From: Rhizobium sp. FKY42
Lineage (GTDB): Bacteria; Pseudomonadota; Alphaproteobacteria; Rhizobiales; Rhizobiaceae
Direction: 5' to 3'
DNA length: 64,000 nt
Assembly (NCBI RefSeq): GCF_005222835.1
Contig: NZ_STGA01000003.1
Location: 1-64,000 of the forward strand
Positions within the stretch are counted from its first letter, which is position 1; each line of letters starts with the position of its first letter. Below, piece by piece: positions 1 to 64,000 of this stretch. The notes under the pieces were generated by a model. The model ran no database searches. It was not told the DNA's origin and saw only the letters and a program-made list of their open reading frames with translations. The translations under genes were made by a program, and so were the position numbers.

Positions 1-7
1 ATAGCAA

Positions 8-62
8 AACCGCTTCTAGCGGTTCAAGCGCAGCGTTTCAAACCTCCACCTCTGGTGGAGGT
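8..62. repeat. Two perfect hairpins at the window edge
   Basis: Two inverted repeats sit 17 bases apart. The first has 6-bp arms (AACCGC/GCGGTT, 8-13 and 19-24) and a 5-base loop. The second has 9-bp arms (ACCTCCACC/GGTGGAGGT, 42-50 and 54-62) and a 3-base loop. On the minus strand the first arm pair is followed by a short T run, so it could end a minus-strand transcript. Such compact hairpins also mark the ends of IS200/IS605-type elements, and an IS66 remnant lies nearby. I cannot tell these options apart. Confidence 0.45.
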
Positions 63-361
63 CATGACTTAGCGAACGCGGTAGGAAGTCCCGGCCCTCG
101 CACGATAATCGGCAATATCTGAACGGCATGTTGCATGTTCTTCGGGTTGGCTGCCCCTAGCGCGACATGGATGAGCGATACGGAAAGTGGAATTCCGTTT
201 GGCAGGCCACGCGCAGCAAATAGGCGGCGGAATGGATCGTGTCCCAGGACGTGGTGTAGCTTAGACGGCCACGGCTCATCCCAGAGGGCCGGATGAGTTT
301 CAGCTTGCCGCTGGCAGGCTGATGAGCGGATCATCGCTCATCGTAGCGATTGTCTCAAGGG
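63..361. other. No recognisable gene; likely decayed mobile-element DNA
   Basis: This stretch lies between the hairpins and the IS66 tnpA remnant. A 90-codon minus-strand open frame exists, but I recognise no domain in it and see no convincing ribosome binding site. Given the neighbouring remnant, decayed insertion-sequence DNA is the simplest reading. Confidence 0.3.
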
Positions 362-502
362 TCATATAGCGAGAGCGGTGGAAGACACCGTCTCGCCGGG
401 TTCGAAACTCTGCTCAATGATTGTCAGCTTTTGCCCGGTTGTCCACCGCCTGCGACGAACATCACCCGTCAGCAATTCAACGTGTCGATACGCGTTGGAC
501 AT
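362..502 (-). pseudogene. IS66-family transposase accessory protein TnpA, 5' remnant
   Basis: The minus strand from ATG at 502 encodes 46 residues beginning MSNAYRHVELLTGDVRRRRW, followed by TTGQKLTIIEQSFEPGETVS and then a TGA. This is the characteristic N-terminus of IS66-family TnpA (OrfA) of rhizobia, where the helix-turn-helix would continue with a VARRHG-like segment. The match breaks off at that point and the reading frame stops, so only about the first third of the usual protein is left. It is a dead fragment. Confidence 0.75.
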
Positions 503-802
503 AAGCCTGTCCTCAAGACTGTTCTTGAGCCTTTCTGCTTATGCCGACTGTCCGGTCGAAATGGCGGGCAGTTCAGAAACCGGCAGCAGGCCAGTCTGCA
601 CTTAGGAGCTATTGTTCGCTTCTACTCCTCACTATCTAAGAAGCTATCTGTCTGGACACGGCCCCTTGCGGAAAGTATTTCCGCTTTGCGTGCTCATTTG
701 AGACGTTCAGCTTACAAAAAAATTGCTCAGAAGCAGCCGTTCGCCGCATGACTGTTCCAGTGCTAAACTTCTCAGATTTCCTGTTTAGGCTATTGCTGGT
801 GA
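503..802. other. No recognisable gene upstream of the two-component operon
   Basis: The segment between the IS66 remnant and the regulator's putative binding site has only short open frames without recognisable domains or ribosome binding sites. Its left part is probably the non-coding end of the IS66 element; the right part should contain the promoter of the two-component operon. Confidence 0.3.
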
Positions 803-822
803 AACAATCTGTTACCTTCTCG
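803..822 (+). promoter_or_regulatory. Candidate response-regulator binding repeat upstream of the two-component operon
   Basis: AACAATCTGT (803-812) is followed by a weaker second half (813-822, 6 of 10 matches to the second half of the site at 2966-2975). The same decamer pattern occurs ahead of the metal-efflux operon at 2956-2975. OmpR/PhoB-type regulators bind tandem direct repeats, so this may be the autoregulatory site. The site lies about 70-90 bases before the TTG start at 894. Confidence 0.4.
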
Positions 823-893
823 ACACAAACTGGTGCCAGCCGTCTGCTATATGACGGGGCTTCGCTAGCATCGGACATGCGGAGACAACAGCC

Positions 894-1604
894 TTGGATG
901 CCTTACCCGAAATCCTGATCGTCGATGATGACGGTCAGATCCTGATCCTGGTTGCGAAGTTCCTGCGGACGAACGGGTTTCGGGTCCATACCGCACGAAA
1001 TGGCGCCGAGATGGCTGAGACACTGAAACGGGCTGCGGTTGATCTGATTGTGCTGGATCTCATGCTTCCGGGAAAGAACGGTTTGGAGATCTGTCGCGAC
1101 CTGCGACGCAGCTCGTCGGTCCCGATCATCATGCTGACTGCCAAGGGCGACGAGACGGATCGCATCATCGGTCTTGAGGTTGGTGCAGACGACTATCTGC
1201 CCAAACCGTTCAATCCGCGAGAACTGCTGGCGCGGATTGGTGCGGTGTTGCGGCGTAGCCGTGGTCTGGGCAGTCCGTCCACAGAGCGCACCGGGCGAAG
1301 CTTCCTCTTCGCTGGCTGGACGCTCGATACCCTGAAGCGCGAACTCACTGCGCCAAGCGGTGTCGTCGTGGACCTGTCGACGGGGGAATATGATTTGCTG
1401 CTGGCCTTCCTCGAGGCGCCGCAGCGGGTTCTGACCCGTGAATTCCTCCTGGACGCCGCCCGTAATCGTGCCATCGAAGGCTATGATCGATCGATCGACG
1501 TGCAGGTGAGCCGTTTGCGTCGGAAGCTTGATGGTCGTGAAGACCTGATCAAGACGGTAAGAGGTGCCGGATATCTGTTTGCGACGGATGTAACCCGTGC
1601 CTGA
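894..1604 (+). CDS. OmpR-family response regulator
   Basis: This 236-residue protein is a DNA-binding response regulator of the OmpR/PhoB class. The receiver domain (about 1-120) shows the acidic pocket D11-D13, the phospho-acceptor D55 in IVLDLMLPGKNG, and the conserved K in YLPKPF. A winged-helix output domain follows (about 140-230, ending TVRGAGYLF). The only in-frame start fitting the receiver N-terminus is TTG at 894, with GGAGA about 8 bases upstream. Its end overlaps the histidine kinase start by 8 bases, so the two are translationally coupled. Its position just ahead of the RND efflux genes suggests it controls metal efflux; which metal it senses cannot be read from the sequence. Confidence 0.93.
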   Translation: MDALPEILIVDDDGQILILVAKFLRTNGFRVHTARNGAEMAETLKRAAVDLIVLDLMLPGKNGLEICRDLRRSSSVPIIMLTAKGDETDRIIGLEVGADDYLPKPFNPRELLARIGAVLRRSRGLGSPSTERTGRSFLFAGWTLDTLKRELTAPSGVVVDLSTGEYDLLLAFLEAPQRVLTREFLLDAARNRAIEGYDRSIDVQVSRLRRKLDGREDLIKTVRGAGYLFATDVTRA

Positions 1605-2955
1605 GATCCGTATCCGGCACTGGTGGCGATCAATCGATAGCCTGCGGTTGCGGACGGCACTCGTTGTGCTGTTCGGCATCTCGCTGGTGCATTTCGGCAG
1701 CCTGTTCACCTATCACAGGAGTCTGGAACAGGAACTGGACCTCGCAAACGAAGCCCGGCTAGCCGACCAGCTTCTGACCATCAAGCGATCAGTCATGCGT
1801 GCGCCGGTCGATGAACGCGAGGATGTGGCCCATGATTTCTCAGGCGGCTCCATCGATGCTCACTGGGGTGCAACGCCCTATGCCATTGCCGGCGGGACTG
1901 GCGGTGAGAGCTGGGAGCCGCTCAGGCGAAATCTTCGGACGCTCGCACCTGAGATTGCGGAGGACGGCCTGATCATCGGGCCCGACAACCACTCAAGTGA
2001 CGATCCCCATCTGGCGGTTGTCTCGATCAAGCTTCCAGATGCGACCTGGATCAACGTCAATCTCGTCGCATGGGACCGCAAGGCCCCACCTCCAGGGAGT
2101 ATGCTGGTTTCGACGACATTGATGGCCGTCGGGGCGATCATTGTATCCATGCTTCTGGTGCGCTGGTTCACCCGCCCGCTGACTGCGGTCGCTGCCGCCG
2201 CGAAGGATTTCTACCGGGGCAAGACGGTCACTGCCGTTCCGGAAACAGGGCCGCGAGAGGTGGTCGAGCTGGCGGTTGCCTTCAACGACATGCAGCGCCG
2301 CATCGAACGCCTGATCGAAGATCGGACCCAGGCACTTGCGGCCGTTTCCCATGACCTCAAGACACCGATCACTCGCTTGCGGTTCAGGGCCGAGGATTTG
2401 GCCGATGGAGCGGTGCGCAAGGCGATGGCGGAAGACTTGACGGAGATGGAGCGGATGCTCGATCAGACCCTGTCTTTCCTGCGCGGCGACCGCCGTGACG
2501 AGGAGCTGAAGTCGATCGACATCGTCGCGATTCTTGAGACCCTGATTGATGACGCCGTCGACCGGGGCGCCTTGGTCGAACTCACCGGCAGCGCCCATGC
2601 CATTGTCACGGGACGACGCCTTGCCTTGAAGCGCGCCTTTGCCAACCTCGTCGAGAATGCCGTCAAATATGGCGGGCATGCGCGTGTCGAGGTAACCGAC
2701 CGCGATGCCGAGGTTGTCGTGAAGATCAGTGATACCGGCCCCGGCATTGCTGCAGAGGACATCGAGCGGGCTCTGTCACCCTTTGTTCGGCTTGAGCCAT
2801 CGCGAAACCTGGAGACGGGGGGCTTCGGTCTGGGACTGCCGATCGCTCAGGCCATTATAAACGGCCATTCCGGGTCCCTGCGCCTTGAAAACGCCGACAC
2901 GGGCGGGCTGATTGTCCGTGTCATCCTTCCCAAGGACAGCTCAAAACTGTCCTGA
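1597..2955 (+). CDS. Membrane sensor histidine kinase, partner of the upstream OmpR-type regulator
   Basis: The 452-residue protein has a membrane segment near residues 20-38, a periplasmic loop of about 130 residues, a second membrane segment near 168-188 and a HAMP linker. The catalytic part shows the H-box AAVSHDLKTPITRLR (phospho-His near residue 252), the N-box NLVENAVKYG (near 350), DTGPGIA and GFGLGLPIA. It starts at GTG 1597 inside the end of the regulator gene. The periplasmic loop is short and lacks an obvious His/Met-rich metal motif, so the ligand is open. Its stop codon is immediately followed by the putative regulator site of the efflux operon. Confidence 0.93.
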   Translation: MPEIRIRHWWRSIDSLRLRTALVVLFGISLVHFGSLFTYHRSLEQELDLANEARLADQLLTIKRSVMRAPVDEREDVAHDFSGGSIDAHWGATPYAIAGGTGGESWEPLRRNLRTLAPEIAEDGLIIGPDNHSSDDPHLAVVSIKLPDATWINVNLVAWDRKAPPPGSMLVSTTLMAVGAIIVSMLLVRWFTRPLTAVAAAAKDFYRGKTVTAVPETGPREVVELAVAFNDMQRRIERLIEDRTQALAAVSHDLKTPITRLRFRAEDLADGAVRKAMAEDLTEMERMLDQTLSFLRGDRRDEELKSIDIVAILETLIDDAVDRGALVELTGSAHAIVTGRRLALKRAFANLVENAVKYGGHARVEVTDRDAEVVVKISDTGPGIAAEDIERALSPFVRLEPSRNLETGGFGLGLPIAQAIINGHSGSLRLENADTGGLIVRVILPKDSSKLS

Positions 2956-2975
2956 AACATTCTGTAACAATCTGG
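2956..2975 (+). promoter_or_regulatory. Tandem decamer repeat ahead of the metal-efflux operon
   Basis: AACATTCTGT (2956-2965) and AACAATCTGG (2966-2975) form an uninterrupted direct repeat with 8 of 10 identical positions, starting right after the histidine kinase stop codon and 60-80 bases before the adaptor start. Direct decamers of this kind are typical OmpR-family operators. The related sequence at 803-822 supports common control of both operons by the regulator at 894-1604. Confidence 0.5.
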
Positions 2976-3036
2976 ACATCGCTGGACACAGAGGCGGAGC
3001 TACACCGAAGCAAATCAACTCGTGCTCAGGTTTGCG

Positions 3037-4716
3037 ATGGTCCATCGATTCGCCTCTGTTCTCACTGGCTTTACTCTCCTTATGATCGGGCTGGCCGTAT
3101 CGCCTGCCTTCGCCCATGAGGGACATGATCATGGCGCGCCGCCTCCGCCGGTCTCAGCGACGATCGCGCCACGTGCCGATGCGTCGACAGTCGATATCGA
3201 ACTGGTGGCCGTGGCGCGCGGCGAGCGGCTGGAGATCTTCCTCGACAGCTTCAAGGGCAATAAACCGGTCGAGGGTGCGATGCTCGAAATCGACGGCCCT
3301 TCGGGAACGCTGACGGCCGAAGCTTCGGGCGAGGGAACCTACGTGGCGACGGCACCATGGCTAACAAAGCCCGGTTCATACGATCTTGCCATCACGGTGA
3401 TGGCCGGAGACCTGTTCGACGTCCTGACAGTCACAATGGTGATCCCCGAGATGGCTGCCAGCGCGGAGCCGGTGGCGGCGACGGATGGCTTTCTGGTCAG
3501 AACGGCGTGGGCGCAAGGTGTCGGGGCACGGCTGCAGCGACCTGACCTGACGCTGCTGGCCGTCGGTGGCGGCGGAGTGGTGCTCGGCCTTCTGATCGCC
3601 TTGCTGTTTCGTCGTCGCAAATCCACCGCTACGGTCGCAGCCATCGCGGCAATCCTGTTTTTCGCGGGAGGGCCCGAATCGCAGGCTGCCGGACCTGCAC
3701 TATCCGGCATGCAGGCCGCTGAGCGGGACGTCGCCCAGCGGTTTGCGGATGGCTCGATCTTCGTGCCGAAGACCACGCAGCGCATCCTGGCGATCCGCAC
3801 GATCTTCACGGAACAGGCCACACATGCGGGGACCGTGGAGTTGCCGGCGCGGATCATTCCCGATCCCACGACATCAGGCTATGTCCAGGCATCCGTGTCG
3901 GGAAGGCTTCTGCCGCCCTCCGGCGGTTTCCCCCAACTGGGCGCGCGGGTGTCTGCCGGAGACGTGCTGGCGCTCGTACAGCCCTCCGTCGGAGCCGCCG
4001 ACCTGACAAGCCAACAGCAGCAGGCCCGCGAACTCGACCAGGACATCATGCTGGTCGAGCGCAAGCTGCAGCGTTTCGAGCGGCTGCAGTCGGTGGTGGC
4101 GCGTGCGGAGATCGAGGATGCGACGCTTGAACTTCAGGGTCTCAAGGCACGGCGCGCCAATCTGGAACAGGCACCGACGGCGGCAGAAAAACTGACCGCA
4201 CCCGTATCCGGCGTTATCGCTGCGGCCCAGGCGGTCGCGGGTCAGATCGCCGAGCCCAATATAATCATCTTCCAGATCATCGACCCAAGCCGCTACTGGG
4301 TGGAGGCGCTGAGTTTCGATGCCCATTCCGTGACGGGGACGGCGCGAGGAAAATTCATGGATGGCAGGACCGCGACGCTCAGCTATCGCGGCAGCGGTCT
4401 GGCCGATCGCAATCAGGCGATCCCGATCCACTTCAGCGTCGATGAGAACCCCGAGGGTATCCGCGCCGGGCAATTGCTGACCGTGCTCTCCTCGACCATG
4501 GATAAACGAACAGGCATTGCTGTCCCGCGCACCAGTGTCCTGCGCGGCTCGAACGGCCAGTCCCTCGTCTACGAGCACACGAATGCGGAGCGTTTCGTCC
4601 CGAGGGAAGTCCGCACCGAGCCCCTGGACGGCGATCGCCTGCTGGTTGTCTCGGGTATCGAAGCCGGCAAGCGCATCGTCACACAGGGTGCCGAACTCCT
4701 GAACCAGATCCGCTGA
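3037..4716 (+). CDS. RND efflux periplasmic adaptor subunit with an extra N-terminal domain (CusB/CzcB-like)
   Basis: Membrane-fusion protein linking an inner-membrane RND pump to an outer-membrane channel. A signal peptide ends in SPAFA and is followed by a His-rich HEGHDHG stretch. Next comes an Ig-like beta domain of about 100 residues, then two hydrophobic stretches near residues 180-215 (one followed by RRRKS), and only then the typical adaptor: barrel-sandwich hybrid halves flanking a coiled-coil hairpin ([11 protein letters not shown]... RRANLEQAP) and a C-terminal beta domain ending [11 protein letters not shown]. The N-terminal 200 residues are an addition to the usual adaptor. ATG 3037 is preferred over GTG 3022, as it directly begins the signal peptide. 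It precedes the pump gene by 7 bases. Confidence 0.88.
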
Positions 4717-4723
4717 GGCAGCT

Positions 4724-7700
4724 ATGTTCAACTTTCTCGTCACCCAGTCGCTCAGGAACCGGCTTTTCGTCCTGGCGATCGCCGCCGTGCTGATGATCTA
4801 TGGGGCGTTTACGGTCACCCGTTTGCCTGTCGACGTGTTCCCGGATCTCAACCGACCGACCGTCACCATCATGACGGAAGCCGAGGGGCTTGCGCCGGAG
4901 GAGGTCGAACAGCTCGTCACCTATCCGCTCGAGTCCCAGATGAACGGGCTTCCAGGGGTAAGCCGTGTGCGCTCCACGTCCGGCGTGGGTCTTTCGATCA
5001 TCTATGTCGAATTCGACTGGGATACGGATATCTACCGCAATCGGCAACAGATTGCAGAGCGCCTGTCGCTGGTGCAGCCGCAACTGCCGGCCAGTGTCGT
5101 GCCACAGATGGGGCCGATCAATTCGATCATGGGGCAGGTGATGCTGATTGCCGTGACCGGGCCGGACAACGTCTCGGCTATGGAGTTGCGAGAACTGGCC
5201 GATTTCACCGTCCGTCCGCGTATCCTGAGTATTCCCGGTGTGGCCCAGGTCATTCCGATCGGCGGCGAGGTCAGGCAGTATCGCGTATCGCCGAATTCGG
5301 CTGCCATGCGGGCGCTCGGCGTGTCCTTCGAGCAGATCGAACAGGCGCTGGCACAGTTCGGTTCCAACACCGGTGGCGGCTTCACGGACCAATACAGCCG
5401 CGAATTCCTGATCCGCAATGTCGGCCGAACACAGAAGATCGAGGATCTGGCAAGCGTCGTGGTGGCCAGCGTGGACGGGCAGCCTGTCCTGCTGCGACAG
5501 GTAGCAGACGTGGCCTTTGCATCGCGCCAGAAGCGAGGGGATGCAGGCTATCAGGGGCAGTCTGCTGTCATCGTCTCGGTGGAAAAGCAGCCGGATATCG
5601 ATACGGTGAAGTTGACGCGCGAGGTCGAGGCAGCACTCAGCGAGATCGGTGCCACGTTGCCGGCAGGTGTGAAAGCCGATCAGGTTCTCTTCCGGCAGGC
5701 CAATTTCATCGAGACCTCGATTGGCAACGTTCAGAAGGTTCTGGTTGAGGCCATCGTCGTCGTTGCCATCATTCTGTTCGTGTTCCTCCTGAATACCAGG
5801 ACGACCGCGATCTCGCTGACGGCGATCCCCGTTTCCATCCTGGTGACCGCGATCGTTTTCCATGTGCTGGGGTTGTCGATCAACACCATGACGCTTGGGG
5901 GGCTGGCGATTGCCATCGGCGAACTGGTCGACGATGCGGTCGTGGATGTCGAGAACATTTTCCGACGGCTGCGTGAGAACCGGGAGAAGGGCAATCCAAG
6001 GTTGATCTTTGACGTCGTCGTTTCCGCGAGCCAGGAAGTCCGCTCCGGCATCGTCTATGCCACGATGATCATCGTGCTCGTTTTCGTGCCGCTGTTTGCC
6101 CTCTCAGGTATCGAGGGGCGGCTCTTCGCGCCGCTTGGCCAGGCCTATATCATCTCCATCCTCGCCTCGCTCGTGGTGTCGATCACGCTGACCCCGGTAA
6201 TGGCCTATTACATGCTGCCCGGCCTCAAGCGTCTGGACGAGCATGAGGGCGTGGTCGTGCGGGTCCTGAAACGGGCAAACCGCCGTTTTCTCGATTGGTC
6301 CTTCGGCCATCCGAAGATCCTGATGACGACGGTCCTTGCTGGCGTCTTGGCGGCAGGCCTGTTTGCCATGCAACTGCCAAGGTCCTTCCTGCCGCCGTTC
6401 AACGAGGGCACATTGACGATCAACATGCTGTTCAACCCTGGCATCTCGCTTGCCGAGAGCCACCGGGTCGGCTTGATCGCCGAACGGTTGATCATGGAGG
6501 TTCCCGAGGTCGAGCAGGTCGGTCGCCGCACCGGACGCGCCGAGCTCGACGAACATGCAGAGGGTGTCCACTCTTCAGAAATAGAAGTGGCGCTTGCTAC
6601 GGAAGGTCGGTCCAAGGACGACATCATTGCCGATATTCGTTCGCGACTGTCGGTTCTGCCTGTCGCCACCAATGTCGGCCAGCCGATTTCTCACCGGCTC
6701 GATCATATGCTGTCTGGCGTGCGCGCCCAGATCGCGCTGAAGATCTTCGGCGAGGATCTCGACAGCATTCGTGGCTTTGCCGAAGAGTTTCGCGGCAAGC
6801 TGGCTGAGATCCCGGGGATCGTCGACCTGCAGGTCGAAAAACAGGTCCGCATTCCGCATCTCGAGGTCATCGTCGATTACCGCCGGGCTGCCCTTTACGG
6901 CATCCAGCCGGCGGCCGTCACCGAGCAGCTCGAACGTCTGTCGAATGGGACGATCGTCTCCCGCATCGTCGACGGCAACAAGCGGTTCGACGTCGTGTTG
7001 CGTCTCGAGGACGAGACACGCAGCACCAAGGGGCTATCGGATCTCCTCATTGAAACGCCTGCAGGCTGGATCCCGGTTAGCCAGATCGCAGAGGTCCGTG
7101 AGACGGATGGGCCCAACCAGATCCTGCGTGAAAACGGCAAGCGTCGCGTCGTCGTTCTCGCCAATACCGACGGCGAAGCTGATATGGCCAGGGTCATTGC
7201 CGACATCCGGCAGGTGATTGCGACTTCTGCCCTGCCTCCCGGCTTCTTCGTCAGCCTGGAAGGCACCTTCCAGGCGCAGGAAGAGTCGATGAGAACCATT
7301 GGCATCTTGTCGATCATCTCGCTGGCGATGGTGTTTGCGATCCTCTATTCGCGTTATCGCTCCGTGCTCTTCGTCTCGATCATCATGGCGAGCGTGCCCC
7401 TGGCCTTGATCGGCTCGGTAACCGCCCTCTGGATTGCCGGTCAGCCGCTCTCGGTGGCCTCGATGATCGGCTTCATCACGCTGACCGGCATTTCGACCCG
7501 AAACGGCATCCTGAAGATAAGCCACTACATCAATCTGGCAATCCAGGAGGAGCAGCCGTTCGGCAGGGATCTCGTGGTGCGGGGCTCGCTCGAACGTTTG
7601 ACACCCGTCTTGATGACGGCCCTGTCGGCGGGCGTCGCCCTCATTCCGCTGATGATCGACGCGACTGCACCGGGCAAGGAGATCCTCCATCCGGTTGCCA

Positions 7701-7876
7701 TCACCATCTTCGGTGGCCTGGTCACGGCAACCCTGCTCGATACGCTTCTGACACCGACGCTGTTCCTGCGCTATGGTCGTAAGCCTCTGGAGCGCCTCGT
7801 CGGGCAGGCTCGCAGTCAGGCGAGCGGCGCGCAGCCAACAACCGGAGCACCCACCCGTACCATCGAAGCCTTTTAG
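4724..7876 (+). CDS. Heavy-metal efflux RND pump (CzcA/CusA family)
   Basis: The 1050-residue inner-membrane transporter of the HME-RND family uses the proton gradient to export metal ions from periplasm or cytoplasm. The first membrane helix is at about residues 9-28, followed by the porter motif [14 protein letters not shown] helix bundle carries the acidic [16 protein letters not shown] stretch expected of the proton relay, then a second porter half and a second bundle with the [11 protein letters not shown] segment. It starts at ATG 4724 after GAGGCAGCT. No outer-membrane factor gene follows, so it must borrow a TolC-like channel from elsewhere. Substrate (Cu/Ag or Co/Zn/Cd) cannot be decided from motifs I can see. 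Confidence 0.93.
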
Positions 7877-7894
7877 CCCTGCCAGGAGATATCC

Positions 7895-8266
7895 ATGCAT
7901 CGCGCTCTACTTGCCCTGTCCATCGCCGTCATGGCCGCCTTTCCAGCCTACGCCCATGCACCCCGTCCCGGTCCGAATGGTGGACTGAAGGTTGACGCAG
8001 GCGCAAACCACCATGTCGAACTGGTGGTGTCAGGCACCACCGAGGTCACCGTTTATCTGTACGATGCTGCGGATCAGCCGGTTCCGGCGGCTGGATGTAA
8101 GGGTAACGCGATCCTGTTGGTGGATGGCGCGACGCAACGCTTCACTTTGTCTGCTGCCGATGGCAACCGCCTCACGGGGACTTCACCCGTTCCGGTTAAT
8201 CCGGGCGTCAAGGGTGCGATACAGGTGATCACCCCGGACGGGACCACCGCGCAGGGCAAGTTCTAA
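7895..8266 (+). CDS. Small exported protein of the metal-efflux operon
   Basis: This 123-residue protein begins with a clear signal peptide (hydrophobic core, cleavage after AYA) followed by HAPRPGPNGG. The mature part is a small beta-rich domain with one cysteine. It lies 18 bases after the pump gene with CAGGAG ahead of its ATG, so it belongs to the operon. A periplasmic metal-handling or accessory role is likely from context. It does not show the CusF signature, and I do not recognise a named family. The N-terminal HAPRPGPNGG could bind metal. Confidence 0.75.
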   Translation: MHRALLALSIAVMAAFPAYAHAPRPGPNGGLKVDAGANHHVELVVSGTTEVTVYLYDAADQPVPAAGCKGNAILLVDGATQRFTLSAADGNRLTGTSPVPVNPGVKGAIQVITPDGTTAQGKF

Positions 8267-8339
8267 TCGTTGGGAACAACGATACGGTGCTTAAGGTGCC
8301 CAGCACCGACAAGTAAGGCACCCGACTAACCGGTGCCGC

Positions 8340-8526
8340 ATTCGTTTCATCGCCGAAAACGCCTGTCGCTCCCTCAGGGAGCTGGTCTTTCCATTGTTTG
8401 ATCTGGTTGGCATGCACATCGAACTGCTGGGACAATTCCACCAGCGCCTGCTCGCCTCTGATCGCAGCGAGCGCCACCTTTGCCTTGAAAGCCGGGCTGT
8501 GGCGCCTAGCGCGGTCGTCTCGTCAT
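8340..8526 (-). pseudogene. IS3-family transposase OrfA remnant, frameshifted and truncated
   Basis: The minus strand from ATG 8526 reads MTRRPR, then needs a frame change to continue as RRHSPAFKAK and VALAAIRGEQALVELSQQFD (from 8507), then VHANQIKQWKDQLPEGATGV. This is the helix-turn-helix start of IS3-family OrfA. The match ends near 8340, before the leucine zipper, and no OrfB follows. The remainder of 8267-8613 contains no other gene. The fragment separates the efflux operon from the AraC gene and marks an old insertion or rearrangement. Confidence 0.8.
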
Positions 8527-8613
8527 AATATCTCCTGTTCCCGGCATCTAAACCGAAGTCAGGCAGAAATTCCACTTATCCCCCCTGTCCAGATTTCCCG
8601 AGCCACCAGTGTT

Positions 8614-9165
8614 TTATGAAACTCGTTCGGCGCGCCGCCAAGCGGCGGGCGTTTGGCCTGTGATGCGACGGAATACGCGGCATAGATGCGACTGGTCGGC
8701 TAAGCCACAATCAAGCGCAATTTCGCAAAGTGGCGTGTCGGTGGTCAGCATCAACTGCTTGGCGTGATCGATGCGCCGCCGGCAGATATAGTCGTGCGGG
8801 GATGTCCCGAAGCTGGCGCGAAATGCGGCAGAAAAATAGCTTGTACTCAGGCGCGTGATCAGAGCCAGATCATCGATGTTGATGCGTCCGGCAAGCTCTT
8901 TCTCGATATGTCGCTTAATGCGGCTCACCTGCCAGGGAGCCAATCCCCCACGCGTCGAGGGCGAAGGGCTCTCGGATATCTCAGTGTTGCCGACAAGTTC
9001 AGACGCTTTCCGGATGAGCTCCATCGCGCCTTCCTCGTTTTGCTCGACAAGGGACATGGCATGGACAAGCAGGCGGGTGAGCTGGTGGTGTTGCAACGCG
9101 AGCGAAACCGCGCCAGCGGGAGCTCGGTGAAGCCTGCCGTCGATCCAAAAAAGAAGTGCTGACAT
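8614..9165 (-). CDS. AraC-family transcriptional regulator (short)
   Basis: The 183-residue protein ends in a complete AraC DNA-binding domain (about 85-180) with two helix-turn-helix units: NIDDLALITRLSTSYFSAAF and CEIALDCGLADQSHLCRVFR, then GQTPAAWRR. The N-terminal part is only about 80 residues and is unlike the cupin sensor domain of classic AraC. The ATG at 9165 has a strong GGGGA eight bases ahead and is preferred over an upstream in-frame ATG at 9324 that would overlap the next gene. It is divergent from the FixJ-like regulator gene at 9347. Confidence 0.85.
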   Translation of the reverse strand: MSALLFWIDGRLHRAPAGAVSLALQHHQLTRLLVHAMSLVEQNEEGAMELIRKASELVGNTEISESPSPSTRGGLAPWQVSRIKRHIEKELAGRINIDDLALITRLSTSYFSAAFRASFGTSPHDYICRRRIDHAKQLMLTTDTPLCEIALDCGLADQSHLCRVFRRITGQTPAAWRRAERVS

Positions 9166-9346
9166 GACGATCCCCGTTGGTTCTGATGTATGCGGAGATC
9201 TTCGTGCGAATGGCAATTCAAGGAAATTGTACGGGGATTGATCGGCATCAGACTGCAGTGCTAGCCTCGCATACCCACGTATAGTTGCCGAAGGGTCGAT
9301 GCGGGTTCTAAACAAGCTGAACACTCATAAGCCTGGAAGTCGTAGG

Positions 9347-9982
9347 ATGTCCCTGAGTCCCCTCGTTCTGGTCGTCGATGACGAGCAAATTGTTCGCAGT
9401 TCTGTCGACAGCCTGCTGCGCTCGGTGGGCTACCGGGTAAAAGGTTATGCCGCCCCGCTCGACCTATGCCGCGACGTGCAAAGCCTGGAGGAGGCCGATT
9501 GCCTTATCCTGGATGTGCGGCTTCCCTTCACCAGTGGTCTCGATTTCCAGCAGAAGCTTTCTGAAATGGGCGTCGAGATACCGATCGTTTTCGTGACGGG
9601 CCATGGCGACATACCGATGTCGGTGAGGGCCATGAAGGCGGGAGCCGCGGACTTTCTGCCAAAACCATTCCGAGATCAGGACATGCTCGACGCTGTCGCA
9701 GCCGCCTGCCAGACGCGGGCTGCAGCCAAGGGCGAGATCAGGCTTGGGGCAGAGTTGAAGGAGCGCTTCTCTTCGCTCACGCCGCGCGAGCGCCAGATCA
9801 TGGAAATGGCGACAAGCGGCCTGATGAACAAGCAGATTGCCGGCGAACTGGATCTGAGCGAGATCACTGTCAAGATTCATCGCGGCAAGATCATGCGCAA
9901 GATGATGGCCAAAACCTTTGCCGATCTGGTGAAGATGTCGGAGGCCATCGCACGAAACCAGACTACCCCTGCCGGGCGATAA
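9347..9982 (+). CDS. FixJ/NodW-type LuxR-class response regulator
   Basis: The 211-residue response regulator has a receiver domain with the phospho-acceptor in CLILDVRLPFTSGLDF and the conserved K in FLPKPFRDQD. A LuxR-type helix-turn-helix follows (SLTPRERQIMEMATSGLMNK, then QIAGELDLSEITVKIHRGKI). ATG 9347 places the receiver at its usual distance from the N-terminus and has GGAAG upstream; an earlier ATG at 9299 would add 16 residues. It is followed by a lone receiver protein. Proteins of this class pair with cytoplasmic hybrid or multi-domain kinases, so the kinase at 17931-23024 is the obvious local candidate, though pairing is inferred only from proximity. Confidence 0.9.
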   Translation: MSLSPLVLVVDDEQIVRSSVDSLLRSVGYRVKGYAAPLDLCRDVQSLEEADCLILDVRLPFTSGLDFQQKLSEMGVEIPIVFVTGHGDIPMSVRAMKAGAADFLPKPFRDQDMLDAVAAACQTRAAAKGEIRLGAELKERFSSLTPRERQIMEMATSGLMNKQIAGELDLSEITVKIHRGKIMRKMMAKTFADLVKMSEAIARNQTTPAGR

Positions 9983-10069
9983 ACTCAGGTATAGTCGATC
10001 AAATCATGAATTACGGCTATTAAGGCATGCGAGGTAAACCCGGCCCCGACCGGAGATTGGCAGATCAAG

Positions 10070-10444
10070 GTGCATGCTCCGAGGCTGATTTCAGTGATCG
10101 ACGACGAGGTCGAAGTCCTTCGTGCCACGAGCAGCCTCTTGCGATCCTGCGGTTTCGACGTTGCGACCTTTTCTTCCGCTGAAGATTTCCTCCATTCGCC
10201 CAGCAATGGGCGTTCTGTCTGTCTTATTTCGGATGTCCAGATGCCGGGCATGAGCGGGATTGAACTCTTCGCAGTGCTAAGGCAACGCCAGGACTCTGTC
10301 CCGGTCATATTTATCACCGCCTTTGCCGAAGCCCCCGTGCGTCAGCAGATCGAGGCCCATGTCTGCGTGCTTCAAAAGCCCTATCAGGCAGAAGCCCTGA
10401 TCGCCTGCATCGAGCGGGCGATCAGCGCCCAGCCGCAAACCTGA
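10070..10444 (+). CDS. Single-domain response regulator (FixJ-type receiver without output domain)
   Basis: The 124-residue protein consists only of a receiver domain: SVIDDE acidic pocket, phospho-acceptor in CLISDVQMPGMSG, switch threonine in FITAFAE and the lysine in LQKPY. No DNA-binding domain follows before the stop. It resembles the receiver of FixJ-like proteins and may act as a phosphate sink or as a second target of the same kinase as the preceding regulator. The start is GTG 10070; no in-frame ATG is near. Confidence 0.87.
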   Translation: MHAPRLISVIDDEVEVLRATSSLLRSCGFDVATFSSAEDFLHSPSNGRSVCLISDVQMPGMSGIELFAVLRQRQDSVPVIFITAFAEAPVRQQIEAHVCVLQKPYQAEALIACIERAISAQPQT

Positions 10445-10475
10445 CGAGGCGCCGGAGCGCCCTGCCTTGGGCATC

Positions 10476-12080
10476 CTAAGTTCTCGACGGAATAGCGATG
10501 AGGTGCCGCACAGTTGGTCGCTCCTCGCCTTGATGATAGCCGATGAGCTGGCCGTGGGTCTTAGCGTCTGCGTGCGTCGCGCGTTCATGTTGTCGCAAAT
10601 GTTCAGCCCAGGATTCGATGAAGAACCATTCAACGATCTGCTCGGGCCTGGCCGCATCCTCGCTCACTCCCCAGATGTAAGCGCCATCTCTTCGTCGTGC
10701 TTCGGCATGGAGGTTGAGCGCCCTCAGGAATTCGGGGCGATCGGCTGCGGTTACAGTGTACTCGATCTGCACCATGACGGGCCCCTTATCATGGGCAATG
10801 CTATCCGGCACGATCGGCTCTGACCAGTGGTGGGAAGCGGAGAGATCGTCCTCGCCCAGCGGCAGCTTTATCAGGTGCATCAGGACCGCGGTTAAGCTCA
10901 GGCCGGACGCAGCAACCAAGAGGGTCGTGGTCAGTCCCAGCGCCTCGGCCGTTAGACCCCAGGCGACGCTTCCGGCGGTCATGGCCCCGTTGAAGACTGT
11001 CAGGTAGACCGCGAGCGCTCGCCCGCGCACCCAGTTTGGCAGCACCGCCTGGGCAACACCATTGAGGACAGTGAGCGCCGCGATCCAGGCGCTGCCTAGC
11101 AAGAAAAGGCAGATGAAGGCCGCCCATTGGGGTGGCGTGAAGGTGAGCACGGTCATGACGCCGGCGCTGAGGACGGCAGACGCCAGAAGGATGGCGTCAG
11201 AACTCACACGGGTGCGCAGTTTCGGCAAGAAGCTCGCCCCGCCGATGGCCCCGGCACCGACCGCGCCGAGCAGCAGACCGAAGAAGCTCGCCCCGCCCCC
11301 AAGCATATCCCTGGCAACGAGGGGGAGAAGCGCCCAGGTCGCGCTCGCAAATATGAAATAGACGCCAGCCCTCAAGAGCACGACGTGCAGCTTGCGGCTT
11401 GAGCGGGCATAGCGTAGCCCCGCCCGGAAGGCGCCGAAGAAGTGCTCGGGGATGTGGCTCACCTCGGCTCGTGGGCTTTGCCACCAGAGAAGTGCACCGA
11501 TCACGAAGAGGTAGGTGGCGAGATCTGTTGCGTAGGCAAAAGCGGCACCGAAGGCGCCGAGCAGAATGCCGCCGACCGCCGGACCGATTGATCGCGACAC
11601 ATTGATCCCGACGGAGTTGAGCGCGATCGCGTTGCGTAACTGGGACTTCGGAACGAGATCCGGCACCATGGATTGCCATGCCGGGCCAGCAATGGCTGCG
11701 GCCGTTCCGCTGACAAGGGTGAGGCCGATCAGGATTTCGACAGTAATCAGCCCGCGCCAGGCAAGCAGCGTCAGGGCAAGGCTGACCGCAAGCAGCACGA
11801 TCTGCATCGCCATCAGCAGTTTGCGTCGGTCAAGAATGTCGGCCAGCACGCCTGCCGGCAGCGCCAGCAGGAAGATCGGCAGTGTCCCTGCGGCTTGGAT
11901 CAGGCCGACGGTACCCGGAGAGGCAGAGAGATCGGCGACGAGCCACGCACTCGCGACATCGCGCATATAGGCGCCGGTATTGCCGATGACGGTTGCGGTC
12001 CATAGGACCGCGAAGGCCGTATGGTGGAACGGAGCGAGCGCACTGCTGGTCTCCGCATTGTCAGGCTGCAATTGGGTCAT
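10476..12080 (-). CDS. MFS exporter with a C-terminal antibiotic-biosynthesis-monooxygenase-like domain
   Basis: About 535 residues. The first 410 form a 12-helix major facilitator of the MFS_3/EntS-like group (the RRKLLMAMQIVLL loop after helix 3 is typical). The last about 100 residues (VQIEYTVTAADRPEFLRALN, later EWFFIESWAEHLRQHER) resemble a dimeric alpha+beta barrel of the ABM type and are cytoplasmic. This fusion is known in the family, but its role is not. The ATG at 12080 has AGAGGTGA upstream; an earlier in-frame ATG at 12188 lies within a hairpin region. It is the last gene of a six-gene minus-strand operon and probably exports a toxic small molecule handled by the hydrolases upstream. 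Confidence 0.85.
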   Translation of the reverse strand: MTQLQPDNAETSSALAPFHHTAFAVLWTATVIGNTGAYMRDVASAWLVADLSASPGTVGLIQAAGTLPIFLLALPAGVLADILDRRKLLMAMQIVLLAVSLALTLLAWRGLITVEILIGLTLVSGTAAAIAGPAWQSMVPDLVPKSQLRNAIALNSVGINVSRSIGPAVGGILLGAFGAAFAYATDLATYLFVIGALLWWQSPRAEVSHIPEHFFGAFRAGLRYARSSRKLHVVLLRAGVYFIFASATWALLPLVARDMLGGGASFFGLLLGAVGAGAIGGASFLPKLRTRVSSDAILLASAVLSAGVMTVLTFTPPQWAAFICLFLLGSAWIAALTVLNGVAQAVLPNWVRGRALAVYLTVFNGAMTAGSVAWGLTAEALGLTTTLLVAASGLSLTAVLMHLIKLPLGEDDLSASHHWSEPIVPDSIAHDKGPVMVQIEYTVTAADRPEFLRALNLHAEARRRDGAYIWGVSEDAARPEQIVEWFFIESWAEHLRQHERATHADAKTHGQLIGYHQGEERPTVRHLIAIPSRT

Positions 12081-12150
12081 GACGGTCACCTCTGAAGGTT
12101 CGGTGCGACGGAGAGCCCTGCTGCGAAACGGGCAGGGTGTAGACACACGA

Positions 12151-12177
12151 AGGCCGCCGCGGGTCAGGCGGCGGCCT
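12151..12177. repeat. GC-rich hairpin between hydrolase and MFS genes
   Basis: AGGCCGCCGC (12151-12160) pairs perfectly with GCGGCGGCCT (12168-12177) across a 7-base loop. It lies between the stop of the hydrolase gene and the MFS start. No T run follows on either strand, so it is more likely an mRNA-stabilising or partial attenuating structure than a full terminator. Confidence 0.5.
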
Positions 12178-12194
12178 GGGAGGCACAAACCGGC

Positions 12195-13172
12195 TCAGCT
12201 CTTCACGAAGGCCAGAAGGTCCGGATTGATGACGTCGGCGTTGACGGTCAGCATGCCGTGCGAAAAGCCCTTGTAGACCTTCAACGTGCCGTTCTTTAAG
12301 AGTTTGACCGAGATCTCGGCAGAAGCGGCGATCGGAACGATCTGGTCGTCGTCGCCATGCATCACGAGCGTCGGCACCGAGATGTTCTTCAGGTCCTCGG
12401 TCTGGTCGGTTTCCGAGAAGGCTTTGATGCCGTCGTAATGGGCCTTTGCGCCGCCCATCATGCCCTGGCGCCACCAATTCTGGATCACGCCTTCGTGCAC
12501 GGTCGCGCCATCACGGTTGAAACCGTAGAAGGGGCCAGCCGGCACGTCGCGGAAGAACTGCGCACGGTTGGCAGCGAGAGCCGAACGGAAACCATCGAAT
12601 ACTTCGATCGGCAGGCCACCCGGATAGGCTTCCGTCTTCAGCATGATCGGCGGGATGGCGGCGACCAGGACAGCTTTCGCCACACGGCCCTGCGGTTCGC
12701 CGAAGTTCGCGACGTAACGCGCCACTTCACCGCCACCGGTAGAGTGGCCGATATGGACGGCATTGCGCAGGTCGAGCTTTTCAAAAACGGCCGATGCATC
12801 GGCGGCGTAGTGGTCGAGATCGTGACCTTCGCTTACCTGCTGCGAGCGGCCATGGCCACGGCGGTCATGAGCCACGACGCGGTAGCCGTTCAGGAGGAAG
12901 AACAGCATCTGCGCGTCCCAGTCGTCGGACGACAGCGGCCAGCCGTGATGGAAGACGATGGGCTGCGCATCCTTCGGACCCCAGTCCTTGTAGAAGATGT
13001 CGACGCCGTCTTTGGTGGTCACATAGTTCTCGGTCATTGGTATCGTTCCTTCCTGTTGAAGTGTGTTAAGGGTTTCCGAGGCAAAGACCGGGAGCGTCGT
13101 TGCCAGCGAAAGAGTGGCGCCCGCGAGCAGCGCCTGCCGCCGGGACAAGAGGAATTCGTGTTTGTGATCCAT
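12195..13172 (-). CDS. Exported alpha/beta hydrolase, non-haem chloroperoxidase/arylesterase type
   Basis: About 325 residues. The N-terminus SRRQALLAGATLSLA looks like a Tat-type signal peptide. The mature enzyme has the oxyanion HGWPLSSDDW, nucleophile elbow GHSTGGGE, the acid in MHGDDDQIVP and the histidine in FSHGM, which is the full Ser-Asp-His triad of cofactor-free haloperoxidase/esterase-like hydrolases. The closest group is non-haem chloroperoxidases. ATG 13172 has AGGAA upstream. Neighbouring DoxX and amidohydrolase genes suggest a detoxification or stress operon; the substrate is unknown. Confidence 0.88.
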   Translation of the reverse strand: MDHKHEFLLSRRQALLAGATLSLATTLPVFASETLNTLQQEGTIPMTENYVTTKDGVDIFYKDWGPKDAQPIVFHHGWPLSSDDWDAQMLFFLLNGYRVVAHDRRGHGRSQQVSEGHDLDHYAADASAVFEKLDLRNAVHIGHSTGGGEVARYVANFGEPQGRVAKAVLVAAIPPIMLKTEAYPGGLPIEVFDGFRSALAANRAQFFRDVPAGPFYGFNRDGATVHEGVIQNWWRQGMMGGAKAHYDGIKAFSETDQTEDLKNISVPTLVMHGDDDQIVPIAASAEISVKLLKNGTLKVYKGFSHGMLTVNADVINPDLLAFVKS

Positions 13173-13235
13173 CACTTGGTTCCTACTGATTGGATGATCG
13201 GAGACTAGGGCCTGGGTGCCGTCTGCTCTTGTCGC

Positions 13236-13688
13236 CTAGGCCGGTTTTTTGGACGTTTGACTGCTCGCATCCGTCTGGGCGACCAGAAGGAAGGCTGCGA
13301 CAAGGCCGAGATGCTCGAAGAAGGCATTGGTCGCGCCTGTGCGTGCCGGACCCTCCGGCATTGTCCAGAACTGCAGCGCGATGAAGGTCGCGGCGAGCGT
13401 GAAGGCAGCAAGCGCCAGGGCTCCGGCGCGGCGTTGAAAGCCCGTAATGACCGTGGCGGATGTCACGAGCTCGAAGGCAATCACGCCGGCTACGAAGAGG
13501 TGCGCGGGCAAGAGGCCGAAATGGGTCATTTCCTGAATGGCGCCCTCGATATCGAAGAGCTTCGTCAAGGCACCCTGGATATAGGCCGAGCATAGCGCGC
13601 TCAGCATCAGGATCTTTGCCGTCGACCCCTTGAACGCATTGCGGCGCGTCGGCGGAGTGGTGTGTTCAAAACGTGTGATTGTTGTCAT
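13236..13688 (-). CDS. DoxX-family membrane protein
   Basis: The 150-residue protein has four predicted membrane helices, with ALTKLFDIEGAIQEMTHFGL after the first and a helix-helix arrangement (LFVAGVIAFELVTSATVITG, FTLAATFIALQFW, HLGLVAAFLLVAQ) typical of DoxX. ATG 13688 follows AGGGAACAAGGCG. DoxX proteins are associated with redox and thiol stress in several bacteria; here it sits between an amidohydrolase and an alpha/beta hydrolase in one operon. Specific function unknown. Confidence 0.8.
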   Translation of the reverse strand: MTTITRFEHTTPPTRRNAFKGSTAKILMLSALCSAYIQGALTKLFDIEGAIQEMTHFGLLPAHLFVAGVIAFELVTSATVITGFQRRAGALALAAFTLAATFIALQFWTMPEGPARTGATNAFFEHLGLVAAFLLVAQTDASSQTSKKPA

Positions 13689-13699
13689 CGCCTTGTTCC

Positions 13700-15577
13700 C
13701 TAAACAGCCCAGCAGGAGCAGCCGAGCGCACCGAAAAAGCCCTTGAGATCGCTGATCGGCAGGCTGGAAGTCCAGGCGCCCGCATGATCGTGACCATGCA
13801 CGCCGCAGTCGTTGGCGCAGCCGCAGGATGAGATCGCATGGCGGCGCAATGAGTTTCGGCCCGCACCCTGTGGCTCACCCCATGCGCCGTAACCGCCGAA
13901 GGTTCTGACCGGTGACCATTCAGGCATGGCGGGCGGAAGCGCCGGGCCGTCGATGCCGATGAAATCCCCGGCACCGTAGACGACCTTGCCACCGACAATG
14001 GTGAGGTCGGAGGTGAGGAATGAGATCTCGTCCTCCGGGCAGGAAAAGTAGTCCTTGCTCGGGACAATCAGGTCGGCGAACTGGCCGGCTTCGATGCGGC
14101 CCTTGCGCCCCTCTTCATTGCTGAACCACTGGACCTTTTCGGTCCACATCCGAAGCGCGGTTTCCCGGTCGAGGCAGTTCTGGCGCGGGTATAGGTTCAT
14201 GCCGCCCACGGTCTTGCCTGTTATCATCCAGGACAGCGAGACCCAGGGATTGTAGGAGGCGACGCGTGTCGCATCGGTGCCGGCTGAGATGTGCACACCA
14301 CGTTCCAGCATCTTGGCGATTGGCGGCGTCGCTTCGGCCACCCCATGGCCATATCGCTCGACGAAATATTCGCCTTGATAGGCCATGCGGTGCTGCACGG
14401 CGATGCCGCCGCCAAGCGCCGCCACGCGATCAATCGAACGATCGGAGATCGTCTCCGCATGATCGAAGAACCAGTTGATGCCATCGAGCGGCGTATCGTG
14501 ATTGACCTTTTCGAAGACGTCGAGCGCCCGCGAGATCGTCTCGTCATAGGTCGCATGCATGCGCCAGGGCCAGCGGTTCTGGGCAAGGACTCTGACCACC
14601 TCTTCGAGATCGCCTTCCATCTCCGGCGGCATGTCGGGGCGCGGTTGGCGGAAGTCCTCGAAGTCTGCAGCGGAGAAGACCAGCATTTCGCCAGCGCCGT
14701 TGTGGCGGAAGTAGTCGGTACCCTGCTTGTAGGTGACCGAGGAGGTCCATCGGAGAAAGTCTTCCTTCTCCTCCTTCGGCTTCTGGGTGAAGAGATTGTA
14801 GGCGAGCCGGACCGTCAGCAGGCCCTCGTCCGCCAGCTTCTGGATAACGGCATAGTCATCCGGATAGTTCTGGAACCCGCCGCCGGCATCAATGACGGCG
14901 GTCACCCCCAGTCGGTTGAGCTCACGCATGAAGTGACGCGTCGAGTTCACCTGATAGTCGAAGGGAAGCTTCGGTCCCTTGGCGAGCGTCGCATAGAGAA
15001 TGCCGGCATTGGGTTTGGCGAGCAGCAGCCCGGTCGGATTGCCGGCGGCATCGCGCGTGATCTCGCCACCCGGCGGATCTTTCGTCTCCCTGGTGAAGCC
15101 GACAGCGCGAACGGCGGCGGCATTCAGCAGTGCGCGATCGTAGAGATGCAGCAGGAAGACGGGCGTATCCGGCGCGATCGCGTTGATCTCGTCGATTGTC
15201 GGCAGCCGCTTCTCGACGAACTGGTGTTCGGTGAAGCCGCCAATGACGCGCACCCATTGGGGGGCTGGTGTTACCGACACCTGACGCCGCAGCATGTCCA
15301 TCGCATCGGCAAGCGAGCGGATGCCGTCCCAGCGCAGTTCCATGTTGAAGTTGAGTCCGCCGCGGACGACATGGGTGTGATTGTCGTTGAGACCCGGCAG
15401 CACGCGTTTGCCGCGCAGATCGACGGTCTTGGTGTGCGGGCCGGCATGTTTCATGATCTCGGCGTCGCTGCCGACGGCGAGAAATTTGCCGTCCTTGATC
15501 GCAATCGCCGTCGCCGAGGGATTGGAACGGTCGAGCGTCGTCACGAGTCCGTGGTAGAGGATGAGATCAGCATCCAT
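13700..15577 (-). CDS. YtcJ-like metal-dependent amidohydrolase with a Cys/His-rich tail
   Basis: About 625 residues. It belongs to the amidohydrolase 3 (YtcJ/exoenzyme regulatory) family: beta-sandwich N-terminus, metal-binding NDNHTHVVRG, a TIM-barrel with FDHAETISD, a late aspartate region (SAGTDATRVASYNPW) and the GQFADLIVPSKDYF return to the sandwich. The ATG at 15577 has AGAAGGAAC ahead; the open frame extends further upstream but would cover the XapX gene. The last about 45 residues add SCGCANDCGVHGHDHAG, a Cys/His-rich tail not typical of the family that could bind metal. The substrate is unknown. Confidence 0.85.
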   Translation of the reverse strand: MDADLILYHGLVTTLDRSNPSATAIAIKDGKFLAVGSDAEIMKHAGPHTKTVDLRGKRVLPGLNDNHTHVVRGGLNFNMELRWDGIRSLADAMDMLRRQVSVTPAPQWVRVIGGFTEHQFVEKRLPTIDEINAIAPDTPVFLLHLYDRALLNAAAVRAVGFTRETKDPPGGEITRDAAGNPTGLLLAKPNAGILYATLAKGPKLPFDYQVNSTRHFMRELNRLGVTAVIDAGGGFQNYPDDYAVIQKLADEGLLTVRLAYNLFTQKPKEEKEDFLRWTSSVTYKQGTDYFRHNGAGEMLVFSAADFEDFRQPRPDMPPEMEGDLEEVVRVLAQNRWPWRMHATYDETISRALDVFEKVNHDTPLDGINWFFDHAETISDRSIDRVAALGGGIAVQHRMAYQGEYFVERYGHGVAEATPPIAKMLERGVHISAGTDATRVASYNPWVSLSWMITGKTVGGMNLYPRQNCLDRETALRMWTEKVQWFSNEEGRKGRIEAGQFADLIVPSKDYFSCPEDEISFLTSDLTIVGGKVVYGAGDFIGIDGPALPPAMPEWSPVRTFGGYGAWGEPQGAGRNSLRRHAISSCGCANDCGVHGHDHAGAWTSSLPISDLKGFFGALGCSCWAV

Positions 15578-15644
15578 CACAGTGTTCCTTCTGAAGAGGG
15601 GCATGGACGGACCTGAGCGGTCAGGCCCGGCTTGGCATCGGGTC

Positions 15645-15902
15645 TCAGCCCGATAGATCCTGAGGCCTGCGCGTTTCGCCAAGGTCGGTCGTGGGGCGCG
15701 TCTCGGTTTGTCTCGGCAGAGAGGTTGTAAGCGGCTGACGCGCGAGTGCGCCCTTGGCGAAGGGAACAATCTGCTCGCCGATGAGGATGCCGAGCAGGCC
15801 GACCAGCGCGATAACAGGCGGAGCAGGGGCGCGGACGTTCAGGACGCCGTAGATCACGCCGACGAGCAGTCCTGCTGCGAGCGAGATGAGATAGAGTTTC
15901 AT
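15645..15902 (-). CDS. XapX-domain membrane protein
   Basis: An 85-residue protein with two predicted membrane helices joined by a short loop (LYLISLAAGLLVGVIYGVLN, then VIALVGLLGILIGEQIVPF) and a polar C-terminal tail. This is the XapX domain, found in small inner-membrane proteins of unknown function that often neighbour amidohydrolases and isochorismatase-like hydrolases. ATG 15902 is preceded by AAAGGAAACG. It precedes the amidohydrolase by 67 bases. Confidence 0.82.
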   Translation of the reverse strand: MKLYLISLAAGLLVGVIYGVLNVRAPAPPVIALVGLLGILIGEQIVPFAKGALARQPLTTSLPRQTETRPTTDLGETRRPQDLSG

Positions 15903-15966
15903 CACCGTTTCCTTTCGGCGTGAGATCGAATGCAGGCGGTGGAACTGCGAACGTGTCGCCCACCTT

Positions 15967-16039
15967 CGCCTGGCGCGGGAGGGGAGCCGCGCCAGGCGTG
16001 GTTGGTCGTTCCGGTTAGGAGGCGGGACGCGGAACGACC
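15967..16039. repeat. Two strong adjacent hairpins between the isochorismatase-like and XapX genes
   Basis: Hairpin one has 12-bp perfect arms (CGCCTGGCGCGG, 15967-15978; CCGCGCCAGGCG, 15987-15998). Hairpin two has 10-bp perfect arms (GGTCGTTCCG, 16004-16013; CGGAACGACC, 16030-16039). They fill the 149-base gap inside the operon. No poly-T follows, so they may set transcript stability or partial read-through between the first gene and the rest. Confidence 0.6.
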
Positions 16040-16051
16040 GGCGGGACGGGA

Positions 16052-16708
16052 TCAGTGGCCTTCGGCCGCGTTGAACATCGTCTTGGCGTAGGTGACGCCG
16101 AGGCCATAGGCGCCGCCGAGCTTCTTCGCGATGCCGGTGGTTGCCTCGTAGGTTTCGCCGCGGGCCCAGTCGCGCTGCAGTTCAAGCAGATATTGCAGCG
16201 AGGTCATCGGCTGCGCGCCGGCCTGCACCATGCGGTCCATGGCGCGATCATGTGCTTCGGTGCTGACGTCACCGCAGGCATCGGCAATGATATAGACCTC
16301 GAAGCCCTGGTCGAGCGCCGAAAGGGCCGGGCCGACGATGCACACGCTCGTCCAGAGTCCGCAAAGCACGATCCGCTTCTTGGCGATGCGATTGACCTCG
16401 GCAATCACAGCCGCATCTTCCCAAGTGTTCATTGAGGTGCGATCGAACATCACCTGACCGGAAAAGGTGCTGGTGATCTCATCGAACATCGGGCCGGAGA
16501 AGCTCTTCTCGGCAACGGTAGTCAGGATCGTCGAGACGTTGAAGGTCTTTGCGGCATTGGCAACGAGCGCCGCATTGGTGCGGAGGTTGACGGCATCGAT
16601 GCTCTTGGTGGCAAAGGCCATCTGGGACTGAAAGTCGATCATGATCAGCGTGTGATCGGCGGCGTTCAGAAGTTTAGCGCCAGGGGCAGCTTTGGCTTGA
16701 ATGGTCAT
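16052..16708 (-). CDS. Isochorismatase-like cysteine hydrolase (YcaC group)
   Basis: The 218-residue enzyme has the isochorismatase-like fold: aspartate in LIMIDFQSQMAF, a conserved lysine region, and the nucleophilic cysteine in CGLWTSVCIVG. The YcaC group of cysteine hydrolases fits the length and the C-terminal GVTYAKTMF segment. ATG 16708 follows GAGGAAACGAAA. It is the first gene of the minus-strand operon and is separated from the AraC gene by about 130 bases containing the likely promoter. Substrate unknown. Confidence 0.87.
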   Translation of the reverse strand: MTIQAKAAPGAKLLNAADHTLIMIDFQSQMAFATKSIDAVNLRTNAALVANAAKTFNVSTILTTVAEKSFSGPMFDEITSTFSGQVMFDRTSMNTWEDAAVIAEVNRIAKKRIVLCGLWTSVCIVGPALSALDQGFEVYIIADACGDVSTEAHDRAMDRMVQAGAQPMTSLQYLLELQRDWARGETYEATTGIAKKLGGAYGLGVTYAKTMFNAAEGH

Positions 16709-16835
16709 TTTCGTTTCCTCGATCCTTGGTAGAAGCAGTGACGAGGAGAAAATGCTCTGATGCGCTGTTCGTATCTTGTCGGTTACTCAGCCATTTTGGA
16801 CGTTTCGCTGATCTTCATGAGATTGAGGCAGGCCG

Positions 16836-17732
16836 TCACACCCCGCGCCTGCGGTAATCGCCGGGAGACATGCCGGTATGGCGGCGAAAAGCACGTCCGA
16901 AGGCGGCTTGTGAGGAAAACCGGCAACGGAAGGCGATCTCAGAAAGCGAGAGGGCCGGATCCTCCAGAAGCTTCTGCCCCAGCAACAACCGGCGATTGGC
17001 CACATAGTCTGAGGGGGATTGTCCGAGCGCTGCCTTGAAGGAGCGAGCAAAATGATAGCGGCTGAGGCAGGCGACTTCGGCGAGTTCTGCCACGGTCAGA
17101 TCCGCCTCCAGGTTTTCCTCGACATAATCGATGACCCGATTTCGTCTCGCCGGGCTCAAGGCACCGTTTGCATCGCCGGGCGCAACCGCCAGCTTGTTGC
17201 CTGAGTAACGCGACAGAAGATGCAGAGTGAGCGTCATGGAGAGCTGTTCGACCAGCAAGTCTCCCGCTGCCGTTTCTTGGCGCATTTCCTGCAGAACGCG
17301 AACACAGATCTGCCGGACGAATTCATCGGCCACATCCGCCAGATAGGCGATGTCGCCTGAAGCCACAGGCTGCGAAGTCAATTCGCCAACAGTGGCAAAC
17401 TGGTGCTCCGGGAGATACAGATGCAGGATCTCAGGCAGGGGCTCGGTAATCCGGATTGAATCTTCCTGGACCCCGATCGGGCAGAACCAGAGCGTACCGC
17501 TGCGAACCGCCGTCGACTGATATCGTCCGTCACCGCGGCGGTGAACGATCCCCGAGGGTGTTCCCTGGAGGGCGAGGGTAATCTCCATCTGGGTGCTGCA
17601 AATGTCGGGTATCTCACAGGCGGGATGTGCGCGCACTTCCGCGCCGATATTGCGCCAGCGACGGTCCGCAGAGGAGTTGATGACGCCCGCCTGAGGGAAT
17701 TTGAATATGCCATGGTCGTGGAGTGCCGACAT
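16836..17732 (-). CDS. AraC-family transcriptional regulator
   Basis: About 298 residues. The N-terminal cupin-like sensor region is followed by a C-terminal AraC DNA-binding domain from about residue 195, with VAELAEVACLSRYHFARSFK, GQSPSDYVANRRL and LSEIAFRCRFSSQAAFGRAF, closing GMSPGDYRRRG. ATG 17732 has CAGGGG upstream and is preferred over ATG 17780, which has none. It is transcribed in the same direction as the hydrolase/MFS operon that starts at 16708 and is divergent from the large kinase gene, so it could control either. Confidence 0.88.
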   Translation of the reverse strand: MSALHDHGIFKFPQAGVINSSADRRWRNIGAEVRAHPACEIPDICSTQMEITLALQGTPSGIVHRRGDGRYQSTAVRSGTLWFCPIGVQEDSIRITEPLPEILHLYLPEHQFATVGELTSQPVASGDIAYLADVADEFVRQICVRVLQEMRQETAAGDLLVEQLSMTLTLHLLSRYSGNKLAVAPGDANGALSPARRNRVIDYVEENLEADLTVAELAEVACLSRYHFARSFKAALGQSPSDYVANRRLLLGQKLLEDPALSLSEIAFRCRFSSQAAFGRAFRRHTGMSPGDYRRRGV

Positions 17733-17930
17733 GCGCGCTTGCCCCTGTATAATAGCGTAACATAAAACTCCGATGTTCATGCTGCAATGCCAATGTCTCG
17801 CGTTCGCAGCAAACTCGGCCTGAATGACAGCACGTAGGGTAAATACAGATTTGGGCGGTGGGTGTTAGTCCTGCAGGATGGTGCTCCGAGTCGGGTAAAG
17901 ACCATGCTGCAAATAGCCAGAGACAGCTGA

Positions 17931-20900
17931 ATGTTTGATCAAGCTTGGCTTCGTGCCTCCAAGCAAATACTTGTCTGGCAGTCAGTGGGAGCCAGCCTAT
18001 ATCACCTGTCACAGAATGAGGCGGTGTGGGACGCGCTCATCCTTCCTCGCGCCAGTGAGGCATCGCGATCGCCCGATACTGATCCGCGCTTTAATCGGTC
18101 CCCGAACATTGATGCCTGGCTGGACAGGCCTGTTGCCCTCATCGAGGAGGCCGAACAACGCGTTCTGGTGTTCGACACCGCCAGCATCATCCTGAGATTG
18201 CTGTCGCCTTCGCCAACCCCTCTGGACGAGTTTCTGCCTCTGGCGCTTTCCATGGTTCGCACGCTCGCGGCCGTACATGCGGACGGTGCAGCGCTTGGAT
18301 CACTGCATCCCATCGACTTTGTGACTGATCGCCATGGTGGCCTCCGGTTGAGGGCAATGCCGGCGACGGCATCCGCGCAGACGCTCGGCGTGATTAATGA
18401 GATCATCTATCGCGCACCCGAGCAATTGAGACCTGTCGCCCCCCAATATGACGGTCGAAGTGACCTTTATGCGCTTGGAATGATCCTCTTCCGGCATTTG
18501 ACCGGCATCTTTCCGCTGGCGGCGAACTCGCCCGTCGAATGGCGCCACGCTCACCTCGCGCTTGCACCAATGGACGCAAGCAGCATGTTCTCAGATCTAC
18601 CGCAGGTGATCGGGCAGATCCTGAAGCGTCTGCTCGCCAAGGAACCGGCCGCTCGATACCAGACGGCCCTCGCGCTGGAGGTCGATCTTGCGCGCTGCGA
18701 ACAGGAGTGGCGGGAAAACCGCGCCATCAGCGATTTCGAACTCGGTCGCGTCGACGCACCCTTTGCGCAGCTCGGAACCTCAGCGCTATTTGGCCGTGGC
18801 GAGGAGGAACAGATCCTCGCCAACGTGCTCGACCGCTTTTTAGACCACCGCAAGCCGTCGATGATCTCGGTGCATGGCCAGCCCGGCGTTGGAAAGTCCA
18901 GCCTTATCCAAAGCCTCGGCAAGGAGGCAGCGGCAAAGGCACTGTTCATTCAGGGAAAGAGCGATCAGCATCAGTCTGAAGTCCCCTACGGCCCGGTCGT
19001 GCAGGCGATCAGCGCCTTCATCGACGAGGCGATGCGAGCCGACCATGCAACGCTTGCATCCCTTCGTAAGGCGCTGGCCCGCGAGCTACAGGGCAATGCA
19101 TCGCTGCTGCTCGACCTCCTGCCTTCAATGGAAGTCCTGACCGGGCCTCAGGCTATCAGGATCGAAGTCCCCGGTTCCATGGTCCAGCTGCGGCTGCAGC
19201 GGGCATTGCGCGCTGTGCTTTCGGTCGGTGCGGCGACGCTCAGTCCTGTGATCCTGTTTCTCGACGACGTGCAATGGGCCGATGAAGCCACTCGCTCCTT
19301 CCTCTCGGTCTTGGTGAGCGAGCCAGTCACGGGACTTCTCCTGATTTTCGCCCGTCGTGACCAGTCCGGAGAGGCGCAGGCCCTTTCAGACAGGCTGATG
19401 GCGGATGCACATGTCTCCATGGCGGAACTGGCCGAGCTTTCTTTGCGTCCGCTGTCGCTGCAGTCCACACGCCAGATGCTCCAGGCAATTTTCTCGGATG
19501 CGCCGGAGGGCCTCGGGGATTTGGCCGAACGGTTGCACGACAAGACAGGCGGAAATCCCTTCTATCTGCGCAGACTTCTTCAGGCCCTGGTGCAGGATGG
19601 CGTCGTCCATTTCTCCCCCGATGCACAGGCATGGCTATGCAGGGTCGAAGACGTGGCCCGCTATCCGGCAAGCGAAAATGTCATCTCCTTCGTCGCCGCC
19701 AGGCTCGAAAAGGAGGGGGCGGAAGCACTCGCTCTGCTGCAGACGATGGCCTGCATTGGCCCCGAAGCAGAGCGGGCAGTTCTTGCCGGTGCCCTTAGCT
19801 TGTCTCCTGATCGCCTTGCTCAGCTTGCAGCACCTCTGGCGCGCTCCGGTTTCGTCATCCTGTCCGCATCAAAGCTAAGCTTCGCCCACGACCGCATCCA
19901 GGAGGCGGCCTATTCGCTGATGGATGAGGCGACACGGCGAGATCGCCATCTCCATCTGGTCGATGTGATGATGTCGATGTGGGACACCAGCACCAACGCA
20001 GCTTTCGCGATCGCCAACCAGATCGAGCAATGCCGGGCCGAAAGCCTGACGATCGAAAAGCGCGCGGTGTTCATCGAGGCCCTGCTGTCGGCCCTTGCCC
20101 ATGCAAGACGCTCCGCAGCCTTCGGTCAGGCTGTTCGCTACGGTGAGACGGCGCTCAACCTCATCCAGGATGATCTATGGGTCGAGAACTACGCGTTAGC
20201 CTTCCACGCGCATATCCTCTACTGCGAGGCACTGCTTGGCGCCGCATCGCTCGAAGCGGCAGAGGTGAGGCTCAAACATCTCATGCACTATGCGCGATCG
20301 GCGCTCGACAGAAGTGCGGTCTTCCGCCTTCGCGCCAACCTGCTGACGCTGAAATCCGATTATGAAGGCGCGATCGACGAGGCGCTGCTGGGTCTCGAAG
20401 AGCTCGGTGTGAAGCTCGCGCGCGGCCCGAGTGAACCCGAGCAGGATGAGGCTTATCGAGCGATCCGGCGACGATTGGACGGGAAGCAGATTTCCGATCT
20501 CGAACATATGCCCGTCATGGAGGATCCGCGTATCCGGGCGGCCATGTCGCTGCTTGCACCGCTCATTTCATCGGTTTTCACGACAGACGGTCTGCGCTTC
20601 CTGCATCTGGCCAAGATGGTGGAACTGACGCTCGATCACGGGGCAAGCCCCGAATCCACCCATGGACTTGCCTGGTTCGGGGCGATCATCTCCGATAAAT
20701 ACGATGCCTATGCGGATGGTCTGGATTTCTGCCTCGCGGCTCGGGCGCTTGTCGACAAATACGGCTTCGAGGAGCACCGGACCTCAGTCCTGCTTGCCGT
20801 CGATCAGGTCTCGCCTTGGACCCGCTCTTTGCCCTACGCATTGGAGCGCGTGCGCGAAGCCATCGACGCCGCCCATGCCGCAGGCGACGTGGGCTGGATG

Positions 20901-23024
20901 TGCTATGCGCGCAACCACCTGGTTTCCGACCTCATTGCCATGGGTGAGGAGATCCCGACGATTCGGCGTGAGGCAGAAGAGGCGATCGCGGTCACCCGGC
21001 GCTTCGGATACACCGACATCGAACATATTCTGGCAGCCCAGCTCCGCCTGGTTGCCGACCTTGCGGACGGGCAGGGTGGCAATCCGTCGTCAACGGGCCT
21101 GACGCAGGATGCCCCAGTCGTTTCGCCCACCACAGCCTTCTGGGTGGCTTTCTATGAAGGCACCTCGCTCTACTACAATGGAGCCTATGTTGCAGCGGTT
21201 GAGAAGCTGGTTGCCGCCGATGCATTGAGCATCTTTCTATTGGCTCATATCGACACGGGTTTCTGCAAGTTCTATCTCGGCCTTGCTCTCGCCGCCGCTG
21301 ACTGCGACGCGTCTGCCGGGAAGCCTCACGATCGCAGGCTTGAGGAAGTCCGCACACGCCTTGCGCTCTGGGCAGGCCTCAATCCGCTGAACTTTGCCGA
21401 CAAGCTGTTGCTGCTCGATGCCGAGATCGCCCGCAGGAGCCGGAACTACGCTGAGGCTCTGGTTCTCTACGAAAAAGCGGCTGCCGCTGCCCGATCCTCC
21501 CACTTCGAGCATGAGCATGCGCTGGCGCTTGAACGGGCAGGACTCTGCTGCCTGGAAATGGGCAACCGGATCAGTGCCAATGCCTATCTGTCGCTGGCTT
21601 CGGAAGCCTATGAGCGCTGGGGTGCAGGGCACAAGGCAAGAAGCCTGAGGGCATCATCGAGGCTGGATACTGCCCTGCGTTCGCCGGTCTCTGCCGGCCT
21701 TGCCTCCGCTGCCGGCGATCTTGAGACAGTGCTCGGAACCTCTCTCGCGCTCTCGGAGGAAATCGTTCTCGACCGGGTCATCGAAACGCTGATGACCCGA
21801 ATGCTCATTCATGCCGGCGCCAATCGGGGGCTACTGCTGAAGATCGGAGATGGCAAGCTGGAGGCAGAGGCCTCCGCCTGGACCGAAGGCGACAGCGTTC
21901 GTGTCAGTACCATCGATCCGGATCGCTATGGTCTGAGCCCTCCCTATTCGGTGATTGACCGCGCATTGCAGACCCGAACGCCCTTCGTCATTTCCGGCTC
22001 CGATTTTGGCGCCTGGACCGCCGATCAGGTCTCCGCGACAGGTCGGTCGATCCTCTGCGTACCACTTTTGCGGCGGGGTGAACTCACTGGCCTTCTCTGC
22101 CTCCAGAACGACTATCTGGAGGGCGTATTCGCCGCTGACACAGTGGCACTCCTCAAGCTCCTGGCCGCACAGGCAGCAATTTCGCTCGAGAACGCACGCC
22201 TCTATACCCGACTGCTACAGGAAAACGAGCTTCGCTCCCGGAGCGAACAGGCGCTTGCAGGTGCGAGAGCTGAGCTTGAAAAGAATGCCCGCCTGACCCT
22301 GCTGGGCGGTATCGCCGCCTCAGTCACGCATGAACTCGGCCAGCCCCTGTCTGCCATTGCATCAAACGCAGGCGCCGGACTTCGCTGGCTCAGCCGCGCC
22401 GAACCGGACATCGCGGAAACGCTGAGCGTGCTTGCCGAAATCGAGACCAGCGTCACGCGCGCCCACGACATCATTCGTGCACTACGTGCTCTTTCCAAAC
22501 AGGCCCCTAAGGTAGAACAGCCCGTCGACATCGATGAAGTCATCCAGGAAGTCCTGCGCATTGCACGCTCCGAGATTTCAAACCAAGGCACCGAGGTTCG
22601 CCTTGACCTTGCAGCAGGCGGTGCGATGGTTTGGGGCGATGCGACTCAATTGAAGCAGGTCGTCTTGAATCTCCTCCATAATGGCATGGAGGCGATGAAC
22701 GATCTTCCCGAACAAAGACGTACGATCGATCTTGTCTCGAGGCGTACCTCAACCGAGATCTTGGTCACTGTGCGAGACTTCGGCAAAGGAATCGCGCCGG
22801 AGATCGCAGCGCAGATTTTTGAGCCGATGTTCACGACGAAAACTACGGGCATGGGCATGGGACTTGCGATCTGCAAGTCAATTGTCGAGGCCCATCATGG
22901 TGTCCTGACCGCTGTTGCCGAGGCCGTCGGAACCAGTTTCAGCTTTGTTATTCCGTTGAGCTCGAGCGCGATCCTCCTTGACGATCAGATTTTTGCCAAC
23001 GAGCACAGGCGATCGCCTGTATAA
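17931..23024 (+). CDS. Trifunctional Ser/Thr-kinase-like / AAA ATPase / GAF / histidine kinase
   Basis: A 1697-residue cytoplasmic sensor. Residues 1-270 have the protein-kinase C-lobe signatures YRAPEQL and DLYALGMILFRHLTG, but the catalytic loop reads LGSLHPIDFV where HRDLKPxN is expected and no DFG is seen, so phosphotransfer is doubtful. An ATPase follows with Walker A GQPGVGKSS (about 316) and Walker B ILFLDDVQWAD (about 440), then a long helical/TPR-like part (about 680-1230), a GAF domain (about 1250-1420), a coiled coil, and a histidine kinase with H-box SVTHELGQPL (about 1468), N-box NLLHNGMEAM, DFGKGIAPE and TTGMGMGLAI. No membrane segments. It probably feeds the FixJ-like regulators at 9347 and 10070. 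Confidence 0.9.
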   Translation: MFDQAWLRASKQILVWQSVGASLYHLSQNEAVWDALILPRASEASRSPDTDPRFNRSPNIDAWLDRPVALIEEAEQRVLVFDTASIILRLLSPSPTPLDEFLPLALSMVRTLAAVHADGAALGSLHPIDFVTDRHGGLRLRAMPATASAQTLGVINEIIYRAPEQLRPVAPQYDGRSDLYALGMILFRHLTGIFPLAANSPVEWRHAHLALAPMDASSMFSDLPQVIGQILKRLLAKEPAARYQTALALEVDLARCEQEWRENRAISDFELGRVDAPFAQLGTSALFGRGEEEQILANVLDRFLDHRKPSMISVHGQPGVGKSSLIQSLGKEAAAKALFIQGKSDQHQSEVPYGPVVQAISAFIDEAMRADHATLASLRKALARELQGNASLLLDLLPSMEVLTGPQAIRIEVPGSMVQLRLQRALRAVLSVGAATLSPVILFLDDVQWADEATRSFLSVLVSEPVTGLLLIFARRDQSGEAQALSDRLMADAHVSMAELAELSLRPLSLQSTRQMLQAIFSDAPEGLGDLAERLHDKTGGNPFYLRRLLQALVQDGVVHFSPDAQAWLCRVEDVARYPASENVISFVAARLEKEGAEALALLQTMACIGPEAERAVLAGALSLSPDRLAQLAAPLARSGFVILSASKLSFAHDRIQEAAYSLMDEATRRDRHLHLVDVMMSMWDTSTNAAFAIANQIEQCRAESLTIEKRAVFIEALLSALAHARRSAAFGQAVRYGETALNLIQDDLWVENYALAFHAHILYCEALLGAASLEAAEVRLKHLMHYARSALDRSAVFRLRANLLTLKSDYEGAIDEALLGLEELGVKLARGPSEPEQDEAYRAIRRRLDGKQISDLEHMPVMEDPRIRAAMSLLAPLISSVFTTDGLRFLHLAKMVELTLDHGASPESTHGLAWFGAIISDKYDAYADGLDFCLAARALVDKYGFEEHRTSVLLAVDQVSPWTRSLPYALERVREAIDAAHAAGDVGWMCYARNHLVSDLIAMGEEIPTIRREAEEAIAVTRRFGYTDIEHILAAQLRLVADLADGQGGNPSSTGLTQDAPVVSPTTAFWVAFYEGTSLYYNGAYVAAVEKLVAADALSIFLLAHIDTGFCKFYLGLALAAADCDASAGKPHDRRLEEVRTRLALWAGLNPLNFADKLLLLDAEIARRSRNYAEALVLYEKAAAAARSSHFEHEHALALERAGLCCLEMGNRISANAYLSLASEAYERWGAGHKARSLRASSRLDTALRSPVSAGLASAAGDLETVLGTSLALSEEIVLDRVIETLMTRMLIHAGANRGLLLKIGDGKLEAEASAWTEGDSVRVSTIDPDRYGLSPPYSVIDRALQTRTPFVISGSDFGAWTADQVSATGRSILCVPLLRRGELTGLLCLQNDYLEGVFAADTVALLKLLAAQAAISLENARLYTRLLQENELRSRSEQALAGARAELEKNARLTLLGGIAASVTHELGQPLSAIASNAGAGLRWLSRAEPDIAETLSVLAEIETSVTRAHDIIRALRALSKQAPKVEQPVDIDEVIQEVLRIARSEISNQGTEVRLDLAAGGAMVWGDATQLKQVVLNLLHNGMEAMNDLPEQRRTIDLVSRRTSTEILVTVRDFGKGIAPEIAAQIFEPMFTTKTTGMGMGLAICKSIVEAHHGVLTAVAEAVGTSFSFVIPLSSSAILLDDQIFANEHRRSPV

Positions 23025-23032
23025 CGTTGCGT

Positions 23033-23344
23033 TCAGGCAGGTAGGTCTTCGCTCGATATCACCCTCAGGCATGCCTCAACGCTGGCGGCACCCAGAAAGA
23101 CCGACATCTCGAGCAGAACACGCTTTTGGCTGACAGTCAGCAGGTCGAAGCTCCAGCCGATCATCTTGCTCAACGTGCGGTGACGCTCCGGCCAGTTGGT
23201 CGGCATGAGATCCATCATCTCGAAATTTTCGCGCAAAAGCACGTCGAGATCGTGAACGCCAAAAATGGAAAGATGCGCGCAGGCAATCTCGATCGCCAAC
23301 GGTATCCCATCGAGCCGCCGGCAGATCTCGGCGACGCTGGCCAT
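23033..23344 (-). pseudogene. C-terminal fragment of a winged-helix/ATPase regulator
   Basis: The 103 codons encode VAEICRRLDGIPLAIEIACA, later TLSKMIGWSFDLLTVSQKRV and LLEMSVFLGAASVEACLRVI. This matches the part after the nucleotide-binding domain in large predicted ATPase regulators (COG3903 type). The DNA-binding and Walker regions and the long C-terminus are missing, so only a relic remains. It ends nine bases from the stop of the large kinase gene on the other strand. Confidence 0.7.
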
Positions 23345-23391
23345 TCACCTCTTGATTCAATGGTTTGCAGAGCTGGACCCGCTAGGACAGG

Positions 23392-23847
23392 TCATACATG
23401 GGTAAGCGCGTTTACTGCTTCCGATGCCGACGAGTTTTTGGCTGCTAGCTCTTCCAGGCTCATATTGTCGAGAATGGTTGCAATGGCGTCGCGGACGTCA
23501 GTCATGGCCGCTCTGATCTGACAGTCTTCGGGATGATCGCAGTCATCACACGGCTCGAAGGCCGTCTTGCTGGCACATCGAATGGGAGCCAGCGGCCCGT
23601 CGAGGATCCTGATGGCATGTCCTATGAAAATTTCGCGTGCCGGCTTTGACAAGGCATAACCGCCTCCGGGCCCCTTTTTCGACCGCAGCAATCCACCATT
23701 GCGAAGCTCTAGAAGGATCGTGTCGAGGAACTTTTTCGATATGTTGTTCTGTGCGGCAATGTCGGCCACAAAAGCGGTTTCACCACTTTGCAGGCGCGCA
23801 AGATGAATGAGGGCCTTGAGCCCGTATTTGCCCTTTTTCGTCAACAT
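23392..23847 (-). CDS. Rrf2-family regulator with a C-terminal cysteine cluster
   Basis: About 151 residues. The N-terminal winged helix is typical of Rrf2 (MLTKKGKYGLKALIHLARLQ; NNISKKFLDTILLELRNGGL; KKGPGGGYAL). The second half has the cysteines RCASKTAFEPCDDCDHPEDC, positioned as in IscR/NsrR-like proteins, so an Fe-S cluster or thiol switch is likely. The ATG at 23847 begins exactly at the conserved N-terminus; the open frame extends 21 codons further up. No obvious partner gene is adjacent. Confidence 0.88.
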   Translation of the reverse strand: MLTKKGKYGLKALIHLARLQSGETAFVADIAAQNNISKKFLDTILLELRNGGLLRSKKGPGGGYALSKPAREIFIGHAIRILDGPLAPIRCASKTAFEPCDDCDHPEDCQIRAAMTDVRDAIATILDNMSLEELAAKNSSASEAVNALTHV

Positions 23848-24022
23848 ACCTGAATGCTTCTCGCTGCGCGACGTTGAGGGGATATAGGACGGAAACGAGG
23901 GGCATCGCAAGAAGCTTCGCTAGAAAAGCAATAAGCATCTTTGATGCAATCCCTCGGTTTTGCGTGAGGGGCTGGTCTCATAATTCGAACTGCTCACGCC
24001 TCAACGCAGTAATTGAGGTTAT

Positions 24023-24288
24023 ACCAAATGTCGATGATAGGGACCGATTTCGCCGGAGCGATTTTGGTTTGCGGCGAGAAGAAAACCAAAGTCGGACCTG
24101 AAGGTCCGGCGCGGATTTCGACGACGTCCGAAGACCAAAAGCGCCCGGTCCTCTGGATGGGCCGGATTTCCTTCACCGACATTGTCGCAATCCTCGACCG
24201 ATGCAGGAGCATCGCTCTCCGGTATGTGTCCCACGTCGGATGAAGGCCTCCGGTCCCACGCAATCGGTTCCTATCATCGACATTTGGT
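24023..24288. mobile_element. 266-bp MITE-like element with 27-bp terminal inverted repeats
   Basis: Left end 24023-24049 and right end 24262-24288 are inverted copies of ACCAAATGTCGATGATAGG followed by one variable base and ACCGATT (26 of 27 identical). The interior has further small palindromes (for example GGACCTGAAGGTCC) but no transposase. GTTA occurs at 24018-24021 and again at 24289-24292, which could be a target duplication offset by one base. Short open frames cross the element on both strands, but none looks like a protein. It lies upstream of the ChaC-like gene and fills most of the 478-base gap after the Rrf2 gene. Confidence 0.6.
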
Positions 24289-24325
24289 GTTACTCGGTAC
24301 TTCAGCAACTCGGACGGTTTCCGGG

Positions 24326-25063
24326 ATGACAAATAGTGCGCATTCGCTGTTGACAGTGGCAGGCGACGGCATCCGTTCCGCCGGCCCGGTTGGCTCCGCA
24401 AGGACACTGAGGGCTGTCGAAGAGGAAGGCCCGGAGCCAAGATGGACGCCCATCTCGTCTGATCAGCTCGATGGGCTGCTGTGGCGTATTGAGAAGGAAG
24501 CGGGCGATGGGGAGATCTGGGTCTTCGCCTACGGATCACTGATGTGGAATCCCAGGTTTGAGATAGCGGCAACAGACGATGCTGTCGCCTTCGGCTGGCA
24601 TCGCGCGTTTTCGCTGCGGATCGAGTGGCTGCGGGCCACCTCGGAGGCGCCGGGTCTGATGCTTGCCCTTCGGCAAGGGGGAAGCTGTTCCGGTCTCATT
24701 CTCAAACTCTCTCACGCTACGCAGAGGCAAGATCTCCGCACGCTTCTAGGGCGTGAAATCCGGTATGCCGACGTCTGCGACGTGGTCCGCTGGATCACGG
24801 TCAGAACCCAGACAGGAAATCGTCGCGCATTGGCGTTCTGGGCCTGCCCCAGGCAGTCTCACCTGGCGGAGAATGTGCCTCTCGAGGAGGCAGCCGGGTT
24901 GATCGCTCAGGCCTGTGGACCGGCCGGATCCTGTGCACAGTATCTGCAGCGCACGGTTCTCGATCTGGCGGAACGCCGGATTTTCGACCGTAACCTTTGG
25001 CAATTGCAAAGGATCGTGGCGGCAAAGCTTCAGGCTCTTCCGGCACCCATCAATCCGGCATGA
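24326..25063 (+). CDS. ChaC-like gamma-glutamylcyclotransferase
   Basis: About 245 residues. It has the substrate-binding loop VFAYGSLMWNP, the HRAFSLRIEW stretch and a glutamate in ATSEAPGLMLAL at the place of the catalytic acid of ChaC proteins. Enzymes of this family release 5-oxoproline from glutathione or related gamma-glutamyl compounds. The last residues (IFDRNLWQLQRIVAAKLQ) match the usual C-terminus. The N-terminal about 45 residues before the domain are poorly conserved; ATG 24326 avoids starting inside the inverted-repeat element. A 5-oxoprolinase operon is present at 59293-63974, which would use the product. Confidence 0.82.
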   Translation: MTNSAHSLLTVAGDGIRSAGPVGSARTLRAVEEEGPEPRWTPISSDQLDGLLWRIEKEAGDGEIWVFAYGSLMWNPRFEIAATDDAVAFGWHRAFSLRIEWLRATSEAPGLMLALRQGGSCSGLILKLSHATQRQDLRTLLGREIRYADVCDVVRWITVRTQTGNRRALAFWACPRQSHLAENVPLEEAAGLIAQACGPAGSCAQYLQRTVLDLAERRIFDRNLWQLQRIVAAKLQALPAPINPA

Positions 25064-25646
25064 CCATGTGTGCAGCCACCTGTTCCTCGAAGAATTTGGA
25101 GAAAGAGGCGATACGAGGCGGCAATGCCTGATAGGGCGGATAGTAGAGCGTCAACCACAGATCCGGCGGCGTCCACCCCTTGAAGACATGGACGAGGCGA
25201 CCGCTGTGGATATGCTCCGCGATATTGAAGCCAGGAAGCAAGGCGACACCGGCGCCATCTGCGGCCATGTCCGCCAATACCTCGCCACTATTGGCACTGA
25301 ACGCCCTTCCGGCAGAAATCACAATGCTCGAGCCGCCATCAGACAGAACCCAGTTCTCCCGCCGGCTTTCCCCGCTATAGGCCAGGCAGTCGTCTGGCGT
25401 CAGTTCATTCGGATGCGACATGTCAACGAAGCGGCTGCCGGGGGCTGCAACCAGAATACGTGGCACGACGCGGATCTTCCTCCAGATCGTAAACTTGTCG
25501 GAAGGCTGCGATGAGATACGGATTGCGAGGTCATAGTCATCATCGACGATGTTTACCAGCCCGTCTGAAAGGGAGGTCTCGAAGCACATCTTCGGATGTT
25601 TCGCCTTGAAGCTGGACAGGATCGGCGGCAGCACGACATTTCCGAA
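25050..25646 (-). pseudogene. LysR-family regulator lacking its DNA-binding domain
   Basis: The frame encodes the LysR substrate-binding domain from FGNVVLPPILSSFKAKHP through YDLAIRIS, ending VAAHMVMPD. The winged helix that should precede it is absent: the homology stops abruptly at about 25646, where the opposite strand turns into an ABC-transporter ATPase fragment. The gene has been cut by a recombination event. Its 3' end overlaps the ChaC-like gene by 14 bases in a convergent arrangement. Confidence 0.8.
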
Positions 25647-25648
25647 CC

Positions 25649-25852
25649 ATGCGCAAACTCGCCGCTGAGGGCCTCGGAATTCTTTTCGTTACCTCGGATC
25701 TGCAAGAGATCCTCGCCCTCTCCGATCGCATTCTCGTCATGGCGAATAGCAGGCTGACCGGCGACTTTCCGGCCGGTGCCGCGGCAGCGGAGGCGATCTC
25801 CGCCGCGACGCCCAATCTGAACAAGGTCAAATCCTCATCAGCAGTCCTGTAA
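25649..25852 (+). pseudogene. 3' end of a sugar ABC transporter ATPase (RbsA/MglA type)
   Basis: The 67 codons read RKLAAEGLGILFVTSDLQEI, then LALSDRILVMANSRLTGDFP. This is the region after Walker B in the second ATPase half of ribose/galactose-type ATP-binding proteins, up to the natural stop. Everything upstream is missing. It joins the truncated LysR gene back to back, marking a deletion or insertion junction. Confidence 0.75.
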
Positions 25853-25917
25853 TCACCCAAGGCAGCAAAGCCGTCGACCCATCGTCGCAAACCTCTGCGC
25901 TGCTGCGTCTCTTGAAG

Positions 25918-26310
25918 ATGCGAACCTTTGTCGCCCCTATCCTTGTCTTAGCACTCTTTGCGTTCGCCGCGCCAAATTTCCTGACCGAGGCGAACATGCT
26001 GATCATATCGAAACATGTGGCGCTCAACGCGCTGCTTGCGGTCGGAATGACCTTCGTCATCGTTTCTGGCGTTATTGATCTTTCAGTTGGTTCGATCGTC
26101 GACCTCTGTGCCATGGTCGTTAGCTGGCGGGTGCTATACGGCATCGACCGGCGGATCGGCTGGAGCCTGCAGTCAACACGCTCGAGATCTGGCTGATTGT
26201 CGCCGCTGCAGGTGTTTTCATCGGGTTGATCAACGGACTGCTCATTACAAAGCTCAATGTTGCGCCTTTCATCGCCACGCTTTATGTCGCCCGCGGTGCG
26301 GCGTGGAAGT
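25918..26310 (+). pseudogene. Sugar ABC transporter permease (RbsC type), frameshifted and truncated
   Basis: The N-terminus MRTFVAPILVLALFAFAAPN and VGMTFVIVSGVIDLSVGSIV is the classic RbsC-type permease start. After about 26150 the homology switches frame (LEIWLIVAAAGVFIGLINGL, LITKLNVAPFIATL) and then ends near 26310, where a few codons (GT of the usual ATLGTLYVARG) are also missing. Two thirds of the permease is lost. It would have been the next gene of the operon whose ATPase end lies at 25649-25852. Confidence 0.75.
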
Positions 26311-26338
26311 ACTCGTGGCAACGTGACAAGCGTTCACT

Positions 26339-27010
26339 TCAGGCGAATAAGCCTTGTGGAGTTTTCTCCGATGTCTTCGCAAAATGACTGAGATCCGACG
26401 TCAGTCGATCGATCTTCCCCTGATGAACGGCTGTGAGGAAGTCACGAAGTGGACGATCATTGTATTCAGCCAGAACCGGTCGATAGGCCTTTAGGGCACG
26501 AGCCGTCATCAAGGAGCCATAACCCTGCGGTTGCGGCCGGACCCGATAATGGTTTTCAACGAGATCGGGCCAGGCGTCGGCAAGGAACGTGATCGCAAGA
26601 GCAATCTTGCGCTCATATGTCGAGCGTAAGGTTTCCGCATCGATATCGAAGCAGTCAACCAACCGCTTCTGGAAGATGATGTCACCCCTGTCGTATTCAG
26701 ACGAGATTTCATGGATGCTCAATCCGTGCGGTTCACCATTCAGCCAGGCCGTCAAGTTGGGATTTAGGCCCCGACCATAAGGGAGAAGGCTAGTGTGCAG
26801 GTTGATTGCGCGGATGCCCGCCATCTGTGGATGGTCCACTGGCAAATGGCGGTTATATCCGAAGCTTATAAGCAGATCGAACGGCTGCGATTTATGATCC
26901 TCAATCGGATCATAACCTGAAAACTGGCTCACATAGCGAACCGTTGCGTTGGTGGCAGGCAAAGCATACGCAATGGCTTCCGAGAACTGGCTCAGTACTA
27001 GGATGTTCAT
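26339..27010 (-). CDS. Formyltransferase-fold enzyme of the NRPS cluster
   Basis: This 223-residue protein has the formyl-transferase fold: an N-terminal MNILVLSQFSEAIAYALPAT strand-helix, the catalytic INLHTSLLPYGRGLNPNL (Asn-His) and the aspartate in EYDRGDIIFQK. These residues in methionyl-tRNA formyltransferase and PurN use 10-formyltetrahydrofolate to formylate an amine. It is much shorter than Fmt and lacks the tRNA-binding domain, so a small-molecule substrate is likely. It is the last gene of the minus-strand NRPS operon, 58 bases after the tautomerase. It may N-formylate the product; the formyltransferase in the gvg locus for formylaminooxyvinylglycine is a possible parallel. Function inferred. 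Confidence 0.82.
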   Translation of the reverse strand: MNILVLSQFSEAIAYALPATNATVRYVSQFSGYDPIEDHKSQPFDLLISFGYNRHLPVDHPQMAGIRAINLHTSLLPYGRGLNPNLTAWLNGEPHGLSIHEISSEYDRGDIIFQKRLVDCFDIDAETLRSTYERKIALAITFLADAWPDLVENHYRVRPQPQGYGSLMTARALKAYRPVLAEYNDRPLRDFLTAVHQGKIDRLTSDLSHFAKTSEKTPQGLFA

Positions 27011-27068
27011 CGAAGGTCAGTTCCCTGCTGGCTTCAAGGCTCTATCAGGTCGCGGTGCAAGCATGCCC

Positions 27069-27278
27069 TTAGGTTTGCTTGGACTGTAGGTTGCGCTTGA
27101 TTTCAGCGACGCTTAGGCCGCCCACGGCAATATGCGTATCAGGGAGTTCATGGATCGAAACGAAGTAAAGATGCTTCGGAATACCGGTGACTTCGACTGC
27201 CACGTCAGTGAGGCGGGTTAAGAGTTCTGCCTTGACGTCTTCGCTCATGGCGCCTGCTTCGAACGTGATAACGGGCAT
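27069..27278 (-). CDS. 4-oxalocrotonate tautomerase-like protein
   Basis: The 69-residue protein begins MPVITFEAGAMSEDVKAELL, giving the N-terminal proline that is the general base in the 4-OT superfamily once Met is removed, and continues TRLTDVAVEVTGIPKHLYFV. Size and pattern fit small tautomerases acting as hexamers or dimers. It starts 89 bases after the NRPS stop. In an oxyvinylglycine-type pathway it could shift an enol/imine double bond; this is inference from context. Confidence 0.8.
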   Translation of the reverse strand: MPVITFEAGAMSEDVKAELLTRLTDVAVEVTGIPKHLYFVSIHELPDTHIAVGGLSVAEIKRNLQSKQT

Positions 27279-27367
27279 TTACAAATTCCTTTTGGTTCAT
27301 CTGGCGGAGGTGGAACCGGCGGACGCCTGATTGCGCCGCCGATCGTGTTTCTTGTCGCGCTTGTTGA

Positions 27368-30300
27368 TCAGTGCGTTCTGATGAGGTTCTGCAATTCTGC
27401 CACCTTCCAGACGCCAAGTGGATCATCCACCAGGACCGCATGCTCTCCAGGTATCTCTGTCAGCTTGAAGCCTGACGAGGTCAGGTTAGCCCAGTCCAGC
27501 ATCGCACGCTTGGAGACGCCTGCGTCCTGCTGAGGCCAGACGGCGGTGATCGGGCACTCAGAAAGAACATCGAGGCGAGGAGTCCACGTAGTCGCTATGG
27601 CGGCCATGCCACGCAGAGCCTTGAATACGGGAACCAGAATTTCTTCATTCTCCAGAAAGCTCTGTGGCATGGACTTCAGGCGGACCAACTCTGCCTTCAG
27701 TTCGACATCCGTCATTTCGTGGTAGAGAGGAGCACGCGCATCCTGCGCCGGAGCGCCAGATCCGATGAAGACCATCGCGCGCGGACCGACTTCCAGACGG
27801 CATGCAACTTCGTAGGCAAGGATTGCACCGAAGCAACCTCCAACGAAGATCATTGGTTCGTTGCCGAGCAACCTGACCGCTTCCGTGAGGGAAGCCATAA
27901 ACCGCTCGAACCCGAAACTTGCAGGATTGCCGTCGAACTCCGGCCAACGAAGAGCATGGACGCTGACATCGTCGCCGACGAGGTCGCACCAGGGGTCGAA
28001 GATGGATCCGGCGACACCGACAGGTTGGAAACCGACGATGCGCAGGCGTGGAGGATAGTGCCTGGGTGCCGTCAATTCGATAAAGCTCAAGTTAATCGTC
28101 GAATTTCCAGCCTTTTGCTCGACGAATCGCTCCAGTTCGCCAAGCGTCTGCAAAGGCAGGAACTCGCACAACGGGAAGGCAATACCCAACCGATCGATCA
28201 ACTTCCGCGCCAGTTGAACCTTTTCAAGGGATCCCAAAGCATGATCGGACAGGCGAGCGGACGGCGAGGGCAGTTCGCCAATTGCATCGCGCAGCACTGT
28301 GTGCAGGTGCAACGTCGGGCCGCTTCTGTTAGCGCCGACATTCGATACGGCCGACCCCAACCATTCGGCAACGACTGACCTGAATGAGGATGTCAGTCGC
28401 TCCACCGTTGCAGCGTCCAGGCGTTTGGCATCGTATTGGAAGCCGAGTACGAGGCTGTCGCCGGAGAGATCCCAATCGACAGAGAGCGGAACCATAGCGT
28501 CTACCGCAAAGAACCGTTGCTCGGTTTCGTGCACATCCCCGCGTTTGCTGTCCGGTTCGGCAAACTGGATGAAGTTGAAGACCGTGTCAAAATGTGCTGC
28601 TGAACCAAACCACTCGGCGAGGCGTTCGAATGAAGCTGCCTTATGCTGGAAGGCGGAACGGTCAAACCGATCGAATTGTCTTGCTTCCTCCCGCAGGTCC
28701 ATACGTGGGCCGGTCGGCACCGGCAGTACATTCAGGAAGTTGCCAATCGCAAGCAGGGATCCCTCGACCTCCGGGCGCAAGGAAAATACGACACCAATAC
28801 GGCTCGGGCGCTCACCAAGGGCGCGAGTCAGAGCCTCAATGTTCATCGCAAAGAAAAGGCCCTTGGTGGACACATCGCCCATATGGTCGATCTGGTTCAG
28901 ACGCCGGAAGACTTCCTGCGATTGAAGGACATCAACCTGTCGCATATCAGCGCTGTCTGCGAGTGCACGCGGTGGCGCCAATGGGCGGAAGGGAAGGCCT
29001 TCGAGCCTCTCTCCGAAGAAGGATCTGCTCGCCTGCGATTGATCGGTGGCACTTTGCTCAGCCTCCACGGCGGCGAACACTGCGAGATCATCCGTGGTTT
29101 CAACCTTTAACCCGCGGAACCGTTCGACCAGTTCGCGGATGATGGCATTGAGGCTGTAGCCATCAAGAGCAGCATGATGCTCTGCCACAAGAAGATCGAA
29201 ACGCTCCTTGTTGCGCTTGACCACCTTGAAACGGACCAGATTTCCGTCAGCCAGAGGAAACGGCTTTTCGCGCTCATCAAAGACTTCCGCCTTTATGATC
29301 CGTTCCTGCTCGGCTATCGCTGCAGCGGAAACATCAAGATAGGAATAATTTCCATTTGCGCGCTCCGGATTGAAAACGAAATCGACGCGATCGCCCGATA
29401 GCTCGACATGCGCCGTCAAGATAGGATGCACCTTTCGAATGGCTGTCAGGGCGTCGGAAAACGCCGCGGCGCTAAATGGCAGATGTACAGGTGTGATCGT
29501 GGCGTTATGGTAGACTTTGGCATCCTGTCTTGCTGCCGTGGCCGAAAGTTTCAACCTTTGCATGCCTGTCGCAGGCCACCGTCGTTCAACCGCAAGCGCA
29601 GCGGTCGGCGGCGCGACTGGGGCGGTGGCCGGAGAGGGCACAGCCGGAACCATCGCTGTGGACGGATGGGGGACTGGCTGCGAACCGCCCAGGAGGGCCA
29701 CGACCGTAGGACGGGCATGAAGGTCGCGAAGAGTGATGTTGATGCCAACAGCCCGTGCCTTCGACTGCATGAGGATCGCGCGGATGGAATCTCCTCCGTT
29801 GACGAAGAAATCGTCCTCTTCCGTCAACTGGGGCCTACGGAGAACGTCTCGCCATATTGCCAACAATGCATGCGTTGCTTCAGGAGCGGCAGGAGACCCG
29901 GATGCAGGACTTGGTTCGGCAATCCTGACCGGGATTGGAGGTTGTGCGTCAGGCACACTGATCGTAGCCAGCAGCCCCATGACGGTCGGACGGGCATGGA
30001 GGTCGCGGAGAGTGATGTTGATACCAGCAGCCCGTGCCTTTGACTGCATGAGGATAGCGCGGATGGAGTCACCGCCGTTTACGAAAAAATCGTCTCGCTC
30101 GGTCAGTTGAGGTCTGCGGAGCACCTCCCGCCAGATAGAGAGCAGGGCTTCGGGCTTTGGTTGTTCCTGAGTGACGATTTCCGGCCGGATCGCCAGTGGG
30201 TTCGAAGAACTGTCACCGACTGGTGCCAGGATATTTGCGGAAACTGTATCCATCTCGGTCTCTTCTTCCAACGAGGAAAGGATCGCCGCCTTGTCAAGCT

Positions 30301-33300
30301 TGCCTTGAGGCGTGCGTGGTATATGCGACACGACGCGCAGGGCGCGCGGAACCATGTAGGGCGGGAGTTCGGCTTGCAGTGCTGTCCGGAGACTGCTGCT
30401 GGTAACGCCACCGAAAAGGCGATGAACAGTCGACGGGATCGTGATGTGTTGCCGAGGCTCTGCCAAATCGGTCCGCCAGGCCACGAGGTTCCAACGGTCG
30501 GTGCTTTGGAGTAACGGGTCTTGACGTAGATCGACCTGAAACCCGGCCTGTTCCAGCATAGCGGAAATGACGGCGCCCCGACCGGCAGTTACGCCGGAGG
30601 GATCGTCATGCAGTTCCATCGAAATGGCGCGAATCCTGCGAAGATGACGCTCATCGATACCGCGCAGGACATCCAGCTCTGCTCGTTGCACATCAATCTT
30701 CAGGACATCGATCCTGTCTAGCCCGTTTTCATCGAAGACGTCCGACAGGCGTCGCAACCGGCAGTCGTGGATCTGAGCCTCAAAACGGCCTTCCAGAACC
30801 TCTTCGATATGGTCGGCAAGCAAGCGTGCTTCGCCATCACCTTCGTTGGCAGCGTTACCAAGATAGGTTGTGATGACGGATTTTTCGGCCCCGGCATCGG
30901 CATAGTCGCGCTGGCCGGACATCATCGCGTAGCCAGGATAGTAGGTAAAGCCGACCTCACGCTCACTGTCCGATAGGCCATAGGGCAAGATCGTGACGTT
31001 GCGCGCATATCTTGCGATATTGTTGGCCAGCTTTTCACGGATTGGCGCAAGCGGTTCAAAGGAAAATATTCTTGCCCGTGGAATGTGGGATGCGACGAAC
31101 AGCGAAAACAGGCCGAGGTTCGCTCCAACGTCAAAGACGACTGCGTCTTCCGGATAAATGATACGAGGATCGGTGTAGATCTGGTCTTCAAAGATCTCGC
31201 GAAACTGATAGCGCGTTTCCGATGCGTTGATACTCGCTATCCTGTGGCCTGTTGGCAGATCGACGTAAACCGCATCCGGAAGATCCGGCAGCTTGCTCTC
31301 TTCGCGCGGCACGACAGCCGCCACGATCCGTGGATTGCCTTCCTGACTTTTGTCGATGAGGACAACAGCCTCCGCAATACCCGGCTGGCGCGACAGACAG
31401 GCCTGGATCTCGCCCAATTCCAGTCTTTGTCCACCTACCTTGACCTGATCGTCGCGGCGTCCAATGAAGGCAATCGTGCCGTCGGCTAGCTGACGACCAT
31501 AATCGCCCGTGCGATACGTCCTTACGCCATTCGGCAACGATCTGAAGCGCAGATTGTCCTTTTCAAAAGCGCCGATATAGCCAAGCGCCACACCTCTGCC
31601 GGCGATCATGAGTTCACCCGCAGCTCCTTGCGGCAACTCATTGCCGGATGCATCGACCACCGCAACAGAGATCCCTGCGAGGGGGTAGCCAAGTGTCGGG
31701 GCTTCATGGTCCTTGACACGAGCGACGAGCGTGTTGACCGTCGCCTCGGTCGGGCCATAAACGTTCCAGGTATCGGTATTGCTCCAATTGCGTGCTTCCT
31801 GCCAAAGAGCCGCGTCGAACGCTTCGCCACCCACCAGCAGGCGCTTTGGCATCTTCCCTGGATCGGATCCGAACCCTGCTGAAATCATCGCCCGAAGGAT
31901 GGTCGGTGTCACGTCGAGCGCATCGAGTTGCATATCAGCAGCAAACTGGATCATGGCCTCCGGGTCGGCGCGGATTTCGGTCGGCACCGGCACGAGGGTA
32001 TGGCCCAGCATGATCTGGAAGACCTGCTTCATTGAGGAATCGAACGCAAGCGGTGCGTTGATGGAAAGCCTCAGTCCAGTTGCGGTTCTGCCATAAATCC
32101 TGTCCTTGAGAGCATCGACGAGGTTGAGGACGCTCGACTGTCGGACAGCCACACCTTTCGGTTCGCCGGTTGAGCCGGACGTAAAGAGGATGTAGGCTTC
32201 GTCTTCACCCGATCCGGCAAAATTGGCCATTGGCTGCGGCCCGTGTCCGATCGTAGGCAAGACCTTGTCCGGCATGATCCGGCTTGCGCGCTCGAACTCT
32301 CCCGCTTCCGCAACGGCACCAAGGGCATCTGACTTGATCGCGATGTGCCGAATACGCTCGTCGGGATATTCCCGTAGAACCGGAACTGGAGTTAATCCAG
32401 CTCTCAACGTTCCAAGCAGCGAGACCACGGCGCCGAAGGATCGATCTGCAAAAAGGAGTATGCGTCCTTTCGGACCGAACTTCTTCTGGAGGGTGCTTGC
32501 CAGACGTTCGGCAGCATCGCGCACTTCGCCGAAACTATAGCTACGATCCGCTATGAGCGCCGTTCTGGTTGGATCGTCGAGCGCAAGATCTTCGAAACGT
32601 TTCCAGATCGTGCCCTCTATGGGTGAAATCGGCGCGAAAGCTGGAGGTGCCAAACCGGCCAGCTGCGACCCGCTGCATTCCCTGTTGCTGACGGTGCGTG
32701 TGATCGCGTCTGCCGTCCGTTTTGCCAGGTCCGCAAGTACGGCCGGAGATAGGCTGGAGACGCGGGTCGACAGTTCGACATCGGTCCGCCCGTCCGACAG
32801 CCGCAGCGACAGAACGATTGGCGCTGCTGGAGATTCCCGGAAAGAGAGCGTGGCCGCGGAAAACAGTGGGTGAAGATCCGGAATCGTCACAATCGATATG
32901 ATGACAGACGGATCGACAGGTGCAGATGCGGCACCGGTCGCAATGGTAAGCGCAATTTGATCCAGCTGATTTTCGATTGCCTCAGACGATTCCTGAGGTT
33001 GCGGAATGACGCGAGAAACAGTCAGCGGGGCAACGAGCCGAAACGGCCCGGCCATGCCTGAAAACTCACTGAAGAGACGACCATCGGTACTCAGTGCAAC
33101 CGTTATGCTATCACTCGGATCTTCGGCGAAGTAGGGTGCAAGCACCGCAAGACCGGCAAGACACGCTTCCGCTGATCCGAGGCGGCCGGGATGGCTCACC
33201 GTGGAGCTCGACTGCTGCAAGATACCCTTTTCCAGAGGCACTCCAAGGTCCAGATCCGTGATGGGAGCAGCGGTCTTCGGCGGGTTGTCGTTCTTCGCCT

Positions 33301-33802
33301 GGAGAGCCCATTCCGAAAAATGCTGGTAGGTCAGTGTCGAGATTGCATCGTCCCGCGAAAGAAGGAGAAGAAGCCCATCCGGGTCTGTCACATCCGTCGG
33401 GGCGAGCAGGGCGAGGCGGTTGATTTTTTCGCTATCTCCCTCCATCAGGATTCGAAGTGTTTCGGTCGCCTCGCGGTCAAACGGCTGGATCAACTGTCGC
33501 TCAAACGCATCTGCCGAGGTCTCGCAGATCCATGCCACACGGCCATCGCCCGGAACCTGCAGAGAAACAGGCGGTTGACCAAAGGTGACGATACGGGTGG
33601 TCAGCATTGCCTGGGAGGCAATCCTTTTCGTCAGAAACGCAACGACTTCATCTCTGTCAACGGGCTCCGGCCAGCGGAGCTGGACTGATGACACTTGCCG
33701 GAGACCGCTGCGGCCTGTGCCGGCGATGGCTTCCTGCAAGGGTGAAAGTGGATAGCCTTCTATCAGCACGGATGTCTCGGCAGTATCGATCTGGGAATTC
33801 AT
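27368..33802 (-). CDS. NRPS: degenerate C, A with inserted FkbM methyltransferase, T, T, C, T, TE (AmbE-like)
   Basis: 2144 residues. 1-385: condensation-like domain whose HHxxxDG position reads SRDDAIS, so inactive. About 400-835 and 1135-1175: adenylation domain (A3 YILFTSGSTGEPKG at 537-550; final lysine in PQGKLDK). Inserted at about 845-1115: FkbM-type methyltransferase (DVGANLG at 891-897). 1215-1280 and 1310-1372: two nearly identical carrier domains with NGGDSI (Ser1246, Ser1339). 1408-1820: condensation domain, HHAALDG at 1542-1548. About 1835-1895: third carrier with LGSLEKV (Ser1858, no preceding Asp). 1918-2140: thioesterase with Cys1990 (GGCFGA) and His2121. Specificity residues D-S-K-D-L-G-V-V-N resemble the glutamate code. 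Architecture and length recall AmbE of Pseudomonas. The start overlaps the preceding oxygenase stop (ATGA). Confidence 0.9.
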   Translation of the reverse strand: MNSQIDTAETSVLIEGYPLSPLQEAIAGTGRSGLRQVSSVQLRWPEPVDRDEVVAFLTKRIASQAMLTTRIVTFGQPPVSLQVPGDGRVAWICETSADAFERQLIQPFDREATETLRILMEGDSEKINRLALLAPTDVTDPDGLLLLLSRDDAISTLTYQHFSEWALQAKNDNPPKTAAPITDLDLGVPLEKGILQQSSSTVSHPGRLGSAEACLAGLAVLAPYFAEDPSDSITVALSTDGRLFSEFSGMAGPFRLVAPLTVSRVIPQPQESSEAIENQLDQIALTIATGAASAPVDPSVIISIVTIPDLHPLFSAATLSFRESPAAPIVLSLRLSDGRTDVELSTRVSSLSPAVLADLAKRTADAITRTVSNRECSGSQLAGLAPPAFAPISPIEGTIWKRFEDLALDDPTRTALIADRSYSFGEVRDAAERLASTLQKKFGPKGRILLFADRSFGAVVSLLGTLRAGLTPVPVLREYPDERIRHIAIKSDALGAVAEAGEFERASRIMPDKVLPTIGHGPQPMANFAGSGEDEAYILFTSGSTGEPKGVAVRQSSVLNLVDALKDRIYGRTATGLRLSINAPLAFDSSMKQVFQIMLGHTLVPVPTEIRADPEAMIQFAADMQLDALDVTPTILRAMISAGFGSDPGKMPKRLLVGGEAFDAALWQEARNWSNTDTWNVYGPTEATVNTLVARVKDHEAPTLGYPLAGISVAVVDASGNELPQGAAGELMIAGRGVALGYIGAFEKDNLRFRSLPNGVRTYRTGDYGRQLADGTIAFIGRRDDQVKVGGQRLELGEIQACLSRQPGIAEAVVLIDKSQEGNPRIVAAVVPREESKLPDLPDAVYVDLPTGHRIASINASETRYQFREIFEDQIYTDPRIIYPEDAVVFDVGANLGLFSLFVASHIPRARIFSFEPLAPIREKLANNIARYARNVTILPYGLSDSEREVGFTYYPGYAMMSGQRDYADAGAEKSVITTYLGNAANEGDGEARLLADHIEEVLEGRFEAQIHDCRLRRLSDVFDENGLDRIDVLKIDVQRAELDVLRGIDERHLRRIRAISMELHDDPSGVTAGRGAVISAMLEQAGFQVDLRQDPLLQSTDRWNLVAWRTDLAEPRQHITIPSTVHRLFGGVTSSSLRTALQAELPPYMVPRALRVVSHIPRTPQGKLDKAAILSSLEEETEMDTVSANILAPVGDSSSNPLAIRPEIVTQEQPKPEALLSIWREVLRRPQLTERDDFFVNGGDSIRAILMQSKARAAGINITLRDLHARPTVMGLLATISVPDAQPPIPVRIAEPSPASGSPAAPEATHALLAIWRDVLRRPQLTEEDDFFVNGGDSIRAILMQSKARAVGINITLRDLHARPTVVALLGGSQPVPHPSTAMVPAVPSPATAPVAPPTAALAVERRWPATGMQRLKLSATAARQDAKVYHNATITPVHLPFSAAAFSDALTAIRKVHPILTAHVELSGDRVDFVFNPERANGNYSYLDVSAAAIAEQERIIKAEVFDEREKPFPLADGNLVRFKVVKRNKERFDLLVAEHHAALDGYSLNAIIRELVERFRGLKVETTDDLAVFAAVEAEQSATDQSQASRSFFGERLEGLPFRPLAPPRALADSADMRQVDVLQSQEVFRRLNQIDHMGDVSTKGLFFAMNIEALTRALGERPSRIGVVFSLRPEVEGSLLAIGNFLNVLPVPTGPRMDLREEARQFDRFDRSAFQHKAASFERLAEWFGSAAHFDTVFNFIQFAEPDSKRGDVHETEQRFFAVDAMVPLSVDWDLSGDSLVLGFQYDAKRLDAATVERLTSSFRSVVAEWLGSAVSNVGANRSGPTLHLHTVLRDAIGELPSPSARLSDHALGSLEKVQLARKLIDRLGIAFPLCEFLPLQTLGELERFVEQKAGNSTINLSFIELTAPRHYPPRLRIVGFQPVGVAGSIFDPWCDLVGDDVSVHALRWPEFDGNPASFGFERFMASLTEAVRLLGNEPMIFVGGCFGAILAYEVACRLEVGPRAMVFIGSGAPAQDARAPLYHEMTDVELKAELVRLKSMPQSFLENEEILVPVFKALRGMAAIATTWTPRLDVLSECPITAVWPQQDAGVSKRAMLDWANLTSSGFKLTEIPGEHAVLVDDPLGVWKVAELQNLIRTH
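29699..30151. repeat. Internal duplication of the carrier-domain coding sequence
   Basis: The segments at about 29699-29872 and 29978-30151 encode two carrier domains of the NRPS that differ at only a few residues (for example ARAAGINITL versus ARAVGINITL). Their DNA is also closely similar, with mostly silent differences, so one is a recent copy of the other. A proline/alanine-rich linker separates them. Confidence 0.85.
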
Positions 33803-34830
33803 TGCACACTCCTCGAGACCAGTGTCGTCATGGACACAAGGGTCGTACGCTTGCCGGTGAATGGAGCGCGGCCGTGGAGGCAGATCAGATTGTCCAGTGC
33901 CAACACATCATGTCGCTGCCAGTCGAAGGTTCTCGTTTCCTCAGCGTAGACTGCCCGGATGTCGTGGATCATTGCATCGGGTATGGGCGACCCGTCACCG
34001 AAGAAAACGCGACGAGGAAGGTTCTCTGTGCCGAACTCTTCAATCAGTGATGCGAGAACTCCAGGCGGGAGGGTCGCGGTATGAAAAAGATGCGCGTGGT
34101 TGCAGAACAGTTTATCGCCGGTCGCAGGCACCTTTACGAATGCTTTCTGGCGTTGGCGCGTACGAAGATGTTCGGGCCCAAGCCATTCGAATTGCGTGCC
34201 GTTGGCTTCACAATAGGCTGCAACATCTGCTCTGTCTTCCGTCTGGAAAGCAGACCGCCAGTCCATGTCGATTTCCGGACGGAAATTGCGTTCGTAGAGA
34301 ACGCCTCGTTCTTCAAAGACTTTCAGGATCGCGGGATCGAATTTGGCGGTCGCCGCCCGCTCGTCGGCAAGCGGTGTGGCGCCGCCGGTTTCTGCAAGTG
34401 TTTCGGCAAAAAAGAAGATACGTTCCGGCAGGTCTCGGGCAAACGACATTTCATGATGCAGATCAATGAAATGATCGGAGGAAAATTCCGTAGAGGTGAA
34501 TACTCCAGGAGATACTTCGGAGCGGACTGCGGCGCGCTCGAGATAGGGCAATCGGTCGCGGCCAAAGGCTCTTACCCCTTCGCCAAAGGCATCGGGAGTA
34601 TTCACTGAAAAGCCTCGAAGCAGTACTCCGCCTGCTTTCGCCATCAGCGTTTCGAGAGCGCTTCGGTGCTGCGAAACCCATGAGCCGAGTTCGACAAGGC
34701 CGGAGGGAGCATTGAGAATTGCCACGAATTCGCGGTCAGGGTCGACGTATCCTTCCGGTTTCAGGCCGATGCTCATGCCCCTTTCATAGAGGCGCGGCTT
34801 CAGGACGGGGGCTGAAAAATGTGCAGCCAT
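33799..34830 (-). CDS. SyrP/TauD-type Fe(II)/2-oxoglutarate oxygenase (second of two; AmbD-like)
   Basis: This 343-residue protein of the TauD/clavaminate synthase-like family has the metal triad H125-x-E127 (LHHEMSF) and H319 (CLHGRAPFTGKR), with arginines after the distal His for 2-oxoglutarate. The HxE rather than HxD ligand set is typical of SyrP-like hydroxylases that act on carrier-bound amino acids. It starts one base after the TGA of the other oxygenase, with GTCAGGAGAAC upstream, and its own stop overlaps the NRPS start. Context points to oxidation of the amino acid held on the NRPS. Confidence 0.88.
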   Translation of the reverse strand: MAAHFSAPVLKPRLYERGMSIGLKPEGYVDPDREFVAILNAPSGLVELGSWVSQHRSALETLMAKAGGVLLRGFSVNTPDAFGEGVRAFGRDRLPYLERAAVRSEVSPGVFTSTEFSSDHFIDLHHEMSFARDLPERIFFFAETLAETGGATPLADERAATAKFDPAILKVFEERGVLYERNFRPEIDMDWRSAFQTEDRADVAAYCEANGTQFEWLGPEHLRTRQRQKAFVKVPATGDKLFCNHAHLFHTATLPPGVLASLIEEFGTENLPRRVFFGDGSPIPDAMIHDIRAVYAEETRTFDWQRHDVLALDNLICLHGRAPFTGKRTTLVSMTTLVSRSVQ

Positions 34831-34831
34831 T

Positions 34832-35902
34832 TCAGTTCTCCTGACTAAAAAATTGGAGTGGAGATTTCAGTGGTTCACGCAGCGAAGTGTAAGGACGAGC
34901 CATCAAAGTGAGGATCTTGCGTTCACCCGTGAACGGCTCGCGGCCGTGCTGCATCAGCATGTTGTCCAGCAGCAGCACGTCATCGACCTCCCAAGGGAAC
35001 CGACGTTTCGCTGCCGCGACTGCGCTGCGCATGGCCTCAATTTCTTGGCTTGAAAAGGCCTCGCCGTCGCCGAACGCGGTGTCTGTGGGAACATTGTCCA
35101 ACCCGACGGCGTCGATCAGCGCCTTCGCAATCTCTGCATCGAGACTAGTGTGATGAAAGAACAGGGCATGGTTGAACCAGACCAGTTCCTGCGTCACGGG
35201 ATGTATCTGAAACGCGGAGCGGTACTGCCTCGTCTTCAGTCTATCCTCGGCGTCCCATTCGAACTCGATGTCGCGCTCCCGGCAAAACTGTTCGACGTCA
35301 CGGCGATCATCGGTTTGAAATGCGGTTTGCCAGGATACGCCAAGACCCGGCGTGTAGGTGCGCCGGTAGAGGACGCCCTTGTGACGGAATTTTTCCACGA
35401 GTTCCGGGGGCAGACCTTTGAGGATAGCCCGATTGCTTGCAATAGGGGTGGCGCCCATGGTTGCGGCAGGCACTTTGCACCAGAAGCAGATGAAACGTGG
35501 AAAGTTGAGCGTGTATGATTGTTCCGAGTGCATTACGATCTCCTGATCGGCAGGATGATCTGTTGAGGTGTAGACCCGGTCTGCCACGGCATGCCGCGGG
35601 GACGACCGCTCCGAATAGTTCAGTATTTCGGGGTCCAGGGCTTCCACTGTCTGGAAAAATCGTTGCGCATCACCAACCTGGAAGCCACGGAGCAAGACCG
35701 CGCCAACTGTGGTCAAGGCGGCGGCTATCGTATCGCGAGTGGCGGAGACGAATTGGACCGAATCACTTTTGCCGGGCGAGGCTCTCAACGTGACATAGGG
35801 TTCAATTTTCTCGGTCGGAGCACTCTTTGATAGATTTTGCTCTCCAAGAATCAATTTTTGAGGGTATTGAGCGGCGAAGGATGGCTTGTTCGATGGCGTC
35901 AC
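34832..35902 (-). CDS. SyrP/TauD-type Fe(II)/2-oxoglutarate oxygenase (first of two; AmbC-like)
   Basis: About 356 residues from GTG 35902, which follows a strong AGGAGGAGA at 8 bases. The longer open frame to 36055 would overlap the adenylation gene and has no such site. With this start the metal ligands are H125-x-E127 (MHSEQSY) and H319 (MQHGREPFTGER), the same numbering as in the neighbouring paralogue, which supports the choice. The two share WRSAFQTEDR/WQTAFQTDDR and FGDG stretches and arose by duplication. Two such oxygenases in a row are a hallmark of ambC-ambD. Confidence 0.88.
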   Translation of the reverse strand: MTPSNKPSFAAQYPQKLILGEQNLSKSAPTEKIEPYVTLRASPGKSDSVQFVSATRDTIAAALTTVGAVLLRGFQVGDAQRFFQTVEALDPEILNYSERSSPRHAVADRVYTSTDHPADQEIVMHSEQSYTLNFPRFICFWCKVPAATMGATPIASNRAILKGLPPELVEKFRHKGVLYRRTYTPGLGVSWQTAFQTDDRRDVEQFCRERDIEFEWDAEDRLKTRQYRSAFQIHPVTQELVWFNHALFFHHTSLDAEIAKALIDAVGLDNVPTDTAFGDGEAFSSQEIEAMRSAVAAAKRRFPWEVDDVLLLDNMLMQHGREPFTGERKILTLMARPYTSLREPLKSPLQFFSQEN

Positions 35903-35949
35903 TGCGACGTCTCCTCCTGAAATTGGCTTGCGAAGATTGTTTACCGGTC

Positions 35950-37497
35950 TTAGCCGAGGGCAGCTTGCTGGTGCAGTAGTGCACGTCGGTCGAGCTTGTC
36001 GTGCCGCCCAAGGGGCAACGTATCGACCAACCGGAATTTCGAGGGACGCATCCATTCCGGCAGCCTATTCGTCACGGCTTTGCGGATTTCCGCATCAAGA
36101 GCCGAATGGTCCTCCTCGGTTGATGCCATGACCCAGGCGACGAGTTCGGCCCGGTCGATCTGCCCTGCCGTACAAGGGCAGAGCCGAACTTCTGCACGAA
36201 GAACACCGGGCACTTGGCAGATGGCATGGGTAATCTCCTGCGGCTCGATCCTGAAACCGCGCCACTTGATCTGATCATCCAGCCGTCCCGCGAAGTGCAA
36301 ACTGCCGCCATCATCTTTCCAGGCTCTGTCGCCTGTGCGGTAGAGCCTCTCCCCATGACGGACCTCGAACCTATCGACTCGATGGGCCTCGGGCCGAGCG
36401 CCCGGCACCGGGTGCGGCGGGCTCGCAAGTCCGACACCCATGAGACACAGTTCCCCAACGACATGGGGTGCCATTTCATGGCCGTCCTGATCGAGGACCA
36501 GCGCGACATGTCCCGGTAGGGCCACGCCAATCGGCACGTCGCCATACCGGCTCACATCTGCAAGTGTGTCAGACGTGAGCGGTTGAGCGGTCGAGTAGAC
36601 TGTATCTTCTGTCGGCCCGTAGAGATTCCAGACGCGTTTGGCACCAGCTGCAAATAGTTTCTGGACAAGGCCCGGCGGCGTCGCTTCTCCAGCCAGCAAG
36701 ATCTCCTCGATCCCGGTCATGTCGACGTCAAACCGCATGAGCGCTGCCATGGCGGAAGGAACGCCTGCGATGAGCGTTAGCTGGTTTCTGTCAGGGAGGT
36801 CCGCAAGCGAGAGAATGGACGGAACAAGTTCGAGACATCCACCTGCTGAAAGAGTAGCAAAGATTTCGAAGATCGAGACATCGAAGGAGAAAGGAGTCGA
36901 ACAGAGTGTTCGTTTCAGACCTGTCTGTCCAAACGTATCGAGAGCCCAATCCATCAGATTGGCAGCCGCTTCATGGTTGATCGCCACCCTCTTGGGCATA
37001 CCAGAAGAACCCGACGTAAAAATCGAGTAAGCCAGCGCTTCGGGTTCGGGTATCGCCCATTGGTCGATCGCACGCGATGTCTTCAGCTTGGATAGGAGAT
37101 GTGTTTCGATTTCCGCGTCGTAGCCGGGTTGCGAGACCTCGTCGACCAGAAGCATACGACAGCCGACATCATTGAGGCATCTGATGTTGCGCTCAATCGG
37201 GTTGCGCGGGTCCAGTGGCAACCAGTGAGCACCGCAGGCGAGGATCCCTAGCATCGCAGCGATTGCATCCGCAGTTCTGGAGGTGAGCAGTCCGACCCCT
37301 TCACCGTCAGTTATCCCCAGGCGCTGAAGGCCGCCAGCAATTTTCATTGCCTTATCCGCAAGGTCACCATAGCTGACGATCAGTCCGGGTGCTTTGATGG
37401 CGCTTATTGATCGCATCTCTGCGCTCAGGAAATGAGCGAAAATCCGCTGATGAAGGAAATATAATTTATCAGAGGCGCGATCTATATTACAATTCAT
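35950..37497 (-). CDS. Stand-alone NRPS adenylation enzyme (AmbB-like, without T and C domains)
   Basis: This 515-residue protein is a complete adenylation domain: SIFTSGSSGMPKRVAI (A3), FSFDVSIFEIF (A4), NLYGPTEDTV (A5), RLYRTGD (A7), GRLDDQIKWRGFRIEPQEI (A8) and the catalytic lysine in GRHDKLDR (A10). No carrier or condensation domain follows before the stop. The pocket residues read D-V-F-A-L-A-L-V-Y, a combination I cannot assign. It would have to load a carrier of the large NRPS in trans. It is the first gene of the minus-strand operon, beginning at ATG 37497 beside an AT-rich intergenic region. Confidence 0.88.
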   Translation of the reverse strand: MNCNIDRASDKLYFLHQRIFAHFLSAEMRSISAIKAPGLIVSYGDLADKAMKIAGGLQRLGITDGEGVGLLTSRTADAIAAMLGILACGAHWLPLDPRNPIERNIRCLNDVGCRMLLVDEVSQPGYDAEIETHLLSKLKTSRAIDQWAIPEPEALAYSIFTSGSSGMPKRVAINHEAAANLMDWALDTFGQTGLKRTLCSTPFSFDVSIFEIFATLSAGGCLELVPSILSLADLPDRNQLTLIAGVPSAMAALMRFDVDMTGIEEILLAGEATPPGLVQKLFAAGAKRVWNLYGPTEDTVYSTAQPLTSDTLADVSRYGDVPIGVALPGHVALVLDQDGHEMAPHVVGELCLMGVGLASPPHPVPGARPEAHRVDRFEVRHGERLYRTGDRAWKDDGGSLHFAGRLDDQIKWRGFRIEPQEITHAICQVPGVLRAEVRLCPCTAGQIDRAELVAWVMASTEEDHSALDAEIRKAVTNRLPEWMRPSKFRLVDTLPLGRHDKLDRRALLHQQAALG

Positions 37498-37677
37498 TTC
37501 AATATCTATAACCTAAATAATAATTTTATATATTTTTATATATAAAATATTTCCATATAAAGAATCTATAAAGTTATTTATATCAGAAGGGTGCAATTTC
37601 TACTTAGTTAAAATTTATAGTTGATTTCGCGTAGCTGTAGTCCCAAGGAGGCGTCTTGAAAAGCAGATTCATGTTGC
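37498..37677. promoter_or_regulatory. AT-rich divergent promoter region of the NRPS operon and MocR gene
   Basis: This gap is strikingly A+T-rich in a GC-rich window. It contains an inverted repeat ATTTTATATA (37523-37532) and TATATAAAAT (37539-37548), and must carry both divergent promoters. The composition is typical of horizontally acquired islands and of silencer-bound DNA. Within it, AAGGAGG at 37644-37650 precedes TTG 37656, which opens a 10-codon frame ending TAG at 37686-37688, overlapping the start of the MocR gene: a possible leader peptide. Confidence 0.6.
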
Positions 37678-39078
37678 GTGACACTTAGGGAGGATACCAT
37701 TCGCCTCGAATCTCCATGGATTCCTCGTCTGTCGGCGGGCGGTGGAAAGATACATGACCGTATCGCAACTGCTTTGGCGGAGGATATTGTCGAAGGCCTG
37801 GTGCCGGCAGGCGCTCGATTGCCTGCACACAGAGATTTGGCGTACCGACTCGGTGTCGGCGTCGGCTCGGTCTCTCGCGCCTATCTGGATTTGGAACGCA
37901 GAGGTTTGGTGCGGAGCGAGCATGGACGAGGAATGTTCGTATGCGTCCAGGCGGTTCGTGAACGCGGATATACGGATCTGTCTGTCAATATCCCGCCACC
38001 GGTGCTCGGTCATCAGATTCTTGTTGCAAGTTTCCAGGCGCTTGCTGGGGATATCACGGCAGAAGATTTCGGTCACTATCGGCCGGCGTCGGGTAATTCG
38101 GATGATCGGCGAATGATTGCCGGTTGGCTCCATCAGGTGGGCATCGATGCACCGATCGAGCGGATCTGCATCACAAACGGAGCACAACATGCATTATCAG
38201 TCGCATTTTATGCGGCGTGCGGCCCCGGTGGAACGTTGTTTACCGAGGAGGTGAGTTATCCAGGAGCCATCCAGGCGGCAAGATATCTCGGATGCAAGCT
38301 GGTCGGTTTGCCGATCGATGAACAGGGTCTTGTTCCGGCCTATCTCGATTCAGCACTTGCTGCGAGTGACCGGACCTCCAATCGGGTGATCTATGTAACT
38401 CCGACCCTGCACAATCCGACCACTGCGACGATGGAGATGGCACGACGCCAGGAGATTGTCGATGTGTGCCGGGCACATGATGTGTTGATCGTTGAAGACG
38501 ATGTCTATTCGCTTTTCACGCCACCTGACTGCAAGCCGCTGGTGACGTTGGCGCCGGAACGGGTTTTCTACATCAATGGCTTTTCAAAGATGGTTTCTCC
38601 AGGCCTGCGTGTCGGCATCATCGTTGCGCCGCTGGCCTTGGCGGACCGCACCCGTTCAGGTCTTCAAGCAACAACGTCGATGGCGTCACCAATCTTTTGC
38701 ATGCTCTTAAATTTCTGGTTACGGGAAGGGGTGATCGCCTCGGTACGTGCCACTGTTCGGGAGGAGGCTGAACAACGCGTTCGTCTTGCCCGTCACCATT
38801 TGCCGGATGCCTGTCTTCCACTCGAGGGCGGCAGTTTGCATGCATGGTTGCCAATGGCGCCTCTCGCCGCGGAACAAGTGGCAGAGCGCGCTGCGGCGTC
38901 AGGTGTTCTTGTCAGTCCGCCATCTGTTTTCATGGTGGATCGTCAACCAGCAAAGACGGGATTGAGGTTGTGCCTTGGTGCTCCTAAACGGTCGGAGCTG
39001 GACGCAGCGTTGGCGCTCTTGGCAAAGATCTCCGGCAAGCCTTTGGTCGTGACTTCGGAAAATTTTATCGGCGTCTAA
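37678..39078 (+). CDS. MocR/PdxR-type GntR regulator with aminotransferase-like domain
   Basis: This 466-residue protein has an N-terminal GntR winged helix (RLPAHRDLAYRLGVGVGSVS, RAYLDLERRGLV) joined to a fold-type I aminotransferase-like domain with the PLP lysine in NGFSKMVSPGLRVG (about residue 304). MocR regulators bind PLP or PLP adducts to sense amino acids. The first in-frame start is GTG 37678, and a short leader frame with a strong ribosome site overlaps it. It is divergent from the NRPS operon and probably controls it and the LysE exporter gene. Oxyvinylglycines inactivate PLP enzymes, so direct sensing of the product by this protein is an attractive inference. Confidence 0.9.
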   Translation: MTLREDTIRLESPWIPRLSAGGGKIHDRIATALAEDIVEGLVPAGARLPAHRDLAYRLGVGVGSVSRAYLDLERRGLVRSEHGRGMFVCVQAVRERGYTDLSVNIPPPVLGHQILVASFQALAGDITAEDFGHYRPASGNSDDRRMIAGWLHQVGIDAPIERICITNGAQHALSVAFYAACGPGGTLFTEEVSYPGAIQAARYLGCKLVGLPIDEQGLVPAYLDSALAASDRTSNRVIYVTPTLHNPTTATMEMARRQEIVDVCRAHDVLIVEDDVYSLFTPPDCKPLVTLAPERVFYINGFSKMVSPGLRVGIIVAPLALADRTRSGLQATTSMASPIFCMLLNFWLREGVIASVRATVREEAEQRVRLARHHLPDACLPLEGGSLHAWLPMAPLAAEQVAERAAASGVLVSPPSVFMVDRQPAKTGLRLCLGAPKRSELDAALALLAKISGKPLVVTSENFIGV

Positions 39079-39126
39079 CATGAAACGTATATCGATCGCT
39101 AACGCGGGTAGGCACACATCCTGAAG

Positions 39127-39138
39127 TGTATCGATACA
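39127..39138. promoter_or_regulatory. Perfect 12-bp palindrome upstream of the LysE gene
   Basis: TGTATCGATACA lies in the 140-base gap between the MocR gene and the LysE gene, about 80 bases before the LysE start. A palindrome of this size fits a dimeric regulator, and the MocR-type protein is the nearest candidate. I did not find the same sequence in the NRPS/MocR intergenic region. Confidence 0.35.
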
Positions 39139-39218
39139 TGATTGTGATTTACGGCAAGTGTCTCGATCGGTAACCAGAAGAAGTTACACGAAGCTTTCTT
39201 CAAGAGCGAGACATCGCG

Positions 39219-39812
39219 ATGCCAGATCAGTTTATCGCATTTGCGATCTATGCTTTTGTTACGTCAATAACTCCTGGGCCGAACAACACGATGCTGCTCG
39301 CTTCCGGTGTGAACTACGGCCTCGTACGATCCATTCCGCACATCATGGGCGTTTCCCTTGGTTTTGCACTGATGGTGTTGGTAATCGGGGCAGGTCTTGG
39401 AGAAATCTTTCTTGCCGTGCCGCAGGCGCAAACCGCCCTGCGCTGGATTGGTTGCCTTTATCTGCTATGGCTGGCTTGGAAACTTGCCACCTCCGGCCCG
39501 ATGGACAATGAAACGCAGGAGGCCCGCCCACCTCTGACGTTTGCAGAAGCTGCGTTGTTTCAATGGGTGAATCCGAAATGTTGGGTCATGGCGATGGGTG
39601 CGCTGACGACCTATTTGCCGGAAAGCGCCTCTTTGTGGAGCGTCGCCGTCCTCGCGCTTGCATTTGCACTCGTCAATGCCCCCAGTGTCGGCAGTTGGGC
39701 GGCATTTGGAACGATCCTGAGAGGTTGGCTATCTTCTCCTAAGCGTATGCGCGCCTTTAACATCGTCATGGCGCTACTGCTGGTTGCCTCTCTTCATTCG
39801 ATTATAAGCTGA
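39219..39812 (+). CDS. LysE/RhtB-family amino-acid exporter (AmbA-like)
   Basis: This 197-residue inner-membrane protein has six predicted helices and the LysE signature VTSITPGPNNTMLLASGVNY. Other segments are ALRWIGCLYLLWLAWKLATS and the QWVNPKCWVMAMGA loop after the cytoplasmic region. The family exports amino acids and analogues. Located next to the NRPS cluster's regulator, it is the likely exporter and self-protection gene for the product, as AmbA is for AMB. The role is inferred from context; family assignment is firm. Confidence 0.88.
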   Translation: MPDQFIAFAIYAFVTSITPGPNNTMLLASGVNYGLVRSIPHIMGVSLGFALMVLVIGAGLGEIFLAVPQAQTALRWIGCLYLLWLAWKLATSGPMDNETQEARPPLTFAEAALFQWVNPKCWVMAMGALTTYLPESASLWSVAVLALAFALVNAPSVGSWAAFGTILRGWLSSPKRMRAFNIVMALLLVASLHSIIS

Positions 39813-39886
39813 TCAGATTGTGTTGAGTCCTGTTACACTGCGCCGCAGGTGAGCTTGATGATCACGCGTTCGTTATCATCTCGCTT

Positions 39887-39912
39887 GTAACGAATGACCT
39901 CCCGTTCCCGAA
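39887..39912 (+). promoter_or_regulatory. SigF-type ECF promoter of the bufferin operon
   Basis: GTAACG (39887-39892) and CGAA (39909-39912) are separated by 16 bases, matching the GTAACC-N16-CGAA promoter known for the Caulobacter SigF regulon. It lies about 47 bases before the start of the bufferin precursor gene. A SigF-like sigma factor and its membrane anti-sigma partner are encoded at the end of the same operon, so autoregulation is expected. Confidence 0.6.
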
Positions 39913-39958
39913 TTGCCTGTGTGTCGCCCAATGCGGCATCACCAGCAACGGAGAACAT

Positions 39959-40276
39959 ATGATGTCGAAAGCCCCAATTAGCACTGTGCTGCTCGCCGGT
40001 GCAATCACCTCTGCACTATCGACGCTTGCAATCGCCGGTCCCCTTACCAAAGCGGAAGCCGACGCTGCCGTGGCGGCCAAGAAAGAAAAGTGCTTTGGCG
40101 TTTCGCTCAAAGGTCAGAATGATTGCGCAGCGGGTCCAGGCACCACCTGCCAAGGCAGTTCGACCAAGGACTTCCAGGGCAATGCATGGAAGTTTGTCCA
40201 GGGAGGCACCTGCACGTCGCTTCAGTTGCCCGGTGATCGCAAGGGCTCGCTGACGCCCTTGACACGCGACACCTGA
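39959..40276 (+). CDS. bufA1: Bufferin precursor BufA1 (DUF2282)
   Basis: This 105-residue exported peptide has a signal sequence ([17 protein letters not shown]) followed by the DUF2282 region with four cysteines (C45, C56, C64, C85) in [23 protein letters not shown] and GGTCTS. Bufferins are ribosomal peptides whose cysteines are converted to thiooxazoles by an MNIO enzyme and that bind copper in the periplasm. The downstream MNIO and DUF2063 genes are exactly the required maturation pair. GGAG lies six bases ahead of ATG 39959. Confidence 0.88.
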
Positions 40277-40304
40277 GTTCAAGCTGGTGGGAGCGGAGGG
40301 CCGA

Positions 40305-41231
40305 ATGGCCAGAACGCATTTGATACGGCAGCAGCCGGCCGGCAAGGCTGAAACTCTCCGCTTTACCCCTCTTCGTGTAGTCGGTCAGGCCGGTACGAGT
40401 TTCAAGCCGGAGCATTTTGCAGCCATCCTCGAGGATCCGCCGCAACAGGGGTTCTTCGAGGTCCATGCCGAAAACTACATGGGTGCTGGCGGTCCTGCGC
40501 ATGCGTCGCTGGAATCTATCCGGCGAGACTATCCTGTATCCATTCACGGAGTCTGCATGTCGCTGGGCGGGCCATCACCCTTGGACCCGCAGCATCTTGA
40601 GCGTTTCAGACTACTTGTTGAGCGTTACGAACCTGCGATGGTTTCTGAGCACCTCGCCTGGTCGACCCATGAGAATGTCTTCTTCAACGACCTGCTTCCA
40701 CTGCCTTACAATCTGACAACGCTTCTGCATGTCTGTGAGCATGTCGACCGGATGCAGGCCACGATAAAGCGACGGATTTTCCTGGAAAACCCATCAACCT
40801 ATGTCGCGTTCGAGCATTCGACGATGAGTGAAACCGATTTCCTCGCTGAAGTCGTCAAAAGAACCGGCTGCGGCCTCCTGCTCGACATCAACAATGTCTT
40901 TGTATCTGCGGCCAATCATCGTTTTTCACCCATGACCTATCTGGAATCCTTTCCGCTCGCTGCGGTCGAGCAGGTGCATCTGGCCGGTCACACGGAGCAG
41001 TTGGACAGTGAGGGCCAACCGGTGCTGATCGACAGTCACGACGGTCCCGTCTCCGATGCGGTCTGGCAACTCTACGAGACAATCATCAATCGTTGCGGTC
41101 CTGTTCCCACATTGATCGAATGGGATAGTGAAATCCCCGACTGGCCTGTGTTGCGCGCCGAAGCGCTTGCCGCTCAGCAAATTCTGGACCGTCATGGTGC
41201 GACAGGGCAGGTGCGTGATGCCGCAGAATAA
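40305..41231 (+). CDS. bufB1: MNIO-family peptide-modifying oxidase BufB (DUF692)
   Basis: This 308-residue multinuclear non-haem iron oxidative enzyme has a TIM-barrel with the metal-ligand motifs EVHAENYMG, SEHLAW, LLLDINNVFV, VHLAGH and LIEWD. In bufferin systems it turns precursor cysteines into thiooxazole heterocycles. ATG 40305 has GGAGG five bases ahead, and is preferred over GTG 40287, which overlaps that very site. Its end overlaps the next gene by 14 bases. Confidence 0.9.
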   Translation: MARTHLIRQQPAGKAETLRFTPLRVVGQAGTSFKPEHFAAILEDPPQQGFFEVHAENYMGAGGPAHASLESIRRDYPVSIHGVCMSLGGPSPLDPQHLERFRLLVERYEPAMVSEHLAWSTHENVFFNDLLPLPYNLTTLLHVCEHVDRMQATIKRRIFLENPSTYVAFEHSTMSETDFLAEVVKRTGCGLLLDINNVFVSAANHRFSPMTYLESFPLAAVEQVHLAGHTEQLDSEGQPVLIDSHDGPVSDAVWQLYETIINRCGPVPTLIEWDSEIPDWPVLRAEALAAQQILDRHGATGQVRDAAE

Positions 41232-42021
41232 CACTGTTCAGCTCTCGCAGTCGGGTCGGAAGCAGGCATTCCTGTTTTCGTCAGGCCTTCTCGCGCCAGA
41301 TTCCCCAATCCCCGCAGACCTGCGCTCCCCACATGGTACAGCGCTTGCGGACCGCTACAATATCTATCGCAACAATGTCACGGTCAGTCTGATCAACGCG
41401 GTAGCCTCCATTTTCCCCGCCGTACAGCGGATCACCGGTCCTGATTTCTTTCGCGCCATGGCACGCTTCTACATTCGCGCCAGACCGCCATCATCGCCGC
41501 TCCTCTTCGAATATGGCCGAGATTTTGCCGAGTTCATTGAAGCCTACGAATATGCTCAGACCATGCCATGGCTGCCGGATGTCGCACGTATCGAGCGGGC
41601 CTGGCTGGATGCCTATCACGCGGCCGATGCAGATGGGCTCGATCCTGCGGGATTGGCTGCTATCCCGCAAGAAAGGGTTGGCCTGATCCGCTTCACCATG
41701 CATCCTGCCACAAGGATCGTGCGCTCTCTCTATCCTGCCGTTTCGATTTTCTCTCAAAACCGGGCTGACGGCGAAGTCTTGCCGGTGGACGACAGGCCTG
41801 AAGACGCCCTGATTACGCGCAGCGGCAATCAGGTCCAAGTCAGGCTACTTGATACTGGTGCCGCCGAATTCCTGCTTGCCTTGTCTGACGGTGCGCAACT
41901 GCAGGATGCGGCACAGGTGGGGCTTGGCTTGAACCCCGGCCTCGATCTGGCGCAGCTTATAGCCGTCATGCTTGAGGCAAACGTATTTTCCTCCCTCGAA
42001 ATGGACCAAATCGATGACTGA
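41218..42021 (+). CDS. bufC1: MNIO partner protein BufC (DUF2063)
   Basis: This 267-residue protein carries the DUF2063 (HvfC/BufC) signature YNIYRNNVTVSLINAVASIF, PAVQRITGPDFFRAMARFYI and DVARIERAWLDAYHAAD. Such proteins recognise the precursor and deliver it to the MNIO enzyme. ATG 41218 overlaps the bufB end and excludes the much longer upstream frame. Its own end overlaps the DoxX gene by 8 bases, so the whole set is translated as one coupled unit. Confidence 0.88.
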   Translation: MPQNNTVQLSQSGRKQAFLFSSGLLAPDSPIPADLRSPHGTALADRYNIYRNNVTVSLINAVASIFPAVQRITGPDFFRAMARFYIRARPPSSPLLFEYGRDFAEFIEAYEYAQTMPWLPDVARIERAWLDAYHAADADGLDPAGLAAIPQERVGLIRFTMHPATRIVRSLYPAVSIFSQNRADGEVLPVDDRPEDALITRSGNQVQVRLLDTGAAEFLLALSDGAQLQDAAQVGLGLNPGLDLAQLIAVMLEANVFSSLEMDQIDD

Positions 42022-42517
42022 TATGACACGGACTGGAAACCGCTCAGCTGTCACCAGCCTGGGAAAAGCAACTGCGATTGCACTTTCACGCATTCAACGG
42101 CTGGCTCAACCGGATGTGGTCTCACTGATTGTTCGACTTGGTCTCGCAATTCCTTTCTGGAGGTCCGGGGTTCTGAAGTGGGATGGCTTCCTGCAACTCA
42201 GTGATACGGCGATAGACCTCTTCAGCCAGGAATTCATGCTCCATCTACCCGGAGGACCCTATCCCTATCCAATGCCTATGTTGATGGCGTTCCTGTCTGG
42301 ATGCGGTGAGGTCGTCTTCTCGGCGCTCCTCGTGGTCGGTCTGGCGACACGTTTTGCATCACTTGCTCTGCTGGCCATGACGCTTGTCATACAGATCACC
42401 GTTCCTGACGGCTGGCCAATCCACTTGACCTGGGCGGCCATGGCGCTTTGCCTTATGCGATTGGGAGCGGGTCGCGTCTCCCTTGATCACATCGTCTGCC
42501 GGACCGTGAAGCCGTAG
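42014..42517 (+). CDS. DoxX-family membrane protein of the bufferin operon
   Basis: This 167-residue protein has four predicted helices: VVSLIVRLGLAIPFWRSGVL, MLMAFLSGCGEVVFSALLVV, LALLAMTLVIQITV and HLTWAAMALCLMRLG. DoxX proteins accompany bufferin and other MNIO operons, presumably in a redox step. Starts at ATG 42014, inside the end of bufC. Confidence 0.85.
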   Translation: MTDMTRTGNRSAVTSLGKATAIALSRIQRLAQPDVVSLIVRLGLAIPFWRSGVLKWDGFLQLSDTAIDLFSQEFMLHLPGGPYPYPMPMLMAFLSGCGEVVFSALLVVGLATRFASLALLAMTLVIQITVPDGWPIHLTWAAMALCLMRLGAGRVSLDHIVCRTVKP

Positions 42518-42690
42518 AGATAAAGCTGGCTCACCGTGGACCATGCCCGAGCATACGATATGTTTCGAAGTCTATCTTGAACTCTTCCCTGCTTCACAGT
42601 TGAATGGGGAGCCATCAGGCCGTTCCGCAGAATCTCGAACTGCGCATCGTCTGGTGCGACGGGGCGGTGGATACCGGGTTTGAGGGGCGA

Positions 42691-43242
42691 ATGAATCAAT
42701 CGGCCCGTGAGGTGGAATGGGGAAACTGGCTGCGTCTGGCCGTGGATGGCGATGCCGTGGCCTATGATCGCTTTCTGCGAGCTGTGACGCCTTATCTGCG
42801 TTCCATGGCCCGTAAGCGTTGCAATATGCTGGGCGTGTCAGCGGGTGAGGCGGAGGACGTTGTTCAAGAGGTTTTGCTGGCAGTTCATCTCAAGCGCGCT
42901 ACATGGGACACATCGCGTCCTATCGGGCCATGGCTATCGACCATTGTCCGGAACAAAATGATCGACAGCTTTCGCAAGCGCGGCAGGCATATCAGTGTTC
43001 CGATCGATGACGTGATGGAAACGCTACAGGCTGAAGATCGTCGATCGGGGCTGGAACCGGTCGACCTGGAGAAGATGCTCGCTGGATTGCGTGATCCACA
43101 ACGCGAAATCGTTCGTTCCATCTCCGTGAGCGGCGATGGCATTCGGGAAACTGCGGAACGCCTCAAAATGTCAGAGGGCGCCGTGCGGGTCGTGCTGCAT
43201 CGAGCACTTAAAGGGCTGGCGATGCTCTACAGGAGTGAATAG
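42691..43242 (+). CDS. ECF sigma factor (SigF-like)
   Basis: This 183-residue sigma factor has region 2 (YLRSMARKRCNMLGVSAGEA, EDVVQEVLLAVHLKRATWD, PWLSTIVRNKMIDSFRKRGR) and region 4 (REIVRSISVSGDGIRETAER, LKMSEGAVRVVLHRAL). ATG 42691 follows GAGGGGCGA. Its partner is the DUF1109 protein two bases downstream. In Caulobacter the equivalent SigF/NrsF pair switches on the bufferin genes under copper, cadmium or chromate stress; the SigF-like promoter before bufA1 supports the same logic here. Confidence 0.88.
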   Translation: MNQSAREVEWGNWLRLAVDGDAVAYDRFLRAVTPYLRSMARKRCNMLGVSAGEAEDVVQEVLLAVHLKRATWDTSRPIGPWLSTIVRNKMIDSFRKRGRHISVPIDDVMETLQAEDRRSGLEPVDLEKMLAGLRDPQREIVRSISVSGDGIRETAERLKMSEGAVRVVLHRALKGLAMLYRSE

Positions 43243-43243
43243 C

Positions 43244-43879
43244 GTGCAGACAGATGACCTCATCAAGCTTATGACACAGGATGCGCGCGTCAGGCATCGC
43301 TTCAATCCCGTATTCGCAGTCGCAGTCATCGGCGGACTTCTGATGTCTGTGTTGCTGCTGATCGGTACCATCGGCTTGCGTCCCGATCTCGCGCAAGCGA
43401 TCCAGACCCCTCGCGTTGCATTCAAGATCGGTCTTATGTTCATTCTGGCTGCGACCTGCACGCGGATCGCCCTATGTATCGGAAAGCCGGGAGTATCGCT
43501 CAAGCCAGCTCTCGCAATTCTTGCCGTGCCAGTCCTCCTGCTTGTCTCGGGGATTGTTCTGGAGTTGAGAAGCGTTGCCTCTGGAGAATGGGCAGCAAGG
43601 CTCATAGGTCAAAATCCCGGCTTCTGCCTGCTGTTCCTTCCACTTCTTTCGCTCGCTCCACTGGCCCTCATGTTCGCTGCGCTGAAGCAGGCAGCACCTG
43701 GGAGCCCGTCAATGGCCGGTGCCGCCGCGGGGTTTGCGTCCGGTGCAATTGCCGGGAGTGTTTATGCATTGCATTGTCCTGACGACAGTCCGCTGTTTGT
43801 GGCGACGTGGTATTTCATCGGAATAACCTTGGTGGCCTTTGGTGGCTGGCTGCTCGGTGGACGAATGCTTAGGTGGTAG
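43244..43879 (+). CDS. NrsF-like membrane anti-sigma factor (DUF1109)
   Basis: This 211-residue protein has six predicted helices and the DUF1109 landmarks TDDLIKLMTQDARV, PGFCLLFLPLLSLAPLALMF and SVYALHCPDDSPLFVATWY. The cysteines in these two segments correspond to the pair needed for stress sensing by NrsF. It starts at GTG 43244, two bases after the sigma factor stop, with CAGGAG upstream. It should hold the sigma factor at the membrane until metal or thiol stress. Confidence 0.85.
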   Translation: MQTDDLIKLMTQDARVRHRFNPVFAVAVIGGLLMSVLLLIGTIGLRPDLAQAIQTPRVAFKIGLMFILAATCTRIALCIGKPGVSLKPALAILAVPVLLLVSGIVLELRSVASGEWAARLIGQNPGFCLLFLPLLSLAPLALMFAALKQAAPGSPSMAGAAAGFASGAIAGSVYALHCPDDSPLFVATWYFIGITLVAFGGWLLGGRMLRW

Positions 43880-44076
43880 TTGCAGGCGTTCTGTCTTATG
43901 CGTTTAAAATGCCTCAGTTCGCCAAGAGCGGATGACGGTAAGATCAGGTGAGGTAATAGCCGCAGCGACTGCCTTGCTTTTGGCAAGTCGACCGTGCCAA
44001 CACTACAGTCTGTGCCAGGACATTGGGTGCCGGGCGAGTCGTCACATTCCTGCATCAAGGCCGCAGAGGGCAGAAT

Positions 44077-45003
44077 ATGAGCCGCATTTCCGCCGACAGC
44101 AAAGGCGTTTTCATCATCGCCGTGACCCCCTTTGAGGACGATGGAACGATCGATACCGCGAGCGTCGATCGCATGGTCGATTTCTATTTCGACAAAGGAG
44201 CGGATGGCCTCACCATTCTTGGCATTATGGGGGAGGCACCGAAGCTTACACAGCAGGAGTCGATTGCGATCACAAAACAGGTGCTTTCCCGTTCTGCTGG
44301 CCGACCCGTCATCGTCGGTGTCTCGGCGCCGGGACTTGCGGCCATCGGTGAGTTGACGAAAGCCGTCATGGACCTTGGGGCGGCAGGTGTCATGGTCGCG
44401 CCACCCGGTTCCCTGCGCACCGACGACCAGATCATAGGATATTTTCGCAACGTCGTTGCCACAATTGGTGAGGATGTGCCTTTCGTCTTGCAGGACTTTC
44501 CTCTCGTGACGGGCGTTCAGATTTCGCCTCGAACGATCGGTGCGATCATCGAGGCGCTTCCAAGCATGGTGATGCTGAAGCACGAAGATTGGCCCGGACT
44601 CGACAAGATCAGTGAACTTCGTGCTGCGGAAGCAGCGGGTCGCCGTCGTATCTCCATTCTCTGCGGCAATGGCGGTGTGTTCCTACCAGAAGAAATGGCG
44701 CGTGGTGCCGATGGCGCAATGACGGGCTTTGCTTTTCCGGAGATGATGGTGAATGTCTGCCGACTGGCCAGCGCGGGAAATCTTGATCGGGCACAGGACA
44801 TTTTTGATGCCTATCTTCCTCTGGCTCGCTTCGAACAGCAACCGGGCCTCGGTCTTGCGGTGCGGAAGTACGTTCTTGAGAAACGTGGTGTTATTTCTAG
44901 TCAGGCTCAACGCCGTCCGGGCGCGGCGCTCGGCGCCAAGGCTGTAGCAGAGGTGGACAGATTGCTTTTGCGTCTGGAGAAACGCCTTGCCGAGCTGGCA
45001 TGA
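44077..45003 (+). CDS. DHDPS/NAL-family class I aldolase, not canonical DapA
   Basis: This 308-residue TIM-barrel protein has VTPFEDDGTIDTASVDRMVD at the N-terminus, GIMGEAPKLTQQE where DapA has GTTGE, and the Schiff-base lysine in VMLKHEDWPG. The tyrosine of the DapA triad is not seen (QDFPLVTG in place of YNVP), and it is longer than DapA. It is thus more likely a keto-acid or hydroxyproline-type aldolase or dehydratase. ATG 44077 follows GAGGGC. The PatB-like gene follows by 55 bases; substrate unknown. Confidence 0.8.
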   Translation: MSRISADSKGVFIIAVTPFEDDGTIDTASVDRMVDFYFDKGADGLTILGIMGEAPKLTQQESIAITKQVLSRSAGRPVIVGVSAPGLAAIGELTKAVMDLGAAGVMVAPPGSLRTDDQIIGYFRNVVATIGEDVPFVLQDFPLVTGVQISPRTIGAIIEALPSMVMLKHEDWPGLDKISELRAAEAAGRRRISILCGNGGVFLPEEMARGADGAMTGFAFPEMMVNVCRLASAGNLDRAQDIFDAYLPLARFEQQPGLGLAVRKYVLEKRGVISSQAQRRPGAALGAKAVAEVDRLLLRLEKRLAELA

Positions 45004-45058
45004 TGCTGCTTCAACCGTTATCCCAAAGCCTCACGCGCAAAGCCAGAAACTGGAAACC

Positions 45059-46213
45059 ATGACTTCATTTGATTTCGACACTGTTGTTACCCGCCTCGGT
45101 ACGGACGCCAAGAAATGGGTTACGTATCCGTCGGACATATTGCCGATGTGGGTAGCGGATATGGACTTCGCCGCACCGCCATCGGTGATTGAGGCGCTTC
45201 GCCAACGCGTCGAGCACGGCATCTTTGGCTATTGTCTGCCACAGGACAGTCTGCGGGCACAGATCGTCGATGATATGCAGAAGAAGCATGGTTGGACAAT
45301 CAGTCCGGAGGATATCGTTTTCCTCCCTGGCGTCGAGCCAGGCTTCAACATGGCGCTCAAGTCAGAGACAAAACCAGGTGATGGGCTCTTGATCCAGACA
45401 CCTGTCTACAATCCCATTCTGACCGCTCATCGACATTGGGGGTTGGAAAGCATCGATGTGCCGCTGAGAGAAAGCAACGGCGGCTATTCCATGTATCCTG
45501 ACGCCCTGGACGAGGGGATGGCGCGTTCAAGGGCATTTCTTTTCTGCAATCCGCATAATCCAACCGGCAAGGTTTTTACCAGCGAAGAACTCGACCAAAT
45601 CGCCCAATCCGCGATTCGCCATGATGTTCTCGTGATCTCCGACGAGATCCATTGTGAGCTTCTATTCGATGGACGCCGTCATGTTCCGATTGCGTCGCTG
45701 TCTGCAGAGATTGCGGATCGTACCATCACGCTCATGTCGGCAAGCAAGACCTACAACATTGCGGGACTGAAGGCGGCGTTCGCAATCGTGACAAACCCGC
45801 ATTTGCGCCAGCGCTTCAACGCGTCCCGTCTTGGTCTGGTCGACAGTGTCAATCTCTTCGGTCTCGAAGCAGCCCACGCCGCCTATACGTCGGCAAGCCA
45901 GTGGCGCGATGCTCTTCTGAGCTATCTGGAAGGTAATCGGGATTATTTGCAGTCGGAGATTGCGCGGCGGTTTCCGAAGATCCGTATCATTCCTGCGCAA
46001 AGCACCTATCTTGCCTGGCTGGATTGCAGCGCGCTGGATCTACCGGAGGCGCCGCAGGCCTTTTTCCTCAAGCGCGGCAAGGTCGCATTCAGTGCCGGAT
46101 CCGACTTCGGTGCCGCCTATGGTAATTTCATCCGTCTCAATTTCGGCTGCCCTCGCTCGCTACTGGTAGAGGGGATTGACCGGATGACGGCGGCCCTTGA
46201 ATCGCTGGCATGA
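45059..46213 (+). CDS. PatB/MalY-type PLP-dependent C-S lyase
   Basis: This 384-residue fold-type I enzyme begins DTVVTRLGTDAKKWVTYPSD followed by MWVADMDFAAPP, the MalY/PatB hallmark. PLP contacts are CNPHNPTGKVF, ISDEIHCELLF and the lysine in SASKTYNIAGLK. Such enzymes split cystathionine or cysteine conjugates. It starts at ATG 45059 with GGAAACC upstream, though the frame extends to 44987. Operon with the aldolase gene. A role in detoxifying vinylglycine-type compounds is conceivable but there is no direct evidence. Confidence 0.87.
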   Translation: MTSFDFDTVVTRLGTDAKKWVTYPSDILPMWVADMDFAAPPSVIEALRQRVEHGIFGYCLPQDSLRAQIVDDMQKKHGWTISPEDIVFLPGVEPGFNMALKSETKPGDGLLIQTPVYNPILTAHRHWGLESIDVPLRESNGGYSMYPDALDEGMARSRAFLFCNPHNPTGKVFTSEELDQIAQSAIRHDVLVISDEIHCELLFDGRRHVPIASLSAEIADRTITLMSASKTYNIAGLKAAFAIVTNPHLRQRFNASRLGLVDSVNLFGLEAAHAAYTSASQWRDALLSYLEGNRDYLQSEIARRFPKIRIIPAQSTYLAWLDCSALDLPEAPQAFFLKRGKVAFSAGSDFGAAYGNFIRLNFGCPRSLLVEGIDRMTAALESLA

Positions 46214-46305
46214 AAGCAAATTCAGCTTTGCTTGAGGGTTGCTCACTCGAAGGGGCGAGCAATCCTTAGTCTTTGCAGGTTCGACTGAACTAGGCCTCGA
46301 GACGA

Positions 46306-47445
46306 TCAGCCTTGAAAATGACGGGAAAAACCGAACAGACCTATCGGCAGGTCGGTGGTGCTCTTCTGTGCCAGGTCCGCAAGAATTTCTCCAATGACGC
46401 TGGCGAATTTGAAACCGTGACCTGAGCAAGCAGAACAGATGATGATGTCATCCGTGTCGGGCAGGAAGTCGATCAGGAAATTCTCGTTCGGCATCATCGT
46501 ATAGCGACAGGTAATGGCTTTGTGCCTGAAGCTTGCGACCGTTGGTAACCGATGGTTTGCGAATTCATCCAGAAGAGCAAAATCCTCATCGTCGACGGGT
46601 GCATTTGGCTCATCCGGATCAAGAGGCTGACTGAAATGAAGATGCCGGCCAATCTTCACGCCGTCAGATCCGATGGCTGGAAATCCGAAGAACGCGCCAT
46701 CGGGACCTTCGTCGCGGATAAAGCCGGGCATTCTTCCCGGTTGTGCGTTGAGCGCCTGCCCTGGGTAATACCAGGCAACCACCTGGCGGATCGGTTTTGC
46801 CTCCCCTTTCAACTGGGGAACGAGTTGGTTGATCCAAGCGCCGGTTGCGACGATGACCTTCTTCGCGAAATATCTGCCGTGGTTCGATACCACCGTGACC
46901 CCGCCCTGGCCTGGATCGATGTGCGAGATCATCTCCCCAAAATGCATTACTGCGCCTGCCGCCGCCGCCCGCTTCACCTGAAGCGAGATGGCTATCTCAG
47001 GCCTTACGAAGCCTCCCTCGGGGTCCAGGATTGCCATCTCATCAGGGTCGAGAGAAAAGGCTGGGAAACGGGCCATCGTACTGGCCGCATCCAGCACTTC
47101 ATGGCTCAATCCGTGCAGCGCGCAAGAGGCAAGCACACCCCGAAGCAGGTGACTATCGGGCAGTCCGATCTGGACAACGCCGGTTACGGAAAGCACTTCC
47201 TGCCCGGATCGTTGCTCCAGTTCGCGCCACTTGGCATAGGCCCTCTGAAGAATTGGGACATAAGACGGATCTTCGAAATAGGCGAGGCGGATCATTCGGC
47301 TGTCACCATGTGACGATCCCAGAGGATGCGCCGGGTATTGCCGTTCCAAGCCGATGACCTTCAGGCCGCGTTCTGCCAGCTCCGCCAGAGCTGCGCTCCC
47401 CATGGCGCCCAGTCCAATCACTGCGACATCGAAGCTCTCGCTCAT
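46306..47445 (-). CDS. Sarcosine oxidase-like FAD-dependent amine oxidase
   Basis: This 379-residue protein of the DAO family (monomeric sarcosine oxidase / N-methyl-tryptophan oxidase type) has the dinucleotide fold VAVIGLGAMGSAALAELAER, ERQYPAHPLGSSHGDSRMIR and a cysteine in SACSGHGFKFAS that holds the flavin covalently in this group. ATG 47445 has AAGGAGAAACTC upstream. It oxidises a secondary amino acid to aldehyde plus H2O2 or similar; the substrate is not clear. It is divergent from the GH2 gene and convergent with the PatB-like gene. Confidence 0.87.
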   Translation of the reverse strand: MSESFDVAVIGLGAMGSAALAELAERGLKVIGLERQYPAHPLGSSHGDSRMIRLAYFEDPSYVPILQRAYAKWRELEQRSGQEVLSVTGVVQIGLPDSHLLRGVLASCALHGLSHEVLDAASTMARFPAFSLDPDEMAILDPEGGFVRPEIAISLQVKRAAAAGAVMHFGEMISHIDPGQGGVTVVSNHGRYFAKKVIVATGAWINQLVPQLKGEAKPIRQVVAWYYPGQALNAQPGRMPGFIRDEGPDGAFFGFPAIGSDGVKIGRHLHFSQPLDPDEPNAPVDDEDFALLDEFANHRLPTVASFRHKAITCRYTMMPNENFLIDFLPDTDDIIICSACSGHGFKFASVIGEILADLAQKSTTDLPIGLFGFSRHFQG

Positions 47446-47628
47446 GAGTTTCTCCTTGCTCGCTTTTGGCCGGTGTACCCGCAATTCGGGATGTATGGAT
47501 GACAAGAGGTCAGGTGATCATACAAGTGCCTTGCACCACCCGATGCTGCTTATTATCACAATGCTCAAGGTATCAAGGTCTGATCGATTCCGCTCGGACT
47601 GCCAATCGATAAATATTTGGAGGGTTCA

Positions 47629-49872
47629 ATGCGTATGCGGGAGCGATTCAATTCGGGCTGGACATTCAAGCACGGTTTCGACGCGGGCTGGATTGCCGGG
47701 GACGTGAATGGCGAAAGCATTTCGCTTCCCCATACTGCGGTAGAGCTTCCCTACAATTACTTTGATGAGAAATGCTATCAGAAAGCATTTACTTATCAGA
47801 CGAGCCTTGCGTGGCGTGATGAATTCGAGGGGATGGAAATCGGTCTGGTTTTTGATGGCGCCATGGCCGATGCCGTCGTGTTCGTGAATGGCATCGAGGT
47901 GATTTCACACAAGGATGGATATACGCCGTTCGAGGCAAGGCTGACGCCCCATCTCAACAAGGGTTCAAACCTGATCACGGTCAGGGTGGACGGGTCCGAA
48001 AACCCCGAGATCCCGCCATTCGGGGGTGTCATCGATTATCTGACCTATGCAGGCATCTACCGCGATGTCTGGTTGAAGGCCACGGCTCCGGTCTCTATCG
48101 GGCTCGTCAAGATTGAAACGCCGGACGCCTTGTCCGCGGAGAAGACGGTCAAGGCACGGGTTGCCCTCTCGAACCCACAAGGCTTGAGCTTGAATGGAGA
48201 AATGGGCGTCACGCTTAAGGGGAGCGATGGTGAAACGATTGCCCAACATCGTGCGCCCATTGTTGCGGAGACTGTTGAAATCGAGCTCGCAGGGCTTCAA
48301 AACATTCAATTGTGGGATATTGACGATCCTCGCCTCTATACGCTCGAATTCGAGCTGGATACCCAATCCGGGCGAGATTCGACTGCTCACCGTTTCGGTT
48401 TCCGGACAGCGGAATTCACCACTGATGGCTTTAAACTCAACGGGCGAGTTGTCAAACTGCGTGGCCTGAACCGCCACCAGTCCTGGGCACATCTCGGCTA
48501 TGCCATGGGTAGACGCGGGCAGGAAAAGGATGCCGACATTCTGAAATACGATCTGCGCTGCAATATAGTGCGCACATCACACTATCCGCAGTCGCCGTAT
48601 TTTCTCAATCGTTGCGATGAAATCGGCTTGCTGGTGTTTGAGGAAATTCCCGGTTGGCAGCACATCGGCGGTGAAAGCTGGAAGGCTGAGTCCGTTCGCA
48701 ACGTGCGCCGCATGATCGAGCGCGACTGGAACCATCCGTCCATCGTCATTTGGGGCGTCCGGATCAATGAGAGCAAGGACGACCATGACTTCTACGCCGA
48801 GACAAATCGCGTGGCGAGGGAATTGGATCCAACCCGCCAGACCGGCGGCGTACGTTACATCCCTGAAAGCGAAATGCTGGAAGACGTCTTCACGATGAAT
48901 GATTTCATTCTCGGCATGGAAGAATTGCCTGGGCACAATCGCGAGCGGATCATCCTCAGAGATCAACAGGAAGTCACGGGCCTCGGCCGCAAGGTGCCAT
49001 ATCTCGTGACCGAATATGGTGGGCATATGTATCCCACCAAGCGTTTCGATCAAGAACAGCGCCAACTGGAACATGTCAGCCGGCATCTTGCCATTCTCAA
49101 CGCTTCAGCCGGAACGCCGTCAACGTCTGGCTGCATTGGATGGTGCATGGCCGACTACAATACGCACAAGGATTTCGGATCCGGTGACCGCATCTGCTAC
49201 CATGGCGTACTCGATATCTATCGTGAGCCGAAGTTCGCTGCCGCGGTCTACGCATCCCAGGGATCGCCGAGCGGCGGAGTAGTGCTTCAACCGGTCACGT
49301 TCTGGGCGCGTGGAGAGCGTAATATCGGTGGGGTTCTTCCGCTGATCGTTCTCACCAACTGCGACTATGTCGAAGTGAAGATAGGCAATGTTACCAAGCG
49401 CGTCGAGCCGGACAGAGTGACCTACCCTCATCTCGATCACCCTCCCTGCATTCTGGAGCGCCATATGGTGACCCCGGAAGAATTCGGTGAGTGGGGCATG
49501 ACTTGGCGAGATGGTACGATCATTGGATATCTGGATGGCGTGGCGGTGAAATCGATCTTCATGCCAGCAGATCCGGTGCCGACGAACCTCGAAATCGTTG
49601 CCGATGCTGCCCTTTTGGAGAGAGGCTGCAAGGATACGACGCGCGTTATCCTGCGTGCTCTTGATCAAGCCGGAAATGTGATGCCTTTCTTCAATGAGCC
49701 TGTCACGCTTGCTCTTGAAGGTCCAGGTCGCCTGATTGGTGGAAGCCTCGTCAGCTTCAAGGGTGGCGTTGTCGGCGTCTATGTTGAAGCGGGTGAGGGT
49801 TCAGGCATCATCACTTTGACCGCGCATGGCAGCGGGTTCCAGGCGAAGAGGATCGAGATAACCGTTTCCTGA
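47629..49872 (+). CDS. Glycoside hydrolase family 2 (beta-galactosidase-like)
   Basis: This 747-residue cytoplasmic enzyme has an N-terminal sugar-binding sandwich (AVVFVNGIEVISHKDGYTPF), Ig-like domains, a TIM-barrel (KLRGLNRHQSWAHLGYAMGR; NIVRTSHYPQSPYFLNRCDE) with acid/base glutamate in RINESKDD and nucleophile in VTEYGGH, then C-terminal beta domains. No signal peptide. ATG 47629 has GGAGGG ahead; TTG 47617 is less likely. Substrate could be a beta-galactoside or related sugar; no transporter is adjacent. Confidence 0.87.
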   Translation: MRMRERFNSGWTFKHGFDAGWIAGDVNGESISLPHTAVELPYNYFDEKCYQKAFTYQTSLAWRDEFEGMEIGLVFDGAMADAVVFVNGIEVISHKDGYTPFEARLTPHLNKGSNLITVRVDGSENPEIPPFGGVIDYLTYAGIYRDVWLKATAPVSIGLVKIETPDALSAEKTVKARVALSNPQGLSLNGEMGVTLKGSDGETIAQHRAPIVAETVEIELAGLQNIQLWDIDDPRLYTLEFELDTQSGRDSTAHRFGFRTAEFTTDGFKLNGRVVKLRGLNRHQSWAHLGYAMGRRGQEKDADILKYDLRCNIVRTSHYPQSPYFLNRCDEIGLLVFEEIPGWQHIGGESWKAESVRNVRRMIERDWNHPSIVIWGVRINESKDDHDFYAETNRVARELDPTRQTGGVRYIPESEMLEDVFTMNDFILGMEELPGHNRERIILRDQQEVTGLGRKVPYLVTEYGGHMYPTKRFDQEQRQLEHVSRHLAILNASAGTPSTSGCIGWCMADYNTHKDFGSGDRICYHGVLDIYREPKFAAAVYASQGSPSGGVVLQPVTFWARGERNIGGVLPLIVLTNCDYVEVKIGNVTKRVEPDRVTYPHLDHPPCILERHMVTPEEFGEWGMTWRDGTIIGYLDGVAVKSIFMPADPVPTNLEIVADAALLERGCKDTTRVILRALDQAGNVMPFFNEPVTLALEGPGRLIGGSLVSFKGGVVGVYVEAGEGSGIITLTAHGSGFQAKRIEITVS

Positions 49873-49897
49873 ACCTGCTTGTCAGTATTGTACCAAA

Positions 49898-49923
49898 TGA
49901 CCGCCTCATTCCTGTGGCGGTCA
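49898..49923. terminator. Hairpin after the GH2 gene
   Basis: TGACCGCC (49898-49905) pairs with GGCGGTCA (49916-49923) across a 10-base loop, 26 bases past the GH2 stop. No T run follows, so it is a weak or factor-assisted terminator at best. The rest of the gap to 50094 is AT-rich and holds no gene. Confidence 0.45.
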
Positions 49924-50094
49924 CTCCATAGATGAGCACGTGCCTCTCTCTCAGAAATTGAGAATATATCGGCTATTCTTGAGACAGTTTTATTGGAACA
50001 CTAGCAATTTTATTGATCTCATCAGTAATGAATTAGATATTTACAACTAGGTTTGTTTCGATACAGGCTCATCTCTTGTCTGCGTAGGAACGCC

Positions 50095-51012
50095 ATGCTG
50101 GTTCGCATTTCGAAGCATTCGCTCTGCCAAGGCATGTATGTGGAGGCCGTGGAATGTCCCGACGCTGAATTCAATAAAAAGCGCTTTCTTCTTCGGGAGA
50201 AAGAAGATCTTGATGCCATCCGCCTGACATCTGCCGCTTCTGTCCTGATCAATACGACACTTGGTTGTGCTAGAGGTGAGAGCAAATCGAAGGATTCACT
50301 TAGCGAAGCGAAGGAAAAGCTGGTCGAGAGCCAGATTGTTGCGACCGCCCTGATGCAGGGCATCAACGACGTGTATTCCGTTTTTGATCAACTGGTCGCA
50401 GGCAAGGAGTTCGATCTCGAGAAGACCCGCGGCGTTGTCAGGACGCTGGAGGAGGTGGCAACCCGCTCGACGTCGGCGCTGATCCAAATGACACGGTTGC
50501 GCAAGAAGGATACAGCCACCTATCTCCATTGCCTTAGCGTCAGCACGCTCATGATGCGGATCGGTCAATTGCTGCGTTTGAAGGAGCAGACAATCCTCGA
50601 ACTCGGCATGGCAGGCCTGCTGCACGACATAGGCAAGCTTTTCACGCCAAGCCAGATCCTTGGCAAAACTGGTTCCCTCACGCCGGAAGAGCGGAGGATC
50701 ATCCAGTCTCACCCGGACGTGGGTTACGATATTCTGCGTAACAACGGGATAGATTGCGAACTCATCCTGGAGGTTTGCCGAAACCATCACGAAACTCTGG
50801 ACGGTAAGGGCTATCCACGTGCATTGAAGGCCCCAGAAATCAGCCTTGCCGTTCGTATTGGCACAGTGTGTGATGTCTATGATGCGCTGACATCCACCAG
50901 GCCGTATAAGAAGCCCTGGACGTCCAAGGAGGCGTTGGACTGGATGTATGAGCGAAACGAGCAATTCGACCGCAAGATCATTCATCGGTTGATGGAAGCT
51001 GTGGTGGATTGA
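50095..51012 (+). CDS. HD-GYP cyclic-di-GMP phosphodiesterase with DUF3391
   Basis: This 305-residue protein has an N-terminal DUF3391 domain (LVRISKHSLCQGMYVEAVEC) and a C-terminal HD-GYP domain with LLHDIGKLFTPSQIL and NHHETLDGKGYPRAL, carrying the full HD and GYP signatures for hydrolysis of cyclic di-GMP. ATG 50095 has GTAGGAACGCC upstream; an earlier frame opening at 50053 is less likely. No membrane segment. It stands alone and would lower c-di-GMP. Confidence 0.9.
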   Translation: MLVRISKHSLCQGMYVEAVECPDAEFNKKRFLLREKEDLDAIRLTSAASVLINTTLGCARGESKSKDSLSEAKEKLVESQIVATALMQGINDVYSVFDQLVAGKEFDLEKTRGVVRTLEEVATRSTSALIQMTRLRKKDTATYLHCLSVSTLMMRIGQLLRLKEQTILELGMAGLLHDIGKLFTPSQILGKTGSLTPEERRIIQSHPDVGYDILRNNGIDCELILEVCRNHHETLDGKGYPRALKAPEISLAVRIGTVCDVYDALTSTRPYKKPWTSKEALDWMYERNEQFDRKIIHRLMEAVVD

Positions 51013-51076
51013 ATGGTACGAAAAGAACTGGCTCCCGCCGGTTCCAGGGAGTAGAAGGCGGCAAGGAGACCATGCC

Positions 51077-52549
51077 GTGACCATTACTTCCGCCTTGCTC
51101 AAGCACCTCAAAGACCCCGCCCTGTTCGAGACACTCGCCGAATTGCCATCTGGGAAGCTTTCGACTCTCAATCGCTTCAAGGTCTTCAATCCCTCGACTG
51201 GCGAATTGCTGGCCGAATTGCCAGACATGGGGGTGGACGACGTGCGTGTTGCGATCGACCGGGCGGAAGCCGCGCAGGAAAAATGGGCCGGGCTGACGGC
51301 CCGCGAGCGATCCAACATTCTCTGGAACTGGCATCGCCTTATCCTGCAACATAGCGACGATCTTGCCGCGATCCTGACAGCGGAGATGGGAAAGCCTCTG
51401 GCAGAAGCCAAGTCGGAAGTGGCCCATGCGGCTGCTTATCTGCAGTGGTATGCGGAAGAGGCAAACCGTATCTACGGAGAGACTATTTCTGCGCCGTCCA
51501 ACGATCGACGAATGCTGGTGATCAAGCAACCGGTTGGTATTGTCGGTGCCATCACACCCTGGAATTTTCCGGCGTCCATGGTTGCGCGCAAGATCTCTCC
51601 AGCGCTGGCAGCGGGATGTACAGTCATAATCAAACCCGCCGAACAAACCCCGCTTGTTGCGGGTGCCATGTTCGCACTCACTCGTCTAGCTGGTTTCCCA
51701 GAGGGCGTCGTCAATCTTGTTTATGCCGCAGAAGGCGAAGCGGTTGGAACTGAGCTCTGTACCAATGCGAAGGTTCGCAAGATCAGCTTTACCGGCTCGA
51801 CAGAGGTGGGCCGCATTTTGATGCGGCAGTGCTCGGATCAGATCAAGCGGATCAGCTTCGAACTGGGAGGAAACGCTCCATTCATCGTTTTCGATGATGC
51901 GGATATCGATGAGGCCGTTGATGGCGCGGTACAGGCAAAGTTTCGAAATGCGGGCCAGACCTGCGTTTCCGCCAATCGTCTCTACGTTCAGGCAGCCGTC
52001 TACGAAGAGTTTGCCGAAAAGTTTGCGCATCGCGTCCAGTCGCTTGTCGTGGGAGACGGCTTCGATCCCCGGACGACCGTTGGCCCTCTTATTGATGAGC
52101 GTGCGTTGTTGAAGATGAATCAGCACATCGATGACGCATTGGCGCAAGGTGCGCAGGTTCGTTGTGGCGGCAGGCGGTGCGACCAAGAAGGTACTTTCTT
52201 CCAGCCCACCGTCATCACCAATGTCAGCAAGACGATGAAACTTGCTCAGGAAGAGACCTTTGGTCCTCTGGCCCCCATCATTCGCTTTGACGATGCCGAC
52301 GAGGTTATTCGTGAGGCGAATGACACGATTTACGGCCTGGCAGCCTACTTCTATGCTTCGAACATGAAGCGTGTTTGGCGCGTTGCCGAAGCCCTCGAAT
52401 ACGGAATGGTGGGCGTCAATACGGGCCGGATGTCCTCCGAAGCGGCACCTTTTGGTGGCATGAAGCAATCCGGCATCGGCCGAGAGGGCTCACGGCACGG
52501 TTTGGAAGATTATCTTGAAATGAAATACATTTGCCTGGGTGGTTTGTGA
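51077..52549 (+). CDS. gabD: NAD(P)-dependent succinate-semialdehyde dehydrogenase
   Basis: This 490-residue aldehyde dehydrogenase has the catalytic cysteine in RNAGQTCVSANRLYVQ, the glutamate in SFELGGNAPFIVFDDADIDE, nucleotide-binding TPWNFPASMVARKISPALAA and GSTEVGRIL. Length and the C-terminal GREGSRHGLEDYLEMKY fit GabD, which oxidises succinate semialdehyde to succinate. Start GTG 51077 has AAGGAG upstream. The glutaminase gene follows 98 bases later, pointing to glutamate/GABA use. Confidence 0.9.
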   Translation: MTITSALLKHLKDPALFETLAELPSGKLSTLNRFKVFNPSTGELLAELPDMGVDDVRVAIDRAEAAQEKWAGLTARERSNILWNWHRLILQHSDDLAAILTAEMGKPLAEAKSEVAHAAAYLQWYAEEANRIYGETISAPSNDRRMLVIKQPVGIVGAITPWNFPASMVARKISPALAAGCTVIIKPAEQTPLVAGAMFALTRLAGFPEGVVNLVYAAEGEAVGTELCTNAKVRKISFTGSTEVGRILMRQCSDQIKRISFELGGNAPFIVFDDADIDEAVDGAVQAKFRNAGQTCVSANRLYVQAAVYEEFAEKFAHRVQSLVVGDGFDPRTTVGPLIDERALLKMNQHIDDALAQGAQVRCGGRRCDQEGTFFQPTVITNVSKTMKLAQEETFGPLAPIIRFDDADEVIREANDTIYGLAAYFYASNMKRVWRVAEALEYGMVGVNTGRMSSEAAPFGGMKQSGIGREGSRHGLEDYLEMKYICLGGL

Positions 52550-52647
52550 CGCCAAAGCCGCGCTTTGGCGGAGCGGAGACCGCTTGCGAGTCTCACCTTC
52601 TTTGCGCATAGAGGTGAAAGAGACAATCATCGGAGCGACGGAAAAGA

Positions 52648-53577
52648 ATGGCGGACCTACAGGCTTTGGTCGAGGAGATCCATCATACGTTGAAGGCGCG
52701 GACTGGCGAAGGCAAGGTGGCCGACTACATTCCATCGCTTGCGCGTGTCGACCCGAACAAGTTCGGCATGGCCGTCATTGACCTCAACGGCAACGTCTAT
52801 AAGACTGGCGATTGCGACGAAGCCTTTTCCATTCAGAGCGTGTCCAAAGTCTTCACTCTGACTTTGGCGCTCGGCAAACATGGCGAAACAACGTGGAACA
52901 GGGTGGGCCGCGAACCTTCAGGCTCCGCCTTCAACTCCATCGTTCAACTGGAACATGAGCACGGCAAGCCGCGCAATCCCTTCATCAATGCCGGTGCGAT
53001 TGTCATTTCGGATTCCGTACTTGCTGGCCACACGCCGCGCGAGGCAATTGGCGAGATCGTTCGCTTTGTTCAATATCTCGCTGACGATCCTACGATCGCG
53101 ATCGATCCAGAGGTTGCCCGGTCTGAGGCCGCGACAGGTTTTCGCAACATGGCGCTCGCAAATTTCATGAAGTCCTACGGAAAGCTTCAGCATCCGGTGG
53201 ATCACGTGCTGGGCGTCTACTTTCACCAGTGTGCGCTCGCGATGAGCTGCACCCAGCTTGCGCGCGCAGGCCTCTTTCTGGCAGCCAACGGCAAAAACCC
53301 GATCACGGGCCACACGGTGGTCTCCAGTCAGCGGGCTCGCCGAATCAACGCGTTGATGCTGACATGCGGACATTACGATGGCTCCGGCGATTTTGCCTAT
53401 CACGTCGGCTTGCCCGGCAAGAGCGGCGTTGGCGGGGGCATCATGGCAGTGGCCCCCGGCAAGGCTTCGGTCGCCGTCTGGTCTCCCGGTCTCAATCAGA
53501 ATGGAAACTCGCTGGTTGGCTCGTTAGCTCTGGAAATGCTGGCCAACAAGACAGGCTGGTCGGTATTCGGTGGGTGA
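52648..53577 (+). CDS. glsA: Glutaminase
   Basis: This 309-residue glutaminase has the beta-lactamase-like active site SIQSVSKVF (Ser-x-x-Lys), [13 protein letters not shown] and the late [18 protein letters not shown] loop. It hydrolyses glutamine to glutamate and ammonia. Length is normal for GlsA. It starts at ATG 52648 with a GAGCGACGGAAAAGA stretch upstream. It shares direction with the semialdehyde dehydrogenase gene and ends before a strong terminator. Confidence 0.93.
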
Positions 53578-53639
53578 TCCGCACCTCACTCAGATAAATA
53601 TTCAAAAAGCGAAATGGATTGCCCTTGTCTTATTCGGTG

Positions 53640-53821
53640 TCTGCACCATTTGCGCCTTTAACAGGATGTGGCCATCGGGGGGCACAACCTAAATCCATTT
53701 CCGCTCGTGCTGGTCTGAGGGACGCACGTCGTGCGTCAGGCGTGCTAGGTTTTTAACCATTCTTCCCATTCCTGGGAGATGCGGCGAAGAGAGGAGCACT
53801 GAGGCGCTCCTCTCTTTTTTG
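53640..53821 (+). ncRNA. Candidate small RNA or long 3' leader ending in a terminator
   Basis: The gap after the glutaminase gene holds no protein gene but a hairpin with 7-bp arms GACGCAC/GTGCGTC (53721-53737), a C-rich single-stranded stretch and finally a strong Rho-independent terminator (53789-53821). A discrete small RNA ending here is possible. It may equally be the 3' untranslated region of the glutaminase mRNA. I do not recognise a named RNA family; the 5' boundary is a guess. Confidence 0.3.
53789..53821 (+). terminator. Rho-independent terminator after glsA / candidate sRNA
   Basis: GAGAGGAGC (53789-53797) pairs perfectly with GCTCCTCTC (53806-53814) across an 8-base loop and is followed by a run of T (53815 onward). 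This is a textbook intrinsic terminator on the plus strand. It ends just before the stop of the convergent small gene at 53837. Confidence 0.88.
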
Positions 53822-53836
53822 TTTCAGGAACGAATA

Positions 53837-54148
53837 TCAGCTTTCGACAGTGCTGCCCTCGCTACCCTGCAGCAAGCGTACGACAGAGGCACAGTTTTCA
53901 TTGTTCCGGTCGATGTATTCCAGCGGAGAGGACCAGCCGATCATGAGGCCTGTCCCTGCGGCAATTGCCCAGGCAGGCTCATTAGTGGCGCGTTCGATCA
54001 GGCGCGGACCCTCACTCGCAATACATTGGCGAAACTGCTGCACCGTCTGTGCAGATGCGTTTGCCCTCTGCAGTTGTTCCTGGGCTTCGGCTTGAAGCGG
54101 GTTGATGAGAAAAAGCGTAATGAACCAGGCTGCAATATCTGCAAGCAT
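53837..54148 (-). CDS. Hypothetical small membrane-anchored protein
   Basis: This 103-residue protein begins MLADIAAWFITLFLINPLQA, a signal anchor or uncleaved signal, followed by a helical stretch (EAQEQLQRANASAQTVQQFR) and a hydrophobic AWAIAAGTGLMIGW segment, with cysteines at QCIAS and NENCASV. GGAGGATGTAAGT precedes ATG 54148, so it is a genuine gene. I do not recognise the family and assign no function. Confidence 0.65.
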   Translation of the reverse strand: MLADIAAWFITLFLINPLQAEAQEQLQRANASAQTVQQFRQCIASEGPRLIERATNEPAWAIAAGTGLMIGWSSPLEYIDRNNENCASVVRLLQGSEGSTVES

Positions 54149-54319
54149 ACTTACATCCTCCAATCCGGCATCGAACTCAAAAAGGGTCCGACATCGTGAA
54201 GGCGCCGTAACCTTCACCAGAGGGGCCCGGACCAGCGGGTTGATAAGGATATGGGATTGGCCAGGGCGGCGTTCAAGATGCCGACCGTCAACCGCGGTCT
54301 ATCTCCATAGTGACGCCAT
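54149..54319. other. Gap without a gene upstream of the small hypothetical gene
   Basis: Contains the ribosome binding site and presumably the promoter of the minus-strand small gene. I see nothing else of note. Confidence 0.4.
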
Positions 54320-55290
54320 TCAACGCCCAACACTGTCTTTTTGCCGTTCGACCTGTCTTGCGAGAATGCAAAGCAACTCGAACATGACGGTTGCCCCGAC
54401 AATCGATGTCATTCCGTTCAGGTCAAAGGGCGGGGCGACTTCCACCACATCTGCGCCCACCAGATTGAGGTCATCCAGCATACGCAGGAGTTGCTGCGCT
54501 TCACGGGTCGTAAACCCGCCAATCTCGGGAGTTCCGGTGCCGGGAGCCATGGATGGATCGATAGAGTCGATATCGAATGTCACGTAGGTCGCGTGGCTGC
54601 CAACGATAGCGCGCGCCTCTTCCATGACCTCAAGAGCACCGCGGGCAGCAAACTCTTCCATATAAATGATACGAACATCCTGCTTCAGTGCCCAGTCATG
54701 CTCATCAGAACCGTAAACCGAACCCCGAATACCGATCTGCACCATGCGGGCTGGATCCAGCAGCCCTCTTCGATCGCCCGTCGGAATGGAGTTCCATGCG
54801 TATAGCGATTATCGCCGAAATAGGTGTCGTTCGTGTCAGAATGGGCATCGAAATGAAGGAAACCTACGGGGCTATTCTTTGCAGCCGCACGTAGTACAGG
54901 CAGGGTGGTTAGATGGTCCCCGCCGACTGCGAGCGGCAGGGCGCCTTTTTCCACGATAGCGGAGATCAAGTTTTCGATCAGTCTAAGTCTATCCATCAAA
55001 TCGACAGGATTGACAGTGACGTCGCCGACATCGGCGATATTGGCAATCTTTTAGCGCTCGGTCCCGAACATATGATGCGCGCTGCGCATGAGGCTCGAGT
55101 AATTTCGGACTTCGCGCGGTCCATGGCGTGCGCCAGCACAGTTCGTTGTTCCGCCGTCCCACGGGATGCCGACAAGTGCGATATCGAGACCTTCGGCGTC
55201 TGCAACGGCTGGCAGCCGCATGAACGTCGCGTGGCCTGCAAATCGCGGCACCTGCGCCGTATCGACAGGCTGATGAAACTTGCCCGTCAT
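54320..55290 (-). pseudogene. Agmatinase/ureohydrolase, broken by a stop codon and a frameshift
   Basis: The gene reads from ATG 55290 (MTGKFHQPVDTAQVPRFAGH) through GIPWDGGTTNCAGARHGPRE and HHMFGTER, then meets an in-frame TAA at 55051-55053. The same frame continues KIANIADVGDV, AVGGDHLTTLPVLR and HFDAHSDTNDTYF. Around 54755 one base is missing so that LLDPARMVQIGIRG lies in another frame, which runs on through TFDIDSIDPSMAPG to the natural end. All manganese-binding motifs are present, so decay is recent, or there are sequence errors. Intact, it would split agmatine or a related guanidino compound. Confidence 0.85.
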
Positions 55291-55431
55291 GATGTGGAGA
55301 CCCTTCGCTGGTGGGGCGGACGATTTCCTGGCCGATACGACCAGAGGCGAAGAGACTGCAGAGACCTTTCTGCCGAATGGGAAACGGCTCGTCGAACAAT
55401 GCATTTCAAATCAAGGCCTGAAATAACGGTG

Positions 55432-55740
55432 TCAGACTGAGACGCGCCCAAGGCCGTAGGCCCAACGTGCCGTTCGGCATTCCTCGTCATTGGGCTGACA
55501 TTCGCGGCAGACCTGGGGTCTTACTTCATAGATTGTGCAGCTTGTCGCGACGCCGACCTGACCGTCCAGCGCCAGACAGCGCTGACCTTCGCAGCGCATG
55601 CCACTGAGATCCTCGGCCACGAGATGTGGAGGAATTTTCCCGAGCGCATCTTCGCTTTCCATTGTGAAGCGTGGCCAGTCTGATGAATAGGCGCAACATG
55701 CACCGCAGGTTTGGCAATCTGCGCCGGTAAGGCTGGTCAT
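55432..55740 (-). CDS. YkgJ-family zinc/iron-chelating cysteine cluster protein
   Basis: The 102-residue protein has CQTCGACCAYSSDWPRF at the N-terminus and CTIYEVRPQVCRECQPNDEE near the C-terminus, with RCEGQRCLAL between, the YkgJ (CxxCGxCC) pattern of metal-chelating proteins. Role unknown; some may bind Zn or Fe-S. It begins at ATG 55740. Confidence 0.87.
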   Translation of the reverse strand: MTSLTGADCQTCGACCAYSSDWPRFTMESEDALGKIPPHLVAEDLSGMRCEGQRCLALDGQVGVATSCTIYEVRPQVCRECQPNDEECRTARWAYGLGRVSV

Positions 55741-55809
55741 TGTAATCCACCGATCGAATTCACTGCAGATGAGAGGAGCCCAAGGGACAACGGGGCTCGC
55801 TGCAGCACG

Positions 55810-56025
55810 TCATTCCAGTCTTTTGCTGACCCCAGATTTACCAAATGCTGCCGCTTCCTGCTCTCGCTCAAGACGCGCCTGCCGCAGACGCTCAGTCTTT
55901 TGCTGACGCTGCCTGTCAAGGAGGTCAATCTCCTCGGTCACGCTGTTTGGTAAGGCTGTTCTTGTTTGAATATTCGTAAAGGCGATCTCTGCCTCTTGGC
56001 GAGATTTGCTGAAGTTTTGAGACAT
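55810..56025 (-). CDS. Hypothetical small charged coiled-coil protein
   Basis: The 71-residue protein MSQNFSKSRQEAEIAFTNIQ ends with a long charged helix (DRQRQQKTERLRQARLEREQ) and no cysteine or membrane segment. GAGGATTGAT precedes ATG 56025. Similar short proteins with a TxRLRxARLxxE pattern are common in Rhizobiaceae, as I recall, but their function is not known. A palindrome lies upstream (56113-56147). Confidence 0.7.
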   Translation of the reverse strand: MSQNFSKSRQEAEIAFTNIQTRTALPNSVTEEIDLLDRQRQQKTERLRQARLEREQEAAAFGKSGVSKRLE

Positions 56026-56112
56026 ATCAATCCTCGAAGACTGTCGCATAATAGCGACTGAATGAAACTTGAGGGAAAATTCTTCCGTTCAAAATACGAT
56101 CTCACTGATCGA

Positions 56113-56147
56113 TTGAACAATCATGTACCCATGAATGATTGATTCAA
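56113..56147. promoter_or_regulatory. Inverted repeat upstream of the small coiled-coil gene
   Basis: TTGAACAATCAT (56113-56124) faces ATGATTGATTCAA (56135-56147); the arms pair except for one inserted base. It is about 90-120 bases before the start at 56025 and about 80 bases from the PPTase stop, so it may be an operator or a hairpin at the end of the PPTase transcript. Confidence 0.3.
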
Positions 56148-56228
56148 CCTAACAGAAACGGGTACGCATACAAGGTTGAATACTGATACGAGTACCTTTT
56201 CAGGAAGACTATTCCTTTGGAAACTTTG

Positions 56229-56918
56229 TCATCGGTAGACGCAGAGCGTTGTTATCAATGGCAAAGCTTCAGCATATGTAACCGGCGGCAATCCTTGAGA
56301 GGCGAGTTGAGATGCGAGAGAGGTATCTGCGGCAAATGTCAGCGAGCCAGGTTTGGCGGCAACCAATCTGACTTCATTGAAATCAATGAAGCGGCGAACG
56401 AGGGGCCAGGTGGCTTTGAAGATCGCCTCTTTCGCACAGAAAATCAGAGTGAAGGTCAATGCGAGATCATCACCTGTTAGATCCTTCAGGATATCTGCCT
56501 CTGCCGGGTCTGCGATGACACTGAAAAGATCTTCCGCCTTCTGTAAATCGACGATGTGTTCGATATCGACTCCAAGACTACGGCAGGCGATGGAGGGGGC
56601 AATCACTGCCATTGCCTCTCCTTGGCTATGCGTGATGCTGCCGATAACGCCCGTGGGCCAGATTGGTTCTCGATGCGGCCCAGTTGCCGCGGGCGTGGGA
56701 TCCAGACCCAATCGACGGCAGGCTTCAACCGCGCATGCGCGACCCGCAAGATATTCGAGTTGCCGGCTTGGTACAGCTTTGGCAAGAGCTGGTGGCAACT
56801 GGATGCCGCCTGCCTCTCGCACAGGTTCGCCCATGGGTTCGTAACGAGTTCGAATTCCCAGCATGCCATGTCCTAGTCCTGGTAGATTGACCTCGGTGAA
56901 CTCGAATGCAGGCGCCAT
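56229..56918 (-). CDS. Sfp/EntD-type 4'-phosphopantetheinyl transferase
   Basis: The 229-residue enzyme has GVIGSITHSQGEAMAVIAP, the metal-binding GVDIEH and FCAKEAIFKATWP, the EntD-type signatures. It transfers phosphopantetheine from CoA to carrier-protein serines and would be needed to activate the three carriers of the NRPS at 27368-33802. It is 19 kb away and not in that operon. ATG 56918 starts the frame. Confidence 0.9.
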   Translation of the reverse strand: MAPAFEFTEVNLPGLGHGMLGIRTRYEPMGEPVREAGGIQLPPALAKAVPSRQLEYLAGRACAVEACRRLGLDPTPAATGPHREPIWPTGVIGSITHSQGEAMAVIAPSIACRSLGVDIEHIVDLQKAEDLFSVIADPAEADILKDLTGDDLALTFTLIFCAKEAIFKATWPLVRRFIDFNEVRLVAAKPGSLTFAADTSLASQLASQGLPPVTYAEALPLITTLCVYR

Positions 56919-56936
56919 TACTCTTCCTAGCTCGCG

Positions 56937-57440
56937 CTACACGATGGAAGCATGCGGCGCTGAATCTCCATCAGTGCCTGTCGTTCGGACGTTCACCGCT
57001 CGCGTGAGGTTGCTCGTCAGGTGATTTATTGTTTGCAACGTCGCATCAGCCTGCTGCATATCCATTTGAAGCGCTTGTCCAATACAGCGTAGAACCTCTC
57101 CGGACTTCGCTTCAAGTTCGCGCCCCGCCTGCGTCAGATGTATATCGACACGACGCTCGTCGTCGGCGCGTCGCTCCTTGCGAACCAGCCCCATATTGGT
57201 AAGGCGTTTGATGAGTGGGGTGATCGTACCGGAGTCGAGGCCCAACTGCTCGGAGATCTCTCCAACCGATGATGACCCGGACCTCCACAGAAGACGCATC
57301 GTCAAAAACTGCGGATAGGTAAGACCAAGAGGTTCCAAAGCCGCCCTGTATACGCGGTTGAACGCCTGCTCCGCCTTGTAGACCGCAAAGCAGAGCATCT
57401 GATCCAAAGGGACGTCGCGAGTTGGTTCAGCCTTTTTCAT
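56937..57440 (-). CDS. ohrR: Organic-hydroperoxide-sensing MarR regulator OhrR
   Basis: This 167-residue MarR protein has the reactive cysteine in QMLCFAVYKAEQAFNRVY (C17 with the start at 57440) and winged-helix VGEISEQLGLDSGTITPLIK then RRADDERRVDIHLT. The organic peroxide sensor OhrR represses the ohr gene, which is divergent here. A second cysteine in LRCIGQAL could be the resolving partner of two-cysteine OhrR. The protein is slightly longer than usual at its C-terminus. A palindromic repeat overlaps its start region. Confidence 0.92.
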   Translation of the reverse strand: MKKAEPTRDVPLDQMLCFAVYKAEQAFNRVYRAALEPLGLTYPQFLTMRLLWRSGSSSVGEISEQLGLDSGTITPLIKRLTNMGLVRKERRADDERRVDIHLTQAGRELEAKSGEVLRCIGQALQMDMQQADATLQTINHLTSNLTRAVNVRTTGTDGDSAPHASIV

Positions 57441-57451
57441 GATCTGTATAT

Positions 57452-57517
57452 ATATTGTGCGCAATCTGATTGCAAGCTATTGACGAACGGGTTCGGTCGC
57501 TACATATTGTGCGCAAT
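57452..57517. promoter_or_regulatory. Twin OhrR-operator candidates between ohrR and ohr
   Basis: ATATTGTGCGCAAT occurs twice in direct orientation, at 57452-57465 and 57504-57517. The core is a near palindrome (ATTG-N4-CAAT). The second copy overlaps a -10 element (CATATT, 57503-57508) lying 17 bases after a -35 TTGACG (57480-57485) that faces ohr; the first copy lies at the start of ohrR. Binding of OhrR there would block both genes. Confidence 0.7.
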
Positions 57518-57567
57518 TGAATTGTGGATCACTGAAGCGGTGGCCACACAACCTAAGGAGAAGACCT

Positions 57568-57999
57568 ATGTCTGTCGACGCAAAGTACAAGACTTCTGCT
57601 ACGGCTTCCGGTGGCGGTCGCGATGGAAAGGCCGTGTTGGACGATGGTTCCATGGAACTGCAATTGGTTGTTCCGAAGGAGTTGGGTGGTCCGGGCGGCG
57701 AGGGTGCCAACCCCGAAAAGCTGTTTGCTCTGGGTTACTCTGCATGCTTCCTGGGTGCCCTGCGCGTCGGCGCGCAACAATTGAAGACCAAGGTTCCGGA
57801 GGGTTCGACGGTGAATGCAACTGTGGGAATTGGCCCGCGCTCTGAAGGCGGCTTTGGCGTCACGGCTGAACTGGACGTCTATCTGCCAGGACTGGCTGAA
57901 GATGAAGCCCAGAAGCTCATTGAAGTCACGCACGGCATCTGCCCTTACTCCAACGCCATCAAAGCGAGTGTGGACGTGCCGACAAAGGTACGCACCTGA
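57568..57999 (+). CDS. ohr: Organic hydroperoxide resistance protein Ohr
   Basis: This 143-residue OsmC-family thiol peroxidase has the two catalytic cysteines in GYSACFLGAL and GICPYSNAIK and the typical start YKTSATASGGGRDGKAVLDD. It reduces fatty-acid and other organic hydroperoxides, drawing on lipoylated proteins. ATG 57568 has AAGGAGAAG upstream; the frame is open 17 codons earlier. Divergent ohrR and a downstream terminator make it a standard unit. Confidence 0.95.
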   Translation: MSVDAKYKTSATASGGGRDGKAVLDDGSMELQLVVPKELGGPGGEGANPEKLFALGYSACFLGALRVGAQQLKTKVPEGSTVNATVGIGPRSEGGFGVTAELDVYLPGLAEDEAQKLIEVTHGICPYSNAIKASVDVPTKVRT

Positions 58000-58023
58000 A
58001 CACCCTGGAATTGATATCACATT

Positions 58024-58064
58024 GGAGGGCCGGTCATCGCGGGATGCCCGGCCTTCCTTGTTTC
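58024..58064 (+). terminator. Rho-independent terminator after ohr
   Basis: GGAGGGCCGG (58024-58033) pairs with CCGGCCTTCC (58048-58057), one G-U pair, 14-base loop, followed by TTGTTT. It lies 24 bases after the ohr stop. Confidence 0.75.
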
Positions 58065-58347
58065 AGGCGCGTTTGATAAGAAAGCTAAGCCGTTTCTATC
58101 GCGTTTGCGGCTTTAACCGACGGTATCAAGACAAGGCCGCATTCGCCCGCACACTACCATGGATTTGCTTCCGAATTCGTGCGTCAGGCGGCTTCGGAGT
58201 GACGAAGATGAGGTAAATTACCACCTCGCCACTGTCGATCATAAAGGATGTCTCGACAACGAGCCGTTCCCGCGCCAAAAGCAAGGCCCGACCGTGGTCG
58301 CAAGCCCCGGTCGCCATAACAAACTGTGTCTGAAGGAAAATGAGCCG
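58065..58347. other. Leader region of purU without a gene
   Basis: The 283 bases between the ohr terminator and purU contain a plus-strand open frame continuous with purU, but no ribosome site upstream of ATG 58348 other than its own. The region should hold the purU promoter. I looked for a conserved riboswitch core and did not recognise one. Confidence 0.35.
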
Positions 58348-59229
58348 ATGAATTTCGTCCTGACCGTAACCTGCCCCACCGCCCGCGGTATCGTGGCCGC
58401 GCTTTCGGGTTATCTGGCGGAAAAGGGTTGCAACATCGTGGATTCATCGCAGTTCGATGACTTCGATACCGGGCGCTTCTTCATGCGCATCTCCTTCATC
58501 TCGGAAGAGGGCATCTTGCGGGAGGCGCTGCTGGAAGGGTTGACGCCGATTGCGAAAAAGTTCTCCATGCAGGCCGACATTCACGATTCAGCCGAGCGCA
58601 TGAAAGTGCTGCTGATGGTCTCGCGTTTCGGTCACTGCCTGAACGATCTTCTCTATCGCTGGAAGATTGGCGCGCTGCCAATCGATATCGTTGGCGTGGT
58701 CTCGAACCACTTTGACTACCAGAAAGTCGTTGTGAATCACGACATTCCCTTTCATCACATCAAGGTGACGAAAGAAAACAAGCCGCAGGCCGAAGCGCAA
58801 CTGATGGACCTGGTGGAGCAGACGGGCACGGAGCTTGTCGTACTGGCCCGCTACATGCAGGTTTTGTCTGATGATCTTTGCAAGAAGATGTCGGGCCGCA
58901 TCATCAACATCCATCATTCCTTTCTGCCGAGCTTCAAGGGAGCCAACCCTTACAAGCAAGCCTATCAGCGCGGCGTAAAGCTGATCGGAGCAACGGCGCA
59001 TTACGTGACCGCCGATCTCGACGAAGGCCCGATCATCGAGCAGGACACTGTTCGCGTGACGCATGCGCAGTCTCCGGAAGACTACGTGTCGCTGGGTCGT
59101 GATGTCGAAGCACAGGTGCTGGCGCGCGCCATCCACGCGCATATTCACCACCGCACCTTCATCAACGGCAATCGCACCATCGTGTTTCCACCGAGCCCCG
59201 GATCTTACGCTTCCGAGCGAATGGGGTGA
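58348..59229 (+). CDS. purU: Formyltetrahydrofolate deformylase
   Basis: This 293-residue enzyme has an N-terminal ACT domain (FVLTVTCPTARGIVAALSGY) and a formyltransferase-fold catalytic domain with INIHHSFLPSFKGANPYKQA and the aspartate in VTADLDEGPIIEQD. It hydrolyses 10-formyltetrahydrofolate to formate and tetrahydrofolate. ATG 58348 has GAAGGAAAATGAGCCG upstream. It is convergent with the biotin carboxylase-like gene. Confidence 0.93.
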   Translation: MNFVLTVTCPTARGIVAALSGYLAEKGCNIVDSSQFDDFDTGRFFMRISFISEEGILREALLEGLTPIAKKFSMQADIHDSAERMKVLLMVSRFGHCLNDLLYRWKIGALPIDIVGVVSNHFDYQKVVVNHDIPFHHIKVTKENKPQAEAQLMDLVEQTGTELVVLARYMQVLSDDLCKKMSGRIINIHHSFLPSFKGANPYKQAYQRGVKLIGATAHYVTADLDEGPIIEQDTVRVTHAQSPEDYVSLGRDVEAQVLARAIHAHIHHRTFINGNRTIVFPPSPGSYASERMG

Positions 59230-59230
59230 T

Positions 59231-59265
59231 AAAAAACGCCCCGTTCGACATCGGCGAGTGGGGCG
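59231..59265 (-). terminator. Rho-independent terminator of the 5-oxoprolinase operon
   Basis: On the minus strand CGCCCC (59265-59260) pairs with GGGGCG (59242-59237) and is followed by TTTTTT (59236-59231). It ends the minus-strand operon 28 bases after the carboxylase stop. The same structure may serve purU on the plus strand, where the T run is weak. Confidence 0.8.
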
Positions 59266-59292
59266 GTATTTCCTGTTGTATTTCATGGGTTT

Positions 59293-61026
59293 CTACGGCT
59301 GAAAACGCGCGATCTCGGATCCGCTTTGCAGGTAATCCCCCTGCTTGGCGGTGAAGTTCAAGACGCCGCTGCGTTTCGCCAGAACCTGCGTTTCCATCTT
59401 CATCGCTTCCATGACCGCGATCAGATCGCCCTTTTGGACTGTGGCGCCATCCCCAACCTTGAAGCTTTGCAGCGTGCCGGAAATCGGCGTGACGATAGCC
59501 AGGGGATCGATGGTATCCGCGAGGAAGGCGGCTTTTGGGGAGCTACCGGCCGAAAGTCCCGCCAATCCGCCGAGCAGCGCCTGCGGGATGCCCAGCATCA
59601 CGCGCTTGCCGTCAATCTCTACGGCGGTGCGGACCAGACCCTCCGTTGTCGCGGGCTCAGGTCTTGCGGCTTGTTCCAGGCGATCGGCGAAATCCGTCTC
59701 GATCCACCGTGTGTGAACCCTGAAGCCATCTTTCCCGACGAAATCGTCTTCTTTCAGCACCGCCCGGTGGAAGGGCAGCACAGTCGAGACCCCTTCAATC
59801 ACGAACTCATCCAGTGCGCGCCGAGCACGCGCGATAGCCTGTTCGCGCGTTGCCCCGGTGACAATCAGTTTTGAGGTCAGCGAGTCGAAAGTTCCGGGCA
59901 CGGTCGAGCCGGAAACGACACCAGTATCCAGTCGAACGCCTGGTCCAGAAGGCCCCTCGAAACGGGTGATCGTGCCCGGCGTTGGTAAAAATCCACGCCC
60001 TGGATCCTCAGCATTGATGCGAAATTCGATGGAGTGTCCACGTGGTACAGGCATTTCGGTCACTTCAAGCGGCTTGCCTTCGGCGATCCGGAACTGTTCA
60101 ATCACGAGGTCGATACCCGCCGTCTCCTCCGTCACCGGATGCTCGACCTGAAGACGCGTATTGACTTCCAGAAACGAAATTGTTCCGTCGACGCCAAGAA
60201 GGAACTCGACCGTTCCTGCACCCGAGTAGCCAGCCGCAGCGCAAATGCGCTTTGCAGCATCATGGATGCTATGCCGTTGCAGATCGGTGAGGAAAGGAGC
60301 CGGAGCCTCTTCCACGAGTTTCTGGTTGCGGCGCTGGAGCGAACAATCACGTGTTCCAACGACCAGAACATTGCCGTGCTTGTCAGCGATCACCTGTGCC
60401 TCGATATGCCGTGGCCGATCCAGAAAACGTTCGAGGAAGCACTCGCCACGACCGAAAGCAGCCTTGGCTTCGCGGACAGCTGACTCGAAGGCCTCTGCCA
60501 CGTCCTCCATCTTCCACACAACCTTCATGCCTCGCCCACCGCCGCCGTGAGCAGCCTTGATTGCCAGCGGCAACCCGTGCGCGCGGGCGAAAGCCAGGAC
60601 TTCCGCTGCTGTTTCCACGGGACCATCGCTGCCCGCGACAAGCGGTGCGCCGACCGAGAGAGCAATGCGTCGTGCCTCTACCTTGTCGCCAAGCGCTTCT
60701 ATGACGTTCGGGTCCGGCCCGATCCAGGTCAGTCCGGCATCCATCACGGCTTGGGCAAATTCCGCGCGTTCCGAAAGGAAACCGTAGCCGGGATGCACGG
60801 CATCTGCGCCGGAGCGTTGCGCGATCTCGATCAACTTGGCGATGTCGAGATAGGTGTCTGTCGGGCGTGCGCCGCCAAGCCCATAGGCCTCGTCGGCCAG
60901 ACGAACAAACAATGCATCGACATCCGGATCGGCATAAACCGCAACTGATTTCAAGCCGTAATCCCGGCAGGCGCGGATGACGCGAACGGCGATCTCGCCA
61001 CGATTTGCAATCAGAACCTTCTTCAT
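59293..61026 (-). CDS. Biotin carboxylase fused to a biotin carrier domain, in the 5-oxoprolinase operon
   Basis: This 577-residue protein has a biotin carboxylase ([23 protein letters not shown]-grasp [31 protein letters not shown]) followed by a biotinyl domain with EAMKMETQ (Lys about 542). The architecture is that of the alpha subunit of acyl-CoA carboxylases, but no carboxyltransferase gene follows. Instead it is the last gene after pxpA, DUF1445 and pxpBC, 36 bases from pxpBC, which suggests a role with 5-oxoprolinase or urea-carboxylase-like chemistry; in PxpABC such fused carboxylases are frequent operon partners. Confidence 0.88.
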
Positions 61027-61062
61027 GGATGTTCCCTCTTGTTCTTCTTATCGGTCTGCTGG

Positions 61063-62664
61063 TCAGCGAGCAGCCGGTTCAATCTCGTTGAATTGGGTGA
61101 TGGGGCGAAAGCGCACCTTCGCATTCACGGGCATCTGACCGGCGAGGTCGAGGTGATATTCGGCGACCGTTGCGATGACCGGATAGCCGCCTGTCAGCGG
61201 GTGGTCTGCAAGAAACAGAACAGGCTGTCCGCTGTGCGGCACCTGAATGGCGCCTGTCGCCGTGCCTTCGCTCGGAAGTTCACGGGAATCGATGCGTTCA
61301 AGCGGGATGTCTCCGGCAAGACGAACGCCAACGCGGTTGGATTGCGGCGTTACCGTCCAGCTCTGGTTGAAGAGCGTTTCGACACCCTTTTGCGTGAACC
61401 AGTCGGTACGAGGCCCCATGACGACGTCGAGCACAACCTCTTCACCGGCGACGGTGTGTTTAAACGCTGGCTGCTCTTCAAGGCTGACTGGCAGAAGCCG
61501 CTCAACAACGCCGCCAATGCCGACCACACTTCCTGCAACAAGCGCTTCCGGCCCGACGACCGCAAGCGTATCGGTCGCGGCACTCCCGAGAACCATGGCG
61601 GCGTCGATACCGCCTCGGAAGGATAGGTAGCTGCGGGCGCCGCTGGCGGCAAAGCCGAGACGGACTTTGTCGCCTGATTCCAACGAAATTGGCTGATAGG
61701 TTTCGGCAGATATTGAGGTGCCGTCGCGTGCTTCGATCTGAAGGGGGCAAGGGGCACCCGTCAAGGCCATCACGGTTCGGCCGGTGATTTCGAAGCAGAA
61801 GCCACCCAAGGTTATTTCGAGGCAGGGCGTGTTCAGCGGATTGCCGACAATGCGGTTCGCTGTTTTGAACGCGCCCTGGTCGAGGGCGCCCGAGGAAGAC
61901 ACGCCCTGACCTGTCTGGCCGAAGCGACCGAGATCCTGAACGAGTGCAGGCATGGGCGCTTCCAGAACCTTGAGTGCAACACCTTCCGTGACATCCCGTG
62001 CTGGTGCCTGCATGACCTGCGGAGTTGGCGGCAGATGGTAGCTGGCGGGCGCATGCGCCAGATCGATGAAGCGCACCTGATAGCCCGGCTGGAACAGAGC
62101 GGGCGGGTTGCGATCGAGGTCCCACATCTTCGCTGGGGTTGTGCCGATGATCTGCCAGCCGCCGGGACTGTTTTGCGGATAGACGCCGGAGAATTCTCCA
62201 GCAAGCGCCACGGAACCGGCGGGTATGCGGGTGCGTGGGCTTTTTCTGCGCGGCACATACAGCTTGGGATCGCCATTGACCAGATAGCCAAAACCAGGGG
62301 CGAAGCCACAAAAGGCAACGGTGAAGATGCTTTCCGTATGACGCCGGATGACCTCCTCCATCGATAGTCCTGTCAGTGCCGCCACGTCGGCCAGATCCTC
62401 GCCATCGTAATGGACAGGGATCTCCACGCTTTGGTCGGACGCAGATATAGCCTTCGAGACATCGTGTTCGGCAATGATCGCAACCAGTTCAGGCGCGGTG
62501 ATTACCTCTGGCTGAAAGCGCACCATGACCGTCCGTGCGGCAGGCACCATCTCCACAATGCCGTCGACCGGATCGGCCTGCAGGGACGCGAAGAGTGCCA
62601 GTGTCTCATCCAGATTTTGCAGTTCCACCAAAAGGGTGGTGAGGCTGACGGGCAGGAAGCGCAT
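61063..62664 (-). CDS. 5-oxoprolinase PxpB-PxpC fusion
   Basis: 533 residues: about 1-215 is the KipI/PxpB domain (VHYDGEDLADVAALTGLSME, FCGFAPGFGYLVNGDPKLYV) and about 225-533 the KipA/PxpC cyclophilin-like domain (VLEAPMPALVQDLGRFGQTG, GALDQGAFKTANRIVGNPLN). In E. coli these are separate subunits; fusion into one chain is common in alphaproteobacteria. With PxpA it cleaves 5-oxoproline to glutamate using ATP. It begins at ATG 62664, 6 bases after the DUF1445 stop. Confidence 0.93.
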   Translation of the reverse strand: MRFLPVSLTTLLVELQNLDETLALFASLQADPVDGIVEMVPAARTVMVRFQPEVITAPELVAIIAEHDVSKAISASDQSVEIPVHYDGEDLADVAALTGLSMEEVIRRHTESIFTVAFCGFAPGFGYLVNGDPKLYVPRRKSPRTRIPAGSVALAGEFSGVYPQNSPGGWQIIGTTPAKMWDLDRNPPALFQPGYQVRFIDLAHAPASYHLPPTPQVMQAPARDVTEGVALKVLEAPMPALVQDLGRFGQTGQGVSSSGALDQGAFKTANRIVGNPLNTPCLEITLGGFCFEITGRTVMALTGAPCPLQIEARDGTSISAETYQPISLESGDKVRLGFAASGARSYLSFRGGIDAAMVLGSAATDTLAVVGPEALVAGSVVGIGGVVERLLPVSLEEQPAFKHTVAGEEVVLDVVMGPRTDWFTQKGVETLFNQSWTVTPQSNRVGVRLAGDIPLERIDSRELPSEGTATGAIQVPHSGQPVLFLADHPLTGGYPVIATVAEYHLDLAGQMPVNAKVRFRPITQFNEIEPAAR

Positions 62665-62670
62665 GGAACC

Positions 62671-63192
62671 TCACGCGTGGTAAGCGGAATCGGGGATATC
62701 GGTCATGAACATATGGCCAGGTGCATGGGTGATGGCAAACGGAACACCGGACGCCATGACCGCCACTTGCGGTGTTACGCCAGAAGTCCAGAAAACGGGA
62801 ACCTCACCCGGTTCGATCCGGACAGGATAACCAAAATCAGGTCTGTAGATATCGGAAATCCCTAGGGCCTCCGGCTGGCCCACGGGAACCGGCGAACCGT
62901 GCACAGAAGGGAAATGCCCGGAAATGGTGGCGGCATCCGATACGCGATTTGCCCGGATCGGTCGCATCGAGACGGCCATATTGCCGTGCAGACGGCCCGC
63001 CGGCTGGCATGGCTTATTCGTGAGATACATCGGCACGTTCGACTTGTCGGTGATATGCCGGATCTCGATACCCGCGTCGGCCATGAGCGTTTCGAATGTG
63101 AAGCTGCACCCGCTAAGGAAGTTCACGAGATCTGGATGTTCGGCCCAGGCAGCGGATGCGTCCACATGCGGCAGATGTTCGAAAGAAATCAT
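62671..63192 (-). CDS. DUF1445 hydro-lyase-like protein, short form
   Basis: This 173-residue protein matches the C-terminal two thirds of the DUF1445 (D-glutamate cyclase/putative hydro-lyase) family: [40 protein letters not shown], then [20 protein letters not shown] and [20 protein letters not shown]. Members are usually about 260-270 residues, so some 90 N-terminal residues are missing. GGGAGGAAGAT precedes ATG 63192 closely, and only 23 bases separate it from pxpA. It may be a truncated but expressed version. Confidence 0.83.
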
Positions 63193-63215
63193 ATCTTCCT
63201 CCCGGAAAAATGGGG

Positions 63216-63974
63216 TCAGACAAAGCAGCGAATGGTGATGCCATCGGCTTCCAAGGTCTGGCGGACGGCTTGCGCAATAGCAACGGCGCCGGGGCTGTCG
63301 CCGTGAACGCAGATGGAGTGAGCCTCGATTTTGATAATCGTGCCATCAATAGCTTCCAGCGTGCCTTCGCGCGCCAATCGCAGCATGCGTTGGCCGATGA
63401 TGCTGGTGTCGTGCAGAACGGAACCGGCTTCACGACGAGATACAAGCTCTCCGCCGGGCGTATAGGCGCGGTCTGCGAAGGCTTCTGCCACGGTCTTCAG
63501 GCCCGCCTTCTCCGCCAGTTGGAGGATTGGCGTTCCTGCCAGTCCCATCAGTACGAGATTTGGATCGATTTCCCGAATACCGTCGATGACGGCTTGGCCC
63601 TGCTTCGCGTCGTGAGCGATGCGATTGTAGAGCGCTCCGTGTGGCTTGACATAGGCCACTTTGCTACCGGCTGCTGCGGCGATACCTTGTAGTGCGCCGA
63701 TCTGGTAGATCACGTCGGCTGTCAGTTCCACACTTGTGGCATCCATATCGCGGCGGCCGAAGCCGACGCGATCCGGATAGGAAACGTGGGCGCCGATGAC
63801 GACACCTCGCTCCACAGCGGCCTTTACCGTCTGGCGGATGCCGAGCGGATCGCCCGCATGAAAGCCGCAGGCGATGTTTGCGCTGGAAACGATGGACAGC
63901 ATGGCCGTGTCATCGCCCATTTTCCATGCGCCGTAGCTTTCGCCGAGGTCACTGTTGAGATCGATGGAAGTCAT
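63216..63974 (-). CDS. pxpA: 5-oxoprolinase subunit A (LamB/YcsF family)
   Basis: This 252-residue LamB/YcsF family protein begins [20 protein letters not shown] with [10 protein letters not shown] and [15 protein letters not shown] motifs and ends [16 protein letters not shown]. As PxpA it works with PxpB and PxpC to hydrolyse 5-oxoproline (pyroglutamate). First gene of the operon running leftward. Start ATG 63974 close to the window edge; GGGAGAGGAAACC upstream. Confidence 0.93.
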
Positions 63975-64000
63975 GGTTTCCTCTCCCTTGTTCTGTCTTG

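What the first reader, a model, noticed from the sequence alone, without database searches (positions are those of the whole stretch)
26339..39812. AMB-like oxyvinylglycine NRPS cluster in a Rhizobiaceae genome, with a formyltransferase and a tautomerase added
Read in transcription order, the minus-strand operon is adenylation enzyme, SyrP/TauD oxygenase, second SyrP/TauD oxygenase, large NRPS, with a LysE exporter beside it. This is the order and content of ambB-C-D-E plus ambA, the P. aeruginosa genes for the toxic antimetabolite AMB (L-2-amino-4-methoxy-trans-3-butenoic acid). The large NRPS matches the AmbE architecture (degenerate C, A with methyltransferase, two carriers, C, carrier, TE). 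Differences are a minimal AmbB without carrier and condensation domains, a MocR regulator, and two extra genes, a formyltransferase and a 4-OT-like tautomerase. The product is probably a new oxyvinylglycine-like PLP-enzyme inhibitor.
Basis: partly seen in the sequence, partly recalled or inferred. Interest (0 to 1): 0.93.

Follow-up and report, generated by a model that had tools for sequence, protein, structure and literature searches.

The report
Formyl-capped AMB-type antimetabolite gene cluster
A rare eight-gene cluster in a relative of the soil bacterium Rhizobium rhizoryzae encodes relatives of the enzymes with which Pseudomonas makes the amino-acid poison AMB, but the alanine-adding half of one enzyme is missing and a formyltransferase gene is present, so it likely makes a formyl-masked version of that kind of poison.

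Summary
A minus-strand operon encodes a stand-alone adenylation enzyme, two TauD/SyrP-type oxygenases, a 2144-residue AmbE-like NRPS, a tautomerase and a formyltransferase; a MocR regulator and a LysE exporter lie divergently beside it. The NRPS is an AmbE relative: degenerate C (Q), Glu-coded A with inserted FkbM methyltransferase, two tandem carriers, C, carrier, TE. Its C domain's best solved match is AmbE's dehydrating C domain; of five residues reported to matter there, four are identical and the fifth is Arg to Lys. The same gene set occurs in Rhizobium rhizoryzae and Azospirillum sp. B21. Alkalilimnicola has an AmbB with A-T-C, and no formyltransferase or tautomerase in its cluster. In the four clusters whose DNA I saw, the formyltransferase occurs only where AmbB lacks carrier and condensation domains. 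Its nearest solved folds include the formylation domain of linear gramicidin synthetase. I infer that N-formylation of the carrier-bound, glutamate-derived residue replaces the alanine cap of AMB. All eight genes show purifying selection against R. rhizoryzae. Product, formylation substrate, tautomerase role and A-enzyme target are untested. Rare (2 of 394 Rhizobiaceae genomes drawn). New variant of a known kind.

The parts
26339..27010 (-). Stand-alone formyltransferase (223 aa), relative of PseJ and of the LgrA formylation domain
   Evidence: Formyl_trans_N 49.5 bits; N70, H72, D107 invariant in the 11 sequences aligned; fold PseJ/LgrA; dN/dS 0.14
27069..27278 (-). DmpI-like 4-oxalocrotonate tautomerase-family protein (69 aa), Pro2 present
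   Evidence: Tautomerase 43.9 bits; DmpI 61.6 bits, under its cut-off of 70; 59% identical in Azospirillum
27368..33802 (-). AmbE-like NRPS, Q-A(MT)-T1a-T1b-C-T3-TE, 2144 aa
32633..33802 (-). N-terminal Q domain: C-domain fold that lacks the HHxxxDG histidines (approximate limit towards the A domain)
   Evidence: AlphaFold2 pLDDT 85.5; Foldseek hits are C and X domains; motif
31298..32608 (-). Adenylation domain, nine code positions DSKDLGVVN, predicted Glu
30533..31141 (-). FkbM-type methyltransferase inserted in the A domain
   Evidence: Methyltransf_21 53.4 bits; TIGR01444 94.5 bits, over its cut-off of 37.7
29678..30151 (-). Tandem carriers T1a and T1b (54 of 70 residues identical)
28343..29587 (-). 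AmbE-type condensation domain, HHAALDG at residues 1542-1548
28133..28285 (-). Third carrier before the TE (ALGSL at residue 1855); approximate limits
27425..28036 (-). Thioesterase domain with Cys in the nucleophile motif (GGCFGA at residue 1988)
33799..34830 (-). Second TauD/SyrP-type oxygenase (AmbD position), HHE...H motif
   Evidence: TauD 120.9 bits
34832..35902 (-). First TauD/SyrP-type oxygenase (AmbC position), HSE...H motif, GTG start
   Evidence: TauD 128.9 bits (run on the longer ORF 34832-36055)
35950..37497 (-). Stand-alone adenylation enzyme, reads as an AmbB A domain without T and C
   Evidence: 42% to the Azospirillum A enzyme, 38% to the A domain of Alkalilimnicola AmbB
37678..39078 (+). 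MocR-type regulator (GntR plus aminotransferase fold), divergent
   Evidence: 52% identical in Azospirillum
39219..39812 (+). LysE-family exporter
   Evidence: 62% identical in Azospirillum

Best explanation
This is an AMB-type assembly line that likely makes an N-formyl-capped methoxyvinylglycine, with a stand-alone formyltransferase predicted to do the job that the carrier and condensation domains of AmbB do with alanine in Pseudomonas. Predicted steps. (1) The NRPS A domain loads Glu on the tandem carriers T1a/T1b (predicted from its code). (2) The two oxygenases hydroxylate C3 and C4, and the FkbM domain O-methylates the C4 oxygen (by homology to AmbC, AmbD and AmbE-MT). (3) The formyltransferase transfers formyl from 10-formyltetrahydrofolate to the alpha-amine of the carrier-bound residue (inferred). 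(4) The AmbE-type C domain dehydrates, and decarboxylation with a vinyl shift gives the enol ether; the tautomerase may assist here (inferred). (5) The stand-alone A enzyme keeps only AmbB's second job, charging the last carrier in trans with alanine or another small amino acid (inferred). (6) The TE releases a masked product, N-formyl-AMB or N-formyl-AMB-amino acid, which LysE exports (inferred). (7) MocR, whose sensor half is itself an aminotransferase fold, may sense the product or PLP status (inferred). Shown here: gene content, domain order, residues, conservation, co-occurrence and selection. Everything chemical is inferred.
For: AmbE relationship: best solved match of the C domain is AmbE 7r9x (117 of 413 aligned identical); H1497, D1726, D1734 and Q1747 are identical and R1605 is Lys, and these five positions are invariant in 9 of 9 family C domains aligned; family plus AmbE group at support 0.906; one code type, D-S/A-KD-L/M-G-V/L-VN, in 15 of 15 NRPS A domains examined, two Pseudomonas AmbE-like ones included. 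Swap: Azospirillum sp. B21 has A-only, TauD, TauD, NRPS, tautomerase, formyltransferase, then a phosphopantetheinyl transferase, MocR and LysE, and R. rhizoryzae has all eight; a metagenomic NRPS (P0009), formyltransferase (P0129) and A-only protein (P0142) are listed on contigs of one length, 14573. Alkalilimnicola has LysE, A-T-C AmbB, TauD, TauD, NRPS, and tblastn of its cluster region finds no formyltransferase, tautomerase or MocR; P. aeruginosa likewise has A-T-C AmbB in a five-gene cluster. The A-only protein is nearer to the A domain of Alkalilimnicola AmbB (38%) than to its own NRPS A domain (28%). The formyltransferase folds like PseJ and the formylation domain of LgrA, with N/H/D invariant. 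Trans-loading of AmbE T2 by AmbB-A is published. dN/dS 0.04-0.20 for the eight genes.
Against: No product, substrate or activity is known. The clade that holds the formyltransferase NRPSs has only 63% bootstrap support. PseJ, a sugar-type formyltransferase, is as near in fold as LgrA and nearer in sequence, and a sugar N-formyltransferase, Rv3404c, ranks third by Foldseek E-value. [quoted passage not shown] Later work on AMB gives Ala-AMB without a C-terminal alanine (passage), which leaves the A-only enzyme without a proven role. The Azospirillum NRPS lacks the Q domain.
Confidence: 0.5

Rival explanations
1. The formyl group sits on the amino acid that the stand-alone A enzyme activates: it charges one tandem carrier with alanine, the formyltransferase caps it as in LgrA, and the AmbE-type C domain joins it to the Glu-derived residue, giving formyl-Ala-AMB.
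For: The A-only enzyme is found with the formyltransferase and is under selection; extra carriers are present; that the LgrA F domain formylates a residue loaded by its neighbouring A domain is recalled, with entry titles that fit.
Against: The only C domain with HHxxxDG lies downstream of the tandem carriers, and the Q domain has lost the histidines and is absent in Azospirillum, so no domain is well placed for an Ala-Glu bond on T1.
Confidence: 0.2
2. The formyltransferase acts on a side-chain nitrogen or on the finished product, as GvgI presumably does for 4-formylaminooxyvinylglycine (FVG), rather than on a carrier-bound alpha-amine.
For: A formyltransferase gene was proposed as the marker of FVG clusters (passages); PseJ-type enzymes, which act on sugar nucleotides, are as near in fold and nearer in sequence than LgrA.
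Against: No carbamoyltransferase domain is among the cluster's proteins, and none of them has a domain known to me to build an N-O bond.
Confidence: 0.13
3. The cluster makes a dehydroamino acid or other modified glutamate without decarboxylation, not a vinylglycine; the tautomerase redirects the intermediate.
For: The C domain is only 28% identical to AmbE (117 of 413), and the tautomerase is absent from the Alkalilimnicola cluster.
Against: Four of five residues reported to matter in AmbE-C are kept, and both oxygenases, the methyltransferase and the Glu-type code are kept.
Confidence: 0.12
4. A decayed or silent acquired cluster with no current function.
For: Rare and patchy: 2 of 394 Rhizobiaceae genomes drawn.
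Against: All eight frames are open and dN/dS is 0.04-0.20; the MocR-side part of the intergenic region is nearly identical in R. rhizoryzae.
Confidence: 0.03

Closest known systems
AMB (methoxyvinylglycine) pathway ambABCDE of Pseudomonas aeruginosa
   Same: Q-A-MT-T-C-T-TE NRPS with Glu-type A domain and dehydrating-type C domain; two TauD-type oxygenases; AmbB-type A domain; LysE exporter; the four enzymes in the order B-C-D-E (order in Pseudomonas taken from the gene names)
   Different: AmbB lacks T and C; formyltransferase, tautomerase and MocR added; two tandem T1 carriers; Cys instead of the Ser of the Pseudomonas AmbE-like proteins P0024/P0025 in the TE motif; LysE in a separate, divergent unit
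Linear gramicidin synthetase LgrA, formylating initiation module
   Same: Formyltransferase of the same fold working with an NRPS (predicted here)
   Different: Here a separate protein; the sequence match is weak (E 1.1e-9); no F domain is fused to the NRPS
FVG pathway (gvg) of Pseudomonas fluorescens WH6
   Same: Formyltransferase and LysE genes, predicted oxyvinylglycine-type product
   Different: gvg is described (passages) without an NRPS; its carbamoyltransferase has no counterpart here by Pfam
Amb-like cluster of Alkalilimnicola ehrlichii (L010)
   Same: LysE, AmbB, TauD, TauD, same NRPS family (43% identical)
   Different: AmbB is A-T-C; no formyltransferase, tautomerase or MocR found in the cluster region; a single T1

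Membership tests
AMB (ambABCDE) pathway | AmbE-type NRPS with Q-A-MT-T-C-T-TE | tested here: met
   one extra T1
AMB (ambABCDE) pathway | A domain of AmbE activates Glu | tested here: inconclusive
   Code positions DSKDLGVVN are of the type in AmbE-like proteins P0024/P0025; the tenth residue, Lys, was assumed, the code table is recalled, activity not testable
AMB (ambABCDE) pathway | Dehydrating C domain with H1497, R1605, D1726, D1734, Q1747 | tested here: inconclusive
   Four of five identical, R1605 is Lys (residue list from passages of PMC10880069); activity not testable
AMB (ambABCDE) pathway | Two Fe(II)/alpha-ketoglutarate oxygenases | tested here: met
   Two TauD-family proteins with HxE...H; orthology to AmbC/AmbD themselves not tested
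AMB (ambABCDE) pathway | AmbB with A-T-C | tested here: not met
   A domain only
AMB (ambABCDE) pathway | LysE exporter AmbA | tested here: met
   39219-39812, opposite strand
AMB (ambABCDE) pathway | Product AMB | not testable with these tools
   needs LC-MS
FVG (gvg) pathway | gvg core genes incl. carbamoyltransferase gvgF | tested here: not met
   No carbamoyltransferase domain among the cluster's proteins by Pfam; gvg sequences themselves were not compared
FVG (gvg) pathway | Formyltransferase GvgI | tested here: inconclusive
LgrA-type NRPS formylation | Formyltransferase fold with N/H/D active site | tested here: met
   that N/H/D is the catalytic trio is recalled
LgrA-type NRPS formylation | Acts on carrier-bound aminoacyl | not testable with these tools
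   needs an in vitro assay
Rhizobitoxine (rtx) pathway | rtxA/rtxC-type genes | not tested
   Rtx sequences were not compared; gene identities recalled

The most novel reading that the evidence does not exclude
A second capping chemistry for oxyvinylglycine antimetabolites: a free-standing LgrA-like formyltransferase formylates the carrier-bound glutamate-derived residue, making AmbB's carrier and condensation domains dispensable, so the pathway exports an N-formyl (possibly N-formyl-dipeptide) pro-toxin that a deformylase would unmask.
Probability: 0.45. Interest if true: 0.75.

Novelty: new variant of a known kind. Interest (0 to 1): 0.6.

Why it matters
AMB biosynthesis is a small, well-studied line with open questions: why the residue must be capped, why AmbB also charges the last carrier, what the N-terminal Q domain does. 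Natural relatives that lack AmbB's T-C, carry a formyltransferase, duplicate T1, or (Azospirillum) lack Q are ready-made experiments on these points. The carriers seen are in Rhizobium and Azospirillum, where a PLP-enzyme inhibitor could affect ethylene synthesis, germination or competitors (inference).

Tried and rejected
Considered and rejected: an ordinary siderophore NRPS (the C domain matches AmbE far better than the five other solved sequences that passed E 1e-10); an FVG cluster (no carbamoyltransferase domain). A role of Q as recruiter of the two oxygenases, suggested by glycopeptide X domains among its fold hits, is kept only as an idea because Azospirillum lacks Q. Inferring absence of the formyltransferase from contig lengths in the protein listings was dropped: the Azospirillum case showed that the listed contig need not be the longest that holds a member (P0133 against L009), so only positive matches are used. 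A repeat search in 37480-37700 for a MocR operator gave only AT-rich inverted repeats, of no clear meaning. The 2018 in vitro AMB paper was not held. Literature searches list no paper whose title or shown abstract concerns an amb-type cluster with a formyltransferase; that library only, and most listed papers were not opened.

A weak formyltransferase hit on another contig there (41%, E 4.3e-9) was not followed. One of the 60 genomes, G046, has a single TauD hit (31%), not followed. The tree used the 45 best C domains from the 121 NRPS proteins held, plus AmbE; the other hits were left out. The alignment and the codes left out some family members (P0008, P0014, P0022, P0023 among them). The scan used two patterns that fit this family, not AmbE itself, so it is no census of AMB clusters, and the tool says that records near the window's genome may be left out.
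Full report
OBSERVATION. The window lies in an unnamed 4.9-Mb genome placed in the same genus as G016, whose 1,207,714-base contig has the length of the R. rhizoryzae DSM 29514 plasmid. In transcription order on the minus strand: adenylation enzyme (515 aa), TauD-type oxygenase (356 aa from a GTG), second TauD-type oxygenase (343 aa), NRPS (2144 aa), tautomerase (69 aa), formyltransferase (223 aa). Gaps between the last three genes are 89 and 58 bases, so one operon is likely. MocR and LysE run the other way.

THE NRPS IS AN AmbE RELATIVE. Pfam gives A, FkbM methyltransferase inside the A domain, two carriers, C and TE. A third carrier-like motif with its serine lies before the TE. The TE has Cys in the nucleophile motif; of ten proteins examined five have Cys and five Ser. 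The first 393 residues have no Pfam hit; an AlphaFold2 model (pLDDT 85.5) matches condensation domains and glycopeptide X domains, and the HHxxxDG histidines are gone.

CATALYTIC RESIDUES. The true C domain hits AmbE's dehydrating C domain (7r9x) at E 4.3e-34, then McyA at 9.6e-15. Of the five residues whose change to Ala is reported to cost AmbE most or all of its activity, four are identical and R1605 is Lys; all five positions are invariant in the nine family sequences aligned. D1728 is Met and E1736 is Asp. In a tree of 46 C domains the 17 family members plus three AmbE or AmbE-like sequences form a group with support 0.906. The nine NRPS A-code positions read are DSKDLGVVN; all 15 NRPS A domains examined, from the window, R. 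rhizoryzae, Azospirillum, Alkalilimnicola, other database relatives and the Pseudomonas AmbE-like P0024 and P0025, are of that type. That this is a Glu code is recalled, but AmbE is shown to load Glu (abstract).

RELATIVES. Homologues of the NRPS in a 5.8-billion-protein collection (best 120 of 779 listed) form a small group, P0008-P0023, followed by AmbE-like P0024/P0025 at 37% identity. P0018-P0023 lack the methyltransferase domain. A scan of 84,980 genomes with family patterns found two: Azospirillum sp. B21 and Alkalilimnicola ehrlichii. R. rhizoryzae DSM 29514 carries the NRPS on a 1.2-Mb plasmid at 92%. By family search the C domain is in 2 of 394 Rhizobiaceae genomes (own and G016), 1 of 82 of the Azospirillum genome's family (that genome itself) and 1 of 369 of the Alkalilimnicola genome's class (itself). 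The formyltransferase is in 1 of the same 82, the genome with the NRPS, and in 1 of 385 genomes of the window's class and 1 of 398 of its phylum, in both cases the window's own.

THE SWAP. Azospirillum has A-only, TauD, TauD, NRPS, tautomerase, formyltransferase, then a phosphopantetheinyl transferase, MocR and LysE; identities to the window for the eight shared genes are 42, 63, 59, 51-58, 59, 54, 52 and 62%. So formyltransferase, tautomerase and MocR appear to belong to the system. Alkalilimnicola has LysE, an AmbB with A, T and C (T only just under the Pfam cut-off), two TauD genes and the NRPS, with no formyltransferase, tautomerase or MocR by tblastn in the region searched; P. aeruginosa too has A-T-C AmbB in a five-gene cluster. 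The window's A-only enzyme is nearer to the A domain of Alkalilimnicola AmbB (38%) than to the NRPS A domains (Alkalilimnicola 31%, own 28%), so it reads as AmbB without its T-C half. A fourth set by equal contig length (14573) is NRPS P0009, formyltransferase P0129 and A-only P0142. Window and R. rhizoryzae are close relatives and count as one event.

THE FORMYLTRANSFERASE. Ten relatives passed E 0.001 among 194 candidates. N70, H72 and D107, the usual catalytic trio (recalled), are invariant. The model (pLDDT 87.2) matches PseJ (E 2.2e-14, TM 0.72), LgrA (3.7e-14; best chains TM 0.73) and the sugar N-formyltransferase Rv3404c (3.9e-14, TM 0.65). By sequence PseJ is nearer (1.7e-19) than LgrA (1.1e-9). 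So fold alone does not settle the substrate; the genomic swap does most of the work.

MECHANISM. In AMB synthesis Glu on AmbE T1 is hydroxylated at C3 and C4, O-methylated, capped with Ala by AmbB, dehydrated by the C domain, decarboxylated and released (passages of PMC8968710, and PMC10880069). AmbB also charges the last carrier with Ala in trans (section 23 of PMC4357302). The simplest reading is that formyl replaces the Ala cap. The tautomerase could help the vinyl shift or decarboxylation; it has Pro2 and is DmpI-like, but this is a guess.

SELECTION AND MOBILITY. dN/dS against R. rhizoryzae is 0.20 (A-only), 0.17, 0.08 (oxygenases), 0.15 (NRPS), 0.19 (tautomerase), 0.14 (formyltransferase), 0.15 (MocR), 0.04 (LysE). 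The main match with the R. rhizoryzae plasmid begins at about 25.6 kb; the stretch just left of it (about 24.4-25.65 kb, LysR and ChaC genes) matches other Rhizobiaceae plasmids, which fits an acquired or rearranged block.

LIMITS. No product is known; the evidence is comparative. Papers: PMC4357302 (abstract, outline, sections 17 and 23), PMC10880069 (4 passages), PMC8064604 and PMC8968710 (12 passages each); all others seen as search listings.

Noticed in passing
window 39959-43879 (+): Bufferin-type operon next to the cluster: DUF2282/BufA-like peptide, MbnB-family protein, DUF2063 protein, ECF sigma factor and NrsF.
   Followed up: no
window 56292-56900 (-): Sfp-type phosphopantetheinyl transferase, 40% identical over 173 residues to the one inside the Azospirillum cluster.
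   Followed up: partly
P0018-P0023 (database proteins): AmbE-family NRPSs without the methyltransferase domain, with one T1 motif found in each; a product without the methyl group would be expected.
   Followed up: partly
L009 6263-11857: The Azospirillum sp. B21 NRPS lacks the Q domain and has three tandem T1 carriers, 63-65 of 70 residues alike.
   Followed up: partly
G000 C52:134038-139756, C8:150529-151821, C18:92365-104543: Further condensation-domain proteins in the same genome, outside the window.
   Followed up: no
window 17931-23024 (+): 1697-aa protein with AAA ATPase, GAF and histidine-kinase domains.
   Followed up: no
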